64,000 bases of DNA from a virus. Of this stretch, positions 1 to 64,000 are shown one piece after another. Position 1 is the stretch's first letter. Every line of letters starts with the position of its first letter. The DNA is taken from IMG/VR virus record IMGVR_UViG_3300031857_000015, positions 124,001 through 188,000 of that record. One strand, 5' to 3'. A model generated the notes under the pieces. The model was not told where the DNA came from and did no database searches. It was given only the letters and a program-made list of their open reading frames with translations. A program made the translations under genes and the position numbers.

Positions 1-3000
1 CAATCAGCAATCGGTACGGGCCTGCCTGCGGCGCAACCGCGGACGAACCAACGCTCGTGCCGTTCACGTAAATCGTGACGGTGCCGTTCGCTCTTGCCGC
101 CGCGACATGAACCCACTGCTCTCGCGGAACCACGCCGCCTATGGCGCATTGCTGTGTCCCTTCGTCCCACCTTAAGGCATCGTCAGATCCGATCCAAAAA
201 TGTAATCCGAAAGGAACATTGATGGCATTAGAAAGATTCAAGACCGTAGCGTTGTCAATGGATGACGGACGCCAAACCCACGCTTCAAGCGTCCAATCCC
301 CTTCGGACATGTCCTCGAAGTCCGAAAAATCTCCGCTGTCCAGATAGCCGTTGCCCAAAGACAACGAGGAGCCGCCGAACTTGCTCTGTGCGGTTGAAAT
401 AGCAGCACTACCGTTTGAGGCTACAGTCACCGCGTTCGGGCCGCTGTCGGTGAACGTCGTACTACCGTTAGCGCCGTCCATGTGAAGAAGCAGCGCCGGG
501 GTCACACCAAACGGCAGCGACGGCGGAGTGAAATTACCCGTATAAACCGCCGCGCCCTTCGTGATGCGGAGTTCGTCGATGTAGCCGTTAAACGCGTACG
601 TGTCTGTGTGCGAGTAACCGCCGATCGTCGGCAAGTATGTGAGATTGTTGAAATCAAAATCGCTATTTACAGGGTCTCCGCCAACACCGTCCAGATACAA
701 CCGCATGACGCCGTTGTGCCGACACAGCGCAAAGTGCTGCCAAGTATTATTCGATACGGCCGGTCCCCACACATATGTGCCGGGATTTGTCAGACCGTGA
801 TCGAGAAACAGATTGCCGTCAGAGATTTGCAACGCCAGATAGTTAAAACCGCTTTCGGTTTGGCTGTAAATTGTGGTGCCCGGGTCTGGAGCAGTAGGGT
901 AAATCCAACCCTCGATTGTAAAATCTCCCGTACCATACGCGAACATTTCAGGATCTGTCGGTGTCACTTGAACGTTGTCGCCGTAACCCGTGAAATCGCC
1001 GCTTGCGCCGCCAAACTTGCTTTCCGTCGTGCTGATGGCTGCGTTGCCGTTTGACGTTACCGTGTGCTCGTTCGCGCTGCTGTCGGTAAACGTAGTACTA
1101 CCGTTCGCGCCATCCATGTGAAGAAGCAGCACTGTGTCGCCGGCCGGTACGGGTGAAAGCCCGGCGCCACTGTTATACAGCGCTGAAATTTCCGCGCCTG
1201 TAAGCGCGCGACTCCAAATACCGGCCTCGTCGATCGTACCGTAGAACGGCGAGTTCCAAAGACCTTCGCGGTACCCGACAGTCATCTTGGCGTACTGGCC
1301 GCCAACGTCAGAAAACGCAATTTCGCCCTTTTTCACTCCGTCGACCCAGAGCGCGCTCGTATTGTTATCTTTGTCAATAACGAGCGTGACCATATGCCAC
1401 TGCCCGTCGGTATAGTTATTGTTTGAAGAAATCCACAGACCGTTCGAGGCGCCGCGAACATCTGCGTAAAGGCAGCCGGGGTTCTCTGGCGGCCAACCAC
1501 CGTCAGCCCAACAAATAGTCCAGCCGTAATATGGGCCAACTTCGGGTGTGGTGCTCATCAGGTGCGGACGGCCGGTGACAGGGCCGTACGCGGCGTCAGT
1601 CTTAAACCATAGATTTACCGTGACCGAGTAATCGTTTCCGGCCGGGTTAAACGCGGAGTTGCTCGGATAATAGTAACCGCCGCCAGAACACACGAGGCCG
1701 CCGCTGATTTTGCCCGCGTCAAAACTCGACGAGCCTTCGGCGGTCAGGTCGTAGTTGTTGGCAGTAAAATCATTTGAGTTACCGTTGAGTGTCCAGTAAC
1801 CCAACAGGCCGTCGAGCAGGTTGAATGGCGGCGGCGGCAAGCAGCGATTGATCAGACCACGCTCTAACGCAATTAGCGCAGCATCGCCGAGCGCGTGGTC
1901 AAAGATAACTATTTCTGCGATGTCGCCGCGAAGCGCTGACGCTTGAGTAAAATCGCCGCCAAAACCAAGTAAAAGTTCGGCGCCGGCTTTGTTTGCCAGC
2001 GACGAGAACGTTGCGGTTTCTTCGTCGACGCCATTGCGCCGAAACCGAACGTTACCGGCGCCGTCAATTACATAACTAAATACGGTCCACTCCATCGGGC
2101 AGTTGACGCTGTACGGCACGGACGTTCCGGTGTTGTACAAATCAACGGCGTGCAAACCGGAGCCGGCGTTGTTCTGGTTATGGTGAAAAACCATGGCGTC
2201 GTTTTGCTGCCAGTCGAAACCGTTTGCAGGCTGGAACGACAGTATGCGCTCAGGGCGAGACGTGCTGCAATCTTCTGGCGCCACCGTCTGGCCGACGACG
2301 ACAAACCCAGAAGAGTTCTTGAGGTTGAACTGATAACCCACGTCCAGCACGTTCGGGTCGCCACTGAAGCGCACGACGTTCTGCCCCTTTGGCCCTTCGC
2401 CGGCAGCCACAAACGGAGCCGGCGCGTAGTCAGCCGGAGTCGCGGTACGGCCGTTTCCGCTCTTGTCAGCCCACGTGACAATCGTGCCGTTAACCTCGCC
2501 GATGTCGCCGGTCGAATCGAGCCACAGATCACAACCAAGAACGTCAGTCGGTGTGACGTCGGAAACAGCCCTGAACGGTGCGGTAGGCGGTGTGAAGTCC
2601 GCGGTGTAAAGCGCGACGCCCCTGACGACACGAAATTCGTCGACGTAGCCGGGGAAATACTGCCCGGCAAATCCTCCAGCGCCGATCGTGCAGTCTGAGT
2701 TAATTTCTAATAAAGGCGCACTGTAATCGAAATTAGAAACTAATACGCCGTTTATGAAAACTCGCCATGTCGCCATTTCTCGCGTTATTGCAACATGCTG
2801 CCACACATTTTCCAGTATTGATGCGTTATTGTTTTGAACTTCAGTGATATTCCAAGCATTTCCAGCCGAAGAAATTAACAGGCGCAGCTGACCGGAAAAA
2901 AGATCAATAACAAAACCGTAATTTCCTTCAAAATTAATACGCTGCCCAAAAAGGCCCGCTGTGCCGGCTAAAGCTCCCGCTGTCGGATAGATCCAAAACT

Positions 3001-6000
3001 CTATTGTAAAATCGTCAGCGCCAAGCTGCCCAACTGTCGCCGGTGTACGCAACAATGACTGGCCGTCAAAATAAACGCTCGCCCCGCCGAACTTGCTCTG
3101 CGCCGTAGAGATAGCTGCACTACCATTTGCCGTTACGGTCAGCGCGTTCACTGACGAATCCGTAAACGTCGTGCTGCCGTTTGCGCCATCAAAATGAAGG
3201 AGCAGGTCAGCGGTCGGCCCGGGAACAAACGGATTCGGGAACGGAACCGTGGGCGGCGTGAAGTTGGCGGTGTAGCGCGCGACGCCCTTCGTAATGCGAA
3301 GATCGTCGATATAACCGAACCATGTAGACCCGTTTCCGCCGAACGAGTGCCGCCCGATCGTCAACGGTTCGTTAGTGGTGCTTTCGATGACCGCCGAATC
3401 GTTCGCCGAAGCCTCCTGTACGCCGTTCACGAACAAACGAATGACGCCCGCATTCCTAGAAACGGCGACGTGAGACCACTGATTCGGTTGAATCTGTGAT
3501 GTGCTTGTTATGGATGAAGACCCGTTCCACCAAAAACGAACGCGGTTGTCGCCGTAAACAAAACTAATCAAAAGCGGGTATGAACCATTTCCGTAGACGC
3601 CCACAATAGCCATTCCATCGGCAACAGAGGACGGGTTTACCCACGCCTCCATCGTGAAATCCCCGTCGAAAGAAAAGCCGTCGTTGTACGGGACAGACAA
3701 GTAAGAACCCGAAACCGACTGATAAAGACTTGCCCCGCCGAACTTGCTTTGCGCCGTTGAAATAGCGGCATTACCTTCCGCCGTCACGGTGTTCTGCAAG
3801 TACGAGTTGTCTGTAAACGTCGTGCTGCCGTCGGATCCGTTCATGTGGAGTAGCAGCGTGACATATTCCGCGTACGGATCGCCCGTTGGTTGCGTAGACG
3901 GCGGGATGGCCGGATCAGGGAGCGCCTTGGTCGGCGGATTGAACTCGGCGATGTAACGCGCCACACCCTTCGTGATCCTGAAGTCGTCGATCAGGCCGTC
4001 GAGGTAGTAGTCATCTTCATTCGTCCAACGCCGGCCAATCACGGCGGTTGTCTGCGTGCCGCCGTCCAGATTGATATTTGTATTCGCGGTCGCAACTTCG
4101 GCGCCGTTGATGTACATCTTCAACACGCCGGAAGCGCGCACGAATGCGTAGTGCGCCCACGTGTTGTAGTACTCTGCGATGTTAGCCGACACGAATGTGA
4201 AATTATCCATGTCGTAGCAGAAGCCAAACATGTTGGTGTCGTCGCTGAAACCGATCAGATATGTGCCGGCCTCCTCTGCTGTCGACGCCGTGGAGAACAC
4301 TGCAGAGTACTGCACGTAGCTTAGCTTGCCCCAGAACTCGACGGTAAAGTCGCCGTCGTCGAACGCGAACTCAGGTGACATCGCGATTTCGCAGTGTCCG
4401 CCCGCAAACTCGCCGCTGGCGTTGCCGTACTTGATATCTTCAAGATTCAGGTAGGCGCTGCCCGTCGCCGTGACCTCGTGGTTGTGTTTGGACGTGTCGA
4501 TGAACGTCGTGATCGGGCCGGTCCCGCCACCACCACCGCCGCCTGCGGGATCTGGAAAGGCCGCCGTGGGGGGCGTAAAGTTATCAGTGTAGCGCGCGAC
4601 GCCTACCGTGAGCCGCAGGTCGTCCAGATAGTAGTTAGTTCCGTCAAAACTGTTGTCGTACTGCTGGCCGATCTGCACGGCATCGCGCTGTACCATAGGC
4701 GGAATGGCGACGCGCGAGAAAACGCGTACGCCGTCGACGTACATTGAAAAGTTGTTCGTTTCAGCGTTGTTCACAAATGCCAGATGAGCCCAAGTGCCGG
4801 GCACGTACGGGGCGTGAGTGGGAATTGGCATCAGATTTGAGTTGTCAGCCGGGTACAGGCTGGTGGAGTGGACAACATTATTTTCCGTTAAAATGCGCGG
4901 ATAAATGCTTCCATCATCTACTATAAAATCTATCGTAAGACGGCTGGGGAACTGGTTGTTGTTAGTCGTCAAAATATTGAACGAGAGGTCGCAGCAGGTC
5001 GGCGCTGCGTTTACCCAACACTCCAACGTCCAACTGTCAGACGCCAAGTTGAAGTCGCACGGCACATCCAGATAATTGCCCGGCGTGTGAACAACCTGAA
5101 GACTTGCGCTACCAAACTTGCTTTCTGTCGTGCTGATCTGGACGTCGTAATTCGGCGTTGCTGTTAACGCGTTAGTCGACGAGTCAGTAAAGACATCACT
5201 GCCGTCTGCACCATCAAAATGGAACAGCATAAAAACGTTGTTGAAGTACGGATCGTCGCCCGGCGGCGGAATGAGCGTGATCGTCGGGTTTAAGAACGGC
5301 GCGGCCGGCGGATTGAAGTTCTCCGTGTACAGCGCTGTGCCTTTGATGATGCGGAGTTCGTCGATGTAGCCGCCGAACGAATTAACGGGTGCGCCGTTTA
5401 GGCTGGCACCAATTTGAATACTATTGTCAGGCGGATTAAACGAAACGATACGATTTTCCGCAGAACCGATAACACCGTTGACAAAAATCTTGAAAGCGTT
5501 TCCAGCCCGTGTAAACGCTAAATGAGTCCACTGCCCCGGCGTAATTGTTTCGGAGGTAATTGGGAAAGCACCGTTGCCGCCGTCGGGGCCGAACCAAGCC
5601 CAAGAAATCCAGTTTCCGTTGCGCTCACCGACCGCAAAAAGTAAACCGCCACTACCCAAACCGGAGTGCGAACCAATTTCACACACGCACCCACTGTCAG
5701 GATTGCACGTGGTTGCGTCAATCCAAACCCACGCCTCAATCGTAAAATCCTCTGTGTCGAAATTGGTGTTTGCAGGAATTACTAGTTTGCTCGCGCTTTG
5801 CCCGTCAAAATATCCACTCGCCCCGCCGAACCTGCTTTGTGCCGTACTAATTACCACGGCGCCATTTGCCGTCACCGACAACTGATTCTTGCCGCTGTCC
5901 GTAAACGTCGTGCTGCCGTTTGCGCCGTCAAAGTGCAGGAGAAGATCGGGCGCCGGGTTAGTAGATGTCGAGAAGGGCGTCGTCGGCGGCGTGAAATTCG

Positions 6001-9000
6001 CCGTGTACAACGCTTGGCCCTTGACGATGCGGAGTTCGTCGAGATAACCGTCAATCGAAACGCCGTATTGCGCGCCATAGATCTGCGTAGACAGCAACGG
6101 ATCACAAATTCGCATGCCATATGTTTGCTGCGTGAGGTAGTTCTGCGTCGACGTGCCGGTGCCCATCAGCACGCCGTTTTGGAAGAAATAAACAGTGCTA
6201 CCTTGCCGAGTCACCGCCAGATGATGCCACTCGTTAGTCGTTAGGGCAATTGTGGCAGCAGCATCAAAAGGATTGCAGTTGCGCCCGAGACCAAATGTTG
6301 TGCCGTAATCGTTAATACCGACAAAGAGCGTGTTTACTGGAGTACACCAATCGCCGCCGGGATCGTCGGGGTTACCGCCGCCCTGAATGACGCTAGAACC
6401 GAGCGCGAAAAGCGATAGCGGGTAATACCAGAACTCAATCGTGAAATCCCCTGTGCCGAGATCCAAATCAGGGCTGTAAGGAATCATTACGCTGCCGCCA
6501 GATTGCGGTTGGTACAGTGCTGCGCCACCAAACTTGCTGAACGCCGTGCTGATTTCTACGTCGCCCTCGTAAGTCAACGTTTGAGCTGGCTTGGCGTTGT
6601 TTTTAAACGTCGTGCTGCCATTTGCGCCATCAAAGTGCATGAGCAGTGACGCGTTAGTCGTCGGGGCAAACGACGCAGACGGAGGCGCAAAGTTGGCCGT
6701 GTACAGCGCGTAGCCTGTGACAATTCGCAGATCGTCGATGTAGCCGTTGAAGAATGCGCCAACACTTGAGCCGTCTTGCCGCCCGCCGATAGCGAGCGTG
6801 TCGGCAATCGTGTATGACGCCGTGTTGCTCAGCGTGTCGGCAACCAACGTACCGTCGACAAATAAACGCAGCGCAGCGCCCTGCCGTGTTACAGCGACGT
6901 GATACCACTGGTTGGCGTTGAAGGAGAACGCGCCAAGCAAATCCCACGAAAGACCGCTTTGACCAAAACCAATGCCGACAAAATTGGGATTGATTGCGAA
7001 CATCCAATCCCCAGTCGTTCGCCCGCCAGCAATAGACTGGTCAGCGCTGCCGTTGCTAGTGTAAACCCACGCTTCAATAGTGAAATCTAAGTTTCCAAAA
7101 GACAGCGCAGAATTCGCGGTTAGCTCTAAGTGACTGCTGCCGTCAAAAGAACCGCTTGATGTGCCGAACTTACTTTGCGCTGTAGAAATTGTGGGCGTAC
7201 CAACAGGCGTCAACGCAAAGTTGTTCGCCGACAAATCAGTAAAAGCTGCGCTGCCGTTTGCGCCTTCAAAAGGCAACAGAAGTGACGCGTTTAGTGGCGG
7301 ATGCGGAAATGCTGGTGGCGTGAAGTCGGCGGTGTAGAGGGCCGCGCCTTTGACGATGCGGAGTTCGTCTATGTAGCCGTCGAATGAATTGTGACGCGAG
7401 GATCCGTTTTCAAACAGAGTTCCAACGGCTACAGTGTCTCCGACAATCAGATTGATGCCCGAATTGGCTTCGTAGTCGATAACTCCGTTCAAGAAAACCC
7501 TAATCTGACCGGCAGATCTGGCAACAGCCACATGAACCCACGCATCGCGAGGCACTGGCGTGGGGCACTGCATTATCAATGACCAAGTGAATGGCGTTGT
7601 GCTTTCAGCAAGGAACCACAATGTAGTTGGGTTCAATCCAAACGCCCATTTCGCAAATGGGCTTGCAGAGCCGGCCTCGTCATATGACGATACAACCCAT
7701 CGTGGAGCATCGCCGTTGTTTGGGACATAAATCCACGCCTCAATCGTAAAATCTTCGGTGCCGAAGGCAAAGTTGTTGCTGCCATCCAGTGAAACCCAAT
7801 CATTTTCACTATTATCAAGCAACAGGCTGCTTCCGCCGAACTTGCTTTGTGTAGTGCTGATCTGCGCGGCGCCATGAACCGTCACAGTCAGCCCGTTCTC
7901 GCCACTGTCCGTGAACGTCGTGCTGCCGTTCGCGCCGTCGAAGTGAAGAAGCAACACAGTCTCGCCCGCAGGCGGCATCGTGACGACTTTGGTGTAGCCG
8001 AGCGGAAACGATGCTGTCGGCGGCGTGAAGTTGGCGGTGTAGCGGGCGAGACCTTTCGTGATGCGTAGGTCGTCGATGTAGCCGTTCATGTACGACGCAA
8101 AAGCGCCGCCGGCACCGCCGTCAAAACCTATAGCCGTTACGCCGGTATAAGCTGCTAACGAGCCGCCATAAGAAAATGACAAAATTTGTACACCATCAAT
8201 AAACAACGTAAAAGTATTGCCGGCGCGTGTTGCCGCAACATGATACCACTGCCCGATTGAATATGTGCCCGCCAGAGTTGTATTAATCCAACCAGAGCCG
8301 GCATCGCACAATAACCGAAACGCGCTAGCTGAAGGATAGGCAGACACGCGCACCTGAGCCCCGCCTACGTTATCTGTTCCGACAGCAAACAGCGTATGAT
8401 CACCGCTGTCGTCTTCCGCTCTCCACCATGTTTCCACAGTCCAGTCGCCGTCTTTAAGATCCAGCACTGACGTGTATTCAAGTGTGGCTGTGCCGCCTGA
8501 AAAATAACCGCTCGCACCTCCGAACTTGCTCTGCGCGGTACTGATCACAGCATCACCTTCCACCGTCACCGTCAGCGCGTTAGGACTGCTGTCGGTAAAC
8601 GTCGTGCTGCCGTTCGCGCCATCCATCTTGAGGAGCAGCGAGACCTTGTCGAAGTCGGGGTCGAGGAGCGACTGGCCGGCTTGATCAGGAAACTCGGCTG
8701 TCGGTGGCGTGAAGTTTGCTGTGTAGCGCGCGACGCCTTTGGTGATGCGGAGGTCGTCGATGTAGCCGTTGAAGCCCGCGTCTAAAGACCCGTTTGAACC
8801 GCAGTATCTGCCGCCGATAGTAATGTCAGTGACGCCAACCAGCGGATTTATGGGAACACTGGATTCCGCCGTCGCCCCAATTTGAACCCCGTTCCAGAAG
8901 CAGCGAACAGAGTTTCCTTCGCGTGTCACGGCTAAATGCGTCCATTTATTCGTCACATCGGCGTCCGGTACCGGGAAAAGTCCGTTCAAGTGACCCGGAC

Positions 9001-9300
9001 CGTAGCCTATGCCCGGGCCGTCACCAAAAAACACGCGTACATTCCGGCCGGGAAACGCGCCGTCGAGATCTAGGGCAATTTCATAGCCGAATTGCGGCGT
9101 GCTGCAAATTTGATGCGCGAATAAACTTTTGTAACCGCTGTTAGCGAGCGGATACAACCACATTTCAACAGTCCAGTTTGTTGCGGCGAGCGTAAGATTT
9201 TCGGGTATTGTAGTCAGACAAGAACTGCCGTCGAAGTACCCACTTGCACCGCCAAACTTACTCTGCGTCGTACTGATTTCTGGATTGCCGTTTGCCGTAA
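1..9300 (-). repeat. Tandem LamG-like coding repeats, about 0.63-0.74 kb each
   Basis: Diverged in-frame repeats lie within the giant fibre gene. The DNA encoding the SKFGG strand (on the plus strand a form of ccgccgaacttgct) recurs near 377, 1013, 3090, 3737, 5113, 5825, 6528, 7160, 7837, 8520 and 9250, with altered copies near 1720 and 4425. Unit lengths vary because loop lengths differ, so these are old domain duplications rather than recent identical copies. The array is a natural substrate for recombination that could change fibre length. Confidence 0.85.
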
Positions 9301-11032
9301 CAGTCAGCCCGCCCGCCGACGAATCCGTAAAGCCCGGGCCGTTCATGTGAAGAAGCAGCGACACGTCGTTGAAATACGGGTCACCATTACCACCATCAGT
9401 GCCGACCACTGCGTTCGCGGGTTTGTCCATATGGAGCAAGAGCGAGACGTTGTCGCCGTACAGATCGGCCGTAAAGTCTTCCTTGCCGAGTTCGTAGTTG
9501 TAGAGCATCTGGACGTCCTGCAACGACAAGACGCGATCCCAGATACCTAGCTGGTCTACCACACACGCAAGGTCGTTCTGCGTCGCCGTCTGGTCGCCAA
9601 TACCGACGCGCAGCGGAATGTTTCCCGCACTGAACGACCCGAGCGTGGCGACCTGCGCGGCCTGTAAACCGTTGAGATACAACGTAAGCGTGTTGGCGGT
9701 GGCGCTGTATACCAGCACAACGTGATGCCAGAGGTTGGCTTCTAGATCCGGCACGACAACGGTGTAAATATCGTCGTCTGTGGCGATACGACCAAACACG
9801 GCGTTGGTGTCAGACCCGTCGTCGCCGAAGCCAAGTTCGACCTGCCCGGAAGCGTTGCCGGCTGCCCAGTTCTGCACGAGCACAGACCGGCCCCCAGCCA
9901 TGGACGCTGCTTTAAACCACGCCGAGATAGCGAACGAACCGTCGAGCGCAAAATCGCTGGGCGCCTGTAGGTAGTTGTTTCCGCCAGTAAACTCCGCGGC
10001 GTTTTCAATGACACCCGAGTCAAAACCAACGGTGCCGGTCTGGGTCAGCGGGACTTCTGCGTCAGTGATATCTAAACGATTGCCGCTTTCTTCGTTCAGC
10101 GGCCAGAACGCTTTCATGCCCTCACGCAGCGGATGCACAGCGCTTACAACAGACCAGCGCTCCATCATGTAATTTTCCGCGTCCAACAAATCAGCCGCGG
10201 ACAAGACGCTGTCGTACAAGACAATCTCTGCAATGTCGCCGCTGTAGTTGTCATCGGCAAAGTCACTGCGCGAGCCGCCGAGCGAAAGGTGCGTCATCGG
10301 CGGGACGGTAAACCCCTCGACTGACACCGTGTTTAAACCATTTAACCGCGTAGACAAACCGGCCAGACTAAACTGCAATGTGTAGACAACCGGTACAAGA
10401 TTATCGACTGCCTGTGTTGCGCTATATTCACCGTCAAAAAATACGCCAAACTCTCCGCCTGTTTCTGTACCGCACAACACAAGCTCTGTGTTGTTGTTAG
10501 CCGTATATGCCGCAATAACTTTACCGTCGGCGCTCGCGCCGCGGCGGCGTAGCGCAACGAGCAGCGTAAACTCCTCGGGCAGGTCCAGCTTGCCGATCAT
10601 CGCGTCGTTCTCGCCGTCGAACGTCACGACATCTTGATTTGCAAGTTGATTGGCGACAGACGGGCGATTCACTTTGTTAGATTGCACAAACTTTGCGTCA
10701 GAGTCGGAAGCGTCCTCCCACAGCGACACGCGGTTGGCAACGCGATGTACGTAGTCCGCATTGTCGGCGTCGAGCCACAGCTTCAGGCCGGGTAACGTAG
10801 GTGGACTGAACGTACCGGGTACGGCCGGAATGGCGCCGGCAGTGAATTCGCCGCCGTCAACAACTTCCAGCGCAGGATTCGAATATGGTAGGTCGCGCCA
10901 CGGAGTTACACCGTTGCCGTACTTCACCTTATTTGTGTCAATCTCAAGACCCGGCTCGCCGCGGAGCAGAACGGGGTTGAGAGCGTACAGAGCCGCAGCA
11001 GTACCGCGCTTAAATTGAATATTTGATGGCAT
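1..11032 (-). CDS. Giant LamG-repeat tail fibre / adhesin (3' end outside window)
   Basis: The reading frame opens with ATG at 11032 and stays open to the left edge, giving at least 3,677 residues with the C-terminus missing. The N-terminus (residues 1-55; FKRGTAAALYALNPVLLRGE, then KVKYGNGVTPW) matches the phage fibre N-terminal module seen in Mtd-type receptor-binding proteins, which usually attaches to the particle. Two or three LamG/concanavalin-like domains follow, then a tandem array. Each unit carries LLLHMDG at its start, SKFGGAS near residue 40, a W.HVA..R strand and an I-DDLRI..G..-YTA-F-PPT linker. Linkers lie near 8710, 8029, 7321, 6688, 5990, 5313, 4576, 3939, 3259 and 2591, a period of 633-737 bp (211-246 residues). 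LamG domains bind glycans, so a host-surface adhesin role is likely. No clear Shine-Dalgarno precedes the start. It follows two other fibre genes and is probably virion surface protein. Confidence 0.9.
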   Translation of the reverse strand, partial: MPSNIQFKRGTAAALYALNPVLLRGEPGLEIDTNKVKYGNGVTPWRDLPYSNPALEVVDGGEFTAGAIPAVPGTFSPPTLPGLKLWLDADNADYVHRVANRVSLWEDASDSDAKFVQSNKVNRPSVANQLANQDVVTFDGENDAMIGKLDLPEEFTLLVALRRRGASADGKVIAAYTANNNTELVLCGTETGGEFGVFFDGEYSATQAVDNLVPVVYTLQFSLAGLSTRLNGLNTVSVEGFTVPPMTHLSLGGSRSDFADDNYSGDIAEIVLYDSVLSAADLLDAENYMMERWSVVSAVHPLREGMKAFWPLNEESGNRLDITDAEVPLTQTGTVGFDSGVIENAAEFTGGNNYLQAPSDFALDGSFAISAWFKAASMAGGRSVLVQNWAAGNASGQVELGFGDDGSDTNAVFGRIATDDDIYTVVVPDLEANLWHHVVLVYSATANTLTLYLNGLQAAQVATLGSFSAGNIPLRVGIGDQTATQNDLACVVDQLGIWDRVLSLQDVQMLYNYELGKEDFTADLYGDNVSLLLHMDKPANAVVGTDGGNGDPYFNDVSLLLHMNGPGFTDSSAGGLTVTANGNPEISTTQSKFGGASGYFDGSSCLTTIPENLTLAATNWTVEMWLYPLANSGYKSLFAHQICSTPQFGYEIALDLDGAFPGRNVRVFFGDGPGIGYGPGHLNGLFPVPDADVTNKWTHLAVTREGNSVRCFWNGVQIGATAESSVPINPLVGVTDITIGGRYCGSNGSLDAGFNGYIDDLRITKGVARYTANFTPPTAEFPDQAGQSLLDPDFDKVSLLLKMDGANGSTTFTDSSPNALTVTVEGDAVISTAQSKFGGASGYFSGGTATLEYTSVLDLKDGDWTVETWWRAEDDSGDHTLFAVGTDNVGGAQVRVSAYPSASAFRLLCDAGSGWINTTLAGTYSIGQWYHVAATRAGNTFTLFIDGVQILSFSYGGSLAAYTGVTAIGFDGGAGGAFASYMNGYIDDLRITKGLARYTANFTPPTASFPLGYTKVVTMPPAGETVLLLHFDGANGSTTFTDSGENGLTVTVHGAAQISTTQSKFGGSSLLLDNSENDWVSLDGSNNFAFGTEDFTIEAWIYVPNNGDAPRWVVSSYDEAGSASPFAKWAFGLNPTTLWFLAESTTPFTWSLIMQCPTPVPRDAWVHVAVARSAGQIRVFLNGVIDYEANSGINLIVGDTVAVGTLFENGSSRHNSFDGYIDELRIVKGAALYTADFTPPAFPHPPLNASLLLPFEGANGSAAFTDLSANNFALTPVGTPTISTAQSKFGTSSGSFDGSSHLELTANSALSFGNLDFTIEAWVYTSNGSADQSIAGGRTTGDWMFAINPNFVGIGFGQSGLSWDLLGAFSFNANQWYHVAVTRQGAALRLFVDGTLVADTLSNTASYTIADTLAIGGRQDGSSVGAFFNGYIDDLRIVTGYALYTANFAPPSASFAPTTNASLLMHFDGANGSTTFKNNAKPAQTLTYEGDVEISTAFSKFGGAALYQPQSGGSVMIPYSPDLDLGTGDFTIEFWYYPLSLFALGSSVIQGGGNPDDPGGDWCTPVNTLFVGINDYGTTFGLGRNCNPFDAAATIALTTNEWHHLAVTRQGSTVYFFQNGVLMGTGTSTQNYLTQQTYGMRICDPLLSTQIYGAQYGVSIDGYLDELRIVKGQALYTANFTPPTTPFSTSTNPAPDLLLHFDGANGSTTFTDSGKNQLSVTANGAVVISTAQSRFGGASGYFDGQSASKLVIPANTNFDTEDFTIEAWVWIDATTCNPDSGCVCEIGSHSGLGSGGLLFAVGERNGNWISWAWFGPDGGNGAFPITSETITPGQWTHLAFTRAGNAFKIFVNGVIGSAENRIVSFNPPDNSIQIGASLNGAPVNSFGGYIDELRIIKGTALYTENFNPPAAPFLNPTITLIPPPGDDPYFNNVFMLFHFDGADGSDVFTDSSTNALTATPNYDVQISTTESKFGSASLQVVHTPGNYLDVPCDFNLASDSWTLECWVNAAPTCCDLSFNILTTNNNQFPSRLTIDFIVDDGSIYPRILTENNVVHSTSLYPADNSNLMPIPTHAPYVPGTWAHLAFVNNAETNNFSMYVDGVRVFSRVAIPPMVQRDAVQIGQQYDNSFDGTNYYLDDLRLTVGVARYTDNFTPPTAAFPDPAGGGGGGGTGPITTFIDTSKHNHEVTATGSAYLNLEDIKYGNASGEFAGGHCEIAMSPEFAFDDGDFTVEFWGKLSYVQYSAVFSTASTAEEAGTYLIGFSDDTNMFGFCYDMDNFTFVSANIAEYYNTWAHYAFVRASGVLKMYINGAEVATANTNINLDGGTQTTAVIGRRWTNEDDYYLDGLIDDFRITKGVARYIAEFNPPTKALPDPAIPPSTQPTGDPYAEYVTLLLHMNGSDGSTTFTDNSYLQNTVTAEGNAAISTAQSKFGGASLYQSVSGSYLSVPYNDGFSFDGDFTMEAWVNPSSVADGMAIVGVYGNGSYPLLISFVYGDNRVRFWWNGSSSITSTSQIQPNQWSHVAVSRNAGVIRLFVNGVQEASANDSAVIESTTNEPLTIGRHSFGGNGSTWFGYIDDLRITKGVARYTANFTPPTVPFPNPFVPGPTADLLLHFDGANGSTTFTDSSVNALTVTANGSAAISTAQSKFGGASVYFDGQSLLRTPATVGQLGADDFTIEFWIYPTAGALAGTAGLFGQRINFEGNYGFVIDLFSGQLRLLISSAGNAWNITEVQNNNASILENVWQHVAITREMATWRVFINGVLVSNFDYSAPLLEINSDCTIGAGGFAGQYFPGYVDEFRVVRGVALYTADFTPPTAPFRAVSDVTPTDVLGCDLWLDSTGDIGEVNGTIVTWADKSGNGRTATPADYAPAPFVAAGEGPKGQNVVRFSGDPNVLDVGYQFNLKNSSGFVVVGQTVAPEDCSTSRPERILSFQPANGFDWQQNDAMVFHHNQNNAGSGLHAVDLYNTGTSVPYSVNCPMEWTVFSYVIDGAGNVRFRRNGVDEETATFSSLANKAGAELLLGFGGDFTQASALRGDIAEIVIFDHALGDAALIALERGLINRCLPPPPFNLLDGLLGYWTLNGNSNDFTANNYDLTAEGSSSFDAGKISGGLVCSGGGYYYPSNSAFNPAGNDYSVTVNLWFKTDAAYGPVTGRPHLMSTTPEVGPYYGWTICWADGGWPPENPGCLYADVRGASNGLWISSNNNYTDGQWHMVTLVIDKDNNTSALWVDGVKKGEIAFSDVGGQYAKMTVGYREGLWNSPFYGTIDEAGIWSRALTGAEISALYNSGAGLSPVPAGDTVLLLHMDGANGSTTFTDSSANEHTVTSNGNAAISTTESKFGGASGDFTGYGDNVQVTPTDPEMFAYGTGDFTIEGWIYPTAPDPGTTIYSQTESGFNYLALQISDGNLFLDHGLTNPGTYVWGPAVSNNTWQHFALCRHNGVMRLYLDGVGGDPVNSDFDFNNLTYLPTIGGYSHTDTYAFNGYIDELRITKGAAVYTGNFTPPSLPFGVTPALLLHMDGANGSTTFTDSGPNAVTVASNGSAAISTAQSKFGGSSLSLGNGYLDSGDFSDFEDMSEGDWTLEAWVWRPSSIDNATVLNLSNAINVPFGLHFWIGSDDALRWDEGTQQCAIGGVVPREQWVHVAAARANGTVTIYVNGTSVGSSAVAPQAGPYRLLI

Positions 11033-11046
11033 GATGTGCTACTGAG

Positions 11047-13770
11047 TTAGGATACGACTGTTATGGGCAAACCAGCGGTGGCACGCAGGTAATTGATATC
11101 AAAATAGTTTTTTGAGACTTTCGTGATCCTATAGAGATCGCCGGGAAAGTCTACCGCAAAAATGACACCTGTGGGAGAGGCACCGTCGCCTTCGTCACCA
11201 TATTCGACAAGCGGCGGGTGTTGCTGCGTGAAATTTAACACGTGGCTGTAAGACCCGTTATCGTGCAGCGCGATTTGATAGCTACCGAGATAGCCAGACG
11301 TCCCGTTTGGCGCAAAGACGCTCGCGCGATGAATCGCCGTATTGTTGACTAAATCAATTTCGTAAATTACGCCACGTGCGGCAGGCGAGTTTGCGCTATG
11401 GGGCCAGTAAGTCAACGCGCGGACGGCCGTAATTGCCGTACCAGTCGCTGTCGCCGTACCGCTCTCCGCAACGGTGTAGGTGAACGTGCTGGAGTTAACA
11501 ACAGTGACCTGAAAAATACCATTAAACACCGCCTCGTTAGCGCCGACAACTTTAACGTACGACCCGGTTGTAAAGCCGTGCGCTGTCGCTGTACCGGTAA
11601 CAGTCGTGCCATCTTGTACAAGTGCCGTTACAGTTTTTGGCGAGTTTGTGCTTCCCGGAAAGAAACCGGCTTGATTATCGAAAATCGCCACGACGGCATT
11701 TCCGGGCGTCAACGGATCTACATTCACAGCCCAGCGCGCATGATGTTGACCTTCTGGGCCGAGATACTGGTAACCCTCTAATTCGGGTTCGCCCTCAAGT
11801 GTCAACCATTTCGCGTTATCTAGTGTGTATTGGTTCGCGGTCTGTTGAATACCGCCCCACGGTTGCGATTCGCCTTGAATAACCCACTTGACATCTTTCG
11901 TAGCGCGATCGACGCACACAATAGCGGAGCACTGCCGACAACTCAGTAACATGTCGCCGGTCACAGGGTGAATGTCCACAGAATTCATGTGAAAGAAAGA
12001 GGCGTTGCGCGCAAGCGTCGTTTGATCGAAGCGGTCGCTCGTCCACCACTCCCAGCCGATAGTATTTTGGGGTGTTTGCTCTTGGATATACACGCCGTAC
12101 GCTTTGTCGGTAAGAGCCTGCGAGCCGTTCGCGGGTTGTGCCACGAATGTGTTGTAAATAACATTTCCCCGCGCGCTTGGCGGACTTTTAACTTCTAAAA
12201 ATTCGTGGTTGCCGAAGTTGTATTGATATGTATTGCCATTGCGTTGGGTCGGCAGAAAACTGAATTCTTTTGTTTCGATCGCGTCTTCGGTGAGCGTCAT
12301 CGAGAAACGAGTGCCGGTACCGTTGCGGCTGACGCCAATCTTGTTGCGGTCATTGCCGTGTTGCGCTAAATGCGGTGTGCCGGCATTTTGCACATACCAC
12401 ACCGGAACGCCGTTTTCGTCGTACACAATGTTGTAGTTATTGACATTGATATCGCGGCGGCTCGTGGTGATGTAATACCCGGGCACGTAACCAGCTTGCG
12501 GCGCCGTGGTCACGGTACCCAACGGCATGTCAGACGGGAGCAAGCGAACGTAGTAATTCTCGGTGCCGTTGGTGATGCGAATTAGCTTGCCGACCACGCT
12601 GGCGCCCGGATACGCAACGCCGTTAATCGTCACTGTGTATGTGACAGCCGTCCCCGCAGATACAGAAGACGTCAGAATACCGTAGTCGCGAATCGCGGAA
12701 TTAAACGCGGGGTATAATGTGTTTGTATTACCGGAGATCGTCGCCGTAATTGTGTTGATGGCACCGGCGATATTCAGCGTCACAAACTCTTCGTAATTAA
12801 TGTCAGCCGGCGGAATAGCTGGAATCACGTACGCGTTTGAACCGCCGCCATAAAGAGTTTGCACTTCGGCTGCGCTTAACGCACGGCTCCAGACGCCAAA
12901 GCAGTCAATATCAACAGCCACAACGTTTGACCACCCAAGCATAAACTTAGCCGCCGCGTCACTTGGCGCCGCGCCGCTGACACTAACCGCAACGGTCTGC
13001 GCGCCGTTTTCATATACGCGTAGATAGTTTTGCGCGGCGTCATACACAAACGCAACGTGACGCCACGCGGCGTACGGCAGCTCTGTAGCAGTCGCGGCCG
13101 TGACATTCGTCGTGCCGATTTTCGGCAACCACGTGAGTTTGCCGTCGGGCGCAAAGTAAATGCGCGCCTGATTTGCTGCGCCAAAGTTCGCCACGCTGAG
13201 TAGCGGATACTCACTTGCCGCCGCGCCAAGCAGTGTCCAGTGCGCCGGTTCTGGCATGTACCCAGCTGCGCCAATAAACGTGTGCATCCGCCACAGTTGC
13301 CCGCTAATCGCGACCATGTCACCCGGATTGTATGTAATACCCTCGTTGTACGCGCCCTTGAAGCGCGTATCAGTTTTCACCCAAAACGCCAATGTTTTAT
13401 GGCCAACAAACGCGTTATTAGCGTAATAAAAATTTCGCTTTGCTAGACGCAGCGCGCCGTCGAAGCCGGACACCGTTTGTTCCGAAAAACCCTCATACAG
13501 TGTGACATTATTACCTGACACGTCGTCAACACGCATGCTGTTCTGATCAAACAACCAGAACGCCATTAAACCTTGGCGTAATTGATCGTACTGTAGCTCT
13601 CCGCCGTCAACACCGCCGGTTGTAGTAAGGTCGACCACAGACCCGTCTGTTTTTTTCGTGAATAGCCGACCGTCGGTTGTGTTAATCGCTAGCTCACCTA
13701 GCGCTAAATCCGCCGGTGTGGGAACGGCGCCAGTTGCGCTGCTGCGCTTATGTTTAATGATATTTGCCAT
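11047..13770 (-). CDS. Tail fibre with LamG domain and arylsulfotransferase-like propeller
   Basis: The chosen start is the ATG at 13770, which gives 907 residues. It lies 10 bp after the collagen-like gene and opens on a typical fibre N-terminus (KHKRSSATGAVPTPADLALG, residues 6-25, then GELAINTTDGRLF). Residues 62-310 form a LamG-like jelly roll (LMAFWLFDQNS, WRHVAFVYD, VWSRALSAAEVQTLY). Residues about 430-870 resemble the arylsulfotransferase (ASST) propeller family: YNIVYDENGVPVWY, FFHMNSVDIHPVTGDMLLSC with H594 where the ASST catalytic histidine sits, VDRATKDVKWVIQG, GQHHARW (676-677) and a later FDN. A 60-residue AHGFTTG...FTYTV insert (about 720-780) is of a type common in phage tails. 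It may bind or modify aryl or sugar compounds on the host surface. The family match is by motif, and enzymatic activity is unproven. Confidence 0.8.
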   Translation of the reverse strand: MANIIKHKRSSATGAVPTPADLALGELAINTTDGRLFTKKTDGSVVDLTTTGGVDGGELQYDQLRQGLMAFWLFDQNSMRVDDVSGNNVTLYEGFSEQTVSGFDGALRLAKRNFYYANNAFVGHKTLAFWVKTDTRFKGAYNEGITYNPGDMVAISGQLWRMHTFIGAAGYMPEPAHWTLLGAAASEYPLLSVANFGAANQARIYFAPDGKLTWLPKIGTTNVTAATATELPYAAWRHVAFVYDAAQNYLRVYENGAQTVAVSVSGAAPSDAAAKFMLGWSNVVAVDIDCFGVWSRALSAAEVQTLYGGGSNAYVIPAIPPADINYEEFVTLNIAGAINTITATISGNTNTLYPAFNSAIRDYGILTSSVSAGTAVTYTVTINGVAYPGASVVGKLIRITNGTENYYVRLLPSDMPLGTVTTAPQAGYVPGYYITTSRRDINVNNYNIVYDENGVPVWYVQNAGTPHLAQHGNDRNKIGVSRNGTGTRFSMTLTEDAIETKEFSFLPTQRNGNTYQYNFGNHEFLEVKSPPSARGNVIYNTFVAQPANGSQALTDKAYGVYIQEQTPQNTIGWEWWTSDRFDQTTLARNASFFHMNSVDIHPVTGDMLLSCRQCSAIVCVDRATKDVKWVIQGESQPWGGIQQTANQYTLDNAKWLTLEGEPELEGYQYLGPEGQHHARWAVNVDPLTPGNAVVAIFDNQAGFFPGSTNSPKTVTALVQDGTTVTGTATAHGFTTGSYVKVVGANEAVFNGIFQVTVVNSSTFTYTVAESGTATATGTAITAVRALTYWPHSANSPAARGVIYEIDLVNNTAIHRASVFAPNGTSGYLGSYQIALHDNGSYSHVLNFTQQHPPLVEYGDEGDGASPTGVIFAVDFPGDLYRITKVSKNYFDINYLRATAGLPITVVS

Positions 13771-13780
13771 GTGCTGCTCG

Positions 13781-14626
13781 CTAGTATGCGCCGCCGTCGA
13801 TAATAGAGTTGTTGTAAATAACGGTACCGCCGCCACCAAAATTAATTGGGGCATCATCGGCGGCCGAAAAAGTCATCGTGTTAGATACGGTTAATGTTTT
13901 TGTCGCGGCAACAACTACGCCGGTTGCGTTTTCACCGGCAGGACCTTGCGGACCGGTCGGGCCTTGTGCGCCAGTTGCACCAATCGCCCCTGTTTGCCCG
14001 TCGTTCCCCGCTGGGCCCGCAGGGCCTTGTGGCCCAGTCGCACCTTCTACGCCGGCCGGACCTGTGCTGCCCTGCGGTCCGCGAATCGGGCCGACGTTGA
14101 CCCAACTTGTGCCTGTCCAAACAACGCCGTCGCCGGGTAACGTGCCGACTGGCGCGTCGTTTGGCGCCGGATCGGCGATCAGCCACATATCACCTACATC
14201 TGGATTTTGCGCTGGCGGCCACGTAAGCGCCGTACCTTCAATCGTCACACCGGAACCGGCAGGACCTTGCGGGCCGGTGGCGCCAACAAGTCCTTGCGCA
14301 CCAGTCGCGCCGGCGTCTCCAGCAGGTCCTTGCGGTCCCGTTGCCCCCTGTGCGCCAGCAGCGCCCTGTGCGCCGGGCTCGCCTTGAGGACCAGTAGCGC
14401 CCGTGTCGCCAGCAGGGCCTTGCGGGCCTGTAGCGCCGCGCGGGCCAGTCGGCCCTGTGGCGCCAGCTCCGCCCCCGCCACCGCCGTCTGTCAAACCGAG
14501 AATGGCCCCAATCGTTGTGCGCTTTGTCGCCAGATTGTTTGGGTTTTGCGTATCAACAATTGGGACAATGTCGTTCAGCGTTGGTGTTTGTTTTTCAGGT
14601 AACGCTGAAATACGTTTATTCGACAT
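13781..14626 (-). CDS. Collagen-like tail fibre protein
   Basis: The protein has 281 residues and starts at ATG 14626 behind AGGTG. Residues 1-47 ([20 protein letters not shown], then a TKRTT segment) are a known phage fibre attachment-type N-terminus. Two Gly-X-Y tracts, at about 54-125 and 182-230, consist of [10 protein letters not shown]-like triplets that form collagen-type triple helices. A spacer lies between them with [10 protein letters not shown] and [13 protein letters not shown], a motif common in phage fibres and minor tail proteins. The C-terminus ends in a short beta-rich tail. It is the first gene of the three-gene fibre cluster and probably forms a trimeric fibre or capsid decoration. 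The Gly-X-Y DNA is GC-rich and repetitive, which also produces long meaningless antisense reading frames. Confidence 0.88.
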
Positions 14627-14638
14627 TGTGCACCTGCG

Positions 14639-14938
14639 TCAGTAAGGGTCGTCGTCTTCTTCTGGCCGCTGGCGGTGCTTGCGTTTTTTCTCGTGCTTTA
14701 CGCCTTCGAGATCATCTGCCGCGCGCACCAGCCATTTGGCTAGTTTGCGGGCATCGACAGGCGATAAAAGAGGTAGCTGTGCGCCAAAAACATCGATAAC
14801 AATTCCTGCTTCGGTGTAGTTTTCAGCGTCCCATTCGCCAGCTTGAAACCGCGCGGTCGGCGTGTCTTCTTGCGATTTGGCCGCGTTTACGTTTCTAAAT
14901 TCTATGTGATCGGGGTTGTTAACAACAACTGTGGCCAC
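14639..14938 (-). CDS. Hypothetical protein, 99 aa
   Basis: I place the start at GTG 14938 rather than the upstream ATGs at 14968/14962. A full AGGAGG lies 8 bases before this GTG, and the upstream codons lie inside the preceding gene. The sequence begins VATVVVNNPDHIEFRNV and ends in a charged tail (KHEKKRKHRQRPEEDDD). No domain is recognised. The middle (SPVDARKLAKWLVRAADDLE) looks helical. It lies between the fibre genes and small unknown genes and could be a fibre chaperone or an accessory protein, without direct evidence for either. Confidence 0.7.
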   Translation of the reverse strand: MATVVVNNPDHIEFRNVNAAKSQEDTPTARFQAGEWDAENYTEAGIVIDVFGAQLPLLSPVDARKLAKWLVRAADDLEGVKHEKKRKHRQRPEEDDDPY

Positions 14939-14942
14939 GAAA

Positions 14943-15215
14943 TTATTCCTCCTGAAGATCATCAACAATTACAGGCGTCAAATCACCAGCGCGAACGGCC
15001 ACAAATTTGCCGGCGTAATATTCGTCGGCATCTTCGCGAGAAAAACCATCCGATAAAAGTTTGGCATACATTTTTGCGCGACTGTACACAGCAACCGGTT
15101 CTTTGTCGGCGATGTACCCAACACCAATAAGCGCGGCGTCCATATTGTCAAACAATACGGCTTCGGGGTTCAGATCCGATAATTCGGCAAGAATGCGGTG
15201 TACTTGTGCTGTCAT
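14943..15215 (-). CDS. Hypothetical protein, 90 aa
   Basis: The start ATG at 15215 overlaps the stop of the preceding gene (ATGA) behind a TTAGGAA ribosome site. The protein is small and acidic with a helical N-terminus (MTAQVHRILAELSDL). The segment YSRAKMYAKLLSDGFSREDA looks like a small helical domain. The family is not recognised. Tight coupling to the 165-residue gene upstream and the 99-residue gene downstream suggests one transcript. Confidence 0.75.
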   Translation of the reverse strand: MTAQVHRILAELSDLNPEAVLFDNMDAALIGVGYIADKEPVAVYSRAKMYAKLLSDGFSREDADEYYAGKFVAVRAGDLTPVIVDDLQEE

Positions 15216-15709
15216 TTCCTAACTCCGATCTGGAGATCTTCTAGAAATAAGATAGCAATATCGCTCGCGCGGCGGTAGCCTTCGCGCACACCTTTTTGAT
15301 ATTCAGGGTGCCCCGGCGGCGTATTTTTTTCGGGCATGTCGGCGATTGTGGCAAGAGCGGCCACAAACCGATTTTGTAACCGACGATATTCTGGCGAGTT
15401 TAATACCACTGATGTTTCAACCGCAGCGGCGGGCGCAGCTACTTCTGCCGCCACCATTGGTTTAAGCCCCATCTTTTGCATAGCCCGTGTAGCGCGCGTA
15501 AGTGAGTCAAAATCGCGAAATGTCTGCGCGGACTTCGGCACGTACTTTTGCGCCAGCTGATGTAGCGTTAAGCACAGGTGCGTCAACTCTTCTCTGGCAG
15601 TTTTTTGCTGCTGTTTGATTTCACGCCGGGCAGCCGTTTCCCGCGTAATACGAACAAACTTTTCGCGATCGGCTTTTTTCTGCGCAACTTCCGGCGACAA
15701 AACTAGCAT
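15212..15709 (-). CDS. Hypothetical coiled-coil protein, 165 aa
   Basis: The start is ATG 15709 (MLVLSPEVAQKK) with AAAGGA 7 bases upstream. Longer in-frame extensions run into the thymidylate kinase gene and look like noise. The N-terminal 70 residues are rich in K, R, E and Q and probably helical or coiled coil. The C-terminal half (SPEYRRLQNRFVAALATIAD and GVREGYRRASDIAILFLEDL) is also helical. No known domain is seen, so its function is unknown. Confidence 0.75.
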   Translation of the reverse strand: MLVLSPEVAQKKADREKFVRITRETAARREIKQQQKTAREELTHLCLTLHQLAQKYVPKSAQTFRDFDSLTRATRAMQKMGLKPMVAAEVAAPAAAVETSVVLNSPEYRRLQNRFVAALATIADMPEKNTPPGHPEYQKGVREGYRRASDIAILFLEDLQIGVRK

Positions 15710-15719
15710 GTGAATCCTT

Positions 15720-16349
15720 TCATGTATGCAGAGCTGTCTTACGCGAAACGGAAGAAAACAACCGATAAATTTCGGCGTGCGTTGCGTCGGCGGGCGAGTC
15801 AGCATTGATGTGATGCACAATGCTGGCGTGCGGTCTATGCGCCGCGTGTGTCTTATACGCCGCACGCATCCTATGCTGATCCTCGATACACCGGCGCTCG
15901 TACCGGTCGGGTTGTGTGTGACCGACTGGGCGCCGCTTCCTGACGTTCTCCGGCGCTATGTCCATGAGAAACAGAATGTCGGGGCAAATATATGACGTCT
16001 CGCGAAAAATGTTAACGATCAGGTCAGTCGATATGTTATTTATTTCGCCCTGATACACAAGCGTCGACAACAACCACCGGTCACAAATAACTACCTGCTC
16101 TTGCGCGAGTAGTTCGCGAATATGCTCGGATAGCTCTGCGCGGGCGGCAGAGAAAAGCAGCATTTGCGCCGCGGGCGTAATAGGCGCGTCATTGTGCAAA
16201 AGGATTTGCCGAATAGCAGTACCAATGCGCGTTGTTCCCGGATCTGCTACCTGCGTTGCGGCTACGCCTTCTTTATGCAACCGCTGCAACAACATGCGCG
16301 CCTGCGTAGTTTTACCGGCGCCATCGATTCCTTCGAAACAAACGAACAC
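15720..16349 (-). CDS. tmk: Thymidylate kinase (dTMP kinase)
   Basis: The protein has 209 residues, the usual length for this family. It should phosphorylate dTMP to dTDP with ATP in the cytoplasm, feeding phage DNA synthesis. The P-loop is at the N-terminus (CFEGIDGAGKTTQA, residues 4-17). The DR motif appears as VICDRWLLSTLVYQG, and VADPGTTRIG occupies the place of the usual EPGGT-type loop. A lid-like segment (RKRRPVGHTQPDRYE) precedes the last helices. The start is GTG 16349 behind AAAGGA; no upstream ATG fits. It lies among virion-side genes rather than in the replication block. Confidence 0.93.
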   Translation of the reverse strand: MFVCFEGIDGAGKTTQARMLLQRLHKEGVAATQVADPGTTRIGTAIRQILLHNDAPITPAAQMLLFSAARAELSEHIRELLAQEQVVICDRWLLSTLVYQGEINNISTDLIVNIFRETSYICPDILFLMDIAPENVRKRRPVGHTQPDRYERRCIEDQHRMRAAYKTHAAHRPHASIVHHINADSPADATHAEIYRLFSSVSRKTALHT

Positions 16350-16363
16350 GAGGTTCCTTTCGC

Positions 16364-16678
16364 TTAGCGACCTGTGATCTGAAAACTGGGAGACTCGCCG
16401 GCAATTGGCTTGGTAATTTTGCTCTGACTACCTGTGATTCCGACATCACCGGGAACAGCAATCACAAGCTCAGCAATTGGTTCAAATAACAATAACTCAC
16501 GCCCGTCGGCAAACCGCAAAGCGAGCCCGTTTGGCGTATGCCCGACCCCGACAACGCTATTTGTGGCAAGCCATGTGGCCGCATACTCACAAAACGCTTT
16601 GAGCTGGTCGCTAACGAGTTCTGGTTTGTTAGACGTAAAATCAGCAAGGATGTTATTCAACACTTCGCTTGCGGGCAT
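16364..16678 (-). CDS. Hypothetical protein, 104 aa
   Basis: The start ATG at 16678 follows AGAGG and overlaps the 3' end of the HD-domain gene by 26 bases. The N-terminal half is helical (VLNNILADF, VSDQLKAFCEYAATWLA). The second half is beta-rich (VVGVGHTPNGLALRFADGRE, LLLFEPIAELVIAVP). The family is not recognised. It is co-transcribed with thymidylate kinase downstream. Confidence 0.75.
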   Translation of the reverse strand: MPASEVLNNILADFTSNKPELVSDQLKAFCEYAATWLATNSVVGVGHTPNGLALRFADGRELLLFEPIAELVIAVPGDVGITGSQSKITKPIAGESPSFQITGR

Positions 16679-17414
16679 ATCGAACCTCTCTTTTCTTTTT
16701 AACGGGCGCTGGTTTCGCTATTTCTGCTTCGGCTGACTTGGCGCGTATCCCGGTTGTATGTTGTGCAACCATTTTGTCAAGTTTGGCTTTTTGACGACAC
16801 TCTTTAATTGCCCGGCTGACGTCACTCAAAAGGTTACGCGCGGCGTGAGAGAACAAGCGAAGCACATAAAACCGCTCGGCGGCGCGCAACGCTAATAGAT
16901 CGCCGTCAAGCTGGGTAAGAATCTTCTTTGCTTTTGGCGCGGCCGCTGTGCCATTCGCCGCGACCAGCGCTAGCAAATCTTTAGCGGTACAAATAATGTC
17001 GGAAAGCACGATGATTTGCGCGCCTACCGGACTGCCGCTGACGCGACCACGAAACTCCATATCACGCTTTGTCTCGACCATGCGAAAATCGCGGCTGATG
17101 TCCGCAACCATGGCGGCCACCTGTACCGTCGAGATCTCAGCTATGTTCTCAAACGCGCAAGCACTTATGTTTAGAACATCGTGCAGCAGTGCGCCCTGAA
17201 TAATCGCCGCAATACTGTCTTTCGTATCGTCGGGTAGATAATCGGCGCGGACGTCTTGATACAGTTTATGCGCAATTGTCTCCGCCTGTCGGGCTACCTG
17301 TTTGCTGTGCTCTACAAGACTAATTCCGGCGGTTGTACGTAAATCTCGATAGTGCTGCTCGGCGAAAGCCAGTATTTGCCGTAACGGCACTACTGGGCTG
17401 TCAGATTTTTTCAT
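16653..17414 (-). CDS. HD-superfamily metal-dependent phosphohydrolase-like protein
   Basis: The protein has 253 residues from ATG 17414, chosen because GGAG lies 6 bases upstream; an in-frame GTG at 17435 is the alternative. An HD-type metal site can be traced: H36 (LVEHSKQVA), H78-D79 (GALLHDV) and D139 (AQIIVLSDI). HD proteins hydrolyse phosphate esters of nucleotides or alarmones. The order and the last motif recall the hydrolase half of RelA/SpoT, but the Glu-Asp pair that normally follows HD is replaced by Leu-Asn, so alarmone hydrolysis is doubtful. The C-terminus is a basic tail (APVKKKREVRYARKRS), perhaps for nucleic-acid contact. The gene lies between a glycosyltransferase and small unknowns. 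Confidence 0.6.
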   Translation of the reverse strand: MKKSDSPVVPLRQILAFAEQHYRDLRTTAGISLVEHSKQVARQAETIAHKLYQDVRADYLPDDTKDSIAAIIQGALLHDVLNISACAFENIAEISTVQVAAMVADISRDFRMVETKRDMEFRGRVSGSPVGAQIIVLSDIICTAKDLLALVAANGTAAAPKAKKILTQLDGDLLALRAAERFYVLRLFSHAARNLLSDVSRAIKECRQKAKLDKMVAQHTTGIRAKSAEAEIAKPAPVKKKREVRYARKRSVE

Positions 17415-17431
17415 GGCATCTCCATATGCCG

Positions 17432-18475
17432 TCACACAAGTTTGAGCAGCGTTTGCCAGCCTAACTCAAACGATTTGCGGCGCGTTGATAAGTTGTAATT
17501 CACCCGGCGATTCAAGTTGTCGATGTGCATTGGTTCTGCAATAAGCGTTTGCAAGCCAGTGATCAACCGTTCATAGTCTGGCGCTGCGTGAGGAACGCCA
17601 TTTTCGTCGTAGTCTACTCGTGTTTTTACAAGTACGCCATTCGCATCTTGATATACAAAGTCAATCTGCGGGGACAGCGCAAAAGACAACACCGGCGTCC
17701 CGCAATTAATCGACGTCAGGCTGCAAAAGCCGTAGTTGTCGCACTCAGCAGGGAAAAGCGTCAGGTCGTGCGCCGTGTACATGGCTGGGCGTTTTGCAAG
17801 CGGCGTGTTCCGCACGAGCTTGACGCGCCCGTTTGTTTTGCGCCCCAGTGTTTGAAAAAACTTGGCCACAGAGGGTGCAAACCGACACGACGTAATAGCG
17901 ACTGTTAGCTGCGCGTCTGGCATGCGTTCGAGAAGGTAGCCCAGCAGCCCTAGAAATTGGCTGTTGGCGCAGCGGGCGTTGCGGTCGAACCACGGTAAAA
18001 ATATCTTTACCTGCCGCCCGTTCGCCGGTTTCGTTTTCTTTGTCGCGGGCAAGCCAACGTCGAACGGGATGTACGTGACGTTCTTGAATTTATAGACCTT
18101 GGCGAACAGCTCGCGCGCCTCTGAATTCATCGCGACAACATGATCAGCACGCTGCATCACCTTACGAAACGGCCTGATGAGTTCTTGCCACATGGGCACA
18201 ATAATTGTCCGCACCTCAAAACGCCGCGTAAAATTTAGCGTATCAAGCTTGGGCGGCTGGGTGTAAATGATTGTGTGACATGTTTTTGCCCAGTGGGTAA
18301 ACGGACATTTCTTTTTATGCACTACCGCGCGGTCGTGGTGCGTGCACAATTTGGCCGGCGTGGCGTCTGAGTAGATTGTGTACTCTACGCCCTGTGTGCG
18401 TAAAAAATCAGCAAGCCGCACAGCAAAGTACGCTTCGTCGCAGTGGGCGTAGTGTGTATAGATACCAATACGCAT
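17432..18475 (-). CDS. GT-B-fold glycosyltransferase (GT4-like)
   Basis: The protein has 347 residues. The N-terminal Rossmann half begins MRIGIYTHYAHCDEAYFAVR. The linker (KNVTYIPFDVGLP) and the C-terminal donor-binding half (KIFLPWFDRNARCANSQFLG, then LFPAECDNYGFCSLTSINCG, then TPVLSF) follow the GT4 plan, in which a Glu and a Gly-x-Pro-Val loop bind the nucleotide sugar. Such phage enzymes decorate DNA bases, virion proteins or host surface sugars. The acceptor cannot be told here. It begins 4 bases after the portal gene with a weak ribosome site, so it may be translated by coupling. A modified-base role is less likely because no hydroxymethylase is in the window. Confidence 0.78.
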   Translation of the reverse strand: MRIGIYTHYAHCDEAYFAVRLADFLRTQGVEYTIYSDATPAKLCTHHDRAVVHKKKCPFTHWAKTCHTIIYTQPPKLDTLNFTRRFEVRTIIVPMWQELIRPFRKVMQRADHVVAMNSEARELFAKVYKFKNVTYIPFDVGLPATKKTKPANGRQVKIFLPWFDRNARCANSQFLGLLGYLLERMPDAQLTVAITSCRFAPSVAKFFQTLGRKTNGRVKLVRNTPLAKRPAMYTAHDLTLFPAECDNYGFCSLTSINCGTPVLSFALSPQIDFVYQDANGVLVKTRVDYDENGVPHAAPDYERLITGLQTLIAEPMHIDNLNRRVNYNLSTRRKSFELGWQTLLKLV

Positions 18476-18478
18476 GGG

Positions 18479-20401
18479 TTATTGAGCTGGAGCGCCTTGG
18501 CCAAACTGCTGCGCCATAACCATCGCGCCGCCCTGAGAACGCGCCTGCTGCCGAATGTCGTCGATAATGCTGGTTACAAGCGCGTGCATCGTTGAATCCG
18601 AGCGCTTGAGTTTAATCAGCTCAGAATCCTTTAGAGATTCAGGCATAGATAGTAATTGATTCGCAATAAGCTGCGCTTGTTGTTGCAGCTCTTCGGGCGT
18701 CCGCGGCACGTTCGGCGAGTTTTGCCGCTGCATAAGAAACTGATCGACGGGGCTGGGCGCCTGCCCCGGCATTGCGCCGGCGGGAGCTGGCGCTGGCGCG
18801 GCGCCGGCTTGCGGCATACCAGTCGCGCCGGCACCAGTGTTGCCGACACCTGCCATCATGTCGGGCGCCTGACTCATGTCCTTCATTTGCTGCGCTTGCT
18901 GCATCTCGGCCTGCATGCGCTCCTGCTCTTCCGCGTAGATCTTCTCTTCTTCGAGCATCTGTTTGATCTCGTCGCGGTAGTCCAGACCCACGCTCGACAG
19001 GCCAGTGCTCTTGCTGATCTGCTGCCCTTGCATGAGCTGGAGCTTGGCCATCTGCCTATTGAGATCGTCGGCATGCGTGACGCGCGTCAGCTTGGCGTTA
19101 ACCGGCTCCCACGACATAACACGGGAAATAGACGACACAAGCTCGTTTAAGAACAAGTTCATGTTGTGCGGTAAGTGGCTCCAGTTCGCCTCAAATAGCC
19201 GCAGCGCTGCCGGGGCAGCCTGCAGGGTAAGCGTGCCGTTAAACAGCTCGACCGGCATGCCGATGCACTTCAGCAGCGTCTCTAGGCCCTGATCTAGCAA
19301 GTCTCGTGGTGCAAGTTGAGACGCGTCGCCGCCGAGTGCCTGATACTGCACCGGGAACGGAAGAATGTTCCAGCGGGCCGGGTCGGTGCGGCGAGCACGA
19401 ATCATCGAATTTACACGCGCCGTAAAGCTTGACAGGTTAATCGTGTGAACAGGATCGGACGACTGCGCGTCGCCGCCGCGGGGCATCGGCGTGATCACGC
19501 GGAACGGGATAACATAATCGAGCGCCACGGCTTCGTTGTAGCGCTTGAGGATCTGGTAATACCAAGCCTCGCGAAAATTCGACAGCACGCGCGAAATACC
19601 CCAACCGCGATTTCGCATGCCAGAAAGTGCGTCTTCTTTCAAATGAAAAATCACACCCTTATCAAACATCAAATTCTGGCCGCTCTTGATCGCCTGAATA
19701 ACTTCCCAGCTGGCGCGCTCAAGATGATGTAAATGTCCCTGTTTGATTAGCGTTCGATAGTCTTCTGGGATCTTCCAAACATATGAGCATTCGCCGGTGT
19801 ACGGATCCCATAAGATATCAATTTCGTGCGGACTCCAGCGCTTGACCGTGATATGACTTGTATCGCCGCTGCGCCGATCCACGTGTTTCCACGCGCCGAC
19901 ATATTTGCATTTTGGGCAGCTGGCGTGAAACTGGAAGTTCTGCCACGAAAACGCGCACTGGTCTGAGTTCATTACCCGATCAAGCGGCATTTCAAGTCCG
20001 CATTTTGGGCAGAACAGATAGCGCCGAAAAGGTACCAGCAGGCTAGTAAATGAATTTCCGTAGGTCATGTAATCCATGCCTACAGAGTGCAATACGTTTT
20101 TAATGCTTAGCGTGTCGGCTAAAAACGTTTCGTATTTTTCTTTCTCTTCGCGGCCCGTCTTGTTTTCGCCGACGTCCCGAATTTCAACGTCAGTAATAAA
20201 ATAGGATACGACGCGGTCAATGGCCTGCCTGTACGGGCCATTCGCGTTCATGATGTATTCCGTCCACCGAAGTGCCGTCTGGATGCTCTCAGGCATCGAC
20301 AGGCTGGCTACGTCGCAAAACGGATCTGGAAAGCGCTCGTCGGCCTGTACGCCGCGGCCGAGCGAGTTATATCCCATAGAAGCAGTTGGTTGGAGCGACA
20401 C
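18479..20401 (-). CDS. Portal protein with zinc-ribbon insertion
   Basis: The protein has 640 residues and starts at GTG 20401 behind GAGG. Portal features include an N-terminal part with ALRWTEYIMNANGPYRQAID, the segment SVGMDYMTYGNSFTSLLVPF, and a later stem/wing region (VIFHLKEDALSG, WGISRVLSNFREAWYYQILK). The crown has LDQGLETLLKCIGMPVELF and TLQAAPAALRLFEANWSHLP. A long Gln/Met/Pro-rich tail follows. The portal forms the dodecameric ring at the head vertex through which DNA is packaged. C131, C134, C149, C162 and C165 form two CPKC knuckles that look like a rubredoxin-like zinc ribbon inside the clip/wing region. No terminase or capsid gene is in the window; they should lie elsewhere in the genome. 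Confidence 0.8.
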   Translation of the reverse strand: MSLQPTASMGYNSLGRGVQADERFPDPFCDVASLSMPESIQTALRWTEYIMNANGPYRQAIDRVVSYFITDVEIRDVGENKTGREEKEKYETFLADTLSIKNVLHSVGMDYMTYGNSFTSLLVPFRRYLFCPKCGLEMPLDRVMNSDQCAFSWQNFQFHASCPKCKYVGAWKHVDRRSGDTSHITVKRWSPHEIDILWDPYTGECSYVWKIPEDYRTLIKQGHLHHLERASWEVIQAIKSGQNLMFDKGVIFHLKEDALSGMRNRGWGISRVLSNFREAWYYQILKRYNEAVALDYVIPFRVITPMPRGGDAQSSDPVHTINLSSFTARVNSMIRARRTDPARWNILPFPVQYQALGGDASQLAPRDLLDQGLETLLKCIGMPVELFNGTLTLQAAPAALRLFEANWSHLPHNMNLFLNELVSSISRVMSWEPVNAKLTRVTHADDLNRQMAKLQLMQGQQISKSTGLSSVGLDYRDEIKQMLEEEKIYAEEQERMQAEMQQAQQMKDMSQAPDMMAGVGNTGAGATGMPQAGAAPAPAPAGAMPGQAPSPVDQFLMQRQNSPNVPRTPEELQQQAQLIANQLLSMPESLKDSELIKLKRSDSTMHALVTSIIDDIRQQARSQGGAMVMAQQFGQGAPAQ

Positions 20402-20413
20402 AGGCGCCTCGCG

Positions 20414-20563
20414 CTATTTAGACGTGTTATGCACAGTGTCCGCAGCTCTCTTGCGGAAATCACTATCAAGCGCCTGAACTTGCGCTTTCTTCTCTGTGGG
20501 CTGCGCCGCGTCTTCATGTTCCGGGGGCGTGACGCCGGCTTTTATCACTCCGCACTTTTCCAT
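20414..20563 (-). CDS. Small hypothetical protein, 49 aa
   Basis: This short gene fills the gap between the 305-residue gene and the portal gene. It starts at ATG 20563 with GAGG 8 bases upstream, begins MEKCGVIKAGVTPPEHED, is rich in Lys, Glu and Asp, and ends RAADTVHNTSK with a TAG at 20414, 12 bases before the portal GTG. No family is recognised. The position and the good ribosome site support translation. It may also keep ribosomes coupled onto the portal gene, whose own start is GTG. Confidence 0.6.
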   Translation of the reverse strand: MEKCGVIKAGVTPPEHEDAAQPTEKKAQVQALDSDFRKRAADTVHNTSK

Positions 20564-20566
20564 GAT

Positions 20567-21484
20567 TTAAACCTCGTCGTAATTTGCCCGCAGGGCGCGC
20601 TCAACGAGTAAAACACAGTACTCGCGGTTATCATAAACATACTGAAATCCCGTCGTATGGACAAGGTATAACCGCCGATCGTCGTTAATTTGCACGGCCC
20701 ACGGACGCTGATACGGATCGTTTGACGGCGGAAACCAACGGGCGGCGTTTTGCTCAAAACGTAAGTCGTAAATTAATACGATAAAGCCGTGCTCTTCAAC
20801 ACTCTCGGGCGATACCTGCGCAACGGACACAATTACGTCGTGAAAAAACGCGGGCACTGTGCCAATGCCCTCTTTTTCAAAATACAGCAGTTTCTGCGGC
20901 GGGCCTGCTTTGTGCGCTGTAGCTGTTGCCGTCGGGACGGGATTGTTTGATTGTTTCTTCAAACCAAACGCGGCCATTGGACTGTAGTTTCGATCAATTT
21001 TTTCAAGCGGCGGCATCGCTGGCGCGGGCTGGTCTAACTCAGCCACCAAATTTGCTTCTAACTCTTCTTCAGTATCTACAGGTTGCGGGACTGGCGGTGG
21101 TACGGGTTTTTTCGCGCGCACACTCGGTACCCGCTGTACACCGGCTTTTTCCATTTTTGCCAACTCTTCAAAAACCATAGCCGCGCGCTCCCTGATCGAG
21201 TCGATATCATTACCCGGAATAGCTGCCTGCGCAGACGACAACGCCTGCTCAACCGCCGGACCGGTCATCTGGTCAAGCGTCAACCCACCGACATTTGAAC
21301 CGTTGGGGTCGACGACGTTAATTTTGATCTTTGTCCGATCGTGCGGATTGAAGTTGATCGGGATCCCGCCCGGTGTTGCGGGGGCGACGATTACACCTTT
21401 GAGGCCCTTGCTGCCGCGCATAACGTCGAGCATAGTGCGGCCGTTTTCCATACGCTCGCTTGCCGGGTCTCGGTAGTCGGCCAT
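20567..21484 (-). CDS. Hypothetical protein, 305 aa, next to portal
   Basis: The start ATG 21484 follows TTGGAG. The N-terminal third contains LKGVIVAPATPGGIPINFNP and KIKINVVDPNGSNVGGLTLD. A Pro-rich linker (RAKKPVPPPVPQPVD) separates it from a C-terminal beta-rich domain (LLYFEKEGIGTVPAFFHDVI, RLYLVHTTGFQYVYDNREYC). No known family is recognised. It starts right after a strong terminator hairpin and precedes the portal gene, so a head-vertex or packaging-related role is possible but inferred from position only. Confidence 0.75.
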   Translation of the reverse strand: MADYRDPASERMENGRTMLDVMRGSKGLKGVIVAPATPGGIPINFNPHDRTKIKINVVDPNGSNVGGLTLDQMTGPAVEQALSSAQAAIPGNDIDSIRERAAMVFEELAKMEKAGVQRVPSVRAKKPVPPPVPQPVDTEEELEANLVAELDQPAPAMPPLEKIDRNYSPMAAFGLKKQSNNPVPTATATAHKAGPPQKLLYFEKEGIGTVPAFFHDVIVSVAQVSPESVEEHGFIVLIYDLRFEQNAARWFPPSNDPYQRPWAVQINDDRRLYLVHTTGFQYVYDNREYCVLLVERALRANYDEV

Positions 21485-21500
21485 AAAAGCTCCAATAGCT

Positions 21501-21544
21501 AAAAAAAGGGGGCAACGAGTGGCCGAAGCCTAAACGTTGCCCCC
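21501..21544 (-). terminator. Rho-independent terminator
   Basis: On the minus strand a perfect 10-bp stem (GGGGGCAACG pairing with CGTTGCCCCC; arms 21535-21544 and 21508-21517) encloses a 17-base loop with a nested GGC-TTC-GGCC. Seven T residues follow (21501-21507). The upstream arm overlaps the stop codon of the 95-residue gene. Only about 17 bases separate the T-run from the next start at 21484, so no full promoter fits between them. The site may be an attenuator that lowers expression of the portal-side genes. Confidence 0.88.
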
Positions 21545-21817
21545 GAAAGATTCTGAACTCAACTCAGGGCACACTGAATACAGCCGCGTTTTCGGAACAT
21601 GAAAATACAGCCGACCCAGCGGAACCCCACCACCACAAACCAGTTTGACGTGCTCTTCTGTCGGCAGTACCTCAGCGAGGACTTTGCCGGAGATGAGCTG
21701 CGCAACCACCAAACCCGTTCCATTATCGTCTGGAAAGAACGGTAACGTACTCGGCGCGGCGTCGATGTTTAACAACCACGCTAACGTCGAGTCGTCGGGT
21801 TTGATGAAATAACGCAT
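21530..21817 (-). CDS. Hypothetical protein, 95 aa
   Basis: The start is ATG 21817 (MRYFIKPDDSTLAWLL), 8 bases after the preceding stop; the longer in-frame extension lies within that gene. The sequence is beta-rich with short Pro/Gly turns (PFFPDDNGTGLVVAQLISGK, CGGGVPLGRLYFHVP). No family is recognised. Its stop lies in the stem of the terminator that follows. Confidence 0.7.
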   Translation of the reverse strand: MRYFIKPDDSTLAWLLNIDAAPSTLPFFPDDNGTGLVVAQLISGKVLAEVLPTEEHVKLVCGGGVPLGRLYFHVPKTRLYSVCPELSSESFGGNV

Positions 21818-21825
21818 GTCAGTAA

Positions 21826-23064
21826 TTACACACCAGCAATGCGCATACGAACACTTTCTGCGCACTCAACTGCTTCTGCGGAACTAACGTGTTCCGAAGG
21901 CTGGTAACTAGACCGCTTCGGAACAAACTCGACCGGCGCTAGCAACTCGCCGCGATACGGAAATGGCGTGTTCTGCCATTCCGCCGCCCAGTTAACCTGA
22001 ATAGCGCTGAGGCGACTCAACACTAAAGGTTTAGCCGGAAACATCGCGGCTGTAAATAGCTCCTCGTCGGTCGCTTCCCGCTGCGCCCGCTTAGGAGCGC
22101 AGAGCCGCAAATAATTTGCGGCCGCAGACGGCATCTGCTCGATAGCCGTTTTGATATCAATCGTTACTTCCAGCGGCTGATCGGGCGACAACAACGCGTC
22201 ACACATTTCGCTTTCGGTGGGCTTGATATCGCCTACCTCGGCATACATTCCGCGCAGAATGTCGTCCAAAATCCACTGGGGCATCCCTTCAGCCGTCTCC
22301 AGCCCGTGCCGAGCCAGAATCTTACCGGCCGGGTTCGGTAACGACACGGTCATGTCGCTCACCGAACCAAAAGGATTTCGATCCATATCGCCTAACACAG
22401 GCGAAAAATCTTCGAGCGCAGCGTCGTGCTTAATCGCCTTGGTGACATCCTTAGCCGACTCTTCAGTGAGCGCAGCAACGTTAATGTACGGCTTATTGCC
22501 GAACTCACGAATCATGCTGTCGCGCAGCTTGCGCCGGTAAGTCTCTACCAACTCCGACGGAGCATTCTGGATGGCCAATGCGGTCAACTTATCCTCGTCA
22601 ATCCGCATGTGGTCACGAACCGGAATATACACCGTCGGCCAACGGCAGGGCTCAAACGTTACCGTCTCGCCCCGTTTATCGGCATATCCGTAGTTGCAGA
22701 TGTTATGAAGCATGTCACAGCCACGCTTTGCGTTGAGCCTGTGCTTCTGCTTATTCATATTCAACTGCGATCCGAAACCCTTGGGCGAGATCGGGGCTCG
22801 AAAGTCCCACTTGCCAAGCGTCTCTAGAAATACGTTGCCAGACCGATCTGCCAGCGCCATCGCCGGGGACAGAGTCAGACCAGCATGCCGAGTTACTTCA
22901 AGCACTAACGCTGACGGCCGAACTTTATCGCCGAAACGCCGCGTGGGCGAGTCGAACTTTTTACCTTCGCCGGCCAGCCAGCTGACCGCTACGAACTCTT
23001 CGCAGCGCGCCGCTACCCGATCGAAAGCCGCGATAATCGTTGCCTGTGTCTTCGCGATATCCAC
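21826..23064 (-). CDS. Hypothetical protein, 412 aa
   Basis: The start is GTG 23064 with a strong AAGGAG 7 bases upstream. The N-terminus has SWLAGEGKKFDSPTRRFGDK and ALADRSGNVFLETLGKWDF, the middle is charged and helical (SELVETYRRKLRDSMIREFG), and the C-terminus has Pro-rich beta segments (EWQNTPFPYRGELLAPVEFV). No known fold is identified. The length and lack of catalytic motifs would fit a virion structural protein, but this is a guess. Confidence 0.75.
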   Translation of the reverse strand: MDIAKTQATIIAAFDRVAARCEEFVAVSWLAGEGKKFDSPTRRFGDKVRPSALVLEVTRHAGLTLSPAMALADRSGNVFLETLGKWDFRAPISPKGFGSQLNMNKQKHRLNAKRGCDMLHNICNYGYADKRGETVTFEPCRWPTVYIPVRDHMRIDEDKLTALAIQNAPSELVETYRRKLRDSMIREFGNKPYINVAALTEESAKDVTKAIKHDAALEDFSPVLGDMDRNPFGSVSDMTVSLPNPAGKILARHGLETAEGMPQWILDDILRGMYAEVGDIKPTESEMCDALLSPDQPLEVTIDIKTAIEQMPSAAANYLRLCAPKRAQREATDEELFTAAMFPAKPLVLSRLSAIQVNWAAEWQNTPFPYRGELLAPVEFVPKRSSYQPSEHVSSAEAVECAESVRMRIAGV

Positions 23065-23272
23065 TATCTACTCCTTTATTCAAGTTACCATCCTTGACGG
23101 ATTGAGTTCCAAAGTGTTTCGACGAATATAAGGCCCACTCATTCGGAGTTACGACAATCTCTTCATAGTCTCCACTAGAAGTCTTGTCGTAAAACTGAAC
23201 AAGCGTCCGAGTTACATCGAGAACTTCCTGTCTTCGCACAGGACGTCCTTGGAATCTCACAACATCACGCAA
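22961..23272 (-). CDS. Possible small protein overlapping the 412-aa gene
   Basis: This frame covers the otherwise empty 23065-23272 stretch and then runs 104 bases into the next gene. A TTG at 23272 follows AGGGGGG at suitable spacing; an earlier in-frame TTG at 23347 is an alternative. The first part looks protein-like (RRQEVLDVTRTLVQFYDKTS and EEIVVTPNEWALYSSKHFG). The part inside the overlap is Arg/Gly-rich and looks like a shadow. It is either a real gene with a long 3' overlap or a gene whose frame is broken near 23070. The bases 23273-23379 upstream hold no clear gene, only a weak GCTGAA...TTCAGC inverted repeat. Confidence 0.4.
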   Translation of the reverse strand: MRDVVRFQGRPVRRQEVLDVTRTLVQFYDKTSSGDYEEIVVTPNEWALYSSKHFGTQSVKDGNLNKGVDSGYREDTGNDYRGFRSGSGALRRVRSGQLAGRRR

Positions 23273-23379
23273 ACACGAGTCCCCCCTTACAGCAATAGAG
23301 CTGCGGTTATTGATGCTGCCCGCGCTCAACGATAAAGCGCAGTACAATAAATATGCCAGCTTATGCTGAAAAATTTAGT

Positions 23380-23832
23380 TCAGCTGTCTGGGTCGGGCAG
23401 CACGCCGTCGAAGACGTTTAGAGCGCCGTCGTCTTCGTCAGAAAAGAAGTCACCTGAGTTTACAGATGATTTTGGCGCATTAGGCGCCTTGATTGCGGGG
23501 GGCGCTTCAAGGTGCACAGGGTCGACGCCAAGGTAACCGGTTTCATCTGGTTCAAGGTTGTCTGTCGCCATATCAAACAGAGGCATGTTTCCCCACGGCG
23601 TCAGCAAATACCGCAACGGCGGTTTAGATATGTTTAACCGCACACCAGCAAAGCTAAACACGCTGACGTCACGATTAACCAACTCTTTCAGGCGCGCGGT
23701 CAGTTTCTCTAGCGCGTCAAACTCCTCGACTTTGAAATCGCCTTCCGGGCTAAGAATAACAGCATAGTAGTGCCCGGGAGCTTCAGCGCCTTCGGGTGTG
23801 ATTTTGACTTCGGGGTTCGGTGCGTCGTCCAT
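23380..23832 (-). CDS. Hypothetical protein, 150 aa
   Basis: The start is ATG 23832. The first half is a compact alpha/beta segment (GHYYAVILSPEGDFKVEEFD, ALEKLTARLKELVNRDVSVF) followed by KPPLRYLLTPWGNMPLFD. The C-terminal 60 residues are acidic and low complexity (SSVNSGDFFSDEDDGALNVF). No family is recognised. It is tightly coupled to the next upstream gene, with a one-base gap. Confidence 0.72.
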   Translation of the reverse strand: MDDAPNPEVKITPEGAEAPGHYYAVILSPEGDFKVEEFDALEKLTARLKELVNRDVSVFSFAGVRLNISKPPLRYLLTPWGNMPLFDMATDNLEPDETGYLGVDPVHLEAPPAIKAPNAPKSSVNSGDFFSDEDDGALNVFDGVLPDPDS

Positions 23833-23833
23833 G

Positions 23834-24475
23834 TTACTCTCTCATGTCTAGCGGATCTTTGCCGTTAAACCCGGCCATCAGCCCAGCTTTGTAAATGCTT
23901 GGCGGGATAAGGTGTGGTTGGGTTGTGCTCACGCATCGCACAATCGCGGGCCCGTTAAACTGCGGGTCAACATACGCGACAAATTTGTTTGACATCACGC
24001 CAACCACGTTTACTTCAAGCGTCTGGCCTGTGCGCGACGTCGGGTCGAGGATGATCGCCGTCTGCATAAACGAACTGGCAAACAAGTTAGTGTTTTGATT
24101 CGAGTATGCGATGCCGCCAAGAAATTCAAAGCATTCTTCTTTGCGCCGATGGTCGATGCAGTAAAGCCGTTTATCCCAGTTGACTGCTCTCGACCGGCCG
24201 GGTGCGGGCGTGACACCAAACCCAGAAAAAAACCGCTCACGATCACGCGCTAAGTCGATAAAAAACGGCCGCAGCTCTTTCGACTCCGCGGGGAAGCGGG
24301 CGTCAAACTCAATCACCGGGTCTCGGTCAAAGCCGCCGCGCGTAAAGAGCAGCGCGGCTGTAAACAACACCAACGGGTGCTCACGCTGGCTGAACGCGTC
24401 GGCGCACGAGAGCGGCGCGATGGCGTCAGCGCCCGTGACTTCATCAATTTTAACAAACGTGTCCGGCCGATTCAT
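23834..24475 (-). CDS. Hypothetical protein, 213 aa
   Basis: The start is ATG 24475. The segment LFTAALLFTRGGFDRDPVIE and later VEVNVVGVM-like strands (TLEVNVVGVMSNKFVAYVDP) suggest a beta-rich protein. It has no signal peptide, clear membrane span or catalytic motif. It follows the resolvase gene by 6 bases and is probably in the same operon. The function is unknown. Confidence 0.72.
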   Translation of the reverse strand: MNRPDTFVKIDEVTGADAIAPLSCADAFSQREHPLVLFTAALLFTRGGFDRDPVIEFDARFPAESKELRPFFIDLARDRERFFSGFGVTPAPGRSRAVNWDKRLYCIDHRRKEECFEFLGGIAYSNQNTNLFASSFMQTAIILDPTSRTGQTLEVNVVGVMSNKFVAYVDPQFNGPAIVRCVSTTQPHLIPPSIYKAGLMAGFNGKDPLDMRE

Positions 24476-24481
24476 TCCGCA

Positions 24482-25123
24482 TCACTGTTTTTTTGCGTTC
24501 GTTAATCCTGCATTTGTTGTCTGTATCAGCAGCAGCAAAACAAACGCTGCGTCCACAACGTTATCGATGCCGGTTGATTTGTACTTTGCCGAATCAAAAG
24601 CCGCTCCCAGAGATTTGTTTGCCGCGGCGATCATATCTTCTTTACTTGCTTTGCCGTTACCAGTTGCGAACTTTTTAATTGTACTAATCGCAAAGCCGGT
24701 GGAGATCAAATCAGCTTCTTCAGCCCACGTGGCGACAGTGACCTTCATGCCGCCCAAAACCTCAGATGCTGTCGCGACCCGGGAAAGCACGGCCGGAATG
24801 CCGAACTTTTTGTTGACAAAGAACTCGCGCGGCGGCGTGTACTTGACGTCTTCGTAGCCAACGACGTCCGGCGCTACAGTGTTTAGAAAAGCACGCAGGC
24901 GTACAAACCGGGAAGCGCCGGATTCGAGGCCCTGTACCGACAGGTCCCACTGAAAAAGCTGCAGTTTTTCCTGCAGCATTTTCTTGCCGGGAATGAAGTC
25001 GTAAACCGCGACACCGCAGTTACTACCCAAATCGAGCCCAAGGAACCGAATCGCGTCCGCCGGCTTTTTATCCAGCTTTGCCCCAAATTGCTTGGGGTCT
25101 TTGTACATCCTGTACTTGGGCAC
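24482..25123 (-). CDS. RuvC-like Holliday junction resolvase (RNase H fold)
   Basis: The protein has 213 residues. I choose GTG 25123 because AGGAG lies 6 bases upstream and it clears the preceding stop. The RNase H-fold acid pattern can be seen: D31 on the first strand (FLGLDLGSNCGVAVYD), E91 (DVVGYEDVKY), a KASKEDMIAA helix and a late Asp cluster (STGIDNVVDAAFVLLL). Phage enzymes of this family cut branched DNA, both recombination intermediates and junctions that would block packaging. The order strand-Asp, Glu, Lys-helix, DxxDA matches bacterial and phage RuvC. It acts with the RecA and Rad50/Mre11 genes of the window, though it lies far from them. Confidence 0.82.
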   Translation of the reverse strand: MPKYRMYKDPKQFGAKLDKKPADAIRFLGLDLGSNCGVAVYDFIPGKKMLQEKLQLFQWDLSVQGLESGASRFVRLRAFLNTVAPDVVGYEDVKYTPPREFFVNKKFGIPAVLSRVATASEVLGGMKVTVATWAEEADLISTGFAISTIKKFATGNGKASKEDMIAAANKSLGAAFDSAKYKSTGIDNVVDAAFVLLLLIQTTNAGLTNAKKQ

Positions 25124-25136
25124 GAAACGCTCCTGA

Positions 25137-25811
25137 CTATTTTGGGCCGGGGTAATCGGTTTGCTGAGACGACCAAGCAACGAACCGCTGCCACAACGAC
25201 GGTTTAGTTTGTTTAGCCGCAGCAAACGCCGCGGAGCACTCGCTGAGTTTTGCTTGCGTGTCTTGCAGCTCCTTATACACCACGTTGAGCCGAGTCTGCA
25301 ATACGTCGTTCATCATTTTCAGATGCTCAGCCATGAAGTTGGCATTGTAAGTCGGCGTGCCGTTGCGTGCGGCAAATTCAACAACCGTCGCCGCGAAGCG
25401 CGCCATACCGCTAGCGGCCGGCGACTCTTCACCAATCACAGATACTTCGCGCACACCCTTGAACCACGCGGCACAAAACACTTCGCCAATCGCCGCGAAC
25501 AGCGCCAACCGTACTGGATATCTAAACGCGAAAAAGTCGCGCCTGTTCAACGCCTGATCAAACGTGCGCACCGGGTCAGCGCCGTTGACAAAATCGCGCT
25601 GCGCCGCCGCCAGCGCCTCGGCAATTTTTACAATCTCGTCCTGCGATATGTTGTGCTCGATATACCAGTTTGCCGCCTCATCTGTGCGGGCCGCGGCGTC
25701 GAGATTTTCAATAGCGCGAACCATGAGCGTCGGAGTGATGTACGCGTAGTCGCGTTCCGGGTTATACAGCGGTCCGCTGTCACCTTTCTGCCTGTAACCA
25801 ATGCTGCTCAT
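25137..25811 (-). CDS. Hypothetical protein, 224 aa
   Basis: The start is ATG 25811 (MSSIGYRQKGDSG) behind AAAGGA; the long N-terminal extension in frame overlaps the next gene and looks spurious. The middle is helical (MVRAIENLDAAARTDEAANW, VKIAEALAAAQRDFVNG). A coiled-coil segment (MMNDVLQTRLNVVYKELQDT, QAKLSECSAAFAAAK) lies near the C-terminus. The function is unknown. Confidence 0.72.
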   Translation of the reverse strand: MSSIGYRQKGDSGPLYNPERDYAYITPTLMVRAIENLDAAARTDEAANWYIEHNISQDEIVKIAEALAAAQRDFVNGADPVRTFDQALNRRDFFAFRYPVRLALFAAIGEVFCAAWFKGVREVSVIGEESPAASGMARFAATVVEFAARNGTPTYNANFMAEHLKMMNDVLQTRLNVVYKELQDTQAKLSECSAAFAAAKQTKPSLWQRFVAWSSQQTDYPGPK

Positions 25812-25821
25812 AAAATCCTTT

Positions 25822-26673
25822 CTATGATGCGGACTCAACCTGCCGCGCTGCGCTTTGCCGGCACCGTACGCACAACAAACTAGAATCCTTGGGATCAAAA
25901 AACGCGTCTGTCCGACACGCGTCGCAATAACGCGTTTCGTATGTACGCTGGTGCGTCGCAAACATGCACTGGTCGGCACCAAGCCAACAATGCAGGCACG
26001 AGTGCTCGTACCCGTCAGGGCACGGGCGGGCGCGAGTTCGGACCTCGATAAGTCCGCGGTTGTCGCGCTGCATGCTGCTGCTTACGCTCACTTTTGAAAA
26101 CGCCGGCTGCTCTCGACTGCGCTCGGCTTCAACGTGGGCGAAGAACAACAGGTTTAAAAAGTGCGCCGCTGTTGTATACGGATACGCACCCCACGGCGCA
26201 GAGAAACCCAGCGTCTGCGAAATCGCTCTACAGCTGTTCTGCGAGAAAAACTGCGTAACTAACATTGCCGCAGGAGAACCGCCGACAGCGCGACATTCAA
26301 GCATATAACCTGAAACAGTTTTACGCTTATATGGCCGCACGCCTTCTACGCACACGGGCACCAGCTCATCCTCCAGTTGCCGCGTCCACGGCAACACCGG
26401 GAGCCCGGCTTTGAGTGTTTCAACGTTGCCCGCGAGGCGCCACGCCAGCTCGTAAGCGGCGCGCTTCGACAGCCGCGTGCCAGCCAGCGCGCGTACAGAA
26501 TCAAACACCGCCGGCTGCGAAACTGCGGCCGGCAACTCCGCAAGTACGTCACGACAAATGTCGCGCAACGTCTCTCCGGCTACATTCGCATCTATGTATG
26601 GCCGAAGCGCGCGTTCCGCAAGTTTGTCGCGATACTGGCGCAGACGCACATAACTAAACGGAGGGCGTTTCAT
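25822..26673 (-). CDS. Hypothetical protein with C-terminal Cys clusters, 283 aa
   Basis: The start is ATG 26673 preceded by GGGG, overlapping the upstream gene by 20 bases. The N-terminal two thirds are helical and Arg-rich (RLRQYRDKLAERALRPYIDA). The last 70 residues contain several Cys pairs (HSCLHCWLGADQC, RYCDACR, LLCVRCR) that look like one or two structural zinc sites. No family is recognised. Zinc-ribbon tails of this sort often mediate protein or nucleic-acid contact. Confidence 0.7.
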   Translation of the reverse strand: MKRPPFSYVRLRQYRDKLAERALRPYIDANVAGETLRDICRDVLAELPAAVSQPAVFDSVRALAGTRLSKRAAYELAWRLAGNVETLKAGLPVLPWTRQLEDELVPVCVEGVRPYKRKTVSGYMLECRAVGGSPAAMLVTQFFSQNSCRAISQTLGFSAPWGAYPYTTAAHFLNLLFFAHVEAERSREQPAFSKVSVSSSMQRDNRGLIEVRTRARPCPDGYEHSCLHCWLGADQCMFATHQRTYETRYCDACRTDAFFDPKDSSLLCVRCRQSAARQVESAS

Positions 26674-27316
26674 CAGCGCCCCGCAACGTTACGTCTGATG
26701 GAGTTGGCAGCTGGCCGGGATCTACAGCAACAGTGTTTTGAGACGTGACACCCCGTACAGCGTCGCCGCTACGCGCCACGACCTTACGATCGGGGTTATT
26801 GGCCTCCCACTGTTGCCGCGCTTTGTTACACGTTTCTTCGGCGCTCGTGGCCGTTTCTTTGACCGCCAGCGCTTCTTGCTCTAGCGCCAGAATAATCGTG
26901 CCCAGCTCGCTCGACAGCAGGTTGGCAATGTCGCCGACGCAAATAACGTTCTTGACGTGAGCAGTAACGGGCTCCGATTCCTTACCGTCTTTAACCGACC
27001 GAAACGTAATTGCAATGTCTTCGAGCTTGATGGTTTCAGGCAGCGGGTCGCTGAGCGTCTTGCCGTGCAATTCTGCGCCAATCTGCCGCAGGGCATTAAA
27101 CCGCGTATACATCTCTTCCATGCGCGTGGCGGCGTCCTTGATCAACGTAGACGGATTCACTTTTACCGTCTGCGGCTGCGAGGCCGCCGTCTGCAGGGCC
27201 TTTGCCAGCGCCGACGCGTCCATCTTAATCGGCACCGTAACGTTGGTAGTTCCGCCGGTGCTCTGGGCTGCGGGAGTTTCAGACTTGACTGCGTCTACAA
27301 TCGTCGTTTTTGCCAT
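26654..27316 (-). CDS. Hypothetical protein, 220 aa
   Basis: The start is ATG 27316 (MAKTTIVDAVKSE) with AAGGA 8 bases upstream. The N-terminal 40 residues are Thr/Ala-rich and low complexity. The segment DAATRMEEMYTRFNALRQIG looks coiled coil, and LALEQEALAVKETATSAEET is another long helix. The C-terminus is disordered. No family is recognised. A helical scaffold-like or accessory virion protein would fit the composition, but nothing in the sequence proves it. Confidence 0.7.
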   Translation of the reverse strand: MAKTTIVDAVKSETPAAQSTGGTTNVTVPIKMDASALAKALQTAASQPQTVKVNPSTLIKDAATRMEEMYTRFNALRQIGAELHGKTLSDPLPETIKLEDIAITFRSVKDGKESEPVTAHVKNVICVGDIANLLSSELGTIILALEQEALAVKETATSAEETCNKARQQWEANNPDRKVVARSGDAVRGVTSQNTVAVDPGQLPTPSDVTLRGADETPSV

Positions 27317-27326
27317 TGTTTCGTCC

Positions 27327-27731
27327 TTAAATTGTTTTAACTGCAAACCCAAACCAATAACGTAACCCGCTATTCAATCCTGTGTCGGGATCATACAACA
27401 ACTCCACCGGATTTCCAGTCGCCACATAAAAGTGGCTGACGGGCCGTGGTAGGTAAGCTGCGCAAGATAACCCGCACTGCAACAGAAACGCCATCGCGAG
27501 ATCTGCCGCCGGATTTAGATCGTACGAAAAAAGCGGAATTCGTAAATACTCGTCGTGCTCGGAAAAAGCCCATACTGGCTGCTCGCCGGGAGTATGCGCG
27601 GCATCCAGAATATGCCACTTAGACCCGCCTACCTCGTCAATCGGCTTTATCAACGCTGGCTCAAAAGGCACGCCCTCCGGCCAGCGCTCCCGAGTCTTTT
27701 TCATATCTAAACGGGCGACGGAAACTTTCAT
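27327..27731 (-). CDS. Hypothetical protein, 134 aa
   Basis: The start ATG 27731 overlaps the preceding stop (ATGA), so translation is coupled to the glycosyltransferase-like gene. The sequence is compact and aromatic-rich (EPALIKPIDEVGGSKWHILD, RPVSHFYVATGNPVELLYDP, RYWFGFAVKTI). The family is not recognised. The coupling suggests a linked role with its neighbour. Confidence 0.72.
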   Translation of the reverse strand: MKVSVARLDMKKTRERWPEGVPFEPALIKPIDEVGGSKWHILDAAHTPGEQPVWAFSEHDEYLRIPLFSYDLNPAADLAMAFLLQCGLSCAAYLPRPVSHFYVATGNPVELLYDPDTGLNSGLRYWFGFAVKTI

Positions 27732-28426
27732 GTCGTCATCGTCCTCGGTTCTGCGGTCTCGACCCCTGAGTCGTTGACGTTGATTTTCACGCCCTCTCGA
27801 AAATGGCAGAAGCGAATGTCTTGGTGTTTAAACGCCGCGCCAAGCACACGCTCACCATATTTCTGCTGGAACCCGGAAGGAGGAAAATCGAATTGGTACA
27901 GCAGCTCCGTTTTAATCGCCCACCATCCGCCGATAACGTACGGCAAATATATTTTTTCATATTCAGGGTTAAACCACGGCTGCTGCTTCATCCACCACAG
28001 CTGCTCTTCGGGTAGTTTAGCGCGCTCGACTGATCCCACAAGATTACAGCCGTTCACATTTGTTGTTACGCGTGCAAACCAGTTGTGCACGTCGTCCATC
28101 GGCTCTAAATACGAGTCGTGGTCAAACCACATAGTGATTGGCGCCGTAATCGGCGGCTCGTAGAACATGCGCCGCATCATCGGATACTTCATCAAATTTT
28201 CAGCGCTGTGAAAAATCGTCGCCGAATGAAAATGATCGGCAATCTGCTGTACAAGAAACTGAGTCGTGTCTGGTCCCACAGCGTTACAACCAAAACGAAA
28301 AGAAACGTTCTGGGTGGCCAACTCGCGCATCGGGCCATTGAGCACACGCTGCGCCAGCTTGAAGTGCTTGTCTTCTGCGCCGTAAAACAACACGCAGATA
28401 CAAACAGATGCGGCTCCATCCGCCAT
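27728..28426 (-). CDS. GT-A-fold glycosyltransferase-like protein
   Basis: The start is ATG 28426 with GGAG 6 bases upstream; an ATG 12 bases earlier lacks a ribosome site. The protein has 232 residues. The N-terminal strand VCICVLFYGAEDKHFKLAQR resembles the opening of GT-A (GT2-like) enzymes. ITMWFDHDSYLEPMDD supplies a DxD-type motif (DHD) that would hold the metal and nucleotide sugar. A later YVIGGWWAIKTELLYQFDFP resembles the GG(x)W acceptor region of family 2 enzymes. It could glycosylate DNA bases, virion proteins or host sugars. With the GT-B gene at 17432-18475 this makes two glycosyltransferases of different folds. Confidence 0.65.
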   Translation of the reverse strand: MADGAASVCICVLFYGAEDKHFKLAQRVLNGPMRELATQNVSFRFGCNAVGPDTTQFLVQQIADHFHSATIFHSAENLMKYPMMRRMFYEPPITAPITMWFDHDSYLEPMDDVHNWFARVTTNVNGCNLVGSVERAKLPEEQLWWMKQQPWFNPEYEKIYLPYVIGGWWAIKTELLYQFDFPPSGFQQKYGERVLGAAFKHQDIRFCHFREGVKINVNDSGVETAEPRTMTT

Positions 28427-28450
28427 ACACGACTCCATTCAATTAACGTG

Positions 28451-28999
28451 TTACAGCTTAATCGGTGCCATTGCGGCCCGGGCCACGGCAACCGGCATAA
28501 CTACCGGCGGAACACGCGACCTGCCCAGAATCTTCAGCACACGCATCACGTCTTGTGGCGCGGGGTCCGAACCCTTCTTGGCGTCTTTGACCATCTTATC
28601 GACCAACTCAAGAAACGTCGTGCGCTCTTTTACTGTCGGGAAGTTAAACCTGACAGAAAACTGCGTCACCGTTTTACCGGCATGCTCATCGGCAACGTCG
28701 CACCGATCCCACGCCGACTTCTCGTCGCCTCGTGTATACACGCAGGCAATCCGGCCAAGAAAGTCATAGACCACAATCACAGCCGACTTATCAACATCCC
28801 CGAGTAAAGAGAAAGCGTGAGGAAATTGAGTTGCCGGAATAAACGGCAACTTCTCCACCATGCTCTCGTTTAGTTCGAGGCGCTGTAGCTGCAGCGGAAA
28901 TGTGCGATGTCCGCGGGCATCGTCTTTGATAAAGAATTCAGCCTCAAGCGCACCAACGCCGGGCTCAATCACAACTGGAACATTACGTACAGAAAACAT
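28451..28999 (-). CDS. Hypothetical protein, 182 aa
   Basis: The start is ATG 28999 (MFSVRNVPVVIEPGVGALEA). The N-terminal two thirds are beta-rich with even spacing of hydrophobic residues (SAVIVVYDFLGRIACVYTRG). The C-terminal 60 residues are helical (TFLELVDKMVKDAKKGSD). No family is recognised, and its function is unknown. Confidence 0.72.
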   Translation of the reverse strand: MFSVRNVPVVIEPGVGALEAEFFIKDDARGHRTFPLQLQRLELNESMVEKLPFIPATQFPHAFSLLGDVDKSAVIVVYDFLGRIACVYTRGDEKSAWDRCDVADEHAGKTVTQFSVRFNFPTVKERTTFLELVDKMVKDAKKGSDPAPQDVMRVLKILGRSRVPPVVMPVAVARAAMAPIKL

Positions 29000-29007
29000 A
29001 AAACCTC

Positions 29008-29895
29008 CTAACGCGTCATATCGGACCGGCGACGCGGCGAGGCTTCCTGCTCTTCCGTATCGTCATCAACCTCTTCGCGCTTGTCCAGTTCTTCCCGAAC
29101 CTTAGCGCACATCGCACGGTGATCCGCTACAATGTCAGACATCTTCTCAAAGTTTTCGACGATCTCGGCGAAGTAGCCTTGAACAGTTGCGTCAAACTTT
29201 GACGGTGCAGCATTTACGATATCGTCGTAAATGTTGTCACGCTTTTCGCTCAACCAGAGCGAATCAGATCGCGAAATCCAGCGCCGCTGGTGTTGCAGCA
29301 AATCGTGCAGCTGCTGCTTGAGCCCCTTGGGCGACTGATGCGTGCGCCCACTGGTCTTCTGCTTGCCGCGCATCTCCTGCAACTCGGTAGCCAACGTGCG
29401 TGCCGTGTACGCTTCCTCGACGCACTTCTCCTCGACGGCAGCGCGCTGCTGATCGTCGGGAATCTGCGTGAGCAGCTGCACGTGCGAAGTCGTCAGCCGC
29501 CACCGCGGGCGGTCGGGACAACGCAGGCTGAGCAACCGAATAATCTCGGCCTCGCTCGGGTACTTCTCAAAGAAGTTCACGGCACCACGCATCTGCTCGA
29601 CGGTATAAACGGGCGCAAAAATCGCCATGAGCAACGAGGCTCCGTCGACGTGCTGCGTCTGCTGTTCCGGCGTCAGATAGCGTTCTGGATCTCCCTTTAC
29701 CTCCGAAATAAGCTTTCCGATCCGCCAGTACGCACGCAGACTAGCTTCCTGCGCGTCACTGAACAGACCGTCGATTTCGGAAACGACGTCCTGCAACTCA
29801 GGCGTCAAATTCTCCATTGCTACTAAGAGCGGCGAATTACGAGAATCAACCATGTCGGCCTGAATCATCGCTGCCGCCTTAGACTTCCTACCCAT
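29008..29895 (-). CDS. DUF1016-N-like helical DNA-binding protein
   Basis: The protein has 295 residues, starting at ATG 29895 behind GGGAGAG. The central part follows the plan of the DUF1016 (YhcG) N-terminal domain: a helix with SLRAYWRIGKLISEVKGD, a middle segment with MRGAVNFFEKYPSEAEIIRL, then RLTTSHVQLLTQIPDDQQRA and AYTARTLATELQE, where the usual pattern is W-SH-..L and WS-R-L. DUF1016_N is a winged-helix-like region often joined to a PD-(D/E)XK nuclease, but no nuclease half is present. A C-terminal helical part and an acidic tail follow. A DNA-binding or regulatory role is inferred. Confidence 0.5.
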   Translation of the reverse strand: MGRKSKAAAMIQADMVDSRNSPLLVAMENLTPELQDVVSEIDGLFSDAQEASLRAYWRIGKLISEVKGDPERYLTPEQQTQHVDGASLLMAIFAPVYTVEQMRGAVNFFEKYPSEAEIIRLLSLRCPDRPRWRLTTSHVQLLTQIPDDQQRAAVEEKCVEEAYTARTLATELQEMRGKQKTSGRTHQSPKGLKQQLHDLLQHQRRWISRSDSLWLSEKRDNIYDDIVNAAPSKFDATVQGYFAEIVENFEKMSDIVADHRAMCAKVREELDKREEVDDDTEEQEASPRRRSDMTR

Positions 29896-29922
29896 TGAAT
29901 CTCTCCCTATATGTGAGGTTAA

Positions 29923-31077
29923 CTATTTTCGCTTTCTGCCTTTGGGGGCAGGAAGCAGCAATTCAAGCGCGGTTGTTTGCAGTAGATCGCGCAGGGTGTG
30001 GTAGTGCCCGCGCGAACACCGCAACATAGAACAAAATAAGTCATAGGCGTTGCGCTGCCTAAGCACTTCTTTTGTGTAAACGTCAATGGCGTCGCGCGGC
30101 TCGATATCCGCGCCAACCATTGCTGTGTTTCGAATAATCTGTTTAGCGTCTTCGCGCGTAATCTTGAACTTCATCAAATACGAAGTCCATTTATCGTTCG
30201 CGGCGTCCATGGTTGTCTTGTCTGGTGAAAACTCCAGCGACAATCCCATCATCGCCGAAACCCGCGCTGCAACGGCCGTCATATCAATGCCGCGCTCGGC
30301 AACATTAGACGCCAGAATCGCCGTGCGCCCGACAAGGTCTGCGCCCGTGTGGTTTAACCGCCCGCCTTTGCCTGCCGGAGACAACGCAGCGCCAAACTTC
30401 GTATACAGACAGGTAGACGCCCGGATAGCGTTTCCAGTGTCTTCGCGATTCGAGAAATACCAGCCGGCCGCAAATGTGTGTCGCGGATCGGTATAGATAT
30501 CTGTACGCCGCGATTTGGGATCTATGAAATACAGCCGCAGCTCTCGCCCCAAAAGCTCCGCCCGAAAAAACTCGGCTTGCGGTTGCTTGTCGTACAGCTC
30601 GTTGCTGACGGTTTCCATGAACAAACTGTTGTCCAGCATGCGGTGATCGAGGCCCAGAAATCCTTCGACTGCCCGCTCGCGATGGTTCACCAGCAACGTG
30701 CGCTCGCGCAACGCATCAAACCTAACACGAAGCGTCGTGTTGTAAATACTAACCGCCGCGGCAATGTCGTTTGCGCGAGTGGTCGTACGAACCTGCCGAA
30801 CGTTCTCGCCCGACAACTCGTTAAACAGTTGCGCCAGTCCCGCAGACAAAACTGACGACAGCGCTCGGAAACCGATGGCGTTAAACCGATAACCGTTTTC
30901 GACAATGCTGCCGTTGGGTCCCATAATTAACTGGGACTCCTCAACGACAGGGACCGACTCCGTGCTGGCGGAGCGCATCTCCAGAAACTTTCGGCACTCC
31001 TCTAGCTGGCTTGCCGAGAACGAGAACGCCGGCACGGGCGCAAACACACTGCGCACAGTTGTTGTTGCCGACAACAT
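29923..31077 (-). CDS. DUF932-like phage/plasmid protein
   Basis: The protein has 384 residues. I take ATG 31077 because GGAGG precedes it; an ATG 12 bases upstream lacks a site. The run IYNTTLRVRFDALRERTLLV, FLGLDHRMLDNSLFMETV and AGWYFSNREDTGNAIRAS resembles the layout of the DUF932 family, in which an Arg-rich strand, a LDN motif and a xxSNSE/G segment occur in this order. DUF932 proteins are common in phages and plasmids next to recombination genes, and their function is not settled. The C-terminus is basic (PAPKGRKRK). The match is by pattern only. Confidence 0.42.
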   Translation of the reverse strand: MLSATTTVRSVFAPVPAFSFSASQLEECRKFLEMRSASTESVPVVEESQLIMGPNGSIVENGYRFNAIGFRALSSVLSAGLAQLFNELSGENVRQVRTTTRANDIAAAVSIYNTTLRVRFDALRERTLLVNHRERAVEGFLGLDHRMLDNSLFMETVSNELYDKQPQAEFFRAELLGRELRLYFIDPKSRRTDIYTDPRHTFAAGWYFSNREDTGNAIRASTCLYTKFGAALSPAGKGGRLNHTGADLVGRTAILASNVAERGIDMTAVAARVSAMMGLSLEFSPDKTTMDAANDKWTSYLMKFKITREDAKQIIRNTAMVGADIEPRDAIDVYTKEVLRQRNAYDLFCSMLRCSRGHYHTLRDLLQTTALELLLPAPKGRKRK

Positions 31078-31095
31078 TCGGGCCTCCATGCCACA

Positions 31096-31659
31096 CTAGT
31101 CGTAATACCAGTCTGAGCCGATCGCGTTAAAGAGCGTGGTGGTGTGCTCAACTATAAAGATATTCTTGACAGTTGGCGGAAAACTGCAGATCCACTGAAC
31201 ACGAGGAATGCCGGTGTCGTCTGTTATATGGTTGTGGGCGCACAGCATCGTCCGCACCACAGGAAAACACATGATGAACCGGCGCTCTGTGTTTACTTCC
31301 ATTTTGTGCAGGTTCTTGGCCACCGCGGCGCACAACCTGTTTTTACCGTCTTTCGGCAGTTTGAACAGATCAGCCATCGTCAATTCGTGGAGCCGCGGAA
31401 TGCGCCGGCCGCACAATACGCCGGGAAAGCGGTGAAACTCAGAGTTAAACCAGCTAAAGTTCAGCTTGTCGTGGCCGGTCATGTCACGGCACTCGTTCGC
31501 CATCTTGCCCCAGCCAGATATCTTAATACCGCACTCTTTGAAGACGCGCTTGATAATGCGCTCCTCAAAAGCGAGTTGGCGCTGAAACCGAATGGCCTCA
31601 GCGCCGTCACTGTCTTGATTGAACAGTTCGTTGAAGAACTGGTCGCGCGGGTCGGACAT
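31096..31659 (-). CDS. Hypothetical protein, 187 aa
   Basis: The start is ATG 31659. An acidic N-terminus leads into FEERIIKRVFKECGIKISGW and DKLNFSWFNSEFHRFPGVL. Cys and His residues are scattered (NECRDMTGHD, MCFPVVRTMLCAHNHITDD) without a clear metal motif. No family is recognised. It is separated by 18 bases from the DUF932-like gene. Confidence 0.72.
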   Translation of the reverse strand: MSDPRDQFFNELFNQDSDGAEAIRFQRQLAFEERIIKRVFKECGIKISGWGKMANECRDMTGHDKLNFSWFNSEFHRFPGVLCGRRIPRLHELTMADLFKLPKDGKNRLCAAVAKNLHKMEVNTERRFIMCFPVVRTMLCAHNHITDDTGIPRVQWICSFPPTVKNIFIVEHTTTLFNAIGSDWYYD

Positions 31660-31661
31660 AG

Positions 31662-31871
31662 TCAGGACGCCGTATTGTTATCAAAGTAACCGGCAATAGA
31701 TGACGCCGGCGGCAGCGGCATCCACAGTAGCAACGCTTGTTGGGTCGCCAGCTCGCCACCCGTCACCATGAACTGGTCGTGCGTGATGGGGTCAGCGGCG
31801 AGCACCTTTTCGTCGCGCCCGGGGAGCCTGTCGTTTACGTGAGTCCACCTTCCGAACTTTGGTTCCTTCAT
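31662..31871 (-). CDS. DUF551-like small protein, 69 aa
   Basis: This small protein has the DUF551 signature: an opening WTHVNDRLPGRDEKVLA (usual form W-I/H-..-RLP.....VL) and a closing LLWMPLPPAS (usual form H/L-W-MPLP.P). DUF551 proteins are widespread in phages and have no known function. The start ATG 31871 follows AAGGTG and lies 80 bases inside the 3' end of the gene upstream. Confidence 0.75.
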   Translation of the reverse strand: MKEPKFGRWTHVNDRLPGRDEKVLAADPITHDQFMVTGGELATQQALLLWMPLPPASSIAGYFDNNTAS

Positions 31872-32091
31872 GAAGCACCTTTTCTACGTCTTTGAGTAAT
31901 CCTTCGGCGTTAATGATTTTGTCGCACGCCGATTCGCCCGCTGGCACGCATTGATGCGTTTCCAGCACGTCTCGCACCACCCAAGCCAGCCAGTCTACTT
32001 CTTCTCGCGTAAACGAGATCGAGATGCTGACCGGCTTGATCATTTCTTTAGCTGTCTTCTTCTTCGTCTTCTTCGTCATATTTGTCCGCAT
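31792..32091 (-). CDS. Hypothetical basic protein, 99 aa
   Basis: I choose ATG 32091 because GAGGA lies 5 bases upstream; ATG 32079 is the alternative. The N-terminus is Lys-rich (MTKKTKKKTAKE). The middle is a helical domain (SISISFTREEVDWLAWVVRD, ACDKIINAEGLLKDVEKVL). The C-terminus is very basic (RKRQAPRARRKGARR) and lies over the start of the DUF551-like gene. A nucleic-acid-binding role is possible from its charge. Confidence 0.65.
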   Translation of the reverse strand: MRTNMTKKTKKKTAKEMIKPVSISISFTREEVDWLAWVVRDVLETHQCVPAGESACDKIINAEGLLKDVEKVLHEGTKVRKVDSRKRQAPRARRKGARR

Positions 32092-32413
32092 TGTGTTCCT
32101 CGTCATACTCGTCAACGGCTTCCATAAATTCATTGAAGCTCATGCCCGGCGAGTTAACGCACTCCATAAATTGATAAATAAACCGGCTCTCTCCCGTCTC
32201 TTTGTCGACGCGCTCCGTTAGCCGGTAGTGCATCATGTCGCCGGTTTCGTGGTCGTAACCGCTGATGATGGTATCGGCTTCGGGAATAGGCACGGGCAAC
32301 TTAGATCCGTCTACAGGGCCGCCAAAACACTCGGCAACCTGAAACAGTTCTTTTTGCATGCCCATAAGTTCGTGCTCAAAAGGCGTATCATCGTCGTCGT
32401 TGTCGTCGTCCAT
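32048..32413 (-). CDS. GGPxDG-family small protein, copy 3
   Basis: The start ATG 32413 overlaps the stop of the preceding gene (TAATG). After an acidic leader, CFGGPVDGSKLPVPIPEADT is followed by ISGYDHETGDMMHYRLTERV and FIYQFMECVN. The same plan (Cys, GGPxDG, a short strand, H-Y/W-Y, then F-Y-A/F) occurs in the next two genes upstream. The C-terminus is acidic (DEEDEEEDS). The function is unknown. Confidence 0.75.
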   Translation of the reverse strand: MDDDNDDDDTPFEHELMGMQKELFQVAECFGGPVDGSKLPVPIPEADTIISGYDHETGDMMHYRLTERVDKETGESRFIYQFMECVNSPGMSFNEFMEAVDEYDEEHNADKYDEEDEEEDS

Positions 32414-32754
32414 TAGTCTCGATCCCAGTTGTACCAGTCCGGCTCCAGATCGGGGTCGTAATTGTTCGCAGGGCATCCGGGGTGGCCGATAATGATATTG
32501 TCTATTATGGTTTTGCTATCCGTCCCGGCGTAAGCGTAAAACGTTTTCTCGTCCTCAAGACAACCTTTTTCGGCGTTGTATTTTTTCGCAGTCAGCAGCA
32601 CGTAATAGTGCGGTTTTCCGTCGGCATCTGGAAACGATATCGTGGCGCTGCCGGACTGACTTACGGCGCCAGTGCTGCACCACGTCCCGTCTCTCGGCCC
32701 GCCGTACACTTCGCACCACAGATAATCAAGATGCGCGCGCGACTTGTCAGCCAT
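32413..32754 (-). CDS. GGPxDG-family small protein, copy 2
   Basis: The protein has 113 residues. CEVYGGPRDGTWC, then ISFPDADGKPHYYVLLTAKK, then EKTFYAYAGTD match the plan of the neighbouring copies. It starts at ATG 32754 and its stop overlaps the next start, so translation is coupled. The C-terminus contains GCPANNYDPDLEPDWYNWD. It is one of three tandem paralogues. The function is unknown, and the fold is probably a small beta-barrel or sheet. Confidence 0.75.
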   Translation of the reverse strand: MADKSRAHLDYLWCEVYGGPRDGTWCSTGAVSQSGSATISFPDADGKPHYYVLLTAKKYNAEKGCLEDEKTFYAYAGTDSKTIIDNIIIGHPGCPANNYDPDLEPDWYNWDRD

Positions 32755-32770
32755 ATACCCTCCGTAAGGT

Positions 32771-33112
32771 TTAAAACTCTTTGTCGGGAAACGTCAATTC
32801 AATCACCGGATTCGTGTCTCGAATCTCTCCGAGCGTTGCATCCTCTGCGTGCACACCGCGGTACGCGTAAAAATTCCACCACCGGTTAGCGCGCTTTGGG
32901 TCAGCCTGCTGCCACGCTAAGTACCAATGGCACACATCGGCGCCATTCTCGTCTTTCACTTTTTGATAGAAAAAACCCGGTGATTCGTAATAAATATCGG
33001 GATACACATCCTCGATGTTGTCTGGCGCGAAAACGGGCAGATCGCGGCCGTCGAGCGGGCCGCCGACACAGGTCATGAGCGACCCGCAACGCATATCTTC
33101 AGCACGTATCAT
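32771..33112 (-). CDS. GGPxDG-family small protein, copy 1
   Basis: The protein has 113 residues. CVGGPLDGRDLPVFAPDN, then DVCHWYLAWQQADPK, then RWWNFYAYRGV show the family motif best. It starts at ATG 33112, which overlaps the recA-like stop (TGATG), so these paralogues are translationally coupled to the recombinase gene. Confidence 0.77.
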   Translation of the reverse strand: MIRAEDMRCGSLMTCVGGPLDGRDLPVFAPDNIEDVYPDIYYESPGFFYQKVKDENGADVCHWYLAWQQADPKRANRWWNFYAYRGVHAEDATLGEIRDTNPVIELTFPDKEF

Positions 33113-34482
33113 CAGTCAACCTGTCCAAGGGGATCCAGATCCGCTCCGACAACTTCGCCGACCGTGCTTGACGCTGCCATAAGCTCAGGCACGTCGGTCA
33201 TCTGATTATTCTTTAACTCTTCCATCACCTGCTCGCGATACTTACGCGCCGGGTCGCAGATGGTGTAGTCGTTCACGCCAAGTAAGCCGTGCAACATGCC
33301 GAGGACTTTAGGGTTGTCTTCAAGCATGATGGACGCCTCAACTTCAGACACGGCGTCTTGCTTGGAAATACCAAGCGCCTTAGAAAATACCAGCGGTGTT
33401 TCAGCGTTCTTGGTGCCGTGCTTGTATTCCAAATCGCAGACCTGCTTGAGCAAGCCCGGCAGCTTGGGGTCCATACCCGGAACCGGCTTACCGTCGCCCG
33501 ACTGTAGCTCCATGAGCAACCGAATGGACGCAGTGTGCCAGTCCCAGAAATGGAACTGCTGGTTCTTGTAAGTCTCGTTGCCGTTCTTGTCGACGGCCGG
33601 GACGATCTCGTTGTACCAGAGCAGATTAACAACGATCTTGCGCCCGGGAGCGCCGAGATTGTTCTTAGTCGCTGCAATACGAATCGATGCGCCCTCGTAG
33701 CGTGGCGGGATGTTCTTCTGCGACGCCTTCGACATGTCGAGGATCAACGTCGGGTAGTAATCCAGACTAGCGCCACCGGGAGCGTACTTCTTGGGCGGGC
33801 CAAATCCCATGGAGTTAATTTCCTCCTTGAGATGGTTCGTCGCAACAAGCGCAATCGGGTAATGCCGCAGAGTGGGCACCAGCGCCGTCCGCATGAAGTC
33901 AGACAGGTTGCGGGCGAGATACGGGTGGCCGGCCGCGGCGTGACCCTCGTCGGCTACCTTCTCGACGCGACGATCGACTTCGACAGCCGAGATGGAGTCG
34001 ATGCCAATACAGATAGGAATAACTCTGTCCGGCGCGTTGGCTGCGTCGACCTGCTTGTGAATCGCCTGACAGAACTCCATGTAGTGCTTCTGCCACTCTT
34101 CCACGCTCGCCGCCGTCTTGATGCGGGTCCGAGCGATGTACTGCTGGTTGTGGCTGAACAAGCCCGACATCATCGTCGGCGAGCCCTTGTTCTCAGTGTC
34201 GATCATGATGGCGCCGCCGCCATACATGTGAAACCAGCGCATGATCTCGATGAGCAACGCGGACTTACCCGCGCTGAACTCGCCGCGAAGCTGCGTAAAG
34301 CGCGACAGCGGGAAAATGTTCGCCTGCAGCAGATAACGCGCTGCAAGCGTCGGAAGCGGCAAGCCGATCAGCGGATCTTGATCTTCCGCCGTCGCCTTGA
34401 GCACTTCCGTGATAACCGGATGCTCGCCATTGCGGGCGAACACATCAACCTCGTCGTGATCTTCTTTACGTTTCCTGCCCAT
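33112..34482 (-). CDS. RecA/UvsX-family recombinase
   Basis: The protein has 456 residues from ATG 34482, which has AGGG and correct spacing; the in-frame extension upstream lies in a hairpin spacer and is Arg-rich noise. The RecA core shows Walker A GEFSAGKS (67-74) followed by ALLIEIMRWFH, a second strand AIMIDTENKGS with the Glu that follows in RecA, and Walker B CIGIDSIS (158-165). ALVATNHLKEEI matches the L1-side strand of RecA-like proteins. It should coat ssDNA and perform strand exchange, starting recombination-dependent replication. It is longer than UvsX, with an unusual C-terminal part (KQDAVSEVEASIMLEDNPKV) and a low-complexity end. Confidence 0.88.
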   Translation of the reverse strand: MGRKRKEDHDEVDVFARNGEHPVITEVLKATAEDQDPLIGLPLPTLAARYLLQANIFPLSRFTQLRGEFSAGKSALLIEIMRWFHMYGGGAIMIDTENKGSPTMMSGLFSHNQQYIARTRIKTAASVEEWQKHYMEFCQAIHKQVDAANAPDRVIPICIGIDSISAVEVDRRVEKVADEGHAAAGHPYLARNLSDFMRTALVPTLRHYPIALVATNHLKEEINSMGFGPPKKYAPGGASLDYYPTLILDMSKASQKNIPPRYEGASIRIAATKNNLGAPGRKIVVNLLWYNEIVPAVDKNGNETYKNQQFHFWDWHTASIRLLMELQSGDGKPVPGMDPKLPGLLKQVCDLEYKHGTKNAETPLVFSKALGISKQDAVSEVEASIMLEDNPKVLGMLHGLLGVNDYTICDPARKYREQVMEELKNNQMTDVPELMAASSTVGEVVGADLDPLGQVD

Positions 34483-34507
34483 AAATTCCCTTCTTGATAT
34501 AAATACC

Positions 34508-34554
34508 CCGACCCCGGCGCGCACGCACTGAGGAAAACGTGACGCCGGGGTCGG
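34508..34554 (-). other. Perfect 12-bp inverted repeat upstream of recA-like gene
   Basis: CCGACCCCGGCG (arm 34543-34554 on the minus strand) pairs with CGCCGGGGTCGG (34508-34519) across a 23-base loop. It fills most of the 82-base spacer between the 454-residue gene and the RecA-like gene. No T-run follows, only GTATTTATAT, so it is not a standard intrinsic terminator. An attenuator, an RNA-stability hairpin or a protein-binding site are the options. Confidence 0.7.
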
Positions 34555-34564
34555 AGCGAAATAA

Positions 34565-35929
34565 TTACTTCTGCGATGCGCGAGCACGAGCCCGCGCCAG
34601 AATGTCCGCAGAGTCCCGCTTCGCGGGGCCAGCCTGCGCCATAGACGGCGGAGCTGGCGGCGCGGGCGGAGCCGAGGCAAAGATATCAGCAACGCTGGCA
34701 TCTACCTCCGGCGAAACTTCAGCCTCCGGCTGCGGGTCCCACGGAGCCACGGGATCGGGCTGTGGCGCCGGGCGGCGGGCTGCCGCGCGAGGAGCTGGCG
34801 CCGGCGGGGCTTCCAGCTCTTCCACAGGCGTCTCTACGCCCTGAAACGTCGACGTACCCTTCGGCAGCGCCCGGAGGTACTGCGGGAAGTCACGCCAAGC
34901 GAAATCGAGCGCTTCTCGCGGGAACACAGGAGCCAGCATTTCAGCCTGCTCCTCGTACGACGGCAATCGCAGGAAGTCTTCCCACGTGCCGGCTTCCGCA
35001 ACGATGCGATCGGCATACGGCTCCAACGAAATCTCCTGACCGTTAAACGTGTCATGGAGAATGCCGAAGTGCGTGTAATCACTTCGCGAGTGCGGGTAAC
35101 CAACGATGTACTGAGCGCCCTGCGGCCCGCGAGCGAACTTGGGGCACTGGAACGTCGTGGGACCCTCGATGCCGGTTGCGATTAGATTGGCGGCGCCACT
35201 CTTGAACGCTTCCGGCAAAATCGTAAACAACTTCGCCGGACCAAGCGACAACATATCGTTGATTAAAAACTCGCCGGTGTTTTCGTCACGAACGTTTAAC
35301 GCCGAGTGCAAAGCTTCAGCCGCGCTGGTCTTCAACCCGATGATGCGCGCATTGCGCTTGTTATCATCTGAAAACGCGCCCAGCTGAATCTTGCCGTGTT
35401 CATCAACGTAAACGGCGGTTGCCGAAATAAACATTGTCTTTTCGGGCTTCTTGAGCGACCCGATGTGCGAGTTACGCACAAACTCCTTCGACAGCAGCTC
35501 AGCGAATAACCGACCCAGCGTCGGGTGCGGGTTGTCCTTAGAGCTGTCGTAGGCAACCTTGCGCAGAACGTGCAGCGGGCTTTCGTACAGGTTCACTTCG
35601 GGGTTACCGTCGTGAACGATGAAGCAGATGCCCGGGTTACCTACCCAGTGCGCGCAGGTCAGCAACCGGCTCCAGTCACCCATAGCGACGTTGTCATTCC
35701 CTTCGCGGAAGCTGGCAAACGTTTCACCGTTTTTGCCCTCCTCGTAGATGGGAAGCAGCCGCAGGCAGAGGCCGTTTCCAAGGAGTTCACCACCCGCCGC
35801 AATCAGAATGTTGTTCTGCTTGCCGTAGGCGTAACGACTCTTGCTGTTAGAGCCGCCAGTACCGATGTTGTTGGCCTTACGGTACTCAGGATCAATCGCC
35901 GCAAAATTAGCCGCGTTATAGCGTGGCAT
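34565..35929 (-). CDS. Unknown protein between polymerase and RecA genes, 454 aa
   Basis: The start is ATG 35929 (MPRYNAANFAAIDPEYRKAN) behind AAAGG. Gly-rich and aromatic segments (GDWSRLLTCAHWVGNPGICF, DYTHFGILHDTFNGQEISLE) precede a long Pro/Ala-rich low-complexity region (about 365-435) and a basic-acidic end (ADILARARARASQK). It is the first gene behind the sigma70-like promoter at 35983-36010, which would make it abundant. Its place between polymerase and recombinase is where large phages often keep a ssDNA-binding or mediator protein. That role is inferred from position and tail composition; no known domain is seen. Confidence 0.7.
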   Translation of the reverse strand: MPRYNAANFAAIDPEYRKANNIGTGGSNSKSRYAYGKQNNILIAAGGELLGNGLCLRLLPIYEEGKNGETFASFREGNDNVAMGDWSRLLTCAHWVGNPGICFIVHDGNPEVNLYESPLHVLRKVAYDSSKDNPHPTLGRLFAELLSKEFVRNSHIGSLKKPEKTMFISATAVYVDEHGKIQLGAFSDDNKRNARIIGLKTSAAEALHSALNVRDENTGEFLINDMLSLGPAKLFTILPEAFKSGAANLIATGIEGPTTFQCPKFARGPQGAQYIVGYPHSRSDYTHFGILHDTFNGQEISLEPYADRIVAEAGTWEDFLRLPSYEEQAEMLAPVFPREALDFAWRDFPQYLRALPKGTSTFQGVETPVEELEAPPAPAPRAAARRPAPQPDPVAPWDPQPEAEVSPEVDASVADIFASAPPAPPAPPSMAQAGPAKRDSADILARARARASQK

Positions 35930-35975
35930 ACGAACCTTTCTATGTAAATTGAGGGCCCTATTGCCCTTTGTGGAT

Positions 35976-36010
35976 GTCTGCAACTATAGCAGACAAAACC
36001 ATTCTGTCTA
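35976..36010 (-). promoter_or_regulatory. Sigma70-like promoter with inverted repeat around -10
   Basis: On the minus strand TAGACA (36005-36010; 5/6 match to the -35 consensus) and TATAGT (35983-35988; 5/6 match to -10) are 16 bases apart. A perfect GTCTGC...GCAGAC repeat (35989-35994 and 35976-35981) flanks the -10 and looks like an operator. The -35 overlaps the polymerase stop codon. It would drive the 454-residue gene and recA-like gene. Confidence 0.65.
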
Positions 36011-39000
36011 GCCCTTCTCGTCACAAAACCAATCGACTCCCAAACCCCTAGATTTCTCGGGTTTTAGGTTCTCTCCCCAGTGGAAAAACACGTCACGACT
36101 CATACCAAAGTGGTAAGGTTCGGCCACGTCGATTTTGGTGCCGTCGAGCCTGTGCGGCCAAAACGGAACACCGTCAATCATGCACGCCGGAATAACTTCT
36201 TTGTACAAACGCTCAGCGTGCTCTAGCGGCACAATTAACACAATCGCGTCGTGAATCTGCAGCGCGATTTTGTAATCAATATCCGAGTGTTCTTCGCGGT
36301 ACTTGTAGAAGTTGTAAAGCGCGATAGACACGGCGTCAGCTACTCCACCTTGAATCGGGAAGTTCTGTGCCTGCCGCTCTTGCTCGCCACGTACGGCTCG
36401 GTCCTTCGTCGGCATGAACCGGCGAAACCGACCGTACGGACCTACCAGCCACCCCGGATCTTGCGACCGCATACGGCATTCTGCAAGAAACGTCTTAGTA
36501 CCGGGATAAGATTGGAAGTAGGCGTCGATCATCGCTTGGCACTGATCGGCTGTAACGTCGTGGCCTTCCTCTTTGCATTGACGCGCAAGAGCTTCTGAAC
36601 CGCGGCCGTACGGAATACCGAAATTCACGTTCTTGGCTGCGACACGAAGACCCTTTACGCCAGCGTCCACCATACCTTGTTTTGTAGGCGTGACGCCGCT
36701 AAGCCGGAATGTCTTAACCGCCTGCTGGCTGTGGATGTCGTAGTGGTCCGGGTGATCCTCTGGCAGAAGATTACGCCGGACGTGCTCAATCATATTTTTA
36801 TCTTGACTCAACCACGCGAGGACCGCCAATTCCGCACCAGTGAGGTCCGTTTCGATCCCGATGCAACCTTTGGGTACACGAAGGATTGAGCGGACGGGAT
36901 GCTGGTATTTATCTTTTCCGAGGATACGCTTGTAGTCGTCTTCCCGCCGCGAACTAAGGTTTTGTAGCGGCGGACGACTGCTGCTTGCCCGACCTGTTTC
37001 CTTGGTCTGAAACATGTGAGTACGGACTTTACCGTCAGAGTGGACGCACCCAACAAGACCTTTTTCATACGTGTAATTACCGTTCTCATCGAGTTCGTAT
37101 TCTCCGTCTTCTGTTTCAGCGGGTTTGCGCAAGACCGACTGCAGCACCTGACTAATGAATTTATAGTCACGGATTTTCGCTGCCGTCGAGTTCATGTGAC
37201 CAAGAATGCCCAGACTCTCCTTGTCCGTACTGGGCGTGGCTGTCTCTGGGTTGATGCCGCGATACGACATTTCATTCCACAGCACAGGACGCTTACCGGT
37301 TGTCTTCACCGGGCGCAGGTCAAGCGTTTGCGCGTCTTCCGGGATTGGCGGTGAGTTCGTGTACCGGTCGGCAAAGTCGCGGCCGAAAAGCGCTATCGCC
37401 AATTGGGGCTGCGACTTTGGATTAAACGCCGGCCACTGCAGCTCCTCGCGGATTTCAGCCAGCAGTCGTTCCTGCGTGTTCATAAACAACGTGGTCAGCT
37501 CATCCGCGCGATTGCGGTCGATTTCAAGGCCAGTCATTTCCATCTCTAGAAACGCCAGCGATGAGTTGTGTGCTGTCCAGTACGGCAGCCAGCAGTCATG
37601 GCCTGTGCTGGACCGAGCGATGAGGCCGTCTTTGCCGTTGGTGCCGTAGAACCGCATCATGATTCGACGCGTGACGTCGACGTCATACGAGGCGTACGGG
37701 TGAAGAATATGCGCAGGGCACTCGCCGTAACCACCAACCTCGCTCGCCTTCAATTTGTTATCAGAGCGGTACTTTTTCTTCCAGTGATCAAGTGGCTCCC
37801 AGTAAGTTGGCGCCGCTGTGAATCTCATGGAGCACTCGTCGAGACCGTACCGCGCGCACTCGTTAACGGCGTGGTACATGAGACTTGTATCCCAACCGCC
37901 GTGCGTGCGGTCGTCGGGATCTTCGGCGGGAGCGTACTCCGGGCGTACATCCACGCCAAAATCAAAAAGCCATGGCAAGTCAGCACGGAAAAAGTGCCCA
38001 CCCACACGGACGTTTCTTTCGGGCGTGCTTTTGAGCAGCCGCGTGAGCTGCCGGCGAGCTGCGTCCAGATTTGGCTGAAACGCTTCTGCGCCACCCTGAT
38101 GCCGCAGAACAATCGTGCGCGCCCACTTGTCTTTATTTGATATCTGAACCGTCCGCAGATACGCGCCTTCTTCCGTCGGATACTCGCCGTGCCACTCACA
38201 GTCGATCGCGATGATGTTGGCGTTCGGGTCAGGATCGCTAACCATTTCGTCCACAATTTCCGCCAACGCTGCTTCGGTGTACACGTCGGCATGATCAACG
38301 GCTTCCTCGTCTAAGATCTCATCGTGAATTAGGGCTTTAAATCGACGGATCTGTCCGACGAAATCTTCAGTCACTTCTGGCTTGCGCACCACAAATGCCG
38401 GGTGCATCACCGACAGCGCTTTCATCGTCCGGGGATTGCCGTCTGTGTCTACGGACGAGACGTCGAGGATGCGGCCGGCGAGGCCGGTGATGGCGCCCGT
38501 CGTACGCATGACTGCTTTTGTCGCCTCGTTGCCGAGGCACAGAATAAACTCCGGCTGGACGATGCGAATTTCTTGCTCCAGCAGAATTGCGCAGTTTTTG
38601 ATCCACGCGGCCGGGACAGCCGTAATTTCCATCGGCGGCGCAAACTTGCACGCAAACGTAACGTACCAGTCCTCGTACGCTTCGGGACTGATGCCGCACT
38701 CCTCAAAGATATCAGCCATCATGTTCATGGCTGGACCGGCAGTCGCGTTCAAGCTCTCCATCTCGTAATAGCCGGGGAGCTTGCCGACGATCATCACCTT
38801 GGCTTTGCGCCACGGCCCGTACATCTCTACCGCCGCGCCCCGTTTCCCCCAGCGATGCCCGGGAAGAAACGGTACGGGAATAAGGTCTTTAGAGGACTTG
38901 TGCGAAATCGGCAGATGGAAGTCTGGCCGATACAGCGCGTTGCGGTAGAGATTCGTCAGGTGCGTACCTACAGGCACGGCCTTCTTTTTCTTGGCGCTCG

Positions 39001-39175
39001 CCTCGTCAATCTCGTCGCCCAACGCTACGGCGTGCGCGATAAAGTCTGGGCCGGCCGGCGGCATACCCGGTTCCGTAAGCGGAATGAACGGGTATGCCGC
39101 GGCCGTAAAATCTTCTGTGTTCGGGTCATACAGCGTCTGGGTTAGACGATGCGTGAGCGAAATACCCTGTGTCAT
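36008..39175 (-). CDS. Family A DNA polymerase with N-terminal UDG-like domain
   Basis: The protein has 1,055 residues, starting at ATG 39175 behind GAGG. Residues about 115-285 resemble a family 4/5 uracil-DNA glycosylase fold (MIVGKLPGYYEMES, ATAGPAMNMMADIFEE, VTFACKFAPP, LCLGNEATKAVM, HPAFVVRK), but only two of the usual four Fe-S cysteines (C176, C195) remain and motif 1 is degenerate. A 3'-5' exonuclease follows with D325/E327 (AIDCEWH), D399 (RADLPW) and Y497/D500. The polymerase has TGRASSSRPPLQNLSS, motif A D777 (ETDLTGAELAVLAWLS), motif B R844...K848...NFGIPYGRG and motif C H975-D976-A977 (QIHDAIVLIV). Motif C normally reads HDE, so the Ala is unusual. No 5'-nuclease domain is present. 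Confidence 0.92.
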   Translation of the reverse strand: MTQGISLTHRLTQTLYDPNTEDFTAAAYPFIPLTEPGMPPAGPDFIAHAVALGDEIDEASAKKKKAVPVGTHLTNLYRNALYRPDFHLPISHKSSKDLIPVPFLPGHRWGKRGAAVEMYGPWRKAKVMIVGKLPGYYEMESLNATAGPAMNMMADIFEECGISPEAYEDWYVTFACKFAPPMEITAVPAAWIKNCAILLEQEIRIVQPEFILCLGNEATKAVMRTTGAITGLAGRILDVSSVDTDGNPRTMKALSVMHPAFVVRKPEVTEDFVGQIRRFKALIHDEILDEEAVDHADVYTEAALAEIVDEMVSDPDPNANIIAIDCEWHGEYPTEEGAYLRTVQISNKDKWARTIVLRHQGGAEAFQPNLDAARRQLTRLLKSTPERNVRVGGHFFRADLPWLFDFGVDVRPEYAPAEDPDDRTHGGWDTSLMYHAVNECARYGLDECSMRFTAAPTYWEPLDHWKKKYRSDNKLKASEVGGYGECPAHILHPYASYDVDVTRRIMMRFYGTNGKDGLIARSSTGHDCWLPYWTAHNSSLAFLEMEMTGLEIDRNRADELTTLFMNTQERLLAEIREELQWPAFNPKSQPQLAIALFGRDFADRYTNSPPIPEDAQTLDLRPVKTTGKRPVLWNEMSYRGINPETATPSTDKESLGILGHMNSTAAKIRDYKFISQVLQSVLRKPAETEDGEYELDENGNYTYEKGLVGCVHSDGKVRTHMFQTKETGRASSSRPPLQNLSSRREDDYKRILGKDKYQHPVRSILRVPKGCIGIETDLTGAELAVLAWLSQDKNMIEHVRRNLLPEDHPDHYDIHSQQAVKTFRLSGVTPTKQGMVDAGVKGLRVAAKNVNFGIPYGRGSEALARQCKEEGHDVTADQCQAMIDAYFQSYPGTKTFLAECRMRSQDPGWLVGPYGRFRRFMPTKDRAVRGEQERQAQNFPIQGGVADAVSIALYNFYKYREEHSDIDYKIALQIHDAIVLIVPLEHAERLYKEVIPACMIDGVPFWPHRLDGTKIDVAEPYHFGMSRDVFFHWGENLKPEKSRGLGVDWFCDEKG

Positions 39176-39181
39176 AACGCC

Positions 39182-40252
39182 TCATAACAAAAACGAAAGA
39201 TCAGCCGTCACGTCAACAGCGTCGGCGGCCGATGACAACATCTCAAACAACTCCGGCCGCGAGTAATCAGCCGGGTCACGATCGTCCGGGAGAATAACCG
39301 GAACGACATTAACGTTTCTCTGGCAAAGAGCTGCGACAACATGCTCAAGCTCGGTCTGCGCGTCGTGATCGAGGATGACGAACACGGGCTTGTTCGCCCA
39401 TGTCGTCGCGATCGTGTTGCACTGCCACGCAGATAACGTCTTACCAAAAATACAGACGCCTGCAACTCCAAGCCGCCACACGCTCGGTACGCCCTCGACC
39501 ACTACGGCGGCTGGCTGTTCCGCCGCGTTATCGTAGTTGTAGAGCACCTGACTCTTGCGCATGCCGTTGTAGTACTTGACAGTGTTTCGGCCCTCTCCAA
39601 CGACGCGGCCTTGCCAGCCAACTAACTGCCCATGAAAATGAACAGGAATATAAATACGCCCGTGCATAATCCGGTGTTTGTCCAGCCGCGGATTTACACA
39701 CACGCCGATTTTGAACACATCGGCGAGTTCGCGGATATTCGTAAACCCGCGAGAAGCCAAGTACTCGACAGCCGGGTGATACTCCGGCAGCGAATCAATC
39801 GGCAGGATCTCTCCGGGCGGTTCAATCGTTTCGTGTACCGTGTCGAGCGGTACTGACCTGATTGGCGTACGCGTCATGAATCGCCGGCCGGCGCCGAACA
39901 CCATATCTTCAAACTGCTCCAGCCGGCCGGGCTTATCAAGACAGTTTTCGTTGTAGCACACGACCAAATGCGTGTTTGCCCGACGACCATTGCGAATGTC
40001 TGATCCGTACCGATGATTCACCCACAGACGATTTCGCTGGTCACGACAAAACGGACAACACACGCAGTAATACTCACCCCAGCTGCCGCGATAAGTAGAC
40101 TTGCCGCGGCGAAGGGGATCATCAAATTGTTCGACCTGCGCGGGCACACCTTCGTTTGCGATAGTTACATCGCCGAATTTGTGCGCGAGCAGGCCATACA
40201 GTACGGGATTCAGGGGATTTGAACTTGGCGTTTTTGAGACCGCCATTTTCAT
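39182..40252 (-). CDS. DNA primase (zinc finger + TOPRIM)
   Basis: The protein has 356 residues. ATG 40252 is chosen because GGAG lies 5 bases upstream; an earlier in-frame start overlaps the helicase stop. The N-terminal zinc finger uses C63, C66, C69 and later C99/C104 (YYCVCCPFCR, VVCYNENC). The catalytic part has HGRIYIPVHFHGQLVGWQGR typical of DnaG-type primases. The TOPRIM core reads AVVVEGVPSVWRLG (Glu), then PVFVILDHDAQTELEHV (DxD). It makes RNA primers for lagging-strand synthesis with the helicase encoded just upstream. It is shorter than DnaG, with no helicase-binding C-terminal domain obvious. Confidence 0.87.
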   Translation of the reverse strand: MKMAVSKTPSSNPLNPVLYGLLAHKFGDVTIANEGVPAQVEQFDDPLRRGKSTYRGSWGEYYCVCCPFCRDQRNRLWVNHRYGSDIRNGRRANTHLVVCYNENCLDKPGRLEQFEDMVFGAGRRFMTRTPIRSVPLDTVHETIEPPGEILPIDSLPEYHPAVEYLASRGFTNIRELADVFKIGVCVNPRLDKHRIMHGRIYIPVHFHGQLVGWQGRVVGEGRNTVKYYNGMRKSQVLYNYDNAAEQPAAVVVEGVPSVWRLGVAGVCIFGKTLSAWQCNTIATTWANKPVFVILDHDAQTELEHVVAALCQRNVNVVPVILPDDRDPADYSRPELFEMLSSAADAVDVTADLSFLL

Positions 40253-40263
40253 ACTGACTCCTC

Positions 40264-41940
40264 TCACGACAGCATGTCTTCAGCAAATGTGTCCACCGGC
40301 ATAATCCGGCGGGGTGTGGAACGCGGACGCGTGAGCGCCTGCGCTTCTTCCGGCGTAACGGGCGCAATGTCGCCGCGCTGAATGATCCGCTTTGCCGCTT
40401 CAGACGCAGTGTACTCGTCATTCACGAGCCGAATCTCTGCAACCCTATCATCAATCTTGATTAGACCCTTGAGATTATCCGCGCGAAGATACCGCAACTT
40501 AGACCAGTAAATCGTCGACACATGACACGACTCGTCTCGCGCGTTGACGCAAAGGCACGCGTGAAGGTTCTCAGCGAATGACTTTGAACCAGACGCGTCG
40601 GCGTGCGAAACGTATCGATACGCCGGAATATTCTTGACCTCACCTTGTGCCAGCTGATGCGCCAGCATGATAACCGCACCTGTGGGCACAGCAATCCGCG
40701 CGCGCAACTGGTCAACAGCGTTTTTAATCGGTCGCGCTAGCGACTCTGCGTACTTCGTCTTGGCGTTTGCGTTCATTTCACGCTCCACCATGACGCCGCA
40801 ATAGTCGATAGCGACAAAACCAATTTCCATTCCACGTTCACGCGCCAGTTGCTCAAGCGCGATAACAATCTCCGCCACACCGCCCGCGCCGCGGTTGCCT
40901 GTCTTTTCGTTTTGCGAAAAGTCCAGATACATGAAGTTATTATTGAACCACGAACTAGCGGCGACCCAGCGTTCACGCTCGCCGAACATTACTTCGCCGT
41001 TTCTGTTTACAGGCAACTCGCGATCGTAGTCTTTGAGATTTTCGGCTGTGGACAGTTCCGCCCAGAAGTCGCGGCCGACTGCAAATAACGAGCGATCGAT
41101 CTGCGCGGCGGCAGACCAGAACGTCGGATTCATCTTTTCGGCAGGATCTTCGTAGCCGATAAACACGGACAGTTTATTGGGCGAGTTGGCGGCGTACTGC
41201 TGCGCCATACGGACAGCCGTAACTGCCAGAAGTGTCGTCTTACCGCCGCCATACGGCCCTAAGACGCCAATAATGTCGCCGGCCCGAAAGCCCTGCAAAT
41301 ACTCGTCAATAAACGGAAGCGTGGTCGGAACAGCAACCGGCGGGAGCGCGATAGGTTGCCCGATTTCGGGCATCATGGCCGCATTCTCGAAGCTCTTACC
41401 CAAAGCGTCGACCGACTGCGCTCTCCTTGTCCATTGCGCCAACTGCGCCTCTAGATTATCTGGCGCGCCGCCAAACGTATTTAATACCGCCTGCGCCTCA
41501 CTTTTGATCATCCGCTCGCGAATAAACCGCCGAACAATATCTTCGATGTATGACTTTTCGGCGCGAGCTTCGACTTCAGGCAGCGGCGCGGCGTTAAAAG
41601 ACTCATCGACAAATCGGACCAGCGCCTCAATCGCTTCGTTGCTTAAGGCAATAGCCGCTGTACCAGCAGCGGCGCTATCGCGCCACGCAAGCAGCCGGGT
41701 GGTGATCATATCAGCCGTCAGCGCGCCGAACTGCTCGTTCAATTCTTTCATCGACGCAAACAGGTAATAAAACGGCAGCTCGTCAGTCGAATGGCCGAAA
41801 TGACTGGGCGACAGACCGACGCGCAACGAATCTCGCAGCAGCGCTGGATACCGTAAAAGACCCGAAATCATTGTGCCGATCTCGGGCGTTGTTACCGCGT
41901 CAACTGCTCTTGGCTTTTCATCCATGAATTCACTCGGCAT
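40264..41940 (-). CDS. DnaB-like replicative helicase
   Basis: The protein has 558 residues. ATG 41940 has GGAG upstream and overlaps the preceding stop by 11 bases. Residues 15-190 are helical and correspond to the DnaB N-terminal and linker part. The RecA-like core has PFIDEYLQGFRAGDIIGVLG, Walker A GPYGGGKTT (228-236), a Walker B strand GFVAIDYCGVM and a later VIMLAHQLAQGE matching the DnaB QLNR-type motif. Its ring unwinds DNA ahead of the fork and recruits the primase encoded immediately downstream. Confidence 0.88.
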   Translation of the reverse strand: MPSEFMDEKPRAVDAVTTPEIGTMISGLLRYPALLRDSLRVGLSPSHFGHSTDELPFYYLFASMKELNEQFGALTADMITTRLLAWRDSAAAGTAAIALSNEAIEALVRFVDESFNAAPLPEVEARAEKSYIEDIVRRFIRERMIKSEAQAVLNTFGGAPDNLEAQLAQWTRRAQSVDALGKSFENAAMMPEIGQPIALPPVAVPTTLPFIDEYLQGFRAGDIIGVLGPYGGGKTTLLAVTAVRMAQQYAANSPNKLSVFIGYEDPAEKMNPTFWSAAAQIDRSLFAVGRDFWAELSTAENLKDYDRELPVNRNGEVMFGERERWVAASSWFNNNFMYLDFSQNEKTGNRGAGGVAEIVIALEQLARERGMEIGFVAIDYCGVMVEREMNANAKTKYAESLARPIKNAVDQLRARIAVPTGAVIMLAHQLAQGEVKNIPAYRYVSHADASGSKSFAENLHACLCVNARDESCHVSTIYWSKLRYLRADNLKGLIKIDDRVAEIRLVNDEYTASEAAKRIIQRGDIAPVTPEEAQALTRPRSTPRRIMPVDTFAEDMLS

Positions 41941-42700
41941 CGTAATTTCTCCAATGCTGCCGTATCTCGACAACGCCTAATTTAATCTCGTTCTCTATCC
42001 ACCATTTGTATTCTGGATGCGCGGTCATGACAGCGTCATATGACCGCTGCTGCGCTTCGTAATCGAGCGCGGCTTTCCACAGATAGCGCTCTACTGCTTT
42101 TTCACAGTTACGACGGGCCGCAAACGCGTTTCGAAAAAACGGTGTTGCGGTGACATAACTTTCGTCGCAGAGTACATATAGCTCCTGCGCGGCCTCTGGC
42201 ATTTTGTATATCGCAGTTGTCGACATGCGTAAATGCAACGTCTCTGCCGCCACGTAAAAACGATCTTTGATTATCCGCGGCATGTGCGCCATGTAGTCGC
42301 GGTAAATCTCAGCCGATTTGGCGCTGTATAAAACAGACGGGCGCATTTCCGTCAGCCGCTGGTGGCCCGTTGAAATGCGTTCTGTGGCGAGCGCCGAGAA
42401 ATGCGCATACACCCAGCCGCCAAGATCCGCGCCTGCGCGCTCTGCCGCGCGCAGAATTTTGCCCCAGACGGGCGTGTGCTTCACGCCAAAGTTATCTTTA
42501 CCACCATCCCACGCCGGCCTACGTTTCAGATGGGCAGGCGCTTCCCAGTCAGCGACGCGCTCGTTGAGATGAATATATTGGTACCGGATATACGCAAGTT
42601 TTTGCGCGTCGGTGAGCGTGTGGTACCAGTCGACCGACAAAATATCTGAATCAATCTCCGCTGTCTGCGTCGCGGGTTCGCCAAGAGCGCTGCGCGTCAT
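41930..42700 (-). CDS. Hypothetical protein, 256 aa, in replication block
   Basis: The start is ATG 42700 (MTRSALGEPATQTAEIDS), which overlaps the helicase gene upstream by 50 bases. A further upstream in-frame extension covers the helicase C-terminus and looks spurious. The protein is rich in Trp, Tyr and Ala and mostly helical (YHTLTDAQKLAYIRYQYIHL, RNCEKAVERYLWKAALDYEA). No known domain is seen. The overlap with both neighbouring helicase genes suggests an accessory role in replication or recombination, such as a helicase loader, but the sequence does not prove it. Confidence 0.68.
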   Translation of the reverse strand: MTRSALGEPATQTAEIDSDILSVDWYHTLTDAQKLAYIRYQYIHLNERVADWEAPAHLKRRPAWDGGKDNFGVKHTPVWGKILRAAERAGADLGGWVYAHFSALATERISTGHQRLTEMRPSVLYSAKSAEIYRDYMAHMPRIIKDRFYVAAETLHLRMSTTAIYKMPEAAQELYVLCDESYVTATPFFRNAFAARRNCEKAVERYLWKAALDYEAQQRSYDAVMTAHPEYKWWIENEIKLGVVEIRQHWRNYDAE

Positions 42701-44189
42701 GCCAATTCTGCTCCCATCCGAGGAGTTTGTAGCTGTTTCGTCGACCCAGACTCTTCCGGTAGAAGGTCGGGTCGAACGTGTCCATGCAATCCAGTACTTC
42801 GCCAAATTCTTTCCGCGTGCCGTCTGGGGCTGTGTAAATTCGACTTACACGCCCCGGACCCTGCACGTCCACAATATCGCTATCACGGTCATCGGCGCGG
42901 ACAAGAACGTTTAGTTGTTCAAAGTCAACGCCGGTGGCCCATACATCCGTGGCGATTACGCGCTTGAGTTGTCCAGACTCGAAATTAGAGCGCATGTCGT
43001 ATTTCTGTATATCTGTGAGTGGTTTGTAATCGGCGGGCAGAAGACCCTTTTTCCGATAACCAGCACAGTCATACGGCGACATGTTTCCATATACGAGACT
43101 GAAATCAGGCAATTGCGCGCCGAGATGAACAGCGTGTTCAATCGTCTCTACGAGGATCAAAATCTGATGCGATTCTGGGTATCCCCGCACGGCTTCGGCG
43201 ATGATACGGTTCCGCTCGTGGTTTGTCCAGATGCCGTATCGCTTTCGTGCCACGCGGTTGCCGTAGCGCTCTGCAGGGTTTGACCGCAGCCGCATGGGCA
43301 GCCAATTCACGCGCACCGGAACAACCAGCCCAAGCTCTACCGCGTTCTGATAAGTCAGCTCAAACACCATTGGACCGAACATAGGCTCAAGCACAGCATG
43401 AGCGTTATCCATCCGTGCATATGGCGTCGCGCTCAAACCGAAATTGCGGCTCGTGCGGTACCGCGCTGCCAACGCTGTTGAAAAGTTCAGCGTGGCAAGT
43501 TGGTGAACTTCGTCCGCGAACAGAAAATCTGCGTCACCATCGGAGTGCGCCAAGCTGCCGGCCGTAATCACGGTCACGCGCTCCCACTGTTTCCAACCGT
43601 CGCCTACGCGACCTACCTTCGGCAAAAGCCGTTTCAGGCTGCGCACGATGCGGTCGGCCACGTCGACTGACTTGGTGACAACGTGGATCTTGGCGGTCGG
43701 AAACAACAGCGCTGCCGCGCCAATCAGGGTTGTTTTGCCGAACCCCGTGACGGCTTTGATAATCCCGCACGGTACGCGAGAAATCGTACGTAGGCACTCT
43801 TCCTGTCTGGCGCGGAACGTGATCCGGCCGTCGAGGTTTTCCCACTGCGGCGTGAAGCAGTCTGGGCGTTTTCTTTGACCAGATCTGTCAACGAGCAACG
43901 TGGGGCAGCCAAGTTTCTTAAGCCTGTTCACCATGCGGGCTAAATATCCGCTGAGCACAATCACATGTCCGTGCTCAACCCGGTGCAGCTTATATTCTTT
44001 CGTTTGAAAGAACATTCGCTGCCCGGTAATCGGATCTCGGCGCGCGCCACCGTGAACCTGCTCGACATGCGAATACCGCAAGTCGTGCGTGAGCCGTTTA
44101 ATCAGCTCGTCGTTCAGCGGTGCGTTATCGGCGCCGGTAAGCGTTAAAACGTTTCCAACGCGTGTAATTGTTACAGACTGGGCAATCAT
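42651..44189 (-). CDS. UvsW-like superfamily 2 helicase
   Basis: The protein has 512 residues from ATG 44189, placed right after the preceding stop. Helicase motifs: Q-like FRARQEECLRTI, Walker A AVTGFGKTT (146-154), motif II ADEVH (225-229), motif III GLSATPYAR, then VIATDVWATGVDFEQLNVLV (motif V) and VQGPGRVSR (motif VI). This pattern matches phage UvsW and bacterial RadD-type enzymes, which remodel D-loops and stalled forks and move branches. It lies with RecA, Rad50/Mre11 and polymerase genes, as expected for recombination-dependent replication. Confidence 0.85.
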   Translation of the reverse strand: MIAQSVTITRVGNVLTLTGADNAPLNDELIKRLTHDLRYSHVEQVHGGARRDPITGQRMFFQTKEYKLHRVEHGHVIVLSGYLARMVNRLKKLGCPTLLVDRSGQRKRPDCFTPQWENLDGRITFRARQEECLRTISRVPCGIIKAVTGFGKTTLIGAAALLFPTAKIHVVTKSVDVADRIVRSLKRLLPKVGRVGDGWKQWERVTVITAGSLAHSDGDADFLFADEVHQLATLNFSTALAARYRTSRNFGLSATPYARMDNAHAVLEPMFGPMVFELTYQNAVELGLVVPVRVNWLPMRLRSNPAERYGNRVARKRYGIWTNHERNRIIAEAVRGYPESHQILILVETIEHAVHLGAQLPDFSLVYGNMSPYDCAGYRKKGLLPADYKPLTDIQKYDMRSNFESGQLKRVIATDVWATGVDFEQLNVLVRADDRDSDIVDVQGPGRVSRIYTAPDGTRKEFGEVLDCMDTFDPTFYRKSLGRRNSYKLLGWEQNWHDAQRSWRTRDADSGD

Positions 44190-44190
44190 A

Positions 44191-44688
44191 CTAGCCGTCG
44201 CTTCCCGGTCCTGAGACGGGCTCGACGGAAAGGACTTCAAATGTCCCATACTTTTCCTGCGCGTTGTTGAATGGGGAGAAGCCCCGGTACTTTCCAACTA
44301 AAGTGAGTAAATGCACAAAGTCTCCCAATGAAATCTCGTCTGGAAGCACCGCCGACAATATCACAATGTCGCCGGGGCGAAAAGCCTCGTGCAGCGCGTA
44401 GTGGCTACGCATCTGATTATCAGCTTGCGGCGTCAAAATCGTACGGCGCCAGTCGTTGCGCGGCTCGCCCATAACGATCGGGCACCAGTCGATTTTTTTG
44501 ACGTCACTGTGGTGCCGGTTGGCGATCTTGGCTGCGTAGCGCATGCAAGCCAGCCACGCAGACGGCAAGAACATAACCCGCTGACTTGGGTCGCGGTCAA
44601 AGCAGAAAATAATTTGGCCGTGACGCCGCTTTTTTGCCGAGCCAAGGCAAACACGGTTGAACCGGATTTTGATAGTTATTTCTTGCAT
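44191..44688 (-). CDS. Hypothetical protein, 165 aa, between Rad50 and UvsW genes
   Basis: The start is ATG 44688 (MQEITIKIRFNRVCLGSAKK). Beta-rich N-terminal strands (HGQIIFCFDRDPSQRVMFLP) lead to a helical part (AWLACMRYAAKIANRHHSDV) and later to FRPGDIVILSAVLPDEISLG. Aromatic and basic residues are frequent. No named family fits. The position within the recombination block suggests a nucleic-acid role. It is coupled to its neighbours by 1-base gaps. Confidence 0.72.
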   Translation of the reverse strand: MQEITIKIRFNRVCLGSAKKRRHGQIIFCFDRDPSQRVMFLPSAWLACMRYAAKIANRHHSDVKKIDWCPIVMGEPRNDWRRTILTPQADNQMRSHYALHEAFRPGDIVILSAVLPDEISLGDFVHLLTLVGKYRGFSPFNNAQEKYGTFEVLSVEPVSGPGSDG

Positions 44689-44689
44689 G

Positions 44690-45631
44690 TCACTGCTGCT
44701 TCGTGCTCATATGCTCCGCGTACGCTGCTCGCTCGGCCGGCGTTTTGAAAAACAAGTTGGGTGCGAACAAACCGTCTTTTGCGCCGCGCCGGTTTTCTAA
44801 ACTGTCGAGCCAGTTGTAGCGTAAATAGCGCACAAATGCCTGCGACGCGCGTAGGTCGCCCTTAGCGCCGCCCCGCACAGCTTTGTGAATGCGATACAGA
44901 AAGTTTGCTGGGTCCTGCAGATCGACATCCGCGGGCTCAACAGTCTTCCACGCCCGCAAAACGTTCGCGCAGCGCAGTTCACGGCTTTTGTGTAACAACC
45001 GTTTTGGCGTCGATACGTGCTCTTGTACTTGCGGCGTTAAACCTAAAAACAACTCAAGCTTTGCGGCGCGATCAGGAGCTTTTCTGTCGACGTACCAGCG
45101 CGGGTCAACGATAGTCGCCAAAAGCTGTGCTGCGACCTCGCCGTCCAGCGTCGGTATGAACGCCAAAGCTTTGTGCGCAGGGTGCATACGAAAATAGGCT
45201 TTCGCCGCATCATCAAACACAAAGTTAGCGCGCTGGAGTCGCCCGATCATGGCGTACGTCGGATAATCATGGACTGAGAGCTTGTGCCACCCGCCTGCAG
45301 CCGGGGCTACGTCTACGCTGCGCATTCGCCGCAGTACGATCTGTGGGTCGGCAATCTCTTCTGCCGTGTGCAGCACGTTTGGCCCCGCCACCTCGACACG
45401 ATTGATCTCGTTTTTGTAGTGCCGCAGATACAACGCAGAAATAAGCTCTGCATTCTGCGGTAGCCCCAGCACGCGCACCTGTAAGCCTATGCCGGTCAGC
45501 ACCGGAGACAGTAAAAACGAATCAAGCAATTGATCTGAATTTGTCGCCGGACCAATGCCGACAGAAAACCAGATCCGCCCATCTGTGTGGGTGTGCAGTT
45601 TGATTACGTTTTCGTCAACTACGCTGTACAT
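44690..45631 (-). CDS. Hypothetical protein, 313 aa, next to Rad50 gene
   Basis: The start ATG 45631 has GGAG 9 bases upstream and lies 17 bases inside the Rad50 gene end. The N-terminus is beta-rich (VIKLHTHTDGRIWFSVGIGP, GIGLQVRVLGLPQNAELISA) and the C-terminal half is helical and basic (LLHKSRELRCANVLRAWKTV, FVRYLRYNWLDSLENRRG). No known motif is seen. It may belong to the Rad50/Mre11 module. Confidence 0.72.
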   Translation of the reverse strand: MYSVVDENVIKLHTHTDGRIWFSVGIGPATNSDQLLDSFLLSPVLTGIGLQVRVLGLPQNAELISALYLRHYKNEINRVEVAGPNVLHTAEEIADPQIVLRRMRSVDVAPAAGGWHKLSVHDYPTYAMIGRLQRANFVFDDAAKAYFRMHPAHKALAFIPTLDGEVAAQLLATIVDPRWYVDRKAPDRAAKLELFLGLTPQVQEHVSTPKRLLHKSRELRCANVLRAWKTVEPADVDLQDPANFLYRIHKAVRGGAKGDLRASQAFVRYLRYNWLDSLENRRGAKDGLFAPNLFFKTPAERAAYAEHMSTKQQ

Positions 45632-47768
45632 GCCGTAACTCCGGTGCCTCTAATTCAATTGCTGATTCAAACAGATGCGAAAGATTAATCGCGTGCGTGA
45701 CGAGCAAACACTGCAAACCTTTTGCTGTGGATAGCTCGCGTAGCTTCTCTAGAACCGGCGCTAATGCCTGAATACGCGGCTGATCCAAAGACGCAGTCGG
45801 CTCGTCCAGCGCGAGTAAGCCGATTTCTTCGGCAAACATGGCGTTGACGGCGACTCGAAACGCAAGTGCCAAGACGGTTTTTTGCCCGACGGACAATCGC
45901 TGGGCGACTTGTCGGCGGCCGTCAAAGAATTCGGCAATAAATGTCGGTGTTCCATCAGTGGCCACCTTGATAACAAAATTAACGCGAAACACTTGCAGAA
46001 GTTCGTTAATTGCCGACTCTAGCCGCTGAAGGTTACGCTGGGCGACTAGGCGCGGAGCGTTCTTCAGGGCCTCTCGTGCTGTTTCGGCAACACCCGACCA
46101 ACTGCGCAATTTCTTAGCCCGCTGTTCTTGCTGTCTAACCTCCGCTGCCTGCTCGTCAAAACGCTTCTTCTCAAACAAAATTTGCGCGCGCTGATCAGCC
46201 AGTCCGGTTCGCGTCTTCAACTGATCCTGCAACTGGTGCAGACGTGTCTGCGATAAATGGGCGTCGGCCTGTGTTACCGAGATCTCTGCTAACTCTTCCT
46301 CTAGCTGCTTTTTGCGCGACCGTAACGCTTCGATGGCCCCGTTGACCTGTGCGCGTTCTTCACGCGCTTTCTGCGCCAACGGTTCAATCTCTTTTTTGAC
46401 GCGCTGAAATTCTTCGTAATCAACTACCGCCTGTTGCAGCGCGTCCTCGCTCAACTCCGGCGGCTTCACGGCCAGCAGGTCTTTTTCCGCCGCATTAAGC
46501 TGCTGTTCTTTTGCTTCCCGGGCTTTCTGTCTCTTTTCCCAGTCCTGCCACACACCTTCTTTAAATGTCTGCTGGCTCGCGGCCTGTTTCCACTCCGCTA
46601 ACTCTTCTTCCATTTTAACAAGGTCGGCTTTGTACTGTTCAACCTGTGAGGCAAGCTGCGACGACGGCGTATGGCACGTCGGGCACTCGGCAATGCCGTC
46701 TGCCGAAAACATATCAATAAAACGCTTGGCCTCTTTGATGCGCTGCTCTTTTGCGTGCTGATCGCGGCGCATCTCTTCTGCTGTCGGTAGGCCGGGTTTT
46801 TCTGGCTGCTGGTCTTTCTCTCGCTCAGCGTCGAGTTGTGCCCGCGTAGCTTGAAAGTTTTCTTTCGCCTTTGCCACGCTCTTGTAGCTTGCCCAGTGAC
46901 CCAGCGCGACTCTCGCGGCAGCGTGAGACTCTTCCTGCCCGTTAGCCGCCTCTGTCAGCGCAAGTAAGTCGGCGTCGTACTGCGCAGACGCGTTAACAAG
47001 GTCATCCAGCTTTTTTTGCTGCAGCTCCAGCTGCTGTTCGAGCTTCGACAGCTCGCCCGCACCGCGCTCCCGCGCGTCCCACTGCTGAATCGTCGCTTGA
47101 TCAGCCCGCATGTGCGACAGGATGTCGTCGGGGTTGGGCAACTTCGCCATCTGCTCCGACAACGCCTGCGCCCGCTTGGCCGCGTCGCTGGCCTGCGCGT
47201 CTAACTCGTCAGCCGTCTGCACGATCTCGGGAATGTTTAGCTTTGTCAAAGACTTGCCGATCGCGTCCTGACACTTGTCAGCACGAGCGGTGTTAAACAA
47301 CCGCTGAAAAAACTTATCTGTGTCGGTCTGATTATCGTCGATGAACGAGAAGATCTCGGTCTGCGACACAATAATGAACCGGCTGATGAATTTAGCGTCG
47401 ACGCCCAGCAGCTTTTCGATGCCGGCGGTCACGCTCTTGTCGCCGCGGCCTATTTCTTTGCCGTCCACGAGCAGCGTGGCCTGCTCTTTCTCCGGGAGCA
47501 GGTGCCGCGTCACAACGGCGATATGCCCGTTGTGCTCGAACTCTAGCGTGGCGTACGCCGGTTCACCTTCGCGAGCATATTGCGAAATGTTGTCGGACTT
47601 TACGCCAAAATTTGGATTCTCGCCGGTGAGCAACCACCGAATCGCCCCGAACAAGCTGCTCTTGCCCGAACCGTTTTCGCCGAGAATCGCCACCAGCCCG
47701 CGCGTGAACTCACACACTCGATAGCGGTGGTGTACCCAGTTCTTCACTTCCAGTCTCAAGAGCTGCAT
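45615..47768 (-). CDS. SbcC/Rad50-like ATPase with zinc hook (gp46-like)
   Basis: The protein has 717 residues. The N-terminal ATPase half has Walker A GENGSGKSS (30-38) and SQTEIFSFIDD, the usual place of the Q-loop. Long coiled coils (about 180-350 and 370-560) flank a hook with C362-P-T-C365 (GIAECPTCHTPSS). The C-terminal half has RLSVGQKTVLALAFRVAVNA (signature), then IGLLALDEPTASLDQPR (Walker B, D-loop) and LLVTHAI. With the Mre11-like nuclease it resects DNA ends to feed the RecA-like recombinase. It is shorter than bacterial SbcC (about 1,000 residues), as in phages. Confidence 0.93.
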   Translation of the reverse strand: MQLLRLEVKNWVHHRYRVCEFTRGLVAILGENGSGKSSLFGAIRWLLTGENPNFGVKSDNISQYAREGEPAYATLEFEHNGHIAVVTRHLLPEKEQATLLVDGKEIGRGDKSVTAGIEKLLGVDAKFISRFIIVSQTEIFSFIDDNQTDTDKFFQRLFNTARADKCQDAIGKSLTKLNIPEIVQTADELDAQASDAAKRAQALSEQMAKLPNPDDILSHMRADQATIQQWDARERGAGELSKLEQQLELQQKKLDDLVNASAQYDADLLALTEAANGQEESHAAARVALGHWASYKSVAKAKENFQATRAQLDAEREKDQQPEKPGLPTAEEMRRDQHAKEQRIKEAKRFIDMFSADGIAECPTCHTPSSQLASQVEQYKADLVKMEEELAEWKQAASQQTFKEGVWQDWEKRQKAREAKEQQLNAAEKDLLAVKPPELSEDALQQAVVDYEEFQRVKKEIEPLAQKAREERAQVNGAIEALRSRKKQLEEELAEISVTQADAHLSQTRLHQLQDQLKTRTGLADQRAQILFEKKRFDEQAAEVRQQEQRAKKLRSWSGVAETAREALKNAPRLVAQRNLQRLESAINELLQVFRVNFVIKVATDGTPTFIAEFFDGRRQVAQRLSVGQKTVLALAFRVAVNAMFAEEIGLLALDEPTASLDQPRIQALAPVLEKLRELSTAKGLQCLLVTHAINLSHLFESAIELEAPELRHVQRS

Positions 47769-48891
47769 CGTTGGGTTCTCCCGTCATGTATTTTGAAAAC
47801 TGTACATCAAGCTCTTTGTTTGCGTCGTCGGCTGCGAGTAGTGCCGCGGCCAACTTGTATGCGTCTGTCCCGTCACCCAGCAAGTCGCCGAGCGCGGACA
47901 GCAAATCGTTCTTGGCGCCGTCTCTGGTGCCCGTGCGTTTATCGGTGTCGTACTTGTTGGTCAACGCCTCACAGAACACATGCGCTGCGTCGCCAACTGC
48001 CGTGACCAGCCGGATATAAGCGTCAGGCAGCCGCTTGTCGAACTTCATGCGCACAATTGGCTTCATAATCTCTGGCGGATACCCCGCTTGAGTCGCCTCG
48101 GAGCGCGCGTCATTGATATCTCTGATCAACCATTCGGCGCACAGGTTATCTAGCAGCGCCTGATCTTCGACGCGATAGTCGAGGAACCGGCGTGTCTTGA
48201 GCGGCACAGGACGGAACTCAAAGTTCCCTTTCTCGTCGCCATAGATAACAAAAAAGAACTTCGCCGCCTCTTCACCGCAGTCCTGCATACAGATTGAGCC
48301 CGGCGATAGCATCTGAATGGGCTGGCCCTGCGCGTTTGTGGCTGTCACTGTTTTGGTTACGTGAAAGTCGCCGGCCAGTACGGTTCGCACATGGTGCACG
48401 TCAAACAGGTCGCACTCAGTGCGGCCGACGTTGCCCATGAAATCTTTCCAAACCTGATGCACGATCAAGATATCAGTATCTTCCGGCACTTCTTTGAACG
48501 CCGTCTGGATCTCGCCGCGCGGCAGCCAGTCGAGGCCGTAAACGCGCACGCCGTTGATCGGCACAGTCTGCTTATGAATATGCCGCGACCATTTGTGCAC
48601 GCTCAGCCACGGCGCGTTGCGGTCGTACTCGTGGTTGCCCTGAATATAGTGCACGTCAAGGTTAGCAGCCTGCATCCGGCTCAAACCGTTACACAGCTGC
48701 GCGATCGGGCGGGCTGAGTTGCTTTTCTTCTCAAGCACGTCGCCGCCCAGAATTAACTGCAGGCCGTGGTTAATGCAGTAGTCAATAATTTGATTGAAGC
48801 TGTAATACGCGTCGCCGTAGATGCCGGGACGCGTTGACCACGCACCGTCTTCAAGGTGCAGGTCGGCGGTAAACACAAAAAGGGGTCTCAC
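47710..48891 (-). CDS. SbcD/Mre11-like nuclease (gp47-like)
   Basis: The protein has 393 residues. The start is GTG 48891 with AGGAG 6 bases upstream. Metallophosphoesterase motifs: D10-x-H12 (FTADLHLE), D51 (LILGGDVLE), GNHE with N86/H87 (YIQGNHEYD), H (DILIVHQVW) and GDFH (VLAGDFHVTKTVT). It forms the Mre11/Rad50 complex with the gene downstream, whose start lies 59 bases inside this one, so the two are coupled. The C-terminus is disordered (LETGSEELGTPPLSS). Confidence 0.93.
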   Translation of the reverse strand: MRPLFVFTADLHLEDGAWSTRPGIYGDAYYSFNQIIDYCINHGLQLILGGDVLEKKSNSARPIAQLCNGLSRMQAANLDVHYIQGNHEYDRNAPWLSVHKWSRHIHKQTVPINGVRVYGLDWLPRGEIQTAFKEVPEDTDILIVHQVWKDFMGNVGRTECDLFDVHHVRTVLAGDFHVTKTVTATNAQGQPIQMLSPGSICMQDCGEEAAKFFFVIYGDEKGNFEFRPVPLKTRRFLDYRVEDQALLDNLCAEWLIRDINDARSEATQAGYPPEIMKPIVRMKFDKRLPDAYIRLVTAVGDAAHVFCEALTNKYDTDKRTGTRDGAKNDLLSALGDLLGDGTDAYKLAAALLAADDANKELDVQFSKYMTGEPNDAALETGSEELGTPPLSSV

Positions 48892-48900
48892 GCACCGCTC

Positions 48901-49521
48901 CTAGTCTTCGTCGTCCTCGTCTTCATAATCAACGCCATCGTCATCTTCAAAATACTCTTCTTCGTCGTATTGCTTGCTGTTGTTTTTGGCGCCGTACGGC
49001 AATTGCCAGTACGGGTTAACCGGCACATCAGACATGCCCGGACCATAGTCAAACGGCTTGAACAGTTTCATCAGCGTTGCCATGTATGCGCCGATGATTT
49101 TGGGTAGTTTATTTACGTCAATAGACTGGATGGTGTGTGCCATCTCTTTCCACGACTCGGGCTCACCACTAAACCAACCGTCGTCTTTCTTTTTGCCTTT
49201 GGGCGTCGTGGTAACCACTTTGAAAAACGAAAGTGTGAACAGCTCGGCCAAATCTTCCATCGTTGGCTCGGGCTGACTGAACGCCTTGTGCTTCAGTCTG
49301 TGCTTTTGCTGCAGCGCCAACAACTCGCCGTCAAAATCTGCCTGCAACTGCTGCAAGTCTTTGGCTAGCCGGGCGGCAATCACGATCTCTTTGACGCCCA
49401 GATGCGTCGGGTTCATCAGATCGAGAACCGACCACAGCAGATGGTAGTCGCGCTTCATCGCCGCGACATACGTCCGAATAAAATGCTGTTCTGTTTTAGA
49501 TATGTTATTCGGATTGAACAT
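48901..49521 (-). CDS. Hypothetical protein with acidic tail, 206 aa
   Basis: The start is ATG 49521 behind AAGG. The first 150 residues are helical (NISKTEQHFIRTYVAAMKRD, AARLAKDLQQLQADFDGELL). The C-terminal 30 residues are very acidic (EEEYFEDDDGVDYEDEDDED), a tail typical of ssDNA-binding or partner-binding phage proteins. No fold is recognised. It precedes the Mre11 gene by 10 bases. Confidence 0.72.
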   Translation of the reverse strand: MFNPNNISKTEQHFIRTYVAAMKRDYHLLWSVLDLMNPTHLGVKEIVIAARLAKDLQQLQADFDGELLALQQKHRLKHKAFSQPEPTMEDLAELFTLSFFKVVTTTPKGKKKDDGWFSGEPESWKEMAHTIQSIDVNKLPKIIGAYMATLMKLFKPFDYGPGMSDVPVNPYWQLPYGAKNNSKQYDEEEYFEDDDGVDYEDEDDED

Positions 49522-49552
49522 GCGGCAGCCTTGATTACACGCACGTAATTAA

Positions 49553-49795
49553 TTAGTCGCTTTCGGGCGGCGGCTCGTCTGTCACTCTCGCAATAATACC
49601 ATCTCGCTCAAGATCCTGCAGCAGCGGTTCAATTCGTCGTATGTATCCGCACAACATACTCATCCAGTTCACTAGCTCTTCCGGTGTACGCTGTAAAAAC
49701 TTTTCTTTAAGCTCTTCTTCGGTGAGGTATTCGACCTCGATGTTCTCAAATTTATCGCCGCGCTTAGCGCGCAAATAAGCGCCGGTCATTCGCAA
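49553..49795 (-). CDS. Hypothetical protein, 80 aa
   Basis: The start ATG 49795 overlaps the preceding gene by 10 bases. The sequence is helical and acidic (EYLTEEELKEKFLQRTPEEL, then YIRRIEPLLQDLERDGIIAR). No domain is recognised. It is probably a small accessory protein of the replication region. Confidence 0.68.
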   Translation of the reverse strand: MRMTGAYLRAKRGDKFENIEVEYLTEEELKEKFLQRTPEELVNWMSMLCGYIRRIEPLLQDLERDGIIARVTDEPPPESD

Positions 49796-50019
49796 GCCTC
49801 CGTAGAAACACAGCCATCAAGGTGAAACACCGCCTTAAAAGTATCAAAAGCTTTTTCAACACGCATGCGGGTCATTACAGAAACGCCGAGCAGCGCGTTT
49901 GCAATTTCGTCGATGTTGACGTCGTCTTTTTCCAGTATGCGCTCTACCAGCAGGTCGAGATCGTCTGCTGTGTTGTAAATGTTTGTGATATCCGTCTCTA
50001 GTTGAAAACGATCAGCCAT
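49786..50019 (-). CDS. Hypothetical protein, 77 aa
   Basis: The start ATG 50019 has AGGAG upstream (ACTAGGAGCTAAAA). It contains two helical segments (NTADDLDLLVERILEKDDVN, ALLGVSVMTRMRVEKAFDTF). It is the first protein gene after the tRNA-Met gene; a run of eight T residues precedes it on the minus strand. The family is not recognised. Confidence 0.7.
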   Translation of the reverse strand: MADRFQLETDITNIYNTADDLDLLVERILEKDDVNIDEIANALLGVSVMTRMRVEKAFDTFKAVFHLDGCVSTEACE

Positions 50020-50071
50020 TTTTAGCTCCTAGTAAAAAAAACAATAAGTAGCTCAGCCGTCAGCCTCCGAT

Positions 50072-50147
50072 TAGCCGGGGTGAGATTTGAACTCACGGTC
50101 TCTAGCTTATGAGGCTAGCGAGGACGACCTAACTCCTCTACCCGGCG
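50072..50147 (-). tRNA. tRNA-Met (CAU)
   Basis: A 76-nt cloverleaf with acceptor CGCCGGG/CCCGGCU (1-72 mispaired), D-stem GAGG/CCUC, anticodon stem CUAGC/GCUAG with loop CUCAUAA (anticodon CAU), and T-stem GUGAG/CUCAC with loop UUCAAAU. The stem lacks the three G-C pairs of initiators, so despite the 1-72 mismatch it looks like an elongator Met or an Ile(CAU) type. No CCA is encoded. It begins 12 bases after the GIY-YIG gene. Confidence 0.85.
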
Positions 50148-50158
50148 ATAAATGTGTT

Positions 50159-51733
50159 TTAAACGTCGCCGCCAACAACGCCGCCAAACTGCGTAATAAT
50201 AGCGTGTGCGTCATCAACCGAAATATCAAAAAACTCGTTGTTTTGCCGTTTATCGGCATACTCTCTGTGTAAACGTGTTTCGAGCGCTACGCAGTCGCCC
50301 GTAACGATATACCCAACTAGTTTTAATCCACCCGGCACAAAAGTCTGACTTTCGCGTTGTCGCGCTTCTACAGCGCGCCGTGTGCGCCCAATTTTAATGT
50401 AACCGCGCGTCGGCTCCTGCAAAAAGTAGACGTGCTCGTCCGTTTTTACGGGCGCTGATTCGTTCAGCGTCTCCTCGCCTAAAAACCCGGTCGGCACACG
50501 CGACAGATGTTTCGGTACAACAACGGCGCCCGCGCGCAGAATAAGCTTTGGCTCTTTTCTGCCGACGCCGGTCCAGTACAGCGCCATGTGCGGATTTCTC
50601 CAATGCGGCGAGACAAGGCTTTGCGCGTTTAACTTCTTGCCAATAGAAAATCCGCGCCCCTGAATGTTTGCCGCTTTATCCTCCAGCCACTTCTTTGCCG
50701 CCTCGTCAGTTTCACGGTCGTAACGTTCCTGATGCTTTGCCAGCACAATCGGCGTGATCAGGTCGCTACCGCAGTGCAACATCGAGGCGAACGACGCGAG
50801 TTTGAAAACAAACTGATTGACCTCTAGTGATTGGTACCCCATGTACAGCGGCAGCCGCTGCCCGCGGCAATCGTCTGCTGCGTGCTGATGTTTAATCGTC
50901 TCTTCAATTGTTTTCAAACGAACGACTGAGTTCTGTGACACAGGAAACATGTTCGGACCGCGCGTAAACTGATACGAATCGCCCGCAGCAAGCTGCAAAT
51001 CATCGGGCGCCTGCATCGCCTGATATTTAGTGGCTTCTAGCTGAAACGCCACAATGCTTTCGTGATCGTTGCCGGCAGCAAAGCTCGGTTCGTATGGGCG
51101 GTCGTTTGATTCAGGAATGTCTTCGTACACACCGCCGAGCAAATAAACCTCGTGGTGATGATGCTCGCCCGGAAGCGGCTTGGTGTACTCGACAAGCGCG
51201 CTGCCAATTACGCCAGCAAAAACGTCGACGTTTTTGTTAGTAAAATATTGCGTGTTCTCCGGCACAACGTGCGGCTGCCCCACCGTAATCAGAACAGATT
51301 TGATTCCATACGGTTCGTGCCCCTCGGCAAATCGGAACAGCATTGTGCGCTGCGGGAAGTTCAAAAACGCCGCAGACACGTCGAGCTTTGTATTACGAAT
51401 CAGCTGCTCGACAATCGGGTAAACGTTATAGAACGGACGCTCCGTGTTGTACCACTCGTACTCGGATAGAACGCTGATGTGCGTCCGAACAATATCGCCA
51501 ACAACTTTGTCTGTCCACTCGCCGGGAACGACGTTGCGGTCAAAAGGTTGCGTCGCCATCTGCTGTAAAAATTCTACATTCGACTGCTTCTTAAGCGCCT
51601 GCAACGCGCGGTCAACCGCGTTTAAATAAGCGTCACGCGATAAGCCAATTATTTCAGACTCGCCAGCTGCTAGTTGATGTTCAAAGTCAGTTATTGATCG
51701 TTGTTTTGCATTTACAAAATCGTGAAAACGCAT
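50159..51733 (-). CDS. Unknown protein with C-terminal GIY-YIG (T5orf172-like) domain
   Basis: The protein has 524 residues. Residues 432-524 carry the T5orf172/MUG113 type of GIY-YIG fold: HVYFLQ, then GYIKIGRTRRAVEARQRES, a long helix with ALETRLHREYADKR, then NEFFDIS and a final helix. In this family the GIY equivalents are VYF and YIKIG, and Arg and Glu form the nuclease site. The first 430 residues are unrecognised (SVLSEYEWYNTERPFYNVY, EHHHHEVYLLGGVY). The gene sits exactly between tRNA-Gln and tRNA-Met. It could be a nuclease, a homing-like protein, or a DNA-processing protein. Confidence 0.7.
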   Translation of the reverse strand: MRFHDFVNAKQRSITDFEHQLAAGESEIIGLSRDAYLNAVDRALQALKKQSNVEFLQQMATQPFDRNVVPGEWTDKVVGDIVRTHISVLSEYEWYNTERPFYNVYPIVEQLIRNTKLDVSAAFLNFPQRTMLFRFAEGHEPYGIKSVLITVGQPHVVPENTQYFTNKNVDVFAGVIGSALVEYTKPLPGEHHHHEVYLLGGVYEDIPESNDRPYEPSFAAGNDHESIVAFQLEATKYQAMQAPDDLQLAAGDSYQFTRGPNMFPVSQNSVVRLKTIEETIKHQHAADDCRGQRLPLYMGYQSLEVNQFVFKLASFASMLHCGSDLITPIVLAKHQERYDRETDEAAKKWLEDKAANIQGRGFSIGKKLNAQSLVSPHWRNPHMALYWTGVGRKEPKLILRAGAVVVPKHLSRVPTGFLGEETLNESAPVKTDEHVYFLQEPTRGYIKIGRTRRAVEARQRESQTFVPGGLKLVGYIVTGDCVALETRLHREYADKRQNNEFFDISVDDAHAIITQFGGVVGGDV

Positions 51734-51769
51734 ACGTGCGTCCTTTGTGTTTGACTTACCAAACTACAG

Positions 51770-51840
51770 ATGCCCGACTAGGATTCGAACCTAGACAAAG
51801 GGAACCAAAATCCCTTGTGCTACCGTTACACCATCGGGCA
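51770..51840 (-). tRNA. tRNA-Gln (UUG)
   Basis: A 71-nt cloverleaf with acceptor UGCCCGA/UCGGGCA, short D-arm, anticodon stem AGGGA/UCCCU with loop UUUUGGU (anticodon UUG), and T-stem CUAGG/CCUAG with loop UUCGAAU. All arms pair well. No CCA is encoded. It lies 36 bases upstream of the GIY-YIG gene start. Confidence 0.92.
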
Positions 51841-52011
51841 ACCGCGCGTTGATTCCATTCATTTACGCTCTTCTGACGCCCACCTCGGATACCGTCATGT
51901 TAAGCGTCGTCAGCTCGTGGTTATAACCCACTCACGGTTTGGGTGCCGGGCCGTCGATGATTGCAACGGCTTTGTGGCGGAAACGGGACGCCGGCTCGCC
52001 CTCCCGTGTAT
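51841..52011. other. Spacer without a supported gene upstream of tRNA-Gln
   Basis: In 171 bases I find no gene with a start and ribosome site. It contains a perfect GGTTATAACC palindrome near 51920-51929. No third tRNA can be folded here. It may hold the promoter for the tRNA/GIY-YIG segment, but no clear -35/-10 pair is visible. Confidence 0.4.
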
Positions 52012-52290
52012 TTATTCTTCTCCTGCCGCTACGTCGTTGAAGCTGACAAACTCGCCGCCATCGTCGTCAAACAGTACGCCCGGATCTCCGCCGTCTCCTG
52101 CCGCTTCCGCTGCGCGCTGAGCGTACTTTTTCAACAGTTTGTAGATTGCTGACCCGTGTTGATCGCCAAACTTGATGCACAGCAACGCCTCCACGGTCAG
52201 ATACTCTTCATAGCCTTCTTCGACGTTGTCCTCTTCGTACGGGTTCTCGTCGTCGATAAACCCGCCGAAGTCAAAATTTTCGTTGTACAT
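52012..52290 (-). CDS. Hypothetical acidic protein, 92 aa
   Basis: The start is ATG 52290. The N-terminal 25 residues are acidic (DFGGFIDDENPYEEDNVEEG), a short helical core follows (AIYKLLKKYAQRAAEAAG), then another acidic stretch. No domain is recognised. It is separated by 9 bases from the gene upstream. Confidence 0.7.
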   Translation of the reverse strand: MYNENFDFGGFIDDENPYEEDNVEEGYEEYLTVEALLCIKFGDQHGSAIYKLLKKYAQRAAEAAGDGGDPGVLFDDDGGEFVSFNDVAAGEE

Positions 52291-52299
52291 GGTGTTGCC

Positions 52300-53445
52300 T
52301 TAATAAATAACGGTCAATGAAACAGCGCAATCGGTGAGCGGGAACAGGTACACACCGCGCGCAGAAAATTGCCTTGGGCGTTCCAGCCGCATAACAACGC
52401 GACCAGAGTGCAAAAGTGTCGCTACAACATAGGGCCCGGTTGACGAAACCGAAGCGTCGAGCGAGATAACATAATCTGTACCGGGAACAGGCACCTGCAC
52501 AGACGCGCCGTGCGGCCCTGTAGCGCCAGTGATTCCCAGCCTAGCGGCTTCTTTGCCGCCGTCAATAACGCGCTCCAGCGACGCCACATCTTCACGCGGC
52601 ACAAAAGCCCAATGTACGGGCTTTGTAAACTCACCAAGGTATCCGGGTCGCTCAATTTGCTTGCGCTGCTCTTCGCTGATGACTGCCGCGATCTCAAGAT
52701 GCCGCGCGGCGATGTTTATGTACGCCAGCAGCGCCGGAGAAATAGCCGCGTAGTCTTCAGCCGTGTTGGTGCCGGTGATTGCCGGCGAGTTGCGCGGCCT
52801 GACCGGAAAGAACTCGCCTGTCTCCAAAAAGACAAAATGTGTGTTGGTGCCGTTGTCGAACGAGATGCCACGATACGCCGGGCCTAGCTCGCCACTGGGC
52901 AGCTTGTCACGAAAGTTGACAAGGCTAGCCGACAACGCAGATGCCATTGTGTCGGTGAACTGGGCCGGAGCGAACACCCGAGACAGCATGCGCTCGTTGT
53001 AAATCTCAGGCGCAACCGGGTGCACAATTAGCGGATTTTTTGGAGACTCCGCGACCTCTGCGATTACGGCATCAAAGATATCTTGAGCCGGCACGTCCGC
53101 ATCAGCCAGCCCGTTCTCGATCAGATCGGCGAACAGAACGAGCGCCGCGCTAACGATTGCCGGCGCTGTTTGCTCCGTGGCGCCGTATTGTTTTGCGACT
53201 GTGATACCGCGCGAAAGAGCCGCCTGAGTAATTGAAAAAGGTACTGCGCCCCAGTTGATGTTGCCCGAAACTTGAGCAAGCTGCCAAAGCGCTTTAAAGA
53301 ACGCCGGATCTTTCTTCGGCGTGCAGGACTGGCGAAACAATTCGAGCGTGCAGGCCAGTAGCCGCAACTGCCCAAGGTCGTCAGTTGTGCGAAATTTACT
53401 TAGAAACTCCCGAACATGAACTGATGGTTTTGGTGATTTGTCCAC
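52300..53445 (-). CDS. Hypothetical protein, 381 aa, coupled to the HTH-DHS-like gene
   Basis: I take GTG 53445 because GGAG lies 6 bases upstream; the GTG at 53460 is an alternative. It overlaps the HTH + DHS-like gene by 50 bases, so the two are translated together. The N-terminal half is helical (FRTTDDLGQLRLLACTLELF), the middle has HFVFLETGEFFPVRPRNSPA, and the C-terminus is beta-rich (YVVATLLHSGRVVMRLERPR). It has no known family or catalytic motif. The tight coupling suggests a shared job with its neighbour. Confidence 0.72.
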   Translation of the reverse strand: MDKSPKPSVHVREFLSKFRTTDDLGQLRLLACTLELFRQSCTPKKDPAFFKALWQLAQVSGNINWGAVPFSITQAALSRGITVAKQYGATEQTAPAIVSAALVLFADLIENGLADADVPAQDIFDAVIAEVAESPKNPLIVHPVAPEIYNERMLSRVFAPAQFTDTMASALSASLVNFRDKLPSGELGPAYRGISFDNGTNTHFVFLETGEFFPVRPRNSPAITGTNTAEDYAAISPALLAYINIAARHLEIAAVISEEQRKQIERPGYLGEFTKPVHWAFVPREDVASLERVIDGGKEAARLGITGATGPHGASVQVPVPGTDYVISLDASVSSTGPYVVATLLHSGRVVMRLERPRQFSARGVYLFPLTDCAVSLTVIY

Positions 53446-54613
53446 TGAATACTCCGTCACAAGCGTTTAAAAGTGTCATCACGTTCGCTTTAAAAGTGCC
53501 TAAAATGTTGTGCGCTGTGCCGTTATGGCTATTCACATATGACGCAAAAGAAGGTTGAACGTGACTGTCGATAAGGACAGCGTGAAAAGTCGGGGCGCGC
53601 TCGCTGTCTGAAAGCGCGCACCGAGCCTGAAGAAACAACTGCAGGCCGCGCATAGCGTCGCCGATAAACAACACTACGCCACATTGTGTCTGACATAGCT
53701 GACGTACCTGCTCCGCAAACACGAGAAAGTCTACGTACGTCGCAGCACCAAACGCGGCGCCGATCTCTGCTCCCGGACCATCAGGATAGATGTGCCCGGC
53801 CATCTCGCCCAGCTCGACGTGCACGGTGGCGGGAACACCCAGCGTGTAAGCAGAGTGCAGCAAGCTGCGCTCCGTTGTCGCCCGCGGAGAATACGCCCAG
53901 CGCCCGACGGCCTCGCCGTAACCAAGACCCTGATTGGCGGCTAGCCGCGCAACGTAGTTCAAGTCGTGCGTCATGCCGCGCTCTGCCAAGCGTACATCGG
54001 CCACCAGCCCAGCGCCGGTGGTGGCAACAGCCGTGACATACTTCTTGCGCAGCAGCTCAACTGCGGCGATACCCGCGCCAGAATGAATCGCCGGCGCCGA
54101 AATAAATAACATTACCGGCTGGTCTTCAACGCGAGCTGTGTGAATCAGGCTTGCGGCGTTGACGTGAACTTCTTTGATTAAACACAGCGCATCGGCAATC
54201 TCTGGCGGCATGGCGTCACACGGCGGTGTCGCCGCTCGAAGGGTATCGAAAACAGGGAACGCGCTGTTTAAGCGTTGGGGTAATACAAGCGCGCCGGGAT
54301 GTTCAGTGGTCGGCGTGCGCAGCATAGGTCCGCTGCCCCACAAGAGCCAGTCAGCATTGACATGCGTGTGACTGAGGATCTGCGCCAGCAGTTGCGCAGA
54401 CACCGCGTACTGCCGCTTGAATACTTTGCCAAGATGCGTTGATTCTAGTTCGATGGCGCGCGCAAACGCCGGCACATTGTTATTAAAAAGAGTCGCGCAC
54501 AGATACTCCAACCTCTGCAGCCATGGCTGGTCCGCGTGCGCGATCTTGCGCCTGCGCAATTCGCGCCTCTGCCGCTGCCGATCGCTCAGGTGACTGCGTT
54601 TTGGTCTTGGCAT
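53396..54613 (-). CDS. HTH + deoxyhypusine-synthase-like fusion protein
   Basis: The protein has 405 residues. Residues 33-98 look like an XRE-type HTH (FARAIELESTHLGKVFKRQY, ending NADWLLWGSGPM, the usual close of phage-repressor HTHs). Residues about 140-395 follow the bacterial deoxyhypusine-synthase-like family: VMLFISAPAIHSGAGIAAVE, TAVATTGAG (196-202, the NAD-binding turn), RLLHSAYTLGVPATVHVELG-type segment (265-269), GHIYPDGPGAEIGAAFG and VDFLVFAEQV. True deoxyhypusine synthase joins spermidine to eIF5A via a catalytic Lys, and no equivalent Lys is evident here. The Rossmann half may sense NAD or bind a small molecule to control DNA binding. The start ATG 54613 lies 131 bases inside the preceding gene. 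Confidence 0.7.
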   Translation of the reverse strand: MPRPKRSHLSDRQRQRRELRRRKIAHADQPWLQRLEYLCATLFNNNVPAFARAIELESTHLGKVFKRQYAVSAQLLAQILSHTHVNADWLLWGSGPMLRTPTTEHPGALVLPQRLNSAFPVFDTLRAATPPCDAMPPEIADALCLIKEVHVNAASLIHTARVEDQPVMLFISAPAIHSGAGIAAVELLRKKYVTAVATTGAGLVADVRLAERGMTHDLNYVARLAANQGLGYGEAVGRWAYSPRATTERSLLHSAYTLGVPATVHVELGEMAGHIYPDGPGAEIGAAFGAATYVDFLVFAEQVRQLCQTQCGVVLFIGDAMRGLQLFLQARCALSDSERAPTFHAVLIDSHVQPSFASYVNSHNGTAHNILGTFKANVMTLLNACDGVFSGQITKTISSCSGVSK

Positions 54614-55604
54614 CGTCGCCCTTTCGTTTCTGCGAGTCTACAAGTCCGCGACCTACAGCGCGCAGAATACCGGTTCCGGCCAGTAGTCGCATACCGTGTA
54701 CGGCACGCAAATAAGCAGCGACAAGCTCATCGTAGCCGTCCAGCAGCGGCATTGGATATTTGTTGAACTCGCCGAACAGATAGAAAAACTCTGTATCAGG
54801 CTGCTCGTAACACTCGGCGACTTTGAGTGACTTGATATACGTTACACGGCTCCCGCGAACACGAACACACGGCAGCTTTGTTTTTGGGGCGTGTAAGAAA
54901 AACTGCCGGGCCTCGATCAGCCAGCCATTGTCCTGTGGAACAACAGCCAACCGCCACATCGAGCCCATCGTTTTACGCCCGAGCTGCTTTGTCTGCTTGT
55001 TGTATGCGTTGCGCTCGCGCTGCAGCTCGCCCCACACTAAGCGCTCGTACTGCTTTACCACGTCCAGCCCACAGCCAACGCGCGGGTCCCATTCCGGCGC
55101 GGCGATAAATCGAGTGGCAACGCGGCAAGTGACAATAAGCTTAGTGTCTTTATTGTGACGTCCCAGCGCCCGTAATTTGTTTTTAACGTCACGATACTGC
55201 GCCGTACTGATACGCGCGTAGCAAAACGGACAGATGTGTGCCCAGTTACACGGCCGCAACGCCACATCTTTTTTCCAACGAAAAAACATATACGTCGGAC
55301 GGCAGAACAGACACCGCTGAAACGACAGCCGAAACTTTTTGAAATCAAAATCAGCGTCGTCAGGATGTGCCAGCCGCGCCACTGGCAACCACAGCGCGCG
55401 AATTGCTAACTCTTTCAGTTTGAGGGCCCAGCGCTGCCGCACCGTATTTGTCCGGCTGATTACGGCGTCGTGTGTCTTGGCGCTAGTCAAGCCCAGTACA
55501 AAGTGCTGCGCAAACACATGCGCCATACGGACGCTGACGCGATTAACGCGCCACGTTTTTAATCGGTAGCGACGGACAAACTCCGCAAAGTCAATAAGCG
55601 CCAT
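54483..55604 (-). CDS. Cys-rich protein, possible replication/DNA-binding protein, 373 aa
   Basis: The start ATG 55604 overlaps the stop of the next gene upstream. C98/C101 and C119, C125, C128 (RCLFCR, LRPCNWAHICPFCYARI) look like a zinc site; the CPFCYARI type of motif recalls the zinc knuckle of some replication initiators, but no HUH or Tyr motif is clear. The segment LRALGRHNKDTKLIVTCRVA could be a core strand. The C-terminal 50 residues are low complexity and overlap the HTH + DHS-like gene. The function is unknown; DNA binding is inferred. Confidence 0.62.
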   Translation of the reverse strand: MALIDFAEFVRRYRLKTWRVNRVSVRMAHVFAQHFVLGLTSAKTHDAVISRTNTVRQRWALKLKELAIRALWLPVARLAHPDDADFDFKKFRLSFQRCLFCRPTYMFFRWKKDVALRPCNWAHICPFCYARISTAQYRDVKNKLRALGRHNKDTKLIVTCRVATRFIAAPEWDPRVGCGLDVVKQYERLVWGELQRERNAYNKQTKQLGRKTMGSMWRLAVVPQDNGWLIEARQFFLHAPKTKLPCVRVRGSRVTYIKSLKVAECYEQPDTEFFYLFGEFNKYPMPLLDGYDELVAAYLRAVHGMRLLAGTGILRAVGRGLVDSQKRKGDDAKTKTQSPERSAAAEARIAQAQDRARGPAMAAEVGVSVRDSF

Positions 55605-55807
55605 TACAGCGTGTCTTTCACCGGTAGTGTGTCCATATCCAGAATAGCGTTGCGCAAATTAACATGTTGCGCAATTTCAGCGCGCTGAGTTCTGATCTCT
55701 GCGCGTAAAGACTCAATGTGCGCCGCGGCTTCTAACGCCAGCTGCGCGCCGTCTGCGCGTGGTTGTTTAGCCGCCCACAACGTCAAACGTTTTACAATGT
55801 CGCTCAT
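55604..55807 (-). CDS. Hypothetical helical protein, 67 aa
   Basis: The start ATG 55807 overlaps the preceding stop (ATGA). It is a single long helix or coiled coil (GAQLALEAAAHIESLRAEIR, TQRAEIAQHVNLRNAIL) with a short tail. No domain is recognised. It lies in a cluster of tiny overlapping genes typical of early phage regions. Confidence 0.7.
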   Translation of the reverse strand: MSDIVKRLTLWAAKQPRADGAQLALEAAAHIESLRAEIRTQRAEIAQHVNLRNAILDMDTLPVKDTL

Positions 55808-56058
55808 TTTGTCACCAGCGCGCCGCTAGAGTAGTCGCCGCCGGGCGTCACAGTCTTTGTGCTTAACACCTGTACCTTCGGCTTTGGCGGAATACGACCA
55901 AACCAAATACCGCAGCCGAACAAGCAGAGCCGCATGGCCGGCGCGGTAGATACGCCAATATGCAAAATACAGCCAGTACCCATCCATTCAAATCTAGCGC
56001 CCCATCGGCGCGTCGTATCAAAGTGCGTTGTTGTAACAGTCCATGCGTTTGCAGTCAT
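55804..56058 (-). CDS. Hypothetical protein, 84 aa
   Basis: The start is ATG 56058. It is beta-rich and Cys/Trp-containing (TTHFDTTRRWGARFEWMGTG, CLFGCGIWFGRIPPKPKV). No membrane span or known family is seen. It ends in overlap with the 67-residue gene. Confidence 0.65.
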   Translation of the reverse strand: MTANAWTVTTTHFDTTRRWGARFEWMGTGCILHIGVSTAPAMRLCLFGCGIWFGRIPPKPKVQVLSTKTVTPGGDYSSGALVTK

Positions 56059-56061
56059 TGC

Positions 56062-56232
56062 TTATACTTTTTTACGTTTTCGTGAAGGTTTGACGGCTGC
56101 GTACATTTGATCGATCAGGTCGTGCACCATCGGGTCGCAGTCGACGCAGCGATACGGTACGCACCGCGTTTCTTTTAAGAACTTGCGCACAAGCGTTTTT
56201 AAACTTTTCAGCTCTTCTTTTGCGCTAATCAT
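56062..56232 (-). CDS. Small Cys-containing protein, 56 aa
   Basis: This gene fills the gap between the 84- and 138-residue genes. The start ATG 56232 overlaps the stop at 56229 (ATGA) and the stop TAA lies at 56062, 4 bases before the next ATG. It begins MISAKEELKSLKTLVRKFLK. C24, C29 and C32 (RCVPYRCVDCDPM) look like part of a small metal site, and the C-terminus is basic (SRKRKKV). The overlap with both neighbours supports translation. Confidence 0.65.
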   Translation of the reverse strand: MISAKEELKSLKTLVRKFLKETRCVPYRCVDCDPMVHDLIDQMYAAVKPSRKRKKV

Positions 56233-56645
56233 TCGTGTTTTTCCCGCAAGCTGTCTAGCGTTTTGGCTAAGTTCATAAGGTTTTCAACAGCCTCCGCGTT
56301 AGACAGATCGCTTGCGTGCATGCGAAGACTAATCGCGCCGTGCCTGATAGCGCGCAACTCCTCGTAGGTGAGCGTAAACGCTCGCGGCCCGGGCACGAGC
56401 ATGGCGCCGCGGTTCCGGTCTTTCTCGATTACGGCTGCTAATACGGCGCGCTGCTCGTCGGTCAGTTCAAGTTTTACTTCGGTCGAGCAGTCGACTGTCA
56501 CGTTGCCGTTGCACACAGACAACGTGGCGTCTTGATCTGCGAGCCGGCGGATGGCTTGCTTGAGTTGTTTAATCTCGGCTCGCTGATCCTGAATAATCTG
56601 GTCGGCCTGCTCCCAAGACATAATCGCCGTATTTGGATCAAGCAT
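56229..56645 (-). CDS. Hypothetical protein, 138 aa
   Basis: The start is ATG 56645. A helical N-terminus (SWEQADQIIQDQRAEIKQLK) looks like a coiled coil. The middle has EVKLELTDEQRAVLAAVIEK and FTLTYEELRAIRHGAISLRM, and the C-terminus is helical. The family is not recognised. Confidence 0.7.
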   Translation of the reverse strand: MLDPNTAIMSWEQADQIIQDQRAEIKQLKQAIRRLADQDATLSVCNGNVTVDCSTEVKLELTDEQRAVLAAVIEKDRNRGAMLVPGPRAFTLTYEELRAIRHGAISLRMHASDLSNAEAVENLMNLAKTLDSLREKHE

Positions 56646-56648
56646 TGT

Positions 56649-56738
56649 TCACCTGTCGTATCCGCGAAAGTAAAAATAGATAAATGCGATTGCAATTGCG
56701 GCGCCGCAGATCTCTGACACCCAGTTACACACAATCAT
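56649..56738 (-). CDS. 29-residue membrane peptide
   Basis: A tiny gene with an excellent ribosome site: AAGGAGGCGTC directly before ATG 56738. It reads MIVCNWVSEICGAAIAIAFI (1-20) and ends YFYFRGYDR, giving one short transmembrane helix with a charged end. It overlaps the MazG-like stop (ATGA) and ends 3 bases before the next ATG. The strong site and position support translation. It could be a membrane-active or host-takeover peptide. Confidence 0.62.
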   Translation of the reverse strand: MIVCNWVSEICGAAIAIAFIYFYFRGYDR

Positions 56739-57064
56739 GACGCCTCCTTCACGAAGATACCCTCGGGCGTCAACGTACCTTTGCGGTCTTTGATCTGCTC
56801 GTACGCCATCGCGAGGCAGTAGTCCATCGTGATGCCGTGTAGCTCGCAATACAAAATGAGTGTCACAAGCACGTCGCCCACGCCGTCTACAATTGCCGTG
56901 TCGTCGCGCTTGAGCGTGGCGTCAGCTAGCTCCCCTAGCTCCGACATTGTTTTCATCAGCTGCGCCGTGGGGTTGCTGTTGGGAATAATCTGGCGCGCTA
57001 GGGCCCACTGAACCACGAGGTTCTGTAATGTCTCGAACGTCTGATCCTTTTGCTCCTGCATCAT
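56735..57064 (-). CDS. MazG-like nucleotide pyrophosphohydrolase
   Basis: The protein has 109 residues, starting at ATG 57064 behind AAGGA. The MazG-like pattern is clear: MKTMSELGELADATLKRDDT (ExxE-type helix) and VDGVGDVLVTLILYCELHGI (GD-x-x motif, second metal helix), ending EGIFVKEAS. Phage MazG-like proteins hydrolyse nucleoside triphosphates or alarmones and adjust host nucleotide pools during infection. It overlaps an unusual 125-residue frame. Confidence 0.82.
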   Translation of the reverse strand: MMQEQKDQTFETLQNLVVQWALARQIIPNSNPTAQLMKTMSELGELADATLKRDDTAIVDGVGDVLVTLILYCELHGITMDYCLAMAYEQIKDRKGTLTPEGIFVKEAS

Positions 57065-57299
57065 TACGGTGTCCTTTCTGTCGGTCGTATTCTTCCATAT
57101 CGTTCAACAATTGTTCTTCGTGTATCGAGAACAGCTCAAGCGCGTACGCCCGCAGCTTCTTCTTAATCTCTTCGCGCTCTGGGCGCAGCATATTAAGCAA
57201 GGCGAGAACAGTCCGCATTTCTTGCGGAGTCAGCTCGCCCATCGCCAACCGTATGGCCTGCCTGTCGCCGGCCCAGATAGCTTCAAGGTTGATTGGCAT
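56922..57299 (-). CDS. Hypothetical protein overlapping MazG-like gene, 125 aa
   Basis: The N-terminal 78 residues (57299-57066) look real: MPINLEAIWAGDRQAIRLAM, TPQEMRTVLALLNMLRPERE and a helical KKKLRAYALELFSIHEEQLL segment. The last 47 residues run 143 bases into the MazG-like gene in another frame and look like a Gly/Pro-rich shadow. It is either a real long overlap or a gene with a disrupted end. The function is unknown. Confidence 0.55.
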   Translation of the reverse strand: MPINLEAIWAGDRQAIRLAMGELTPQEMRTVLALLNMLRPEREEIKKKLRAYALELFSIHEEQLLNDMEEYDRQKGHRNDAGAKGSDVRDITEPRGSVGPSAPDYSQQQPHGAADENNVGARGAS

Positions 57300-57302
57300 G
57301 AC

Positions 57303-57542
57303 TCACCACGTTGGCGTCCACGTTGTCGTCCACGGACCAGACGGCCAACCCGGCGTGTCTTGCTTTTGCGGGTGCGGATATGGATATGACAGCGGCAAAC
57401 GCGTAACCGCAAGCTCGACGGCAGTCAGCCGCTGCTGCAGTGTTTCAATCTGCGCTCTCAGCTGCGCTATCTCCGCCGCTAGTTGAAGCATCGGCGACGG
57501 CTTGCGGATTTTCTTCTTTGTTTTCTTGGCTTTCTTCGCCAC
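57303..57542 (-). CDS. Hypothetical coiled-coil protein, 79 aa
   Basis: I choose GTG 57542 because AGGAG lies 7 bases upstream. A Lys-rich start (VAKKAKKTKKKIRKPSP) is followed by a coiled coil (LAAEIAQLRAQIETLQQRLT) and a Pro/Trp-rich end (GWPSGPWTTTWTPTW). It overlaps the SEC-C gene end by 98 bases. No family is known. Confidence 0.6.
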   Translation of the reverse strand: MAKKAKKTKKKIRKPSPMLQLAAEIAQLRAQIETLQQRLTAVELAVTRLPLSYPYPHPQKQDTPGWPSGPWTTTWTPTW

Positions 57543-57978
57543 TGATCTGCTCCTGCATCTTGTCAATTCGAGCACGCACTAACTCTATGGCTTGCTCGAC
57601 ACTTTCAACTTCAATAAACGGGAGCTTGGCCTGTAGGTGCTCCCACTTGGTCGGACCTACGCCGGCCACGTTAATTTCTCCGGGCTCTTGGCTGCCGAAC
57701 TCGTCCAGCAGCGCTACGGCGGTTGCAATCTCACGCGACGGGAATACCAGAATCCTGTTATCAACGTCGGAGAAAAACTTCACGCCGGTTCGATCACAAA
57801 TGACATAGCGCACGGCTGACTCGCCGGTGTCGATGTAGCTCATCGCCTTAGCCGGCGCAGAATAACTCACGCGATTTTGCGGTGCGTCAGGGCTGTGGCA
57901 CGCTTTAAACTTTTTGCCGCTGTTACAGGGACACCGGTCGTTACGTTTGATAATGCTATCTTTGCGAATCGTGCTCAC
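57445..57978 (-). CDS. SEC-C motif protein, 177 aa
   Basis: The start is ATG 57978. Residues 14-32 hold a SEC-C zinc motif (NDRCPCNSGKKFKACHS; C-x-C-x8-CH), best known from the SecA C-terminus and many small accessory proteins. The middle is a compact beta-alpha part (YVICDRTGVKFFSDVDNRIL, GVGPTKWEHLQAKLPFIEVE). The C-terminal 40 residues are acidic and low complexity. The molecular partner is unknown; SEC-C domains mediate protein or metal binding. Confidence 0.78.
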   Translation of the reverse strand: MSTIRKDSIIKRNDRCPCNSGKKFKACHSPDAPQNRVSYSAPAKAMSYIDTGESAVRYVICDRTGVKFFSDVDNRILVFPSREIATAVALLDEFGSQEPGEINVAGVGPTKWEHLQAKLPFIEVESVEQAIELVRARIDKMQEQISGEESQENKEENPQAVADASTSGGDSAAESAD

Positions 57979-58264
57979 GAAAAACCTCCGTGTCGCCGTT
58001 GAGCTGGATTAACCTCCGGCCAGCCGGACCGGGTTGGGCCATTGTCTCTTTTTCTCTGGACTGTGCAATACGTAGCCAGTTCAACCGAAACTCTTCAATC
58101 GTGACCCCTTCCCGCGGCAGCAGTAGGTCGAGCGACATGCGCGTTTGGCGGGCGCTGACGTCGTAATTCATTGCAACGCCAATAACCTGAGCATTAAACA
58201 ACAGCGCAATACCTTCCTGCAGCTGTTCTAGCGGGTCGGGGTTCGATTCAAACGGCGCCCTCAT
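57956..58264 (-). CDS. Hypothetical protein, 102 aa
   Basis: The start is ATG 58264 (MRAPFESNPDPLEQLQEG), which overlaps the preceding stop (ATGA). A longer in-frame extension is His/Arg-rich noise from the preceding gene. It contains MNYDVSARQTRMSLDLLLP and a helical EEFRLNWLRIAQSREKETM. The function is unknown. Confidence 0.68.
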   Translation of the reverse strand: MRAPFESNPDPLEQLQEGIALLFNAQVIGVAMNYDVSARQTRMSLDLLLPREGVTIEEFRLNWLRIAQSREKETMAQPGPAGRRLIQLNGDTEVFREHDSQR

Positions 58265-58500
58265 GGTTCGACCGTCACCTGCGCCGTTGTCATGAGCAAG
58301 CCGGCACGCATGGTCGAGACGCCGTGAATGGTGATGCGGTCGCCCACAACAATCGTCTCGCGGCACTGGACGCTGAGCCGATCAGGCGCGGTCGGGTCAG
58401 GGTAGATCAGCTTGGGCGTGCCCTCAGCAAGTACCGTCGGCAGGCTTGGCGGCGTCGGGGGCTGCTTGCGAGGAATCGTCACTACGCCGGGTGTTGTCAT
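58261..58500 (-). CDS. Hypothetical protein, 79 aa
   Basis: I take ATG 58500 (MTTPGVVTIPRKQPPTPP) with GAGG 9 bases upstream; an ATG at 58527 is possible but lacks a site. The N-terminus is Pro-rich and the C-terminal half is a beta domain (LSVQCRETIVVGDRITIHGV). No family is recognised. Confidence 0.62.
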   Translation of the reverse strand: MTTPGVVTIPRKQPPTPPSLPTVLAEGTPKLIYPDPTAPDRLSVQCRETIVVGDRITIHGVSTMRAGLLMTTAQVTVEP

Positions 58501-58648
58501 GGTCGAGACCTCGGTTGAAGAAGACATGGAAACACAGCTTACCGGGATTGCCCCGCAGGCTGACGTTCGGCGGAAACGGAGAGTCGCTAGGCGTCGGCTC
58601 GTTCGAAAACTGATGAATCGCGTGAAACGTGTTGGAGTCGTTGGACAT
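58424..58648 (-). CDS. Hypothetical protein, 74 aa, first gene after the spacer
   Basis: The start is ATG 58648 with a weak GAG-type site. The N-terminal part looks real (MSNDSNTFHAIHQFSNEPTP and GNPGKLCFHVFFNRG); the last 25 residues overlap the next gene by about 77-104 bases and look like a shadow. It would be the first gene transcribed after the hairpin-rich spacer. Confidence 0.5.
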   Translation of the reverse strand: MSNDSNTFHAIHQFSNEPTPSDSPFPPNVSLRGNPGKLCFHVFFNRGLDHDNTRRSDDSSQAAPDAAKPADGTC

Positions 58649-58939
58649 GCTTTGCTCGCTTTGACGGCAGGATTATGTTGTCATAATCCGAGATTTGCCG
58701 TTTGTAGGGGGGTAAAATGGGTCAAAAATTGCCCGTAACCTATTGGCGTTATTGGGTTTGCAACAACGCGTTCAAGCATTTTTTGTCCGAATTACGCGGA
58801 CCTAGAGTAAGTCCTTCGGACTTACAAGGCCGGCATTTTTTCAGGAATGCCGGCAACTTTGGATGTCTACCGCATGATCGGGGGGTTGTTCAATTAACGT
58901 TGGGCAAATTGGGTAATTTGCGGACAACGTTTGGATAGC
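58649..58939. other. Hairpin-rich intergenic spacer
   Basis: About 290 bases without a convincing gene contain four perfect inverted repeats: GGATTATG-ttgt-CATAATCC (58670-58689), GTAAGTCC-ttc-GGACTTAC (58807-58825), GCCGGCATT...AATGCCGGC (58829-58854) and GCAAATT-gggt-AATTTGC (58904-58921, flanked by AACGTT on both sides). It must hold the promoter of the 58648 operon, but no clear -35/-10 pair is seen. A structured RNA, an origin or a regulatory cluster are possible. Confidence 0.7.
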
Positions 58940-58992
58940 AAAAAAAGAGATTGCATAGGGGCGGGTGTTTGCCCGCCCCTATGCGTAATCTC
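58940..58992 (-). terminator. Strong rho-independent terminator
   Basis: On the minus strand a long hairpin (inner stem GCATAGGGGCGGG/CCCGCCCCTATGC with a CAAACA loop, extended by GAGATT/AATCTC with a small bulge; 58947-58992) is followed by seven T residues (58940-58946). It ends transcription after the ParB-like gene and separates the right-hand operon from the rest. Confidence 0.93.
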
Positions 58993-58999
58993 GTTTCAG

Positions 59000-60373
59000 C
59001 TAGCGGGTGAAACCTTTTGGCTTTCGTTTTCCGCGTAGCTTATTTAGCCGGTTAGTAAGCTGCGCAATAAGCTTTGCACGTTCTTTTTCGTCCGTTATTT
59101 CTGGTGCTTCGTAAAGCAACCTACGGAGATCTGGCGGGCAGTCTGGCCACGTTCCGGTTTTTGCCATGGGTCGCGGCACGCTCTGCTTATACACCTCTAA
59201 AATTGCTGCTGCGTAGGACAGGTATCGGATGTTCTCGCCGCGGCCTACGTCTTTGGCCGGAACGTCAAGGATTACGCAGATACGCTCCTTGGACATTGTC
59301 GCTTCCTGCTCATTGACCCGGGTATGGAAATCAGGCCGGCTCATGACGTGCACAAGTCCTACGTTGTGCAGATAGCCGGGAATGATTTTCAGGCTTGCCA
59401 GCGCAGTTAAGCCGCCAAAAAAGTTGGGCTTGAGCGACGCTTTGTTCCCGTAAATACCAACGCAGTCTGGGTTAGATACCAGCTCTAGCGCTCTGCGCAC
59501 AGCTTTTTCGGTGCCAAATGGTAGCTGATTATTTGCGCCGTCAATTAAACGGCGCAGGATGTCTCCGTTATGAAAGTATTCCCAGCCACGCTTGCCCTTT
59601 GGCGCCGCGGCGTTGAAGCCGTACTCGGCTGCAACTTCCACGGCATAAATGGCCGCCTCGTTTTCAGCTACCACTACGTTGCGCCAGCTGTCGCGCTTCG
59701 CCATTGGCCTGACGCCTTCGTCGTTTTGGTTGCCAAAAGACGTTGCCAGATCCGCGAGCGTTTCGGACACCGACACCGTAACTGGAATCTTGATAGGTTC
59801 TTTGCCTGTGCGCAAATCTGCCGGCCGGCGAGCGTACGCACGCTCCAGACAGATCGTGCGCGAATGCCAGCCGTTGGTGACATAAAAGTGCACGTCAACA
59901 AGCTTGCCTGCGTCGTCATATACCGGCATCACGCTGACGCGCGGCGGATTGGCGCTAGCTTCGTCGTACGTCTGTAAGATGTGGCCGATGTGGCCAAGAT
60001 CTACGGCGCGCTCGCGACCGACTTCGCCGGGCGGAAACTCAAGCATCGTCCACGGAATCGGCATTGACACATATCCCGTGTCAACTACGTCCTTGGGCGT
60101 GTTTCTGAGCAATCCTAAGACTTCGCGCAACACCGCGAGCCGCGCCTTTGCCGGTGCCCGAAGATTATTGGGCACGTTTTCGAGCACGTCTCGATACAGC
60201 GCTTTAAATACGCCGCTTGTACCCTTTTTGTTGTTGCGCCACGCTAGCGGCTTTTCGTGCTGCTTTTTTACGGCCTTCTTTGCCGCGTCGCCGAGCTTGA
60301 CTTTTCGTGCAGCTCGTGACTTTTTGTTGTCGTCGCCGGGGTTGCCCGCGGCTGCGTTTGTCTTTTTTGCCAT
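59000..60373 (-). CDS. ParB-like nuclease-fold protein, 457 aa
   Basis: The start is ATG 60373 with AAGGAG upstream. After a Lys/Ala-rich leader, residues about 95-190 resemble the ParB/Srx fold of phage proteins: VSVMPVYDDAGKLVDVHFYV then TNGWHSRTICLERAYARR, where ParB-like proteins have V-DG-H-R. The helical remainder (AENEAAIYAVEVAAEYGFNA, GDILRRLIDGANNQ) could be the DNA-binding part. The C-terminus is basic (LRGKRKPKGF). ParB-like phage proteins act as nucleases, methylation regulators or partition factors. The match is to the fold only. Confidence 0.5.
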   Translation of the reverse strand: MAKKTNAAAGNPGDDNKKSRAARKVKLGDAAKKAVKKQHEKPLAWRNNKKGTSGVFKALYRDVLENVPNNLRAPAKARLAVLREVLGLLRNTPKDVVDTGYVSMPIPWTMLEFPPGEVGRERAVDLGHIGHILQTYDEASANPPRVSVMPVYDDAGKLVDVHFYVTNGWHSRTICLERAYARRPADLRTGKEPIKIPVTVSVSETLADLATSFGNQNDEGVRPMAKRDSWRNVVVAENEAAIYAVEVAAEYGFNAAAPKGKRGWEYFHNGDILRRLIDGANNQLPFGTEKAVRRALELVSNPDCVGIYGNKASLKPNFFGGLTALASLKIIPGYLHNVGLVHVMSRPDFHTRVNEQEATMSKERICVILDVPAKDVGRGENIRYLSYAAAILEVYKQSVPRPMAKTGTWPDCPPDLRRLLYEAPEITDEKERAKLIAQLTNRLNKLRGKRKPKGFTR

Positions 60374-60388
60374 GTTATCTCCTTGTAA

Positions 60389-60730
60389 TTAGGTTGCAGC
60401 TACTTCCGGTTTGCTGTTGCTGGGTTCTGGTTCTGCCGGCACTTCCGCTTCCGGCAGCGTGTCGTACAAGCCCATCTCCACGTCGAGAATCATGGGATTG
60501 GGCACGTCCGGGCCGCCATAAATCAAGCAGCGGACGTGCGGATCAGCGGGCTTACCGGCGATGTGCTCATGCAGCATCGAGAACGTGATGATATAAAACC
60601 GTTCTTCCGGCAGTCGGTCGATGAGGTCCTGCGGTAGCGAGCGATTGTATTTCATCACGTCGCGCGAGATGTGATTAATCCGGTTAAGAAATTCTTTGTT
60701 CAGATACTTGTACTTTTTGGTGTCAGTCAT
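60389..60730 (-). CDS. Hypothetical protein, 113 aa
   Basis: The start is ATG 60730. The N-terminal 50 residues are helical and charged (YKYLNKEFLNRINHISRDVM), then comes RFYIITFSMLHEHIAGKP and a Pro/Glu-rich end (AEVPAEPEPSNSKPEVAAT). The function is unknown. Confidence 0.7.
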   Translation of the reverse strand: MTDTKKYKYLNKEFLNRINHISRDVMKYNRSLPQDLIDRLPEERFYIITFSMLHEHIAGKPADPHVRCLIYGGPDVPNPMILDVEMGLYDTLPEAEVPAEPEPSNSKPEVAAT

Positions 60731-60735
60731 TGCTG

Positions 60736-60990
60736 TTAGCGTTTACGCTCCTGCTGCGCGTTGTGAAATTTGATGATGGCGTCAGCGGCTTGCTTAGATT
60801 CGCTGTCGCTGTAGCCTTCTAGCTTGAAACGCTCTGTGACGTACCGATGCTCGAATGACGACTGATTAGGCGTAGACGGCGCTGTTCTCTGCGTCGTATT
60901 GCTTGACCCAATAAATGACGCGATAATCACAATGATTAATCCGACAATAAAAATGGGACCCAAGCCGTTGCTGCTGTTGTTTTGATTCAT
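60736..60990 (-). CDS. Small single-span membrane protein, 84 aa
   Basis: The start ATG 60990 overlaps the preceding stop (ATGA). Residues 10-27 (LGPIFIVGLIIVIIASFIG) form one transmembrane helix after an Asn/Ser-rich leader. The rest is soluble with a helical end (SKQAADAIIKFHNAQQERKR). It is not clearly a holin (only one span); a membrane-anchored accessory protein is likely. Confidence 0.72.
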   Translation of the reverse strand: MNQNNSSNGLGPIFIVGLIIVIIASFIGSSNTTQRTAPSTPNQSSFEHRYVTERFKLEGYSDSESKQAADAIIKFHNAQQERKR

Positions 60991-61286
60991 GCGTTTGCCT
61001 TTCTGTGCGCTTTGTCTAGCGCGTCAATTGCCTTTGTTAGCTCGGGCATCCGTTCATCCTCTTCAAACATTCCGTCGCCTTTTGTGTTGGCTTCGTACAC
61101 GGTCTCGTCGCCGCAGTCTGGGTAGTCAGCGCGAAAGTAGCCGTGACGCAAACGTAGGTACCCGGCGTGTTCGCCTTCGCTATCAAACACGTCGTACTGC
61201 TCGGGGCACGCCACAGAGGTTTGCTTAAGCGTGTAACCGCCGATGCAAAGATCGGGCTCGTCCCAGTTGGGGTCATTCTGCGCCAT
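60987..61286 (-). CDS. Hypothetical protein, 99 aa
   Basis: I choose ATG 61286 because GGAG lies 8 bases upstream and the longer form overlaps the preceding gene. It contains CIGGYTLKQTSVACPEQYDV and AGYLRLRHGYFRADYPDCGD, a beta-rich fold with four Cys residues, then an acidic helical end. The family is not firmly recognised. Confidence 0.7.
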   Translation of the reverse strand: MAQNDPNWDEPDLCIGGYTLKQTSVACPEQYDVFDSEGEHAGYLRLRHGYFRADYPDCGDETVYEANTKGDGMFEEDERMPELTKAIDALDKAHRKANA

Positions 61287-61536
61287 TTGGGGGCTCCATG
61301 CCGCTAGTGATGATGTTGGGAAATTGCTCACGAAATTGCTTTTTGGTCCAGAAGATATCTTTATGCCCTTCGGCGGCCAGTTCCATTTCGCACTCCATAG
61401 GGTAGTGCCGAAGGACGCTCAATGCCCGCTGGCGAATTGCTTTCGGGACCTTTGGTGTTTTTTTTGGATCTAATAGGTCGCGCATAAACTCGCGGGCGTA
61501 TTGTACGGCTCTAAAGCGCTCGTCGGGCATTGTCAT
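61273..61536 (-). CDS. BPSL0761-like small protein, 87 aa
   Basis: The start is ATG 61536 with AGGAG 7 bases upstream; an Arg-rich upstream extension is spurious. The opening TMPDERFRAVQYAREFMRDL and later RQRALSVLRHYPMECEME match the BPSL0761 family of small proteins found in phages and proteobacteria (TMPDERTRA..., LRHYP). The function is unknown. Confidence 0.75.
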   Translation of the reverse strand: MTMPDERFRAVQYAREFMRDLLDPKKTPKVPKAIRQRALSVLRHYPMECEMELAAEGHKDIFWTKKQFREQFPNIITSGMEPPNGAE

Positions 61537-61538
61537 TT

Positions 61539-61742
61539 TTAATCTCCTGTTTCGTCGTCGTCTTCTTCTTCGCCGTCTCGGTAGTAGCCCTCGCGTGCGT
61601 CGACCAACTCCATAACGCACACCGAATGCTCTACGATATTTTGGTCGTCAATCCAATCTTGCGCTTGCGCGTCATCGGCAAACGGGCCGTGAATTGAATA
61701 TCCCATATCAGGATTACCAATTACGGCAACATATTGCGTCAT
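61539..61742 (-). CDS. Hypothetical acidic protein, 67 aa
   Basis: The start ATG 61742 overlaps the preceding stop (ATGA). A compact alpha/beta core (YVAVIGNPDMGYSIHGPFAD, QDWIDDQNIVEHSVCVMELV) ends in an acidic tail (GEEEDDDETGD). The pattern recalls small phage proteins with GPF-x(5)-A and a helix, but no firm family is assigned. Confidence 0.7.
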   Translation of the reverse strand: MTQYVAVIGNPDMGYSIHGPFADDAQAQDWIDDQNIVEHSVCVMELVDAREGYYRDGEEEDDDETGD

Positions 61743-62188
61743 TCGCTCTCCTTTGGCTCGTTTTCAAGTTCATCGCCGCTGCTCTTTTTTATCGGCGTGT
61801 ATCCGTTCTTTTCAGCCTCAGCCGGCGACAGCGTGCGCAGCCAGTATCCAGTCGAGCACAGCTGCCCGCGTTCGCCTGTGACTTCGCAAATTTTGTACGA
61901 CATAGCTTCTGCCATGCTGCACACGCCAGACGTGAACTCGTCTCCGCCGTAACTGTACAAACGCAACCCGCCAAACTTTTCTTTGATTTGGCTGAAACGA
62001 AAAGGAGGGCATTCTGGTCTGTATTTAATGTGATTCTGAATCACACTGCACGCGGTATAGATCAAATCAAACCAACCGTCGGAGCACTCACAGCCGAAAC
62101 AGATCAGGGTTTCTGTTGGCGGTTTGTCGTGATCTTTGAACAGATCCGGGAACTCCGCGATAAGCCGCTGTTCAAGTTCGTCTCTCAT
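61739..62188 (-). CDS. Conserved phage hypothetical protein, 149 aa
   Basis: The start is ATG 62188. The plan is one I recognise from many phages: FPDLFKD near the start, CFGCECSDGWFDLIYTACSV, then FSQIKEKFGGLRLYSYGGDE, followed by Cys-containing ICEVTGERGQLCSTGYWLRT. The Cys residues may bind zinc. Function is unknown for the whole family. The C-terminus is acidic. Confidence 0.75.
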   Translation of the reverse strand: MRDELEQRLIAEFPDLFKDHDKPPTETLICFGCECSDGWFDLIYTACSVIQNHIKYRPECPPFRFSQIKEKFGGLRLYSYGGDEFTSGVCSMAEAMSYKICEVTGERGQLCSTGYWLRTLSPAEAEKNGYTPIKKSSGDELENEPKESE

Positions 62189-62456
62189 TTTTTCCGTCCT
62201 TGGGTTTACGTTTCTTTACCGGTTTTTCTACCGTTCGTTCAAATTTTCGCAGCAGGTCAGTTACGGCGTCTTGTACGTCAAACGTTTTGCCCAGCTCGTC
62301 AAATGCAGATGGTTCGGGTAGGTACGGGTCTTCTTTGCCTTCTTTAAGCGCGGCGTTGTACTCCCGGATTAGTTCAATTTTGCGCGAGCCGAGCGCAGTG
62401 TTAACAACCCGGAGGGCTTCGTAGACCAGCTGTGCTTCTTGCGCGGTGAGTTTCAT
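62172..62456 (-). CDS. Hypothetical helical protein, 94 aa
   Basis: The start is ATG 62456. A helical N-terminus (AQEAQLVYEALRVVNTALGS) leads to a second helix (DVQDAVTDLLRKFERTVEKP) and a basic end (VKKRKPKDGKNERRT). The family is not recognised. Confidence 0.68.
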   Translation of the reverse strand: MKLTAQEAQLVYEALRVVNTALGSRKIELIREYNAALKEGKEDPYLPEPSAFDELGKTFDVQDAVTDLLRKFERTVEKPVKKRKPKDGKNERRT

Positions 62457-62457
62457 G

Positions 62458-62982
62458 TTACTCCGCCATTGCTACAACGCGGCGTCGGTTTTTCTTTTCG
62501 GTCAACGTTGCCGGTTCAACGTGTTTGAGTTGTGACCCCGGAATCAGCGCGGCCATGTGGTGCAGAAACGTCTGTTCAAACTCGTCTTTAGTCAGGTCAG
62601 AGTAGGTGCCCATGCTACCTTTGTGGTACACCATCTCGCCGCGGTAGAGCAGCTTGCCTTCCTTGGTCATTCTGCATTTCCACGAGCACAAACAACCAGA
62701 CCGCCGATTCCACACCTCAAGCCCGACTATGACGTCTTCTTTTCTGACGTATTTGCCGCACTTACCGACCGGGATTTCTAGCTCTTCGAGATCCTGATCG
62801 TAGTGCGGGACAATGATATCTTTGGCGCTGTCCCAAACCGCTGGGATACATGTGTCCATAAAAGCCGCGTGCTGCCGGGCGAGCTGGTCGTCTTTCTTTT
62901 TTTCTTTAGCTATCAGCTCGTCGCAAATTTTTCTTTGCTGAGCCACGATCAAGCCTAAAAGCTCATGGTTTTGTTGTTCCAC
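62458..62982 (-). CDS. Hypothetical protein, 174 aa
   Basis: I choose GTG 62982 with GAGG 6 bases upstream; ATG 63000 is the alternative. The N-terminal 50 residues are coiled-coil-like (LGLIVAQQRKICDELIAKEK). The second half is beta-rich with Cys (GKCGKYVRKEDVIVGLEVWN, GCLCSWKCRMTKEGK). A basic C-terminus follows (KKNRRRVVAMAE). The function is unknown. Confidence 0.68.
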   Translation of the reverse strand: MEQQNHELLGLIVAQQRKICDELIAKEKKKDDQLARQHAAFMDTCIPAVWDSAKDIIVPHYDQDLEELEIPVGKCGKYVRKEDVIVGLEVWNRRSGCLCSWKCRMTKEGKLLYRGEMVYHKGSMGTYSDLTKDEFEQTFLHHMAALIPGSQLKHVEPATLTEKKNRRRVVAMAE

Positions 62983-63232
62983 TTTTGTCCTCAATGACAT
63001 CCCAGCCAATGTGCCCGAATACTCTTTTGGTGGCGCGAAAATCGTCACCATTGTCTAGCCCGGGCACTATCAGCACGAGGGTTTTGTTTTTCTTATCAAT
63101 GCGAAACGTGGTGCCAGATCTGGGTATTCCCCACACAGCGTCTTGCGCCGTGACCGCCACGAGATTACGGCACCAGTTCAGTACGGCTTCAGACGGATGA
63201 TCCAGCTCAAAATTGTCATTGAGCGCTACCAT
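62963..63232 (-). CDS. Hypothetical protein, 89 aa
   Basis: The start ATG 63232 overlaps the preceding gene by 17 bases. A short alpha/beta fold is suggested (SEAVLNWCRNLVAVTAQDAV, NKTLVLIVPGLDNGDDFRAT, KRVFGHIGWDVIED). No family is recognised. Confidence 0.68.
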   Translation of the reverse strand: MVALNDNFELDHPSEAVLNWCRNLVAVTAQDAVWGIPRSGTTFRIDKKNKTLVLIVPGLDNGDDFRATKRVFGHIGWDVIEDKSGTTKP

Positions 63233-63734
63233 CGGGTTTCGTTTCTCCGGCGGTCAAGGGTTCAGTTTTAAAGTAGTTGTTAGCAGCCGCGGCTCGAATA
63301 TAGTCTCCAACCAAAAGGTCGTGACCAACCTCAATAAAAGCAAATTTGCGCAGCGTATCTTCCATGTACTCAGCGTCTATAACGAGCGTGTCGGGCCACG
63401 ACGCGGCTTCTTCGGCGTATAGCTGGTCTGCGCCGTTGGCTTTGTAAAACTTTATTACTTCGTTACGGTAGACCTCTTCTGCCGCGGGCCCGCGTAAAAT
63501 TTTGGCTTCAACAGCTGCCTCTGCGCTATTGTCGTCCTCGTCGTGCACTGCGGCGAGCCGGAGCGTGCAAAGGCAGCTCGAAAGCTGCGCTATGATCGTT
63601 GACACCATTTCGTCGTCTTGGTTTTCGCAGAAGCTGCTCGCAAACGCGCGCATCAGCAGTTCTTCGATAATTTCCGCTGTTACGGGTTCTTTGTTTGCAA
63701 CTAGATAATGCAGCCGTAAATCTTCTTTGCTCAT
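63216..63734 (-). CDS. Hypothetical protein, 172 aa
   Basis: The start ATG 63734 overlaps the preceding stop (ATGA). It is helical and acidic (EIIEELLMRAFASSFCENQD, AAVEAKILRGPAAEEVYRNE), with a C-terminal EVGHDLLVGDYIRAAAANNY. The function is unknown. Confidence 0.7.
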   Translation of the reverse strand: MSKEDLRLHYLVANKEPVTAEIIEELLMRAFASSFCENQDDEMVSTIIAQLSSCLCTLRLAAVHDEDDNSAEAAVEAKILRGPAAEEVYRNEVIKFYKANGADQLYAEEAASWPDTLVIDAEYMEDTLRKFAFIEVGHDLLVGDYIRAAAANNYFKTEPLTAGETKPDGSAQ

Positions 63735-64000
63735 ACAGAACTCGCTTCTGGTTTGGGGTCAAGGCGTTTGTGCAGCTCATCGCGCCATACGTACGCCTGC
63801 GAACCGCGCCCAAACTTTGTCGGGCAATTGATATCAAAATCTCGGATCATGCTAGATAGTGCGTCCAGCCCGTAGATACCGCGCATCTGGTTGACTGGCT
63901 TACCGTCAGGGCCGGAGATGGTGTATTTTGGATTGCTGAAGTCACTCTCATAAATCGTGGTGCAGCGCTCGACCATTTCTTGCGGCACGCCGACATCCAA
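63731..64000 (-). CDS. Hypothetical protein, 5' end outside window
   Basis: The visible 89 residues run to the right edge (a TTG at 64000 could be a start but the gene probably continues). It contains YTISGPDGKPVNQMRGIYGL and FDINCPTKFGRGSQAYVWRD. No domain is recognised. It is translationally coupled to the 172-residue gene. Confidence 0.65.
   Translation of the reverse strand: MDVGVPQEMVERCTTIYESDFSNPKYTISGPDGKPVNQMRGIYGLDALSSMIRDFDINCPTKFGRGSQAYVWRDELHKRLDPKPEASSV

Follow-up and report, generated by a model that had tools for sequence, protein, structure and literature searches.

A hairpin followed by a run of seven Ts, which ends 16 nt before the ATG of a 305-aa gene in a 198-kb phage record, is an intrinsic terminator as judged by its sequence and fold, and RNA 3' ends are expected there. 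With slightly better than even confidence, we propose that it closes a transcription unit composed of a 412-aa and a 111-aa gene, and that the 305-aa and portal genes behind it are reached by partial readthrough. The DNA analyzed (referred to as the window; 64,000 nucleotides) comprises positions 124001-188000 of a 198,101-base virus record. No DNA match to the 6 kb around the terminator was found among 50,697 phage records.

A stable hairpin directly precedes the 305-aa gene

The features of the locus, in window coordinates, are:

18479..20401, minus strand: 640-aa gene, portal protein homologue, located 3' of the 305-aa gene
20567..21484, minus strand: 305-aa gene, starting right behind the terminator (ATG at 21484-21482)
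21490..21493, minus strand: GGAG, predicted from sequence to serve the 305-aa gene as ribosome-binding site, overlapping the end of the tag
21492..21503, minus strand: conserved 12-bp trailer or tag, TTTAGCTATTGG here and TTTAGMTATYRG in its family form; it overlaps the end of the T-run
21501..21507, minus strand: T-run (U-tract) of 7 T
21508..21544, minus strand: terminator hairpin, 10-bp stem and 17-nt loop with an inner GGC-UUCG-GCC stem
21544-21535 and 21517-21508, minus strand: 5' and 3' stem arms, GC-rich, GGGGGCAACG/CGTTGCCCCC
21530..21865, minus strand: 111-aa gene, upstream of the terminator (TAG stop at 21532-21530)
21826..23064, minus strand: 412-aa gene, the first one listed in the unit that the terminator is proposed to close
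23344..23379, minus strand: phage-type promoter ACTAAAT ... GGCATATTTATTGT, 22.0 bits, proposed start of the 412/111 unit
58933..58992, minus strand: second strong terminator-like hairpin (-33.6), followed by T7 and GCTATCC, which is the tag minus one base

The stable GC-rich stem stands immediately before the U-tract, as in intrinsic terminators. The predicted folding energy of the RNA from 21500 to 21546 is -26.5 kcal/mol, compared with -11.7 +/- 2.5 kcal/mol in 200 shuffled sequences, none of which reached as low a value (z = -5.9). An equally good stem before at least six Ts was found in none of 100 dinucleotide-shuffled whole windows, as judged by a simple stem finder that is not exhaustive, given that the longer hairpin at 58946 also received a score of 0. 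The built-in terminator scanner omitted the 21508-21544 hairpin, whose 17-nt loop exceeds the scanner's limit of 8 nt. The original prediction of a strong intrinsic terminator just before the 305-aa ATG is thereby borne out at the level of sequence and fold. The TAG stop codon of the 111-aa gene sits within the hairpin, and only 45 nt separate the 111-aa and 305-aa genes. The second strong hairpin lies in a 351-nt gap between minus-strand genes (window 58649-58999), which contains more repeated-looking sequence.

The 640-aa protein matches the portal ORF gp204 of Salmonella phage Arash (tblastn, 27.9% over 491 aa, E 3e-67), so that the earlier description of the genes behind the terminator as portal-side was correct. 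At an E-value of 0.001, no PHROGs family was found for the 305-aa, 111-aa and 412-aa proteins and no Pfam family for the 305-aa and 412-aa proteins; the 305-aa protein also had no match in Arash.

The phage itself encodes a multi-subunit RNA polymerase with split beta/beta' subunits, the genes of which lie outside the window (record G000:C1:64380-71643). A 1467-aa protein comprises beta fused to the first part of beta', the later part of beta' is a 626-aa protein encoded by a separate gene, and a 242-aa ORF lies between the two. In the phage records searched, the best annotated match of the 1467-aa protein is to Arash (31.8%). According to passages of PMC10585845, the beta, beta' and sigma-like proteins of Arash were detected in virus particles. 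A homologue of the sigma-like gp10 of Arash is present in this genome (28%, E 2e-17); a Sigma70_r2 search of the genome gave no match, and no homologue was found with Arash gp196 as the query. A search for a T7-type polymerase likewise matched nothing, and neither did its control. The genome also encodes, on the minus strand, a 1055-aa protein with a uracil-DNA-glycosylase-like domain ahead of a family A DNA polymerase (window 36008-39175) and an open frame of 3718 codons (record G000:C1:123876-135032) that extends past the left end of the window. A tmRNA gene with an unusually long predicted tag peptide was predicted by ARAGORN on the minus strand (record G000:C1:108758-109102, equivalent to L106:2758-3102), with five tRNA genes within the same 18 kb.

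The arrangement is conserved in related phages

Relatives of the 305-aa protein are encoded by 79 loci. With two of them left out (L011 and L078, where the match lacked a gene start), the remaining 77 loci were pooled with the window; this set contains 57 distinct upstream sequences of 110 nt, 56 of them from relatives. Hairpins were called unreliably in L041, L058 and the L065 group, which nonetheless stayed among the 57. Hairpins stand at the corresponding place in the relatives, and their sequence varies between lineages. The upstream stop codon lies within or overlaps the hairpin in 55 of the 57 sequences, including L058, which has no convincing hairpin, and it lies ahead of the hairpin in the other two. 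The T-run before the AG of the tag comprises 6-9 Ts in 51/57 sequences and 2-3 Ts in 6/57; these six retain the tag or a one-base variant of it, and some have long hairpins. A purine-rich site at the ribosome-binding position was found with a loose pattern in 51/57.

The distance from the hairpin end to the start codon is 15-33 nt (median 23) across the 57 sequences. That an ordinary promoter has no room there, as originally predicted for this phage, is thus itself a conserved property.

Paired changes were analyzed in two aligned subgroups of relatives, neither of which has the hairpin type of the window. Double changes were observed in two of eight pairs in the first subgroup (15 sequences) and in five of nine pairs in the second (8 distinct sequences), a number that none of 500 shuffles reached. 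The stem is thus maintained through paired changes in both subgroups.

A conserved promoter-like site lies 1.9 kb upstream

Six repeated sites, spotted by eye upstream of short genes at 99-106 kb of the genome, have GCTAAATA-N16-CATATCTANTGA or close variants of it in common. A matrix built from these six sites revealed two further clear minus-strand sites in a scan of 100 kb, at 112969 (28.2 bits) and 147379 (22.0 bits); the next-best match in this genome, at 116996, scored 16.2 bits. The site at record position 147379 corresponds to 23379-23344 in the window and is located in a gap of 315 nt that precedes the 412-aa gene, 1.9 kb upstream of the terminator. At the homologous place, 65 of the 66 loci scanned, window included, reached 15 bits or more, the exception being L058 with 13.8 bits, and the runner-up in the scanned regions never exceeded 10.6 bits. 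These are the 66 of 78 loci with at least 2600 nt upstream, with near-identical contigs counted separately. In 742 kb of the relatives' loci, with near-identical contigs again counted separately, 71 of 73 matches of at least 15 bits are the site before the 412-aa gene, and the remaining two are on the other strand. In many relatives, the stop codon of a 150-aa gene falls inside the first promoter box, so that part of the promoter conservation is not independent.

Five of the eight phage-type promoters of this genome are followed within 1 kb by a hairpin that bears the tag or a close variant of it; for 147379, the distance is 1.9 kb. The pairs of promoter and tag hairpin, in record coordinates, are:

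147379 to 145507 (the 21508-21544 terminator)
105922 to 105438
105147 to 104793
104771 to 104274
100756 to 99859
99836 to 99373

The two unpaired promoters are 112969, for which the next tag hairpin is 7 kb on, and 102521, with none before the next promoter. The minus strand of record G000:C1:99300-106000 is a run of short units, several of which consist of a phage-type promoter, a leader, a small gene and a tag-bearing hairpin. This pairing suggests that one polymerase system starts at these promoters and ends at the tag hairpins.

Between the hairpin and the ATG, no phage-type promoter (GCTAAATA-N16-CATATCTA) scored at least 15 bits with the matrix, either in this genome or in the relatives' loci. 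A scan of the minus strand from 16015 to 27417 with a sigma-70-like consensus returned no site; promoters of unknown type lie outside such a consensus. In the best well-covered 5-codon window, synonymous conservation was 1.77 for the 111-aa gene, compared with 2.00 for the 305-aa gene and 1.85 for the portal gene; the last codons of the 111-aa gene, which form a hairpin arm, gave 1.97 on fewer pairs. The highest value among the three genes compared (ratio 2.00) was at codons 270-287 of the 305-aa gene. A promoter of the sigma-70 type within the 111-aa gene was therefore rejected, with no consensus site and, the last codons in the hairpin arm apart, synonymous conservation not above that of the two control genes. 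The original prediction had offered readthrough, antitermination or a promoter inside the upstream gene as routes to the portal-side genes; the last of these found no support, and readthrough appears to be the likeliest of the three.

A conserved tag follows the T-run

The original prediction mentioned neither the tag nor the stop codon within the hairpin, nor the phage-type promoter conserved 1.9 kb upstream. The 12-mer TTTAGCTATTGG occurs as a single exact copy in the window. Its family form TTTAGMTATYRG is exact in 53 of the 57 distinct upstream sequences, and the other four (L031, L056, the L065 group and L080) carry one-base variants, so that all 57 have the tag or a variant. The tag was also found behind other hairpin terminators of this phage group. 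In 119 kb of the genome, 8/10 intergenic hairpin-T-run sites picked by eye carry the tag or a near form. An automatic strict finder returned eight hairpin-T-run sites, all within a 100-kb stretch; four of these bear the tag or a close variant of it. The remaining 19 kb yielded no site.

The records of nine relatives contain 57 exact copies of TTTAGMTATYRG, compared with two of the backward pattern; 8 of the 57 are the locus studied here, and some of the sites resemble coding sequence. A search of IMG/VR with TTTTTTTAGCTATYRGMG found at least 119 stretches, compared with 12 for the backward control, and 118 loci were analyzed. Among the matches listed, these contain 94 distinct sites, and a compact stem stands right before the tag at 61/94, compared with 61/1336 other T-runs and 62/1500 random positions; with this locus excluded, the proportion among the matches listed is 35/67. 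In the nine records, the same strict stem test, which misses long or imperfect hairpins, detected a compact stem at only 19/57 tag sites. A free-energy hairpin test, passed by 42/57 tag sites, was discarded since 38.7% of random positions passed it as well. The tag is thus not tied to hairpins without exception. A hairpin formed by the tag itself (AGCU...AGCU) was rejected because relatives with AGATATCAG do not preserve it. On the plus strand near G000:C1 188397 (L103), and likewise in related phages (L129, L143, L155 and L160), a strong CCCGGGCGGTAG hairpin is followed after ~10 nt by TTTAGATATCAGTC; this arrangement may instead mark the end of a minus-strand gene.

Among the matches listed, 94 of the 118 IMG/VR loci encode something similar (E 1e-8) to one of the searched ORFs of this genome, and the tag therefore belongs mainly to this broad group of phages. 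In bacterial genome contigs, 7 of 8 exact 20-mer tag matches are in Planctomycetota, and several follow hairpins; the lineage was looked up for the Kuenenia and Phycisphaerae matches and is presumed for the remaining ones. One Planctomycetota match adjoins dnaA-dnaN-gyrB. In 294 Planctomycetota genomes, a 15-mer had 16 matches, as did its backward control, and this lack of excess led us to reject the tag as a general terminator feature of the bacterial host. The eight matched genomes gave 19 matches compared with 10 for the control, 8 of the 19 being the matches by which these genomes had been selected. The skew of the 20-mer matches is possibly a hint about the host. Among open-licence PubMed Central papers, none was found on a conserved sequence behind phage terminators, and four spellings of the tag matched a single paper, about a diatom.

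On the opposite strand the tag reads CYRATAKCTAAA, and in this form it makes up the upstream edge of a phage-type promoter at 9/57 sites in the nine records; such promoter-edge sites score 34.6-44.1 bits and represent 10 distinct sequences including this genome's stretch. A TANAAT-like box follows the tag at 12/67 sites outside this locus, among the matches listed, compared with 14/1333 other T-runs. On account of these edges and boxes, the tag may have a role in promoters.

Proposed mechanism and alternative explanations

In the proposed mechanism, transcription by what is probably the phage's own RNA polymerase would start at the phage-type promoter (23379-23344) and proceed through the 412-aa and 111-aa genes to the hairpin, which together would constitute a short transcription unit. 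The hairpin and T-run would stop most of these transcripts, and a fraction of the polymerase would continue into the 305-aa, portal and following structural genes. Such readthrough would feed the portal genes, with the hairpin lowering the dose of the downstream genes, like the terminator between genes 10 and 11 of T7. The ribosome-binding site of the 305-aa gene would begin inside the tag. The tag may contribute pausing or stopping that depends on its sequence, as class II signals do for T7 polymerase, or alternatively may be a binding site that is also used at promoters. A ribosome following closely, on the stop codon in the hairpin, could weaken termination. The hairpin is comparable in stability to other hairpins that end single-gene units, so that termination may be efficient and the portal genes may then have another source. 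The plain account of a hairpin and U-tract also misfits some members of the family, namely the six sequences with 2-3 Ts and L058, which has no convincing hairpin.

In one alternative, the next promoter would be fused to the terminator, where the tag would serve as a promoter or activator element and the portal operon would start in or just behind TTTAGCTATTGG, with a very short leader near GGAG. This we regard as rather unlikely. In all 57 distinct sequences the gap is occupied by the tag, which varies less than the T-run, and both the promoter edges formed by its opposite-strand form CYRATAKCTAAA and the TANAAT-like boxes enriched behind tags outside this locus would fit. However, no conserved -10-like box is seen by eye after the tag at this locus, a phage-type promoter lies within 130 nt after the tag at only 7/94 IMG/VR sites (among the matches listed) and 11/57 sites of the nine records, and at 104274 and 105438 neither a gene start nor a phage-type promoter is found within ~70 nt after the tag. 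Moreover, the tag is oriented here opposite to its orientation at promoters, and the nine edge sites are probably orthologues of two sites of this genome that seeded the matrix, which makes their high scores partly circular. In a reading that would unite both contexts, and that we put forward tentatively, as doubtful, the 12-bp box may be a DNA signal read both ways by the transcription machinery of the phage group, possibly by the multi-subunit polymerase or its specificity factor. It would be direct at the upstream edge of some promoters and inverted behind terminators, where it might halt or recapture the polymerase. Terminators of the group would then combine a hairpin with a sequence-specific box and could dispense with the U-tract, as suggested by the six relatives with 2-3 Ts.

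Termination might also be controlled by translation, with the ribosome that ends the 111-aa gene blocking the folding of the hairpin, so that a polymerase outrunning it terminates and otherwise reads through. A review describes the antitermination of intrinsic terminators by coupled ribosomes and the use of short stop-to-terminator distances as a mark of runaway transcription. In 55/57 sequences, the stop codon is placed such that a ribosome could mask the hairpin, despite the lineage-specific hairpin sequence, and by eye five other tag terminators (99373, 99859, 104274, 104793 and 105438) have a stop codon before the hairpin. Nevertheless, compaction can explain the overlap, given the 45-nt gene spacing; L058, one of the 55, lacks a convincing hairpin; and a single 121-nt fold, of the window sequence only, showed no competing antiterminator structure. 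We consider such control unlikely. It is very improbable that the hairpin serves only to process or stabilize a single mRNA that spans both genes, without terminating transcription. The common strand, the tight spacing and the long hairpins of some relatives with only 2-3 Ts would be in agreement with this role, but the run of at least six Ts ahead of the tag's AG in 51/57 sequences, the enrichment of hairpins ahead of tags at other loci and the promoter conserved 1.9 kb upstream all fit termination better.

Comparison with known systems

T7 polymerase is a single-subunit enzyme, whereas the polymerase of this phage is multi-subunit. As described in parts of PMC9157156, the T7 terminator T-phi between genes 10 and 11 is tuned to be inefficient, and downstream genes are lowered via read-through. 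Judged by that description, both terminators consist of a hairpin and a U-tract placed between genes, in phages that encode their own RNA polymerase. Here the terminator lies between same-strand genes, the 15-33 nt to the start codon in all 57 distinct sequences leave no room for an ordinary promoter, and the consensus scan of the window from 16015 to 27417 listed none on the minus strand. The conserved tag and the stop codon inside the hairpin distinguish the present case, in which read-through is proposed from the arrangement. T7 class II signals (ATCTGTT / TATCTGTT) are short and sequence-specific and affect pausing or termination with no need for a hairpin, according to portions of PMC9157156 and PMC9624206 (VSW-3). 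The tag, also a short sequence signal, may be analogous in its putative role in pausing or termination, but it differs in sequence and polymerase type and is often located behind a hairpin.

In phage AR9, which has two multi-subunit RNA polymerases, operons end at predicted terminators and 13 late promoters lie inside ORFs, as reported in passages of PMC5312081. To that extent, both phages have a multi-subunit polymerase and units closed by predicted terminators, but the promoter motifs differ, and the same passages of PMC5312081 describe no tag behind AR9 terminators. Several hairpin-T-run sites of Arash are likewise located just before an ATG, but no TAGMTATYRG tag was seen by eye among the 19 Arash hairpin sites listed, two of which are one hairpin. 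The stoperators of L5-type mycobacteriophages are short asymmetric intergenic repeats with an orientation fixed to transcription; they are bound by repressor and need no hairpin. The tag may be likened to them as a short asymmetric repeated intergenic site oriented to transcription, but it is often found behind a hairpin here, and we know of no protein that binds it.

If the tag belongs to termination, phages with multi-subunit RNA polymerases would possess a terminator element that acts through its sequence. The proposed arrangement, if true, would help to show where their short units end and how the dose of structural genes packed directly behind a terminator is set. The stop codon kept within the hairpin would likewise help to show whether ribosomes are coupled to the polymerase during infection.
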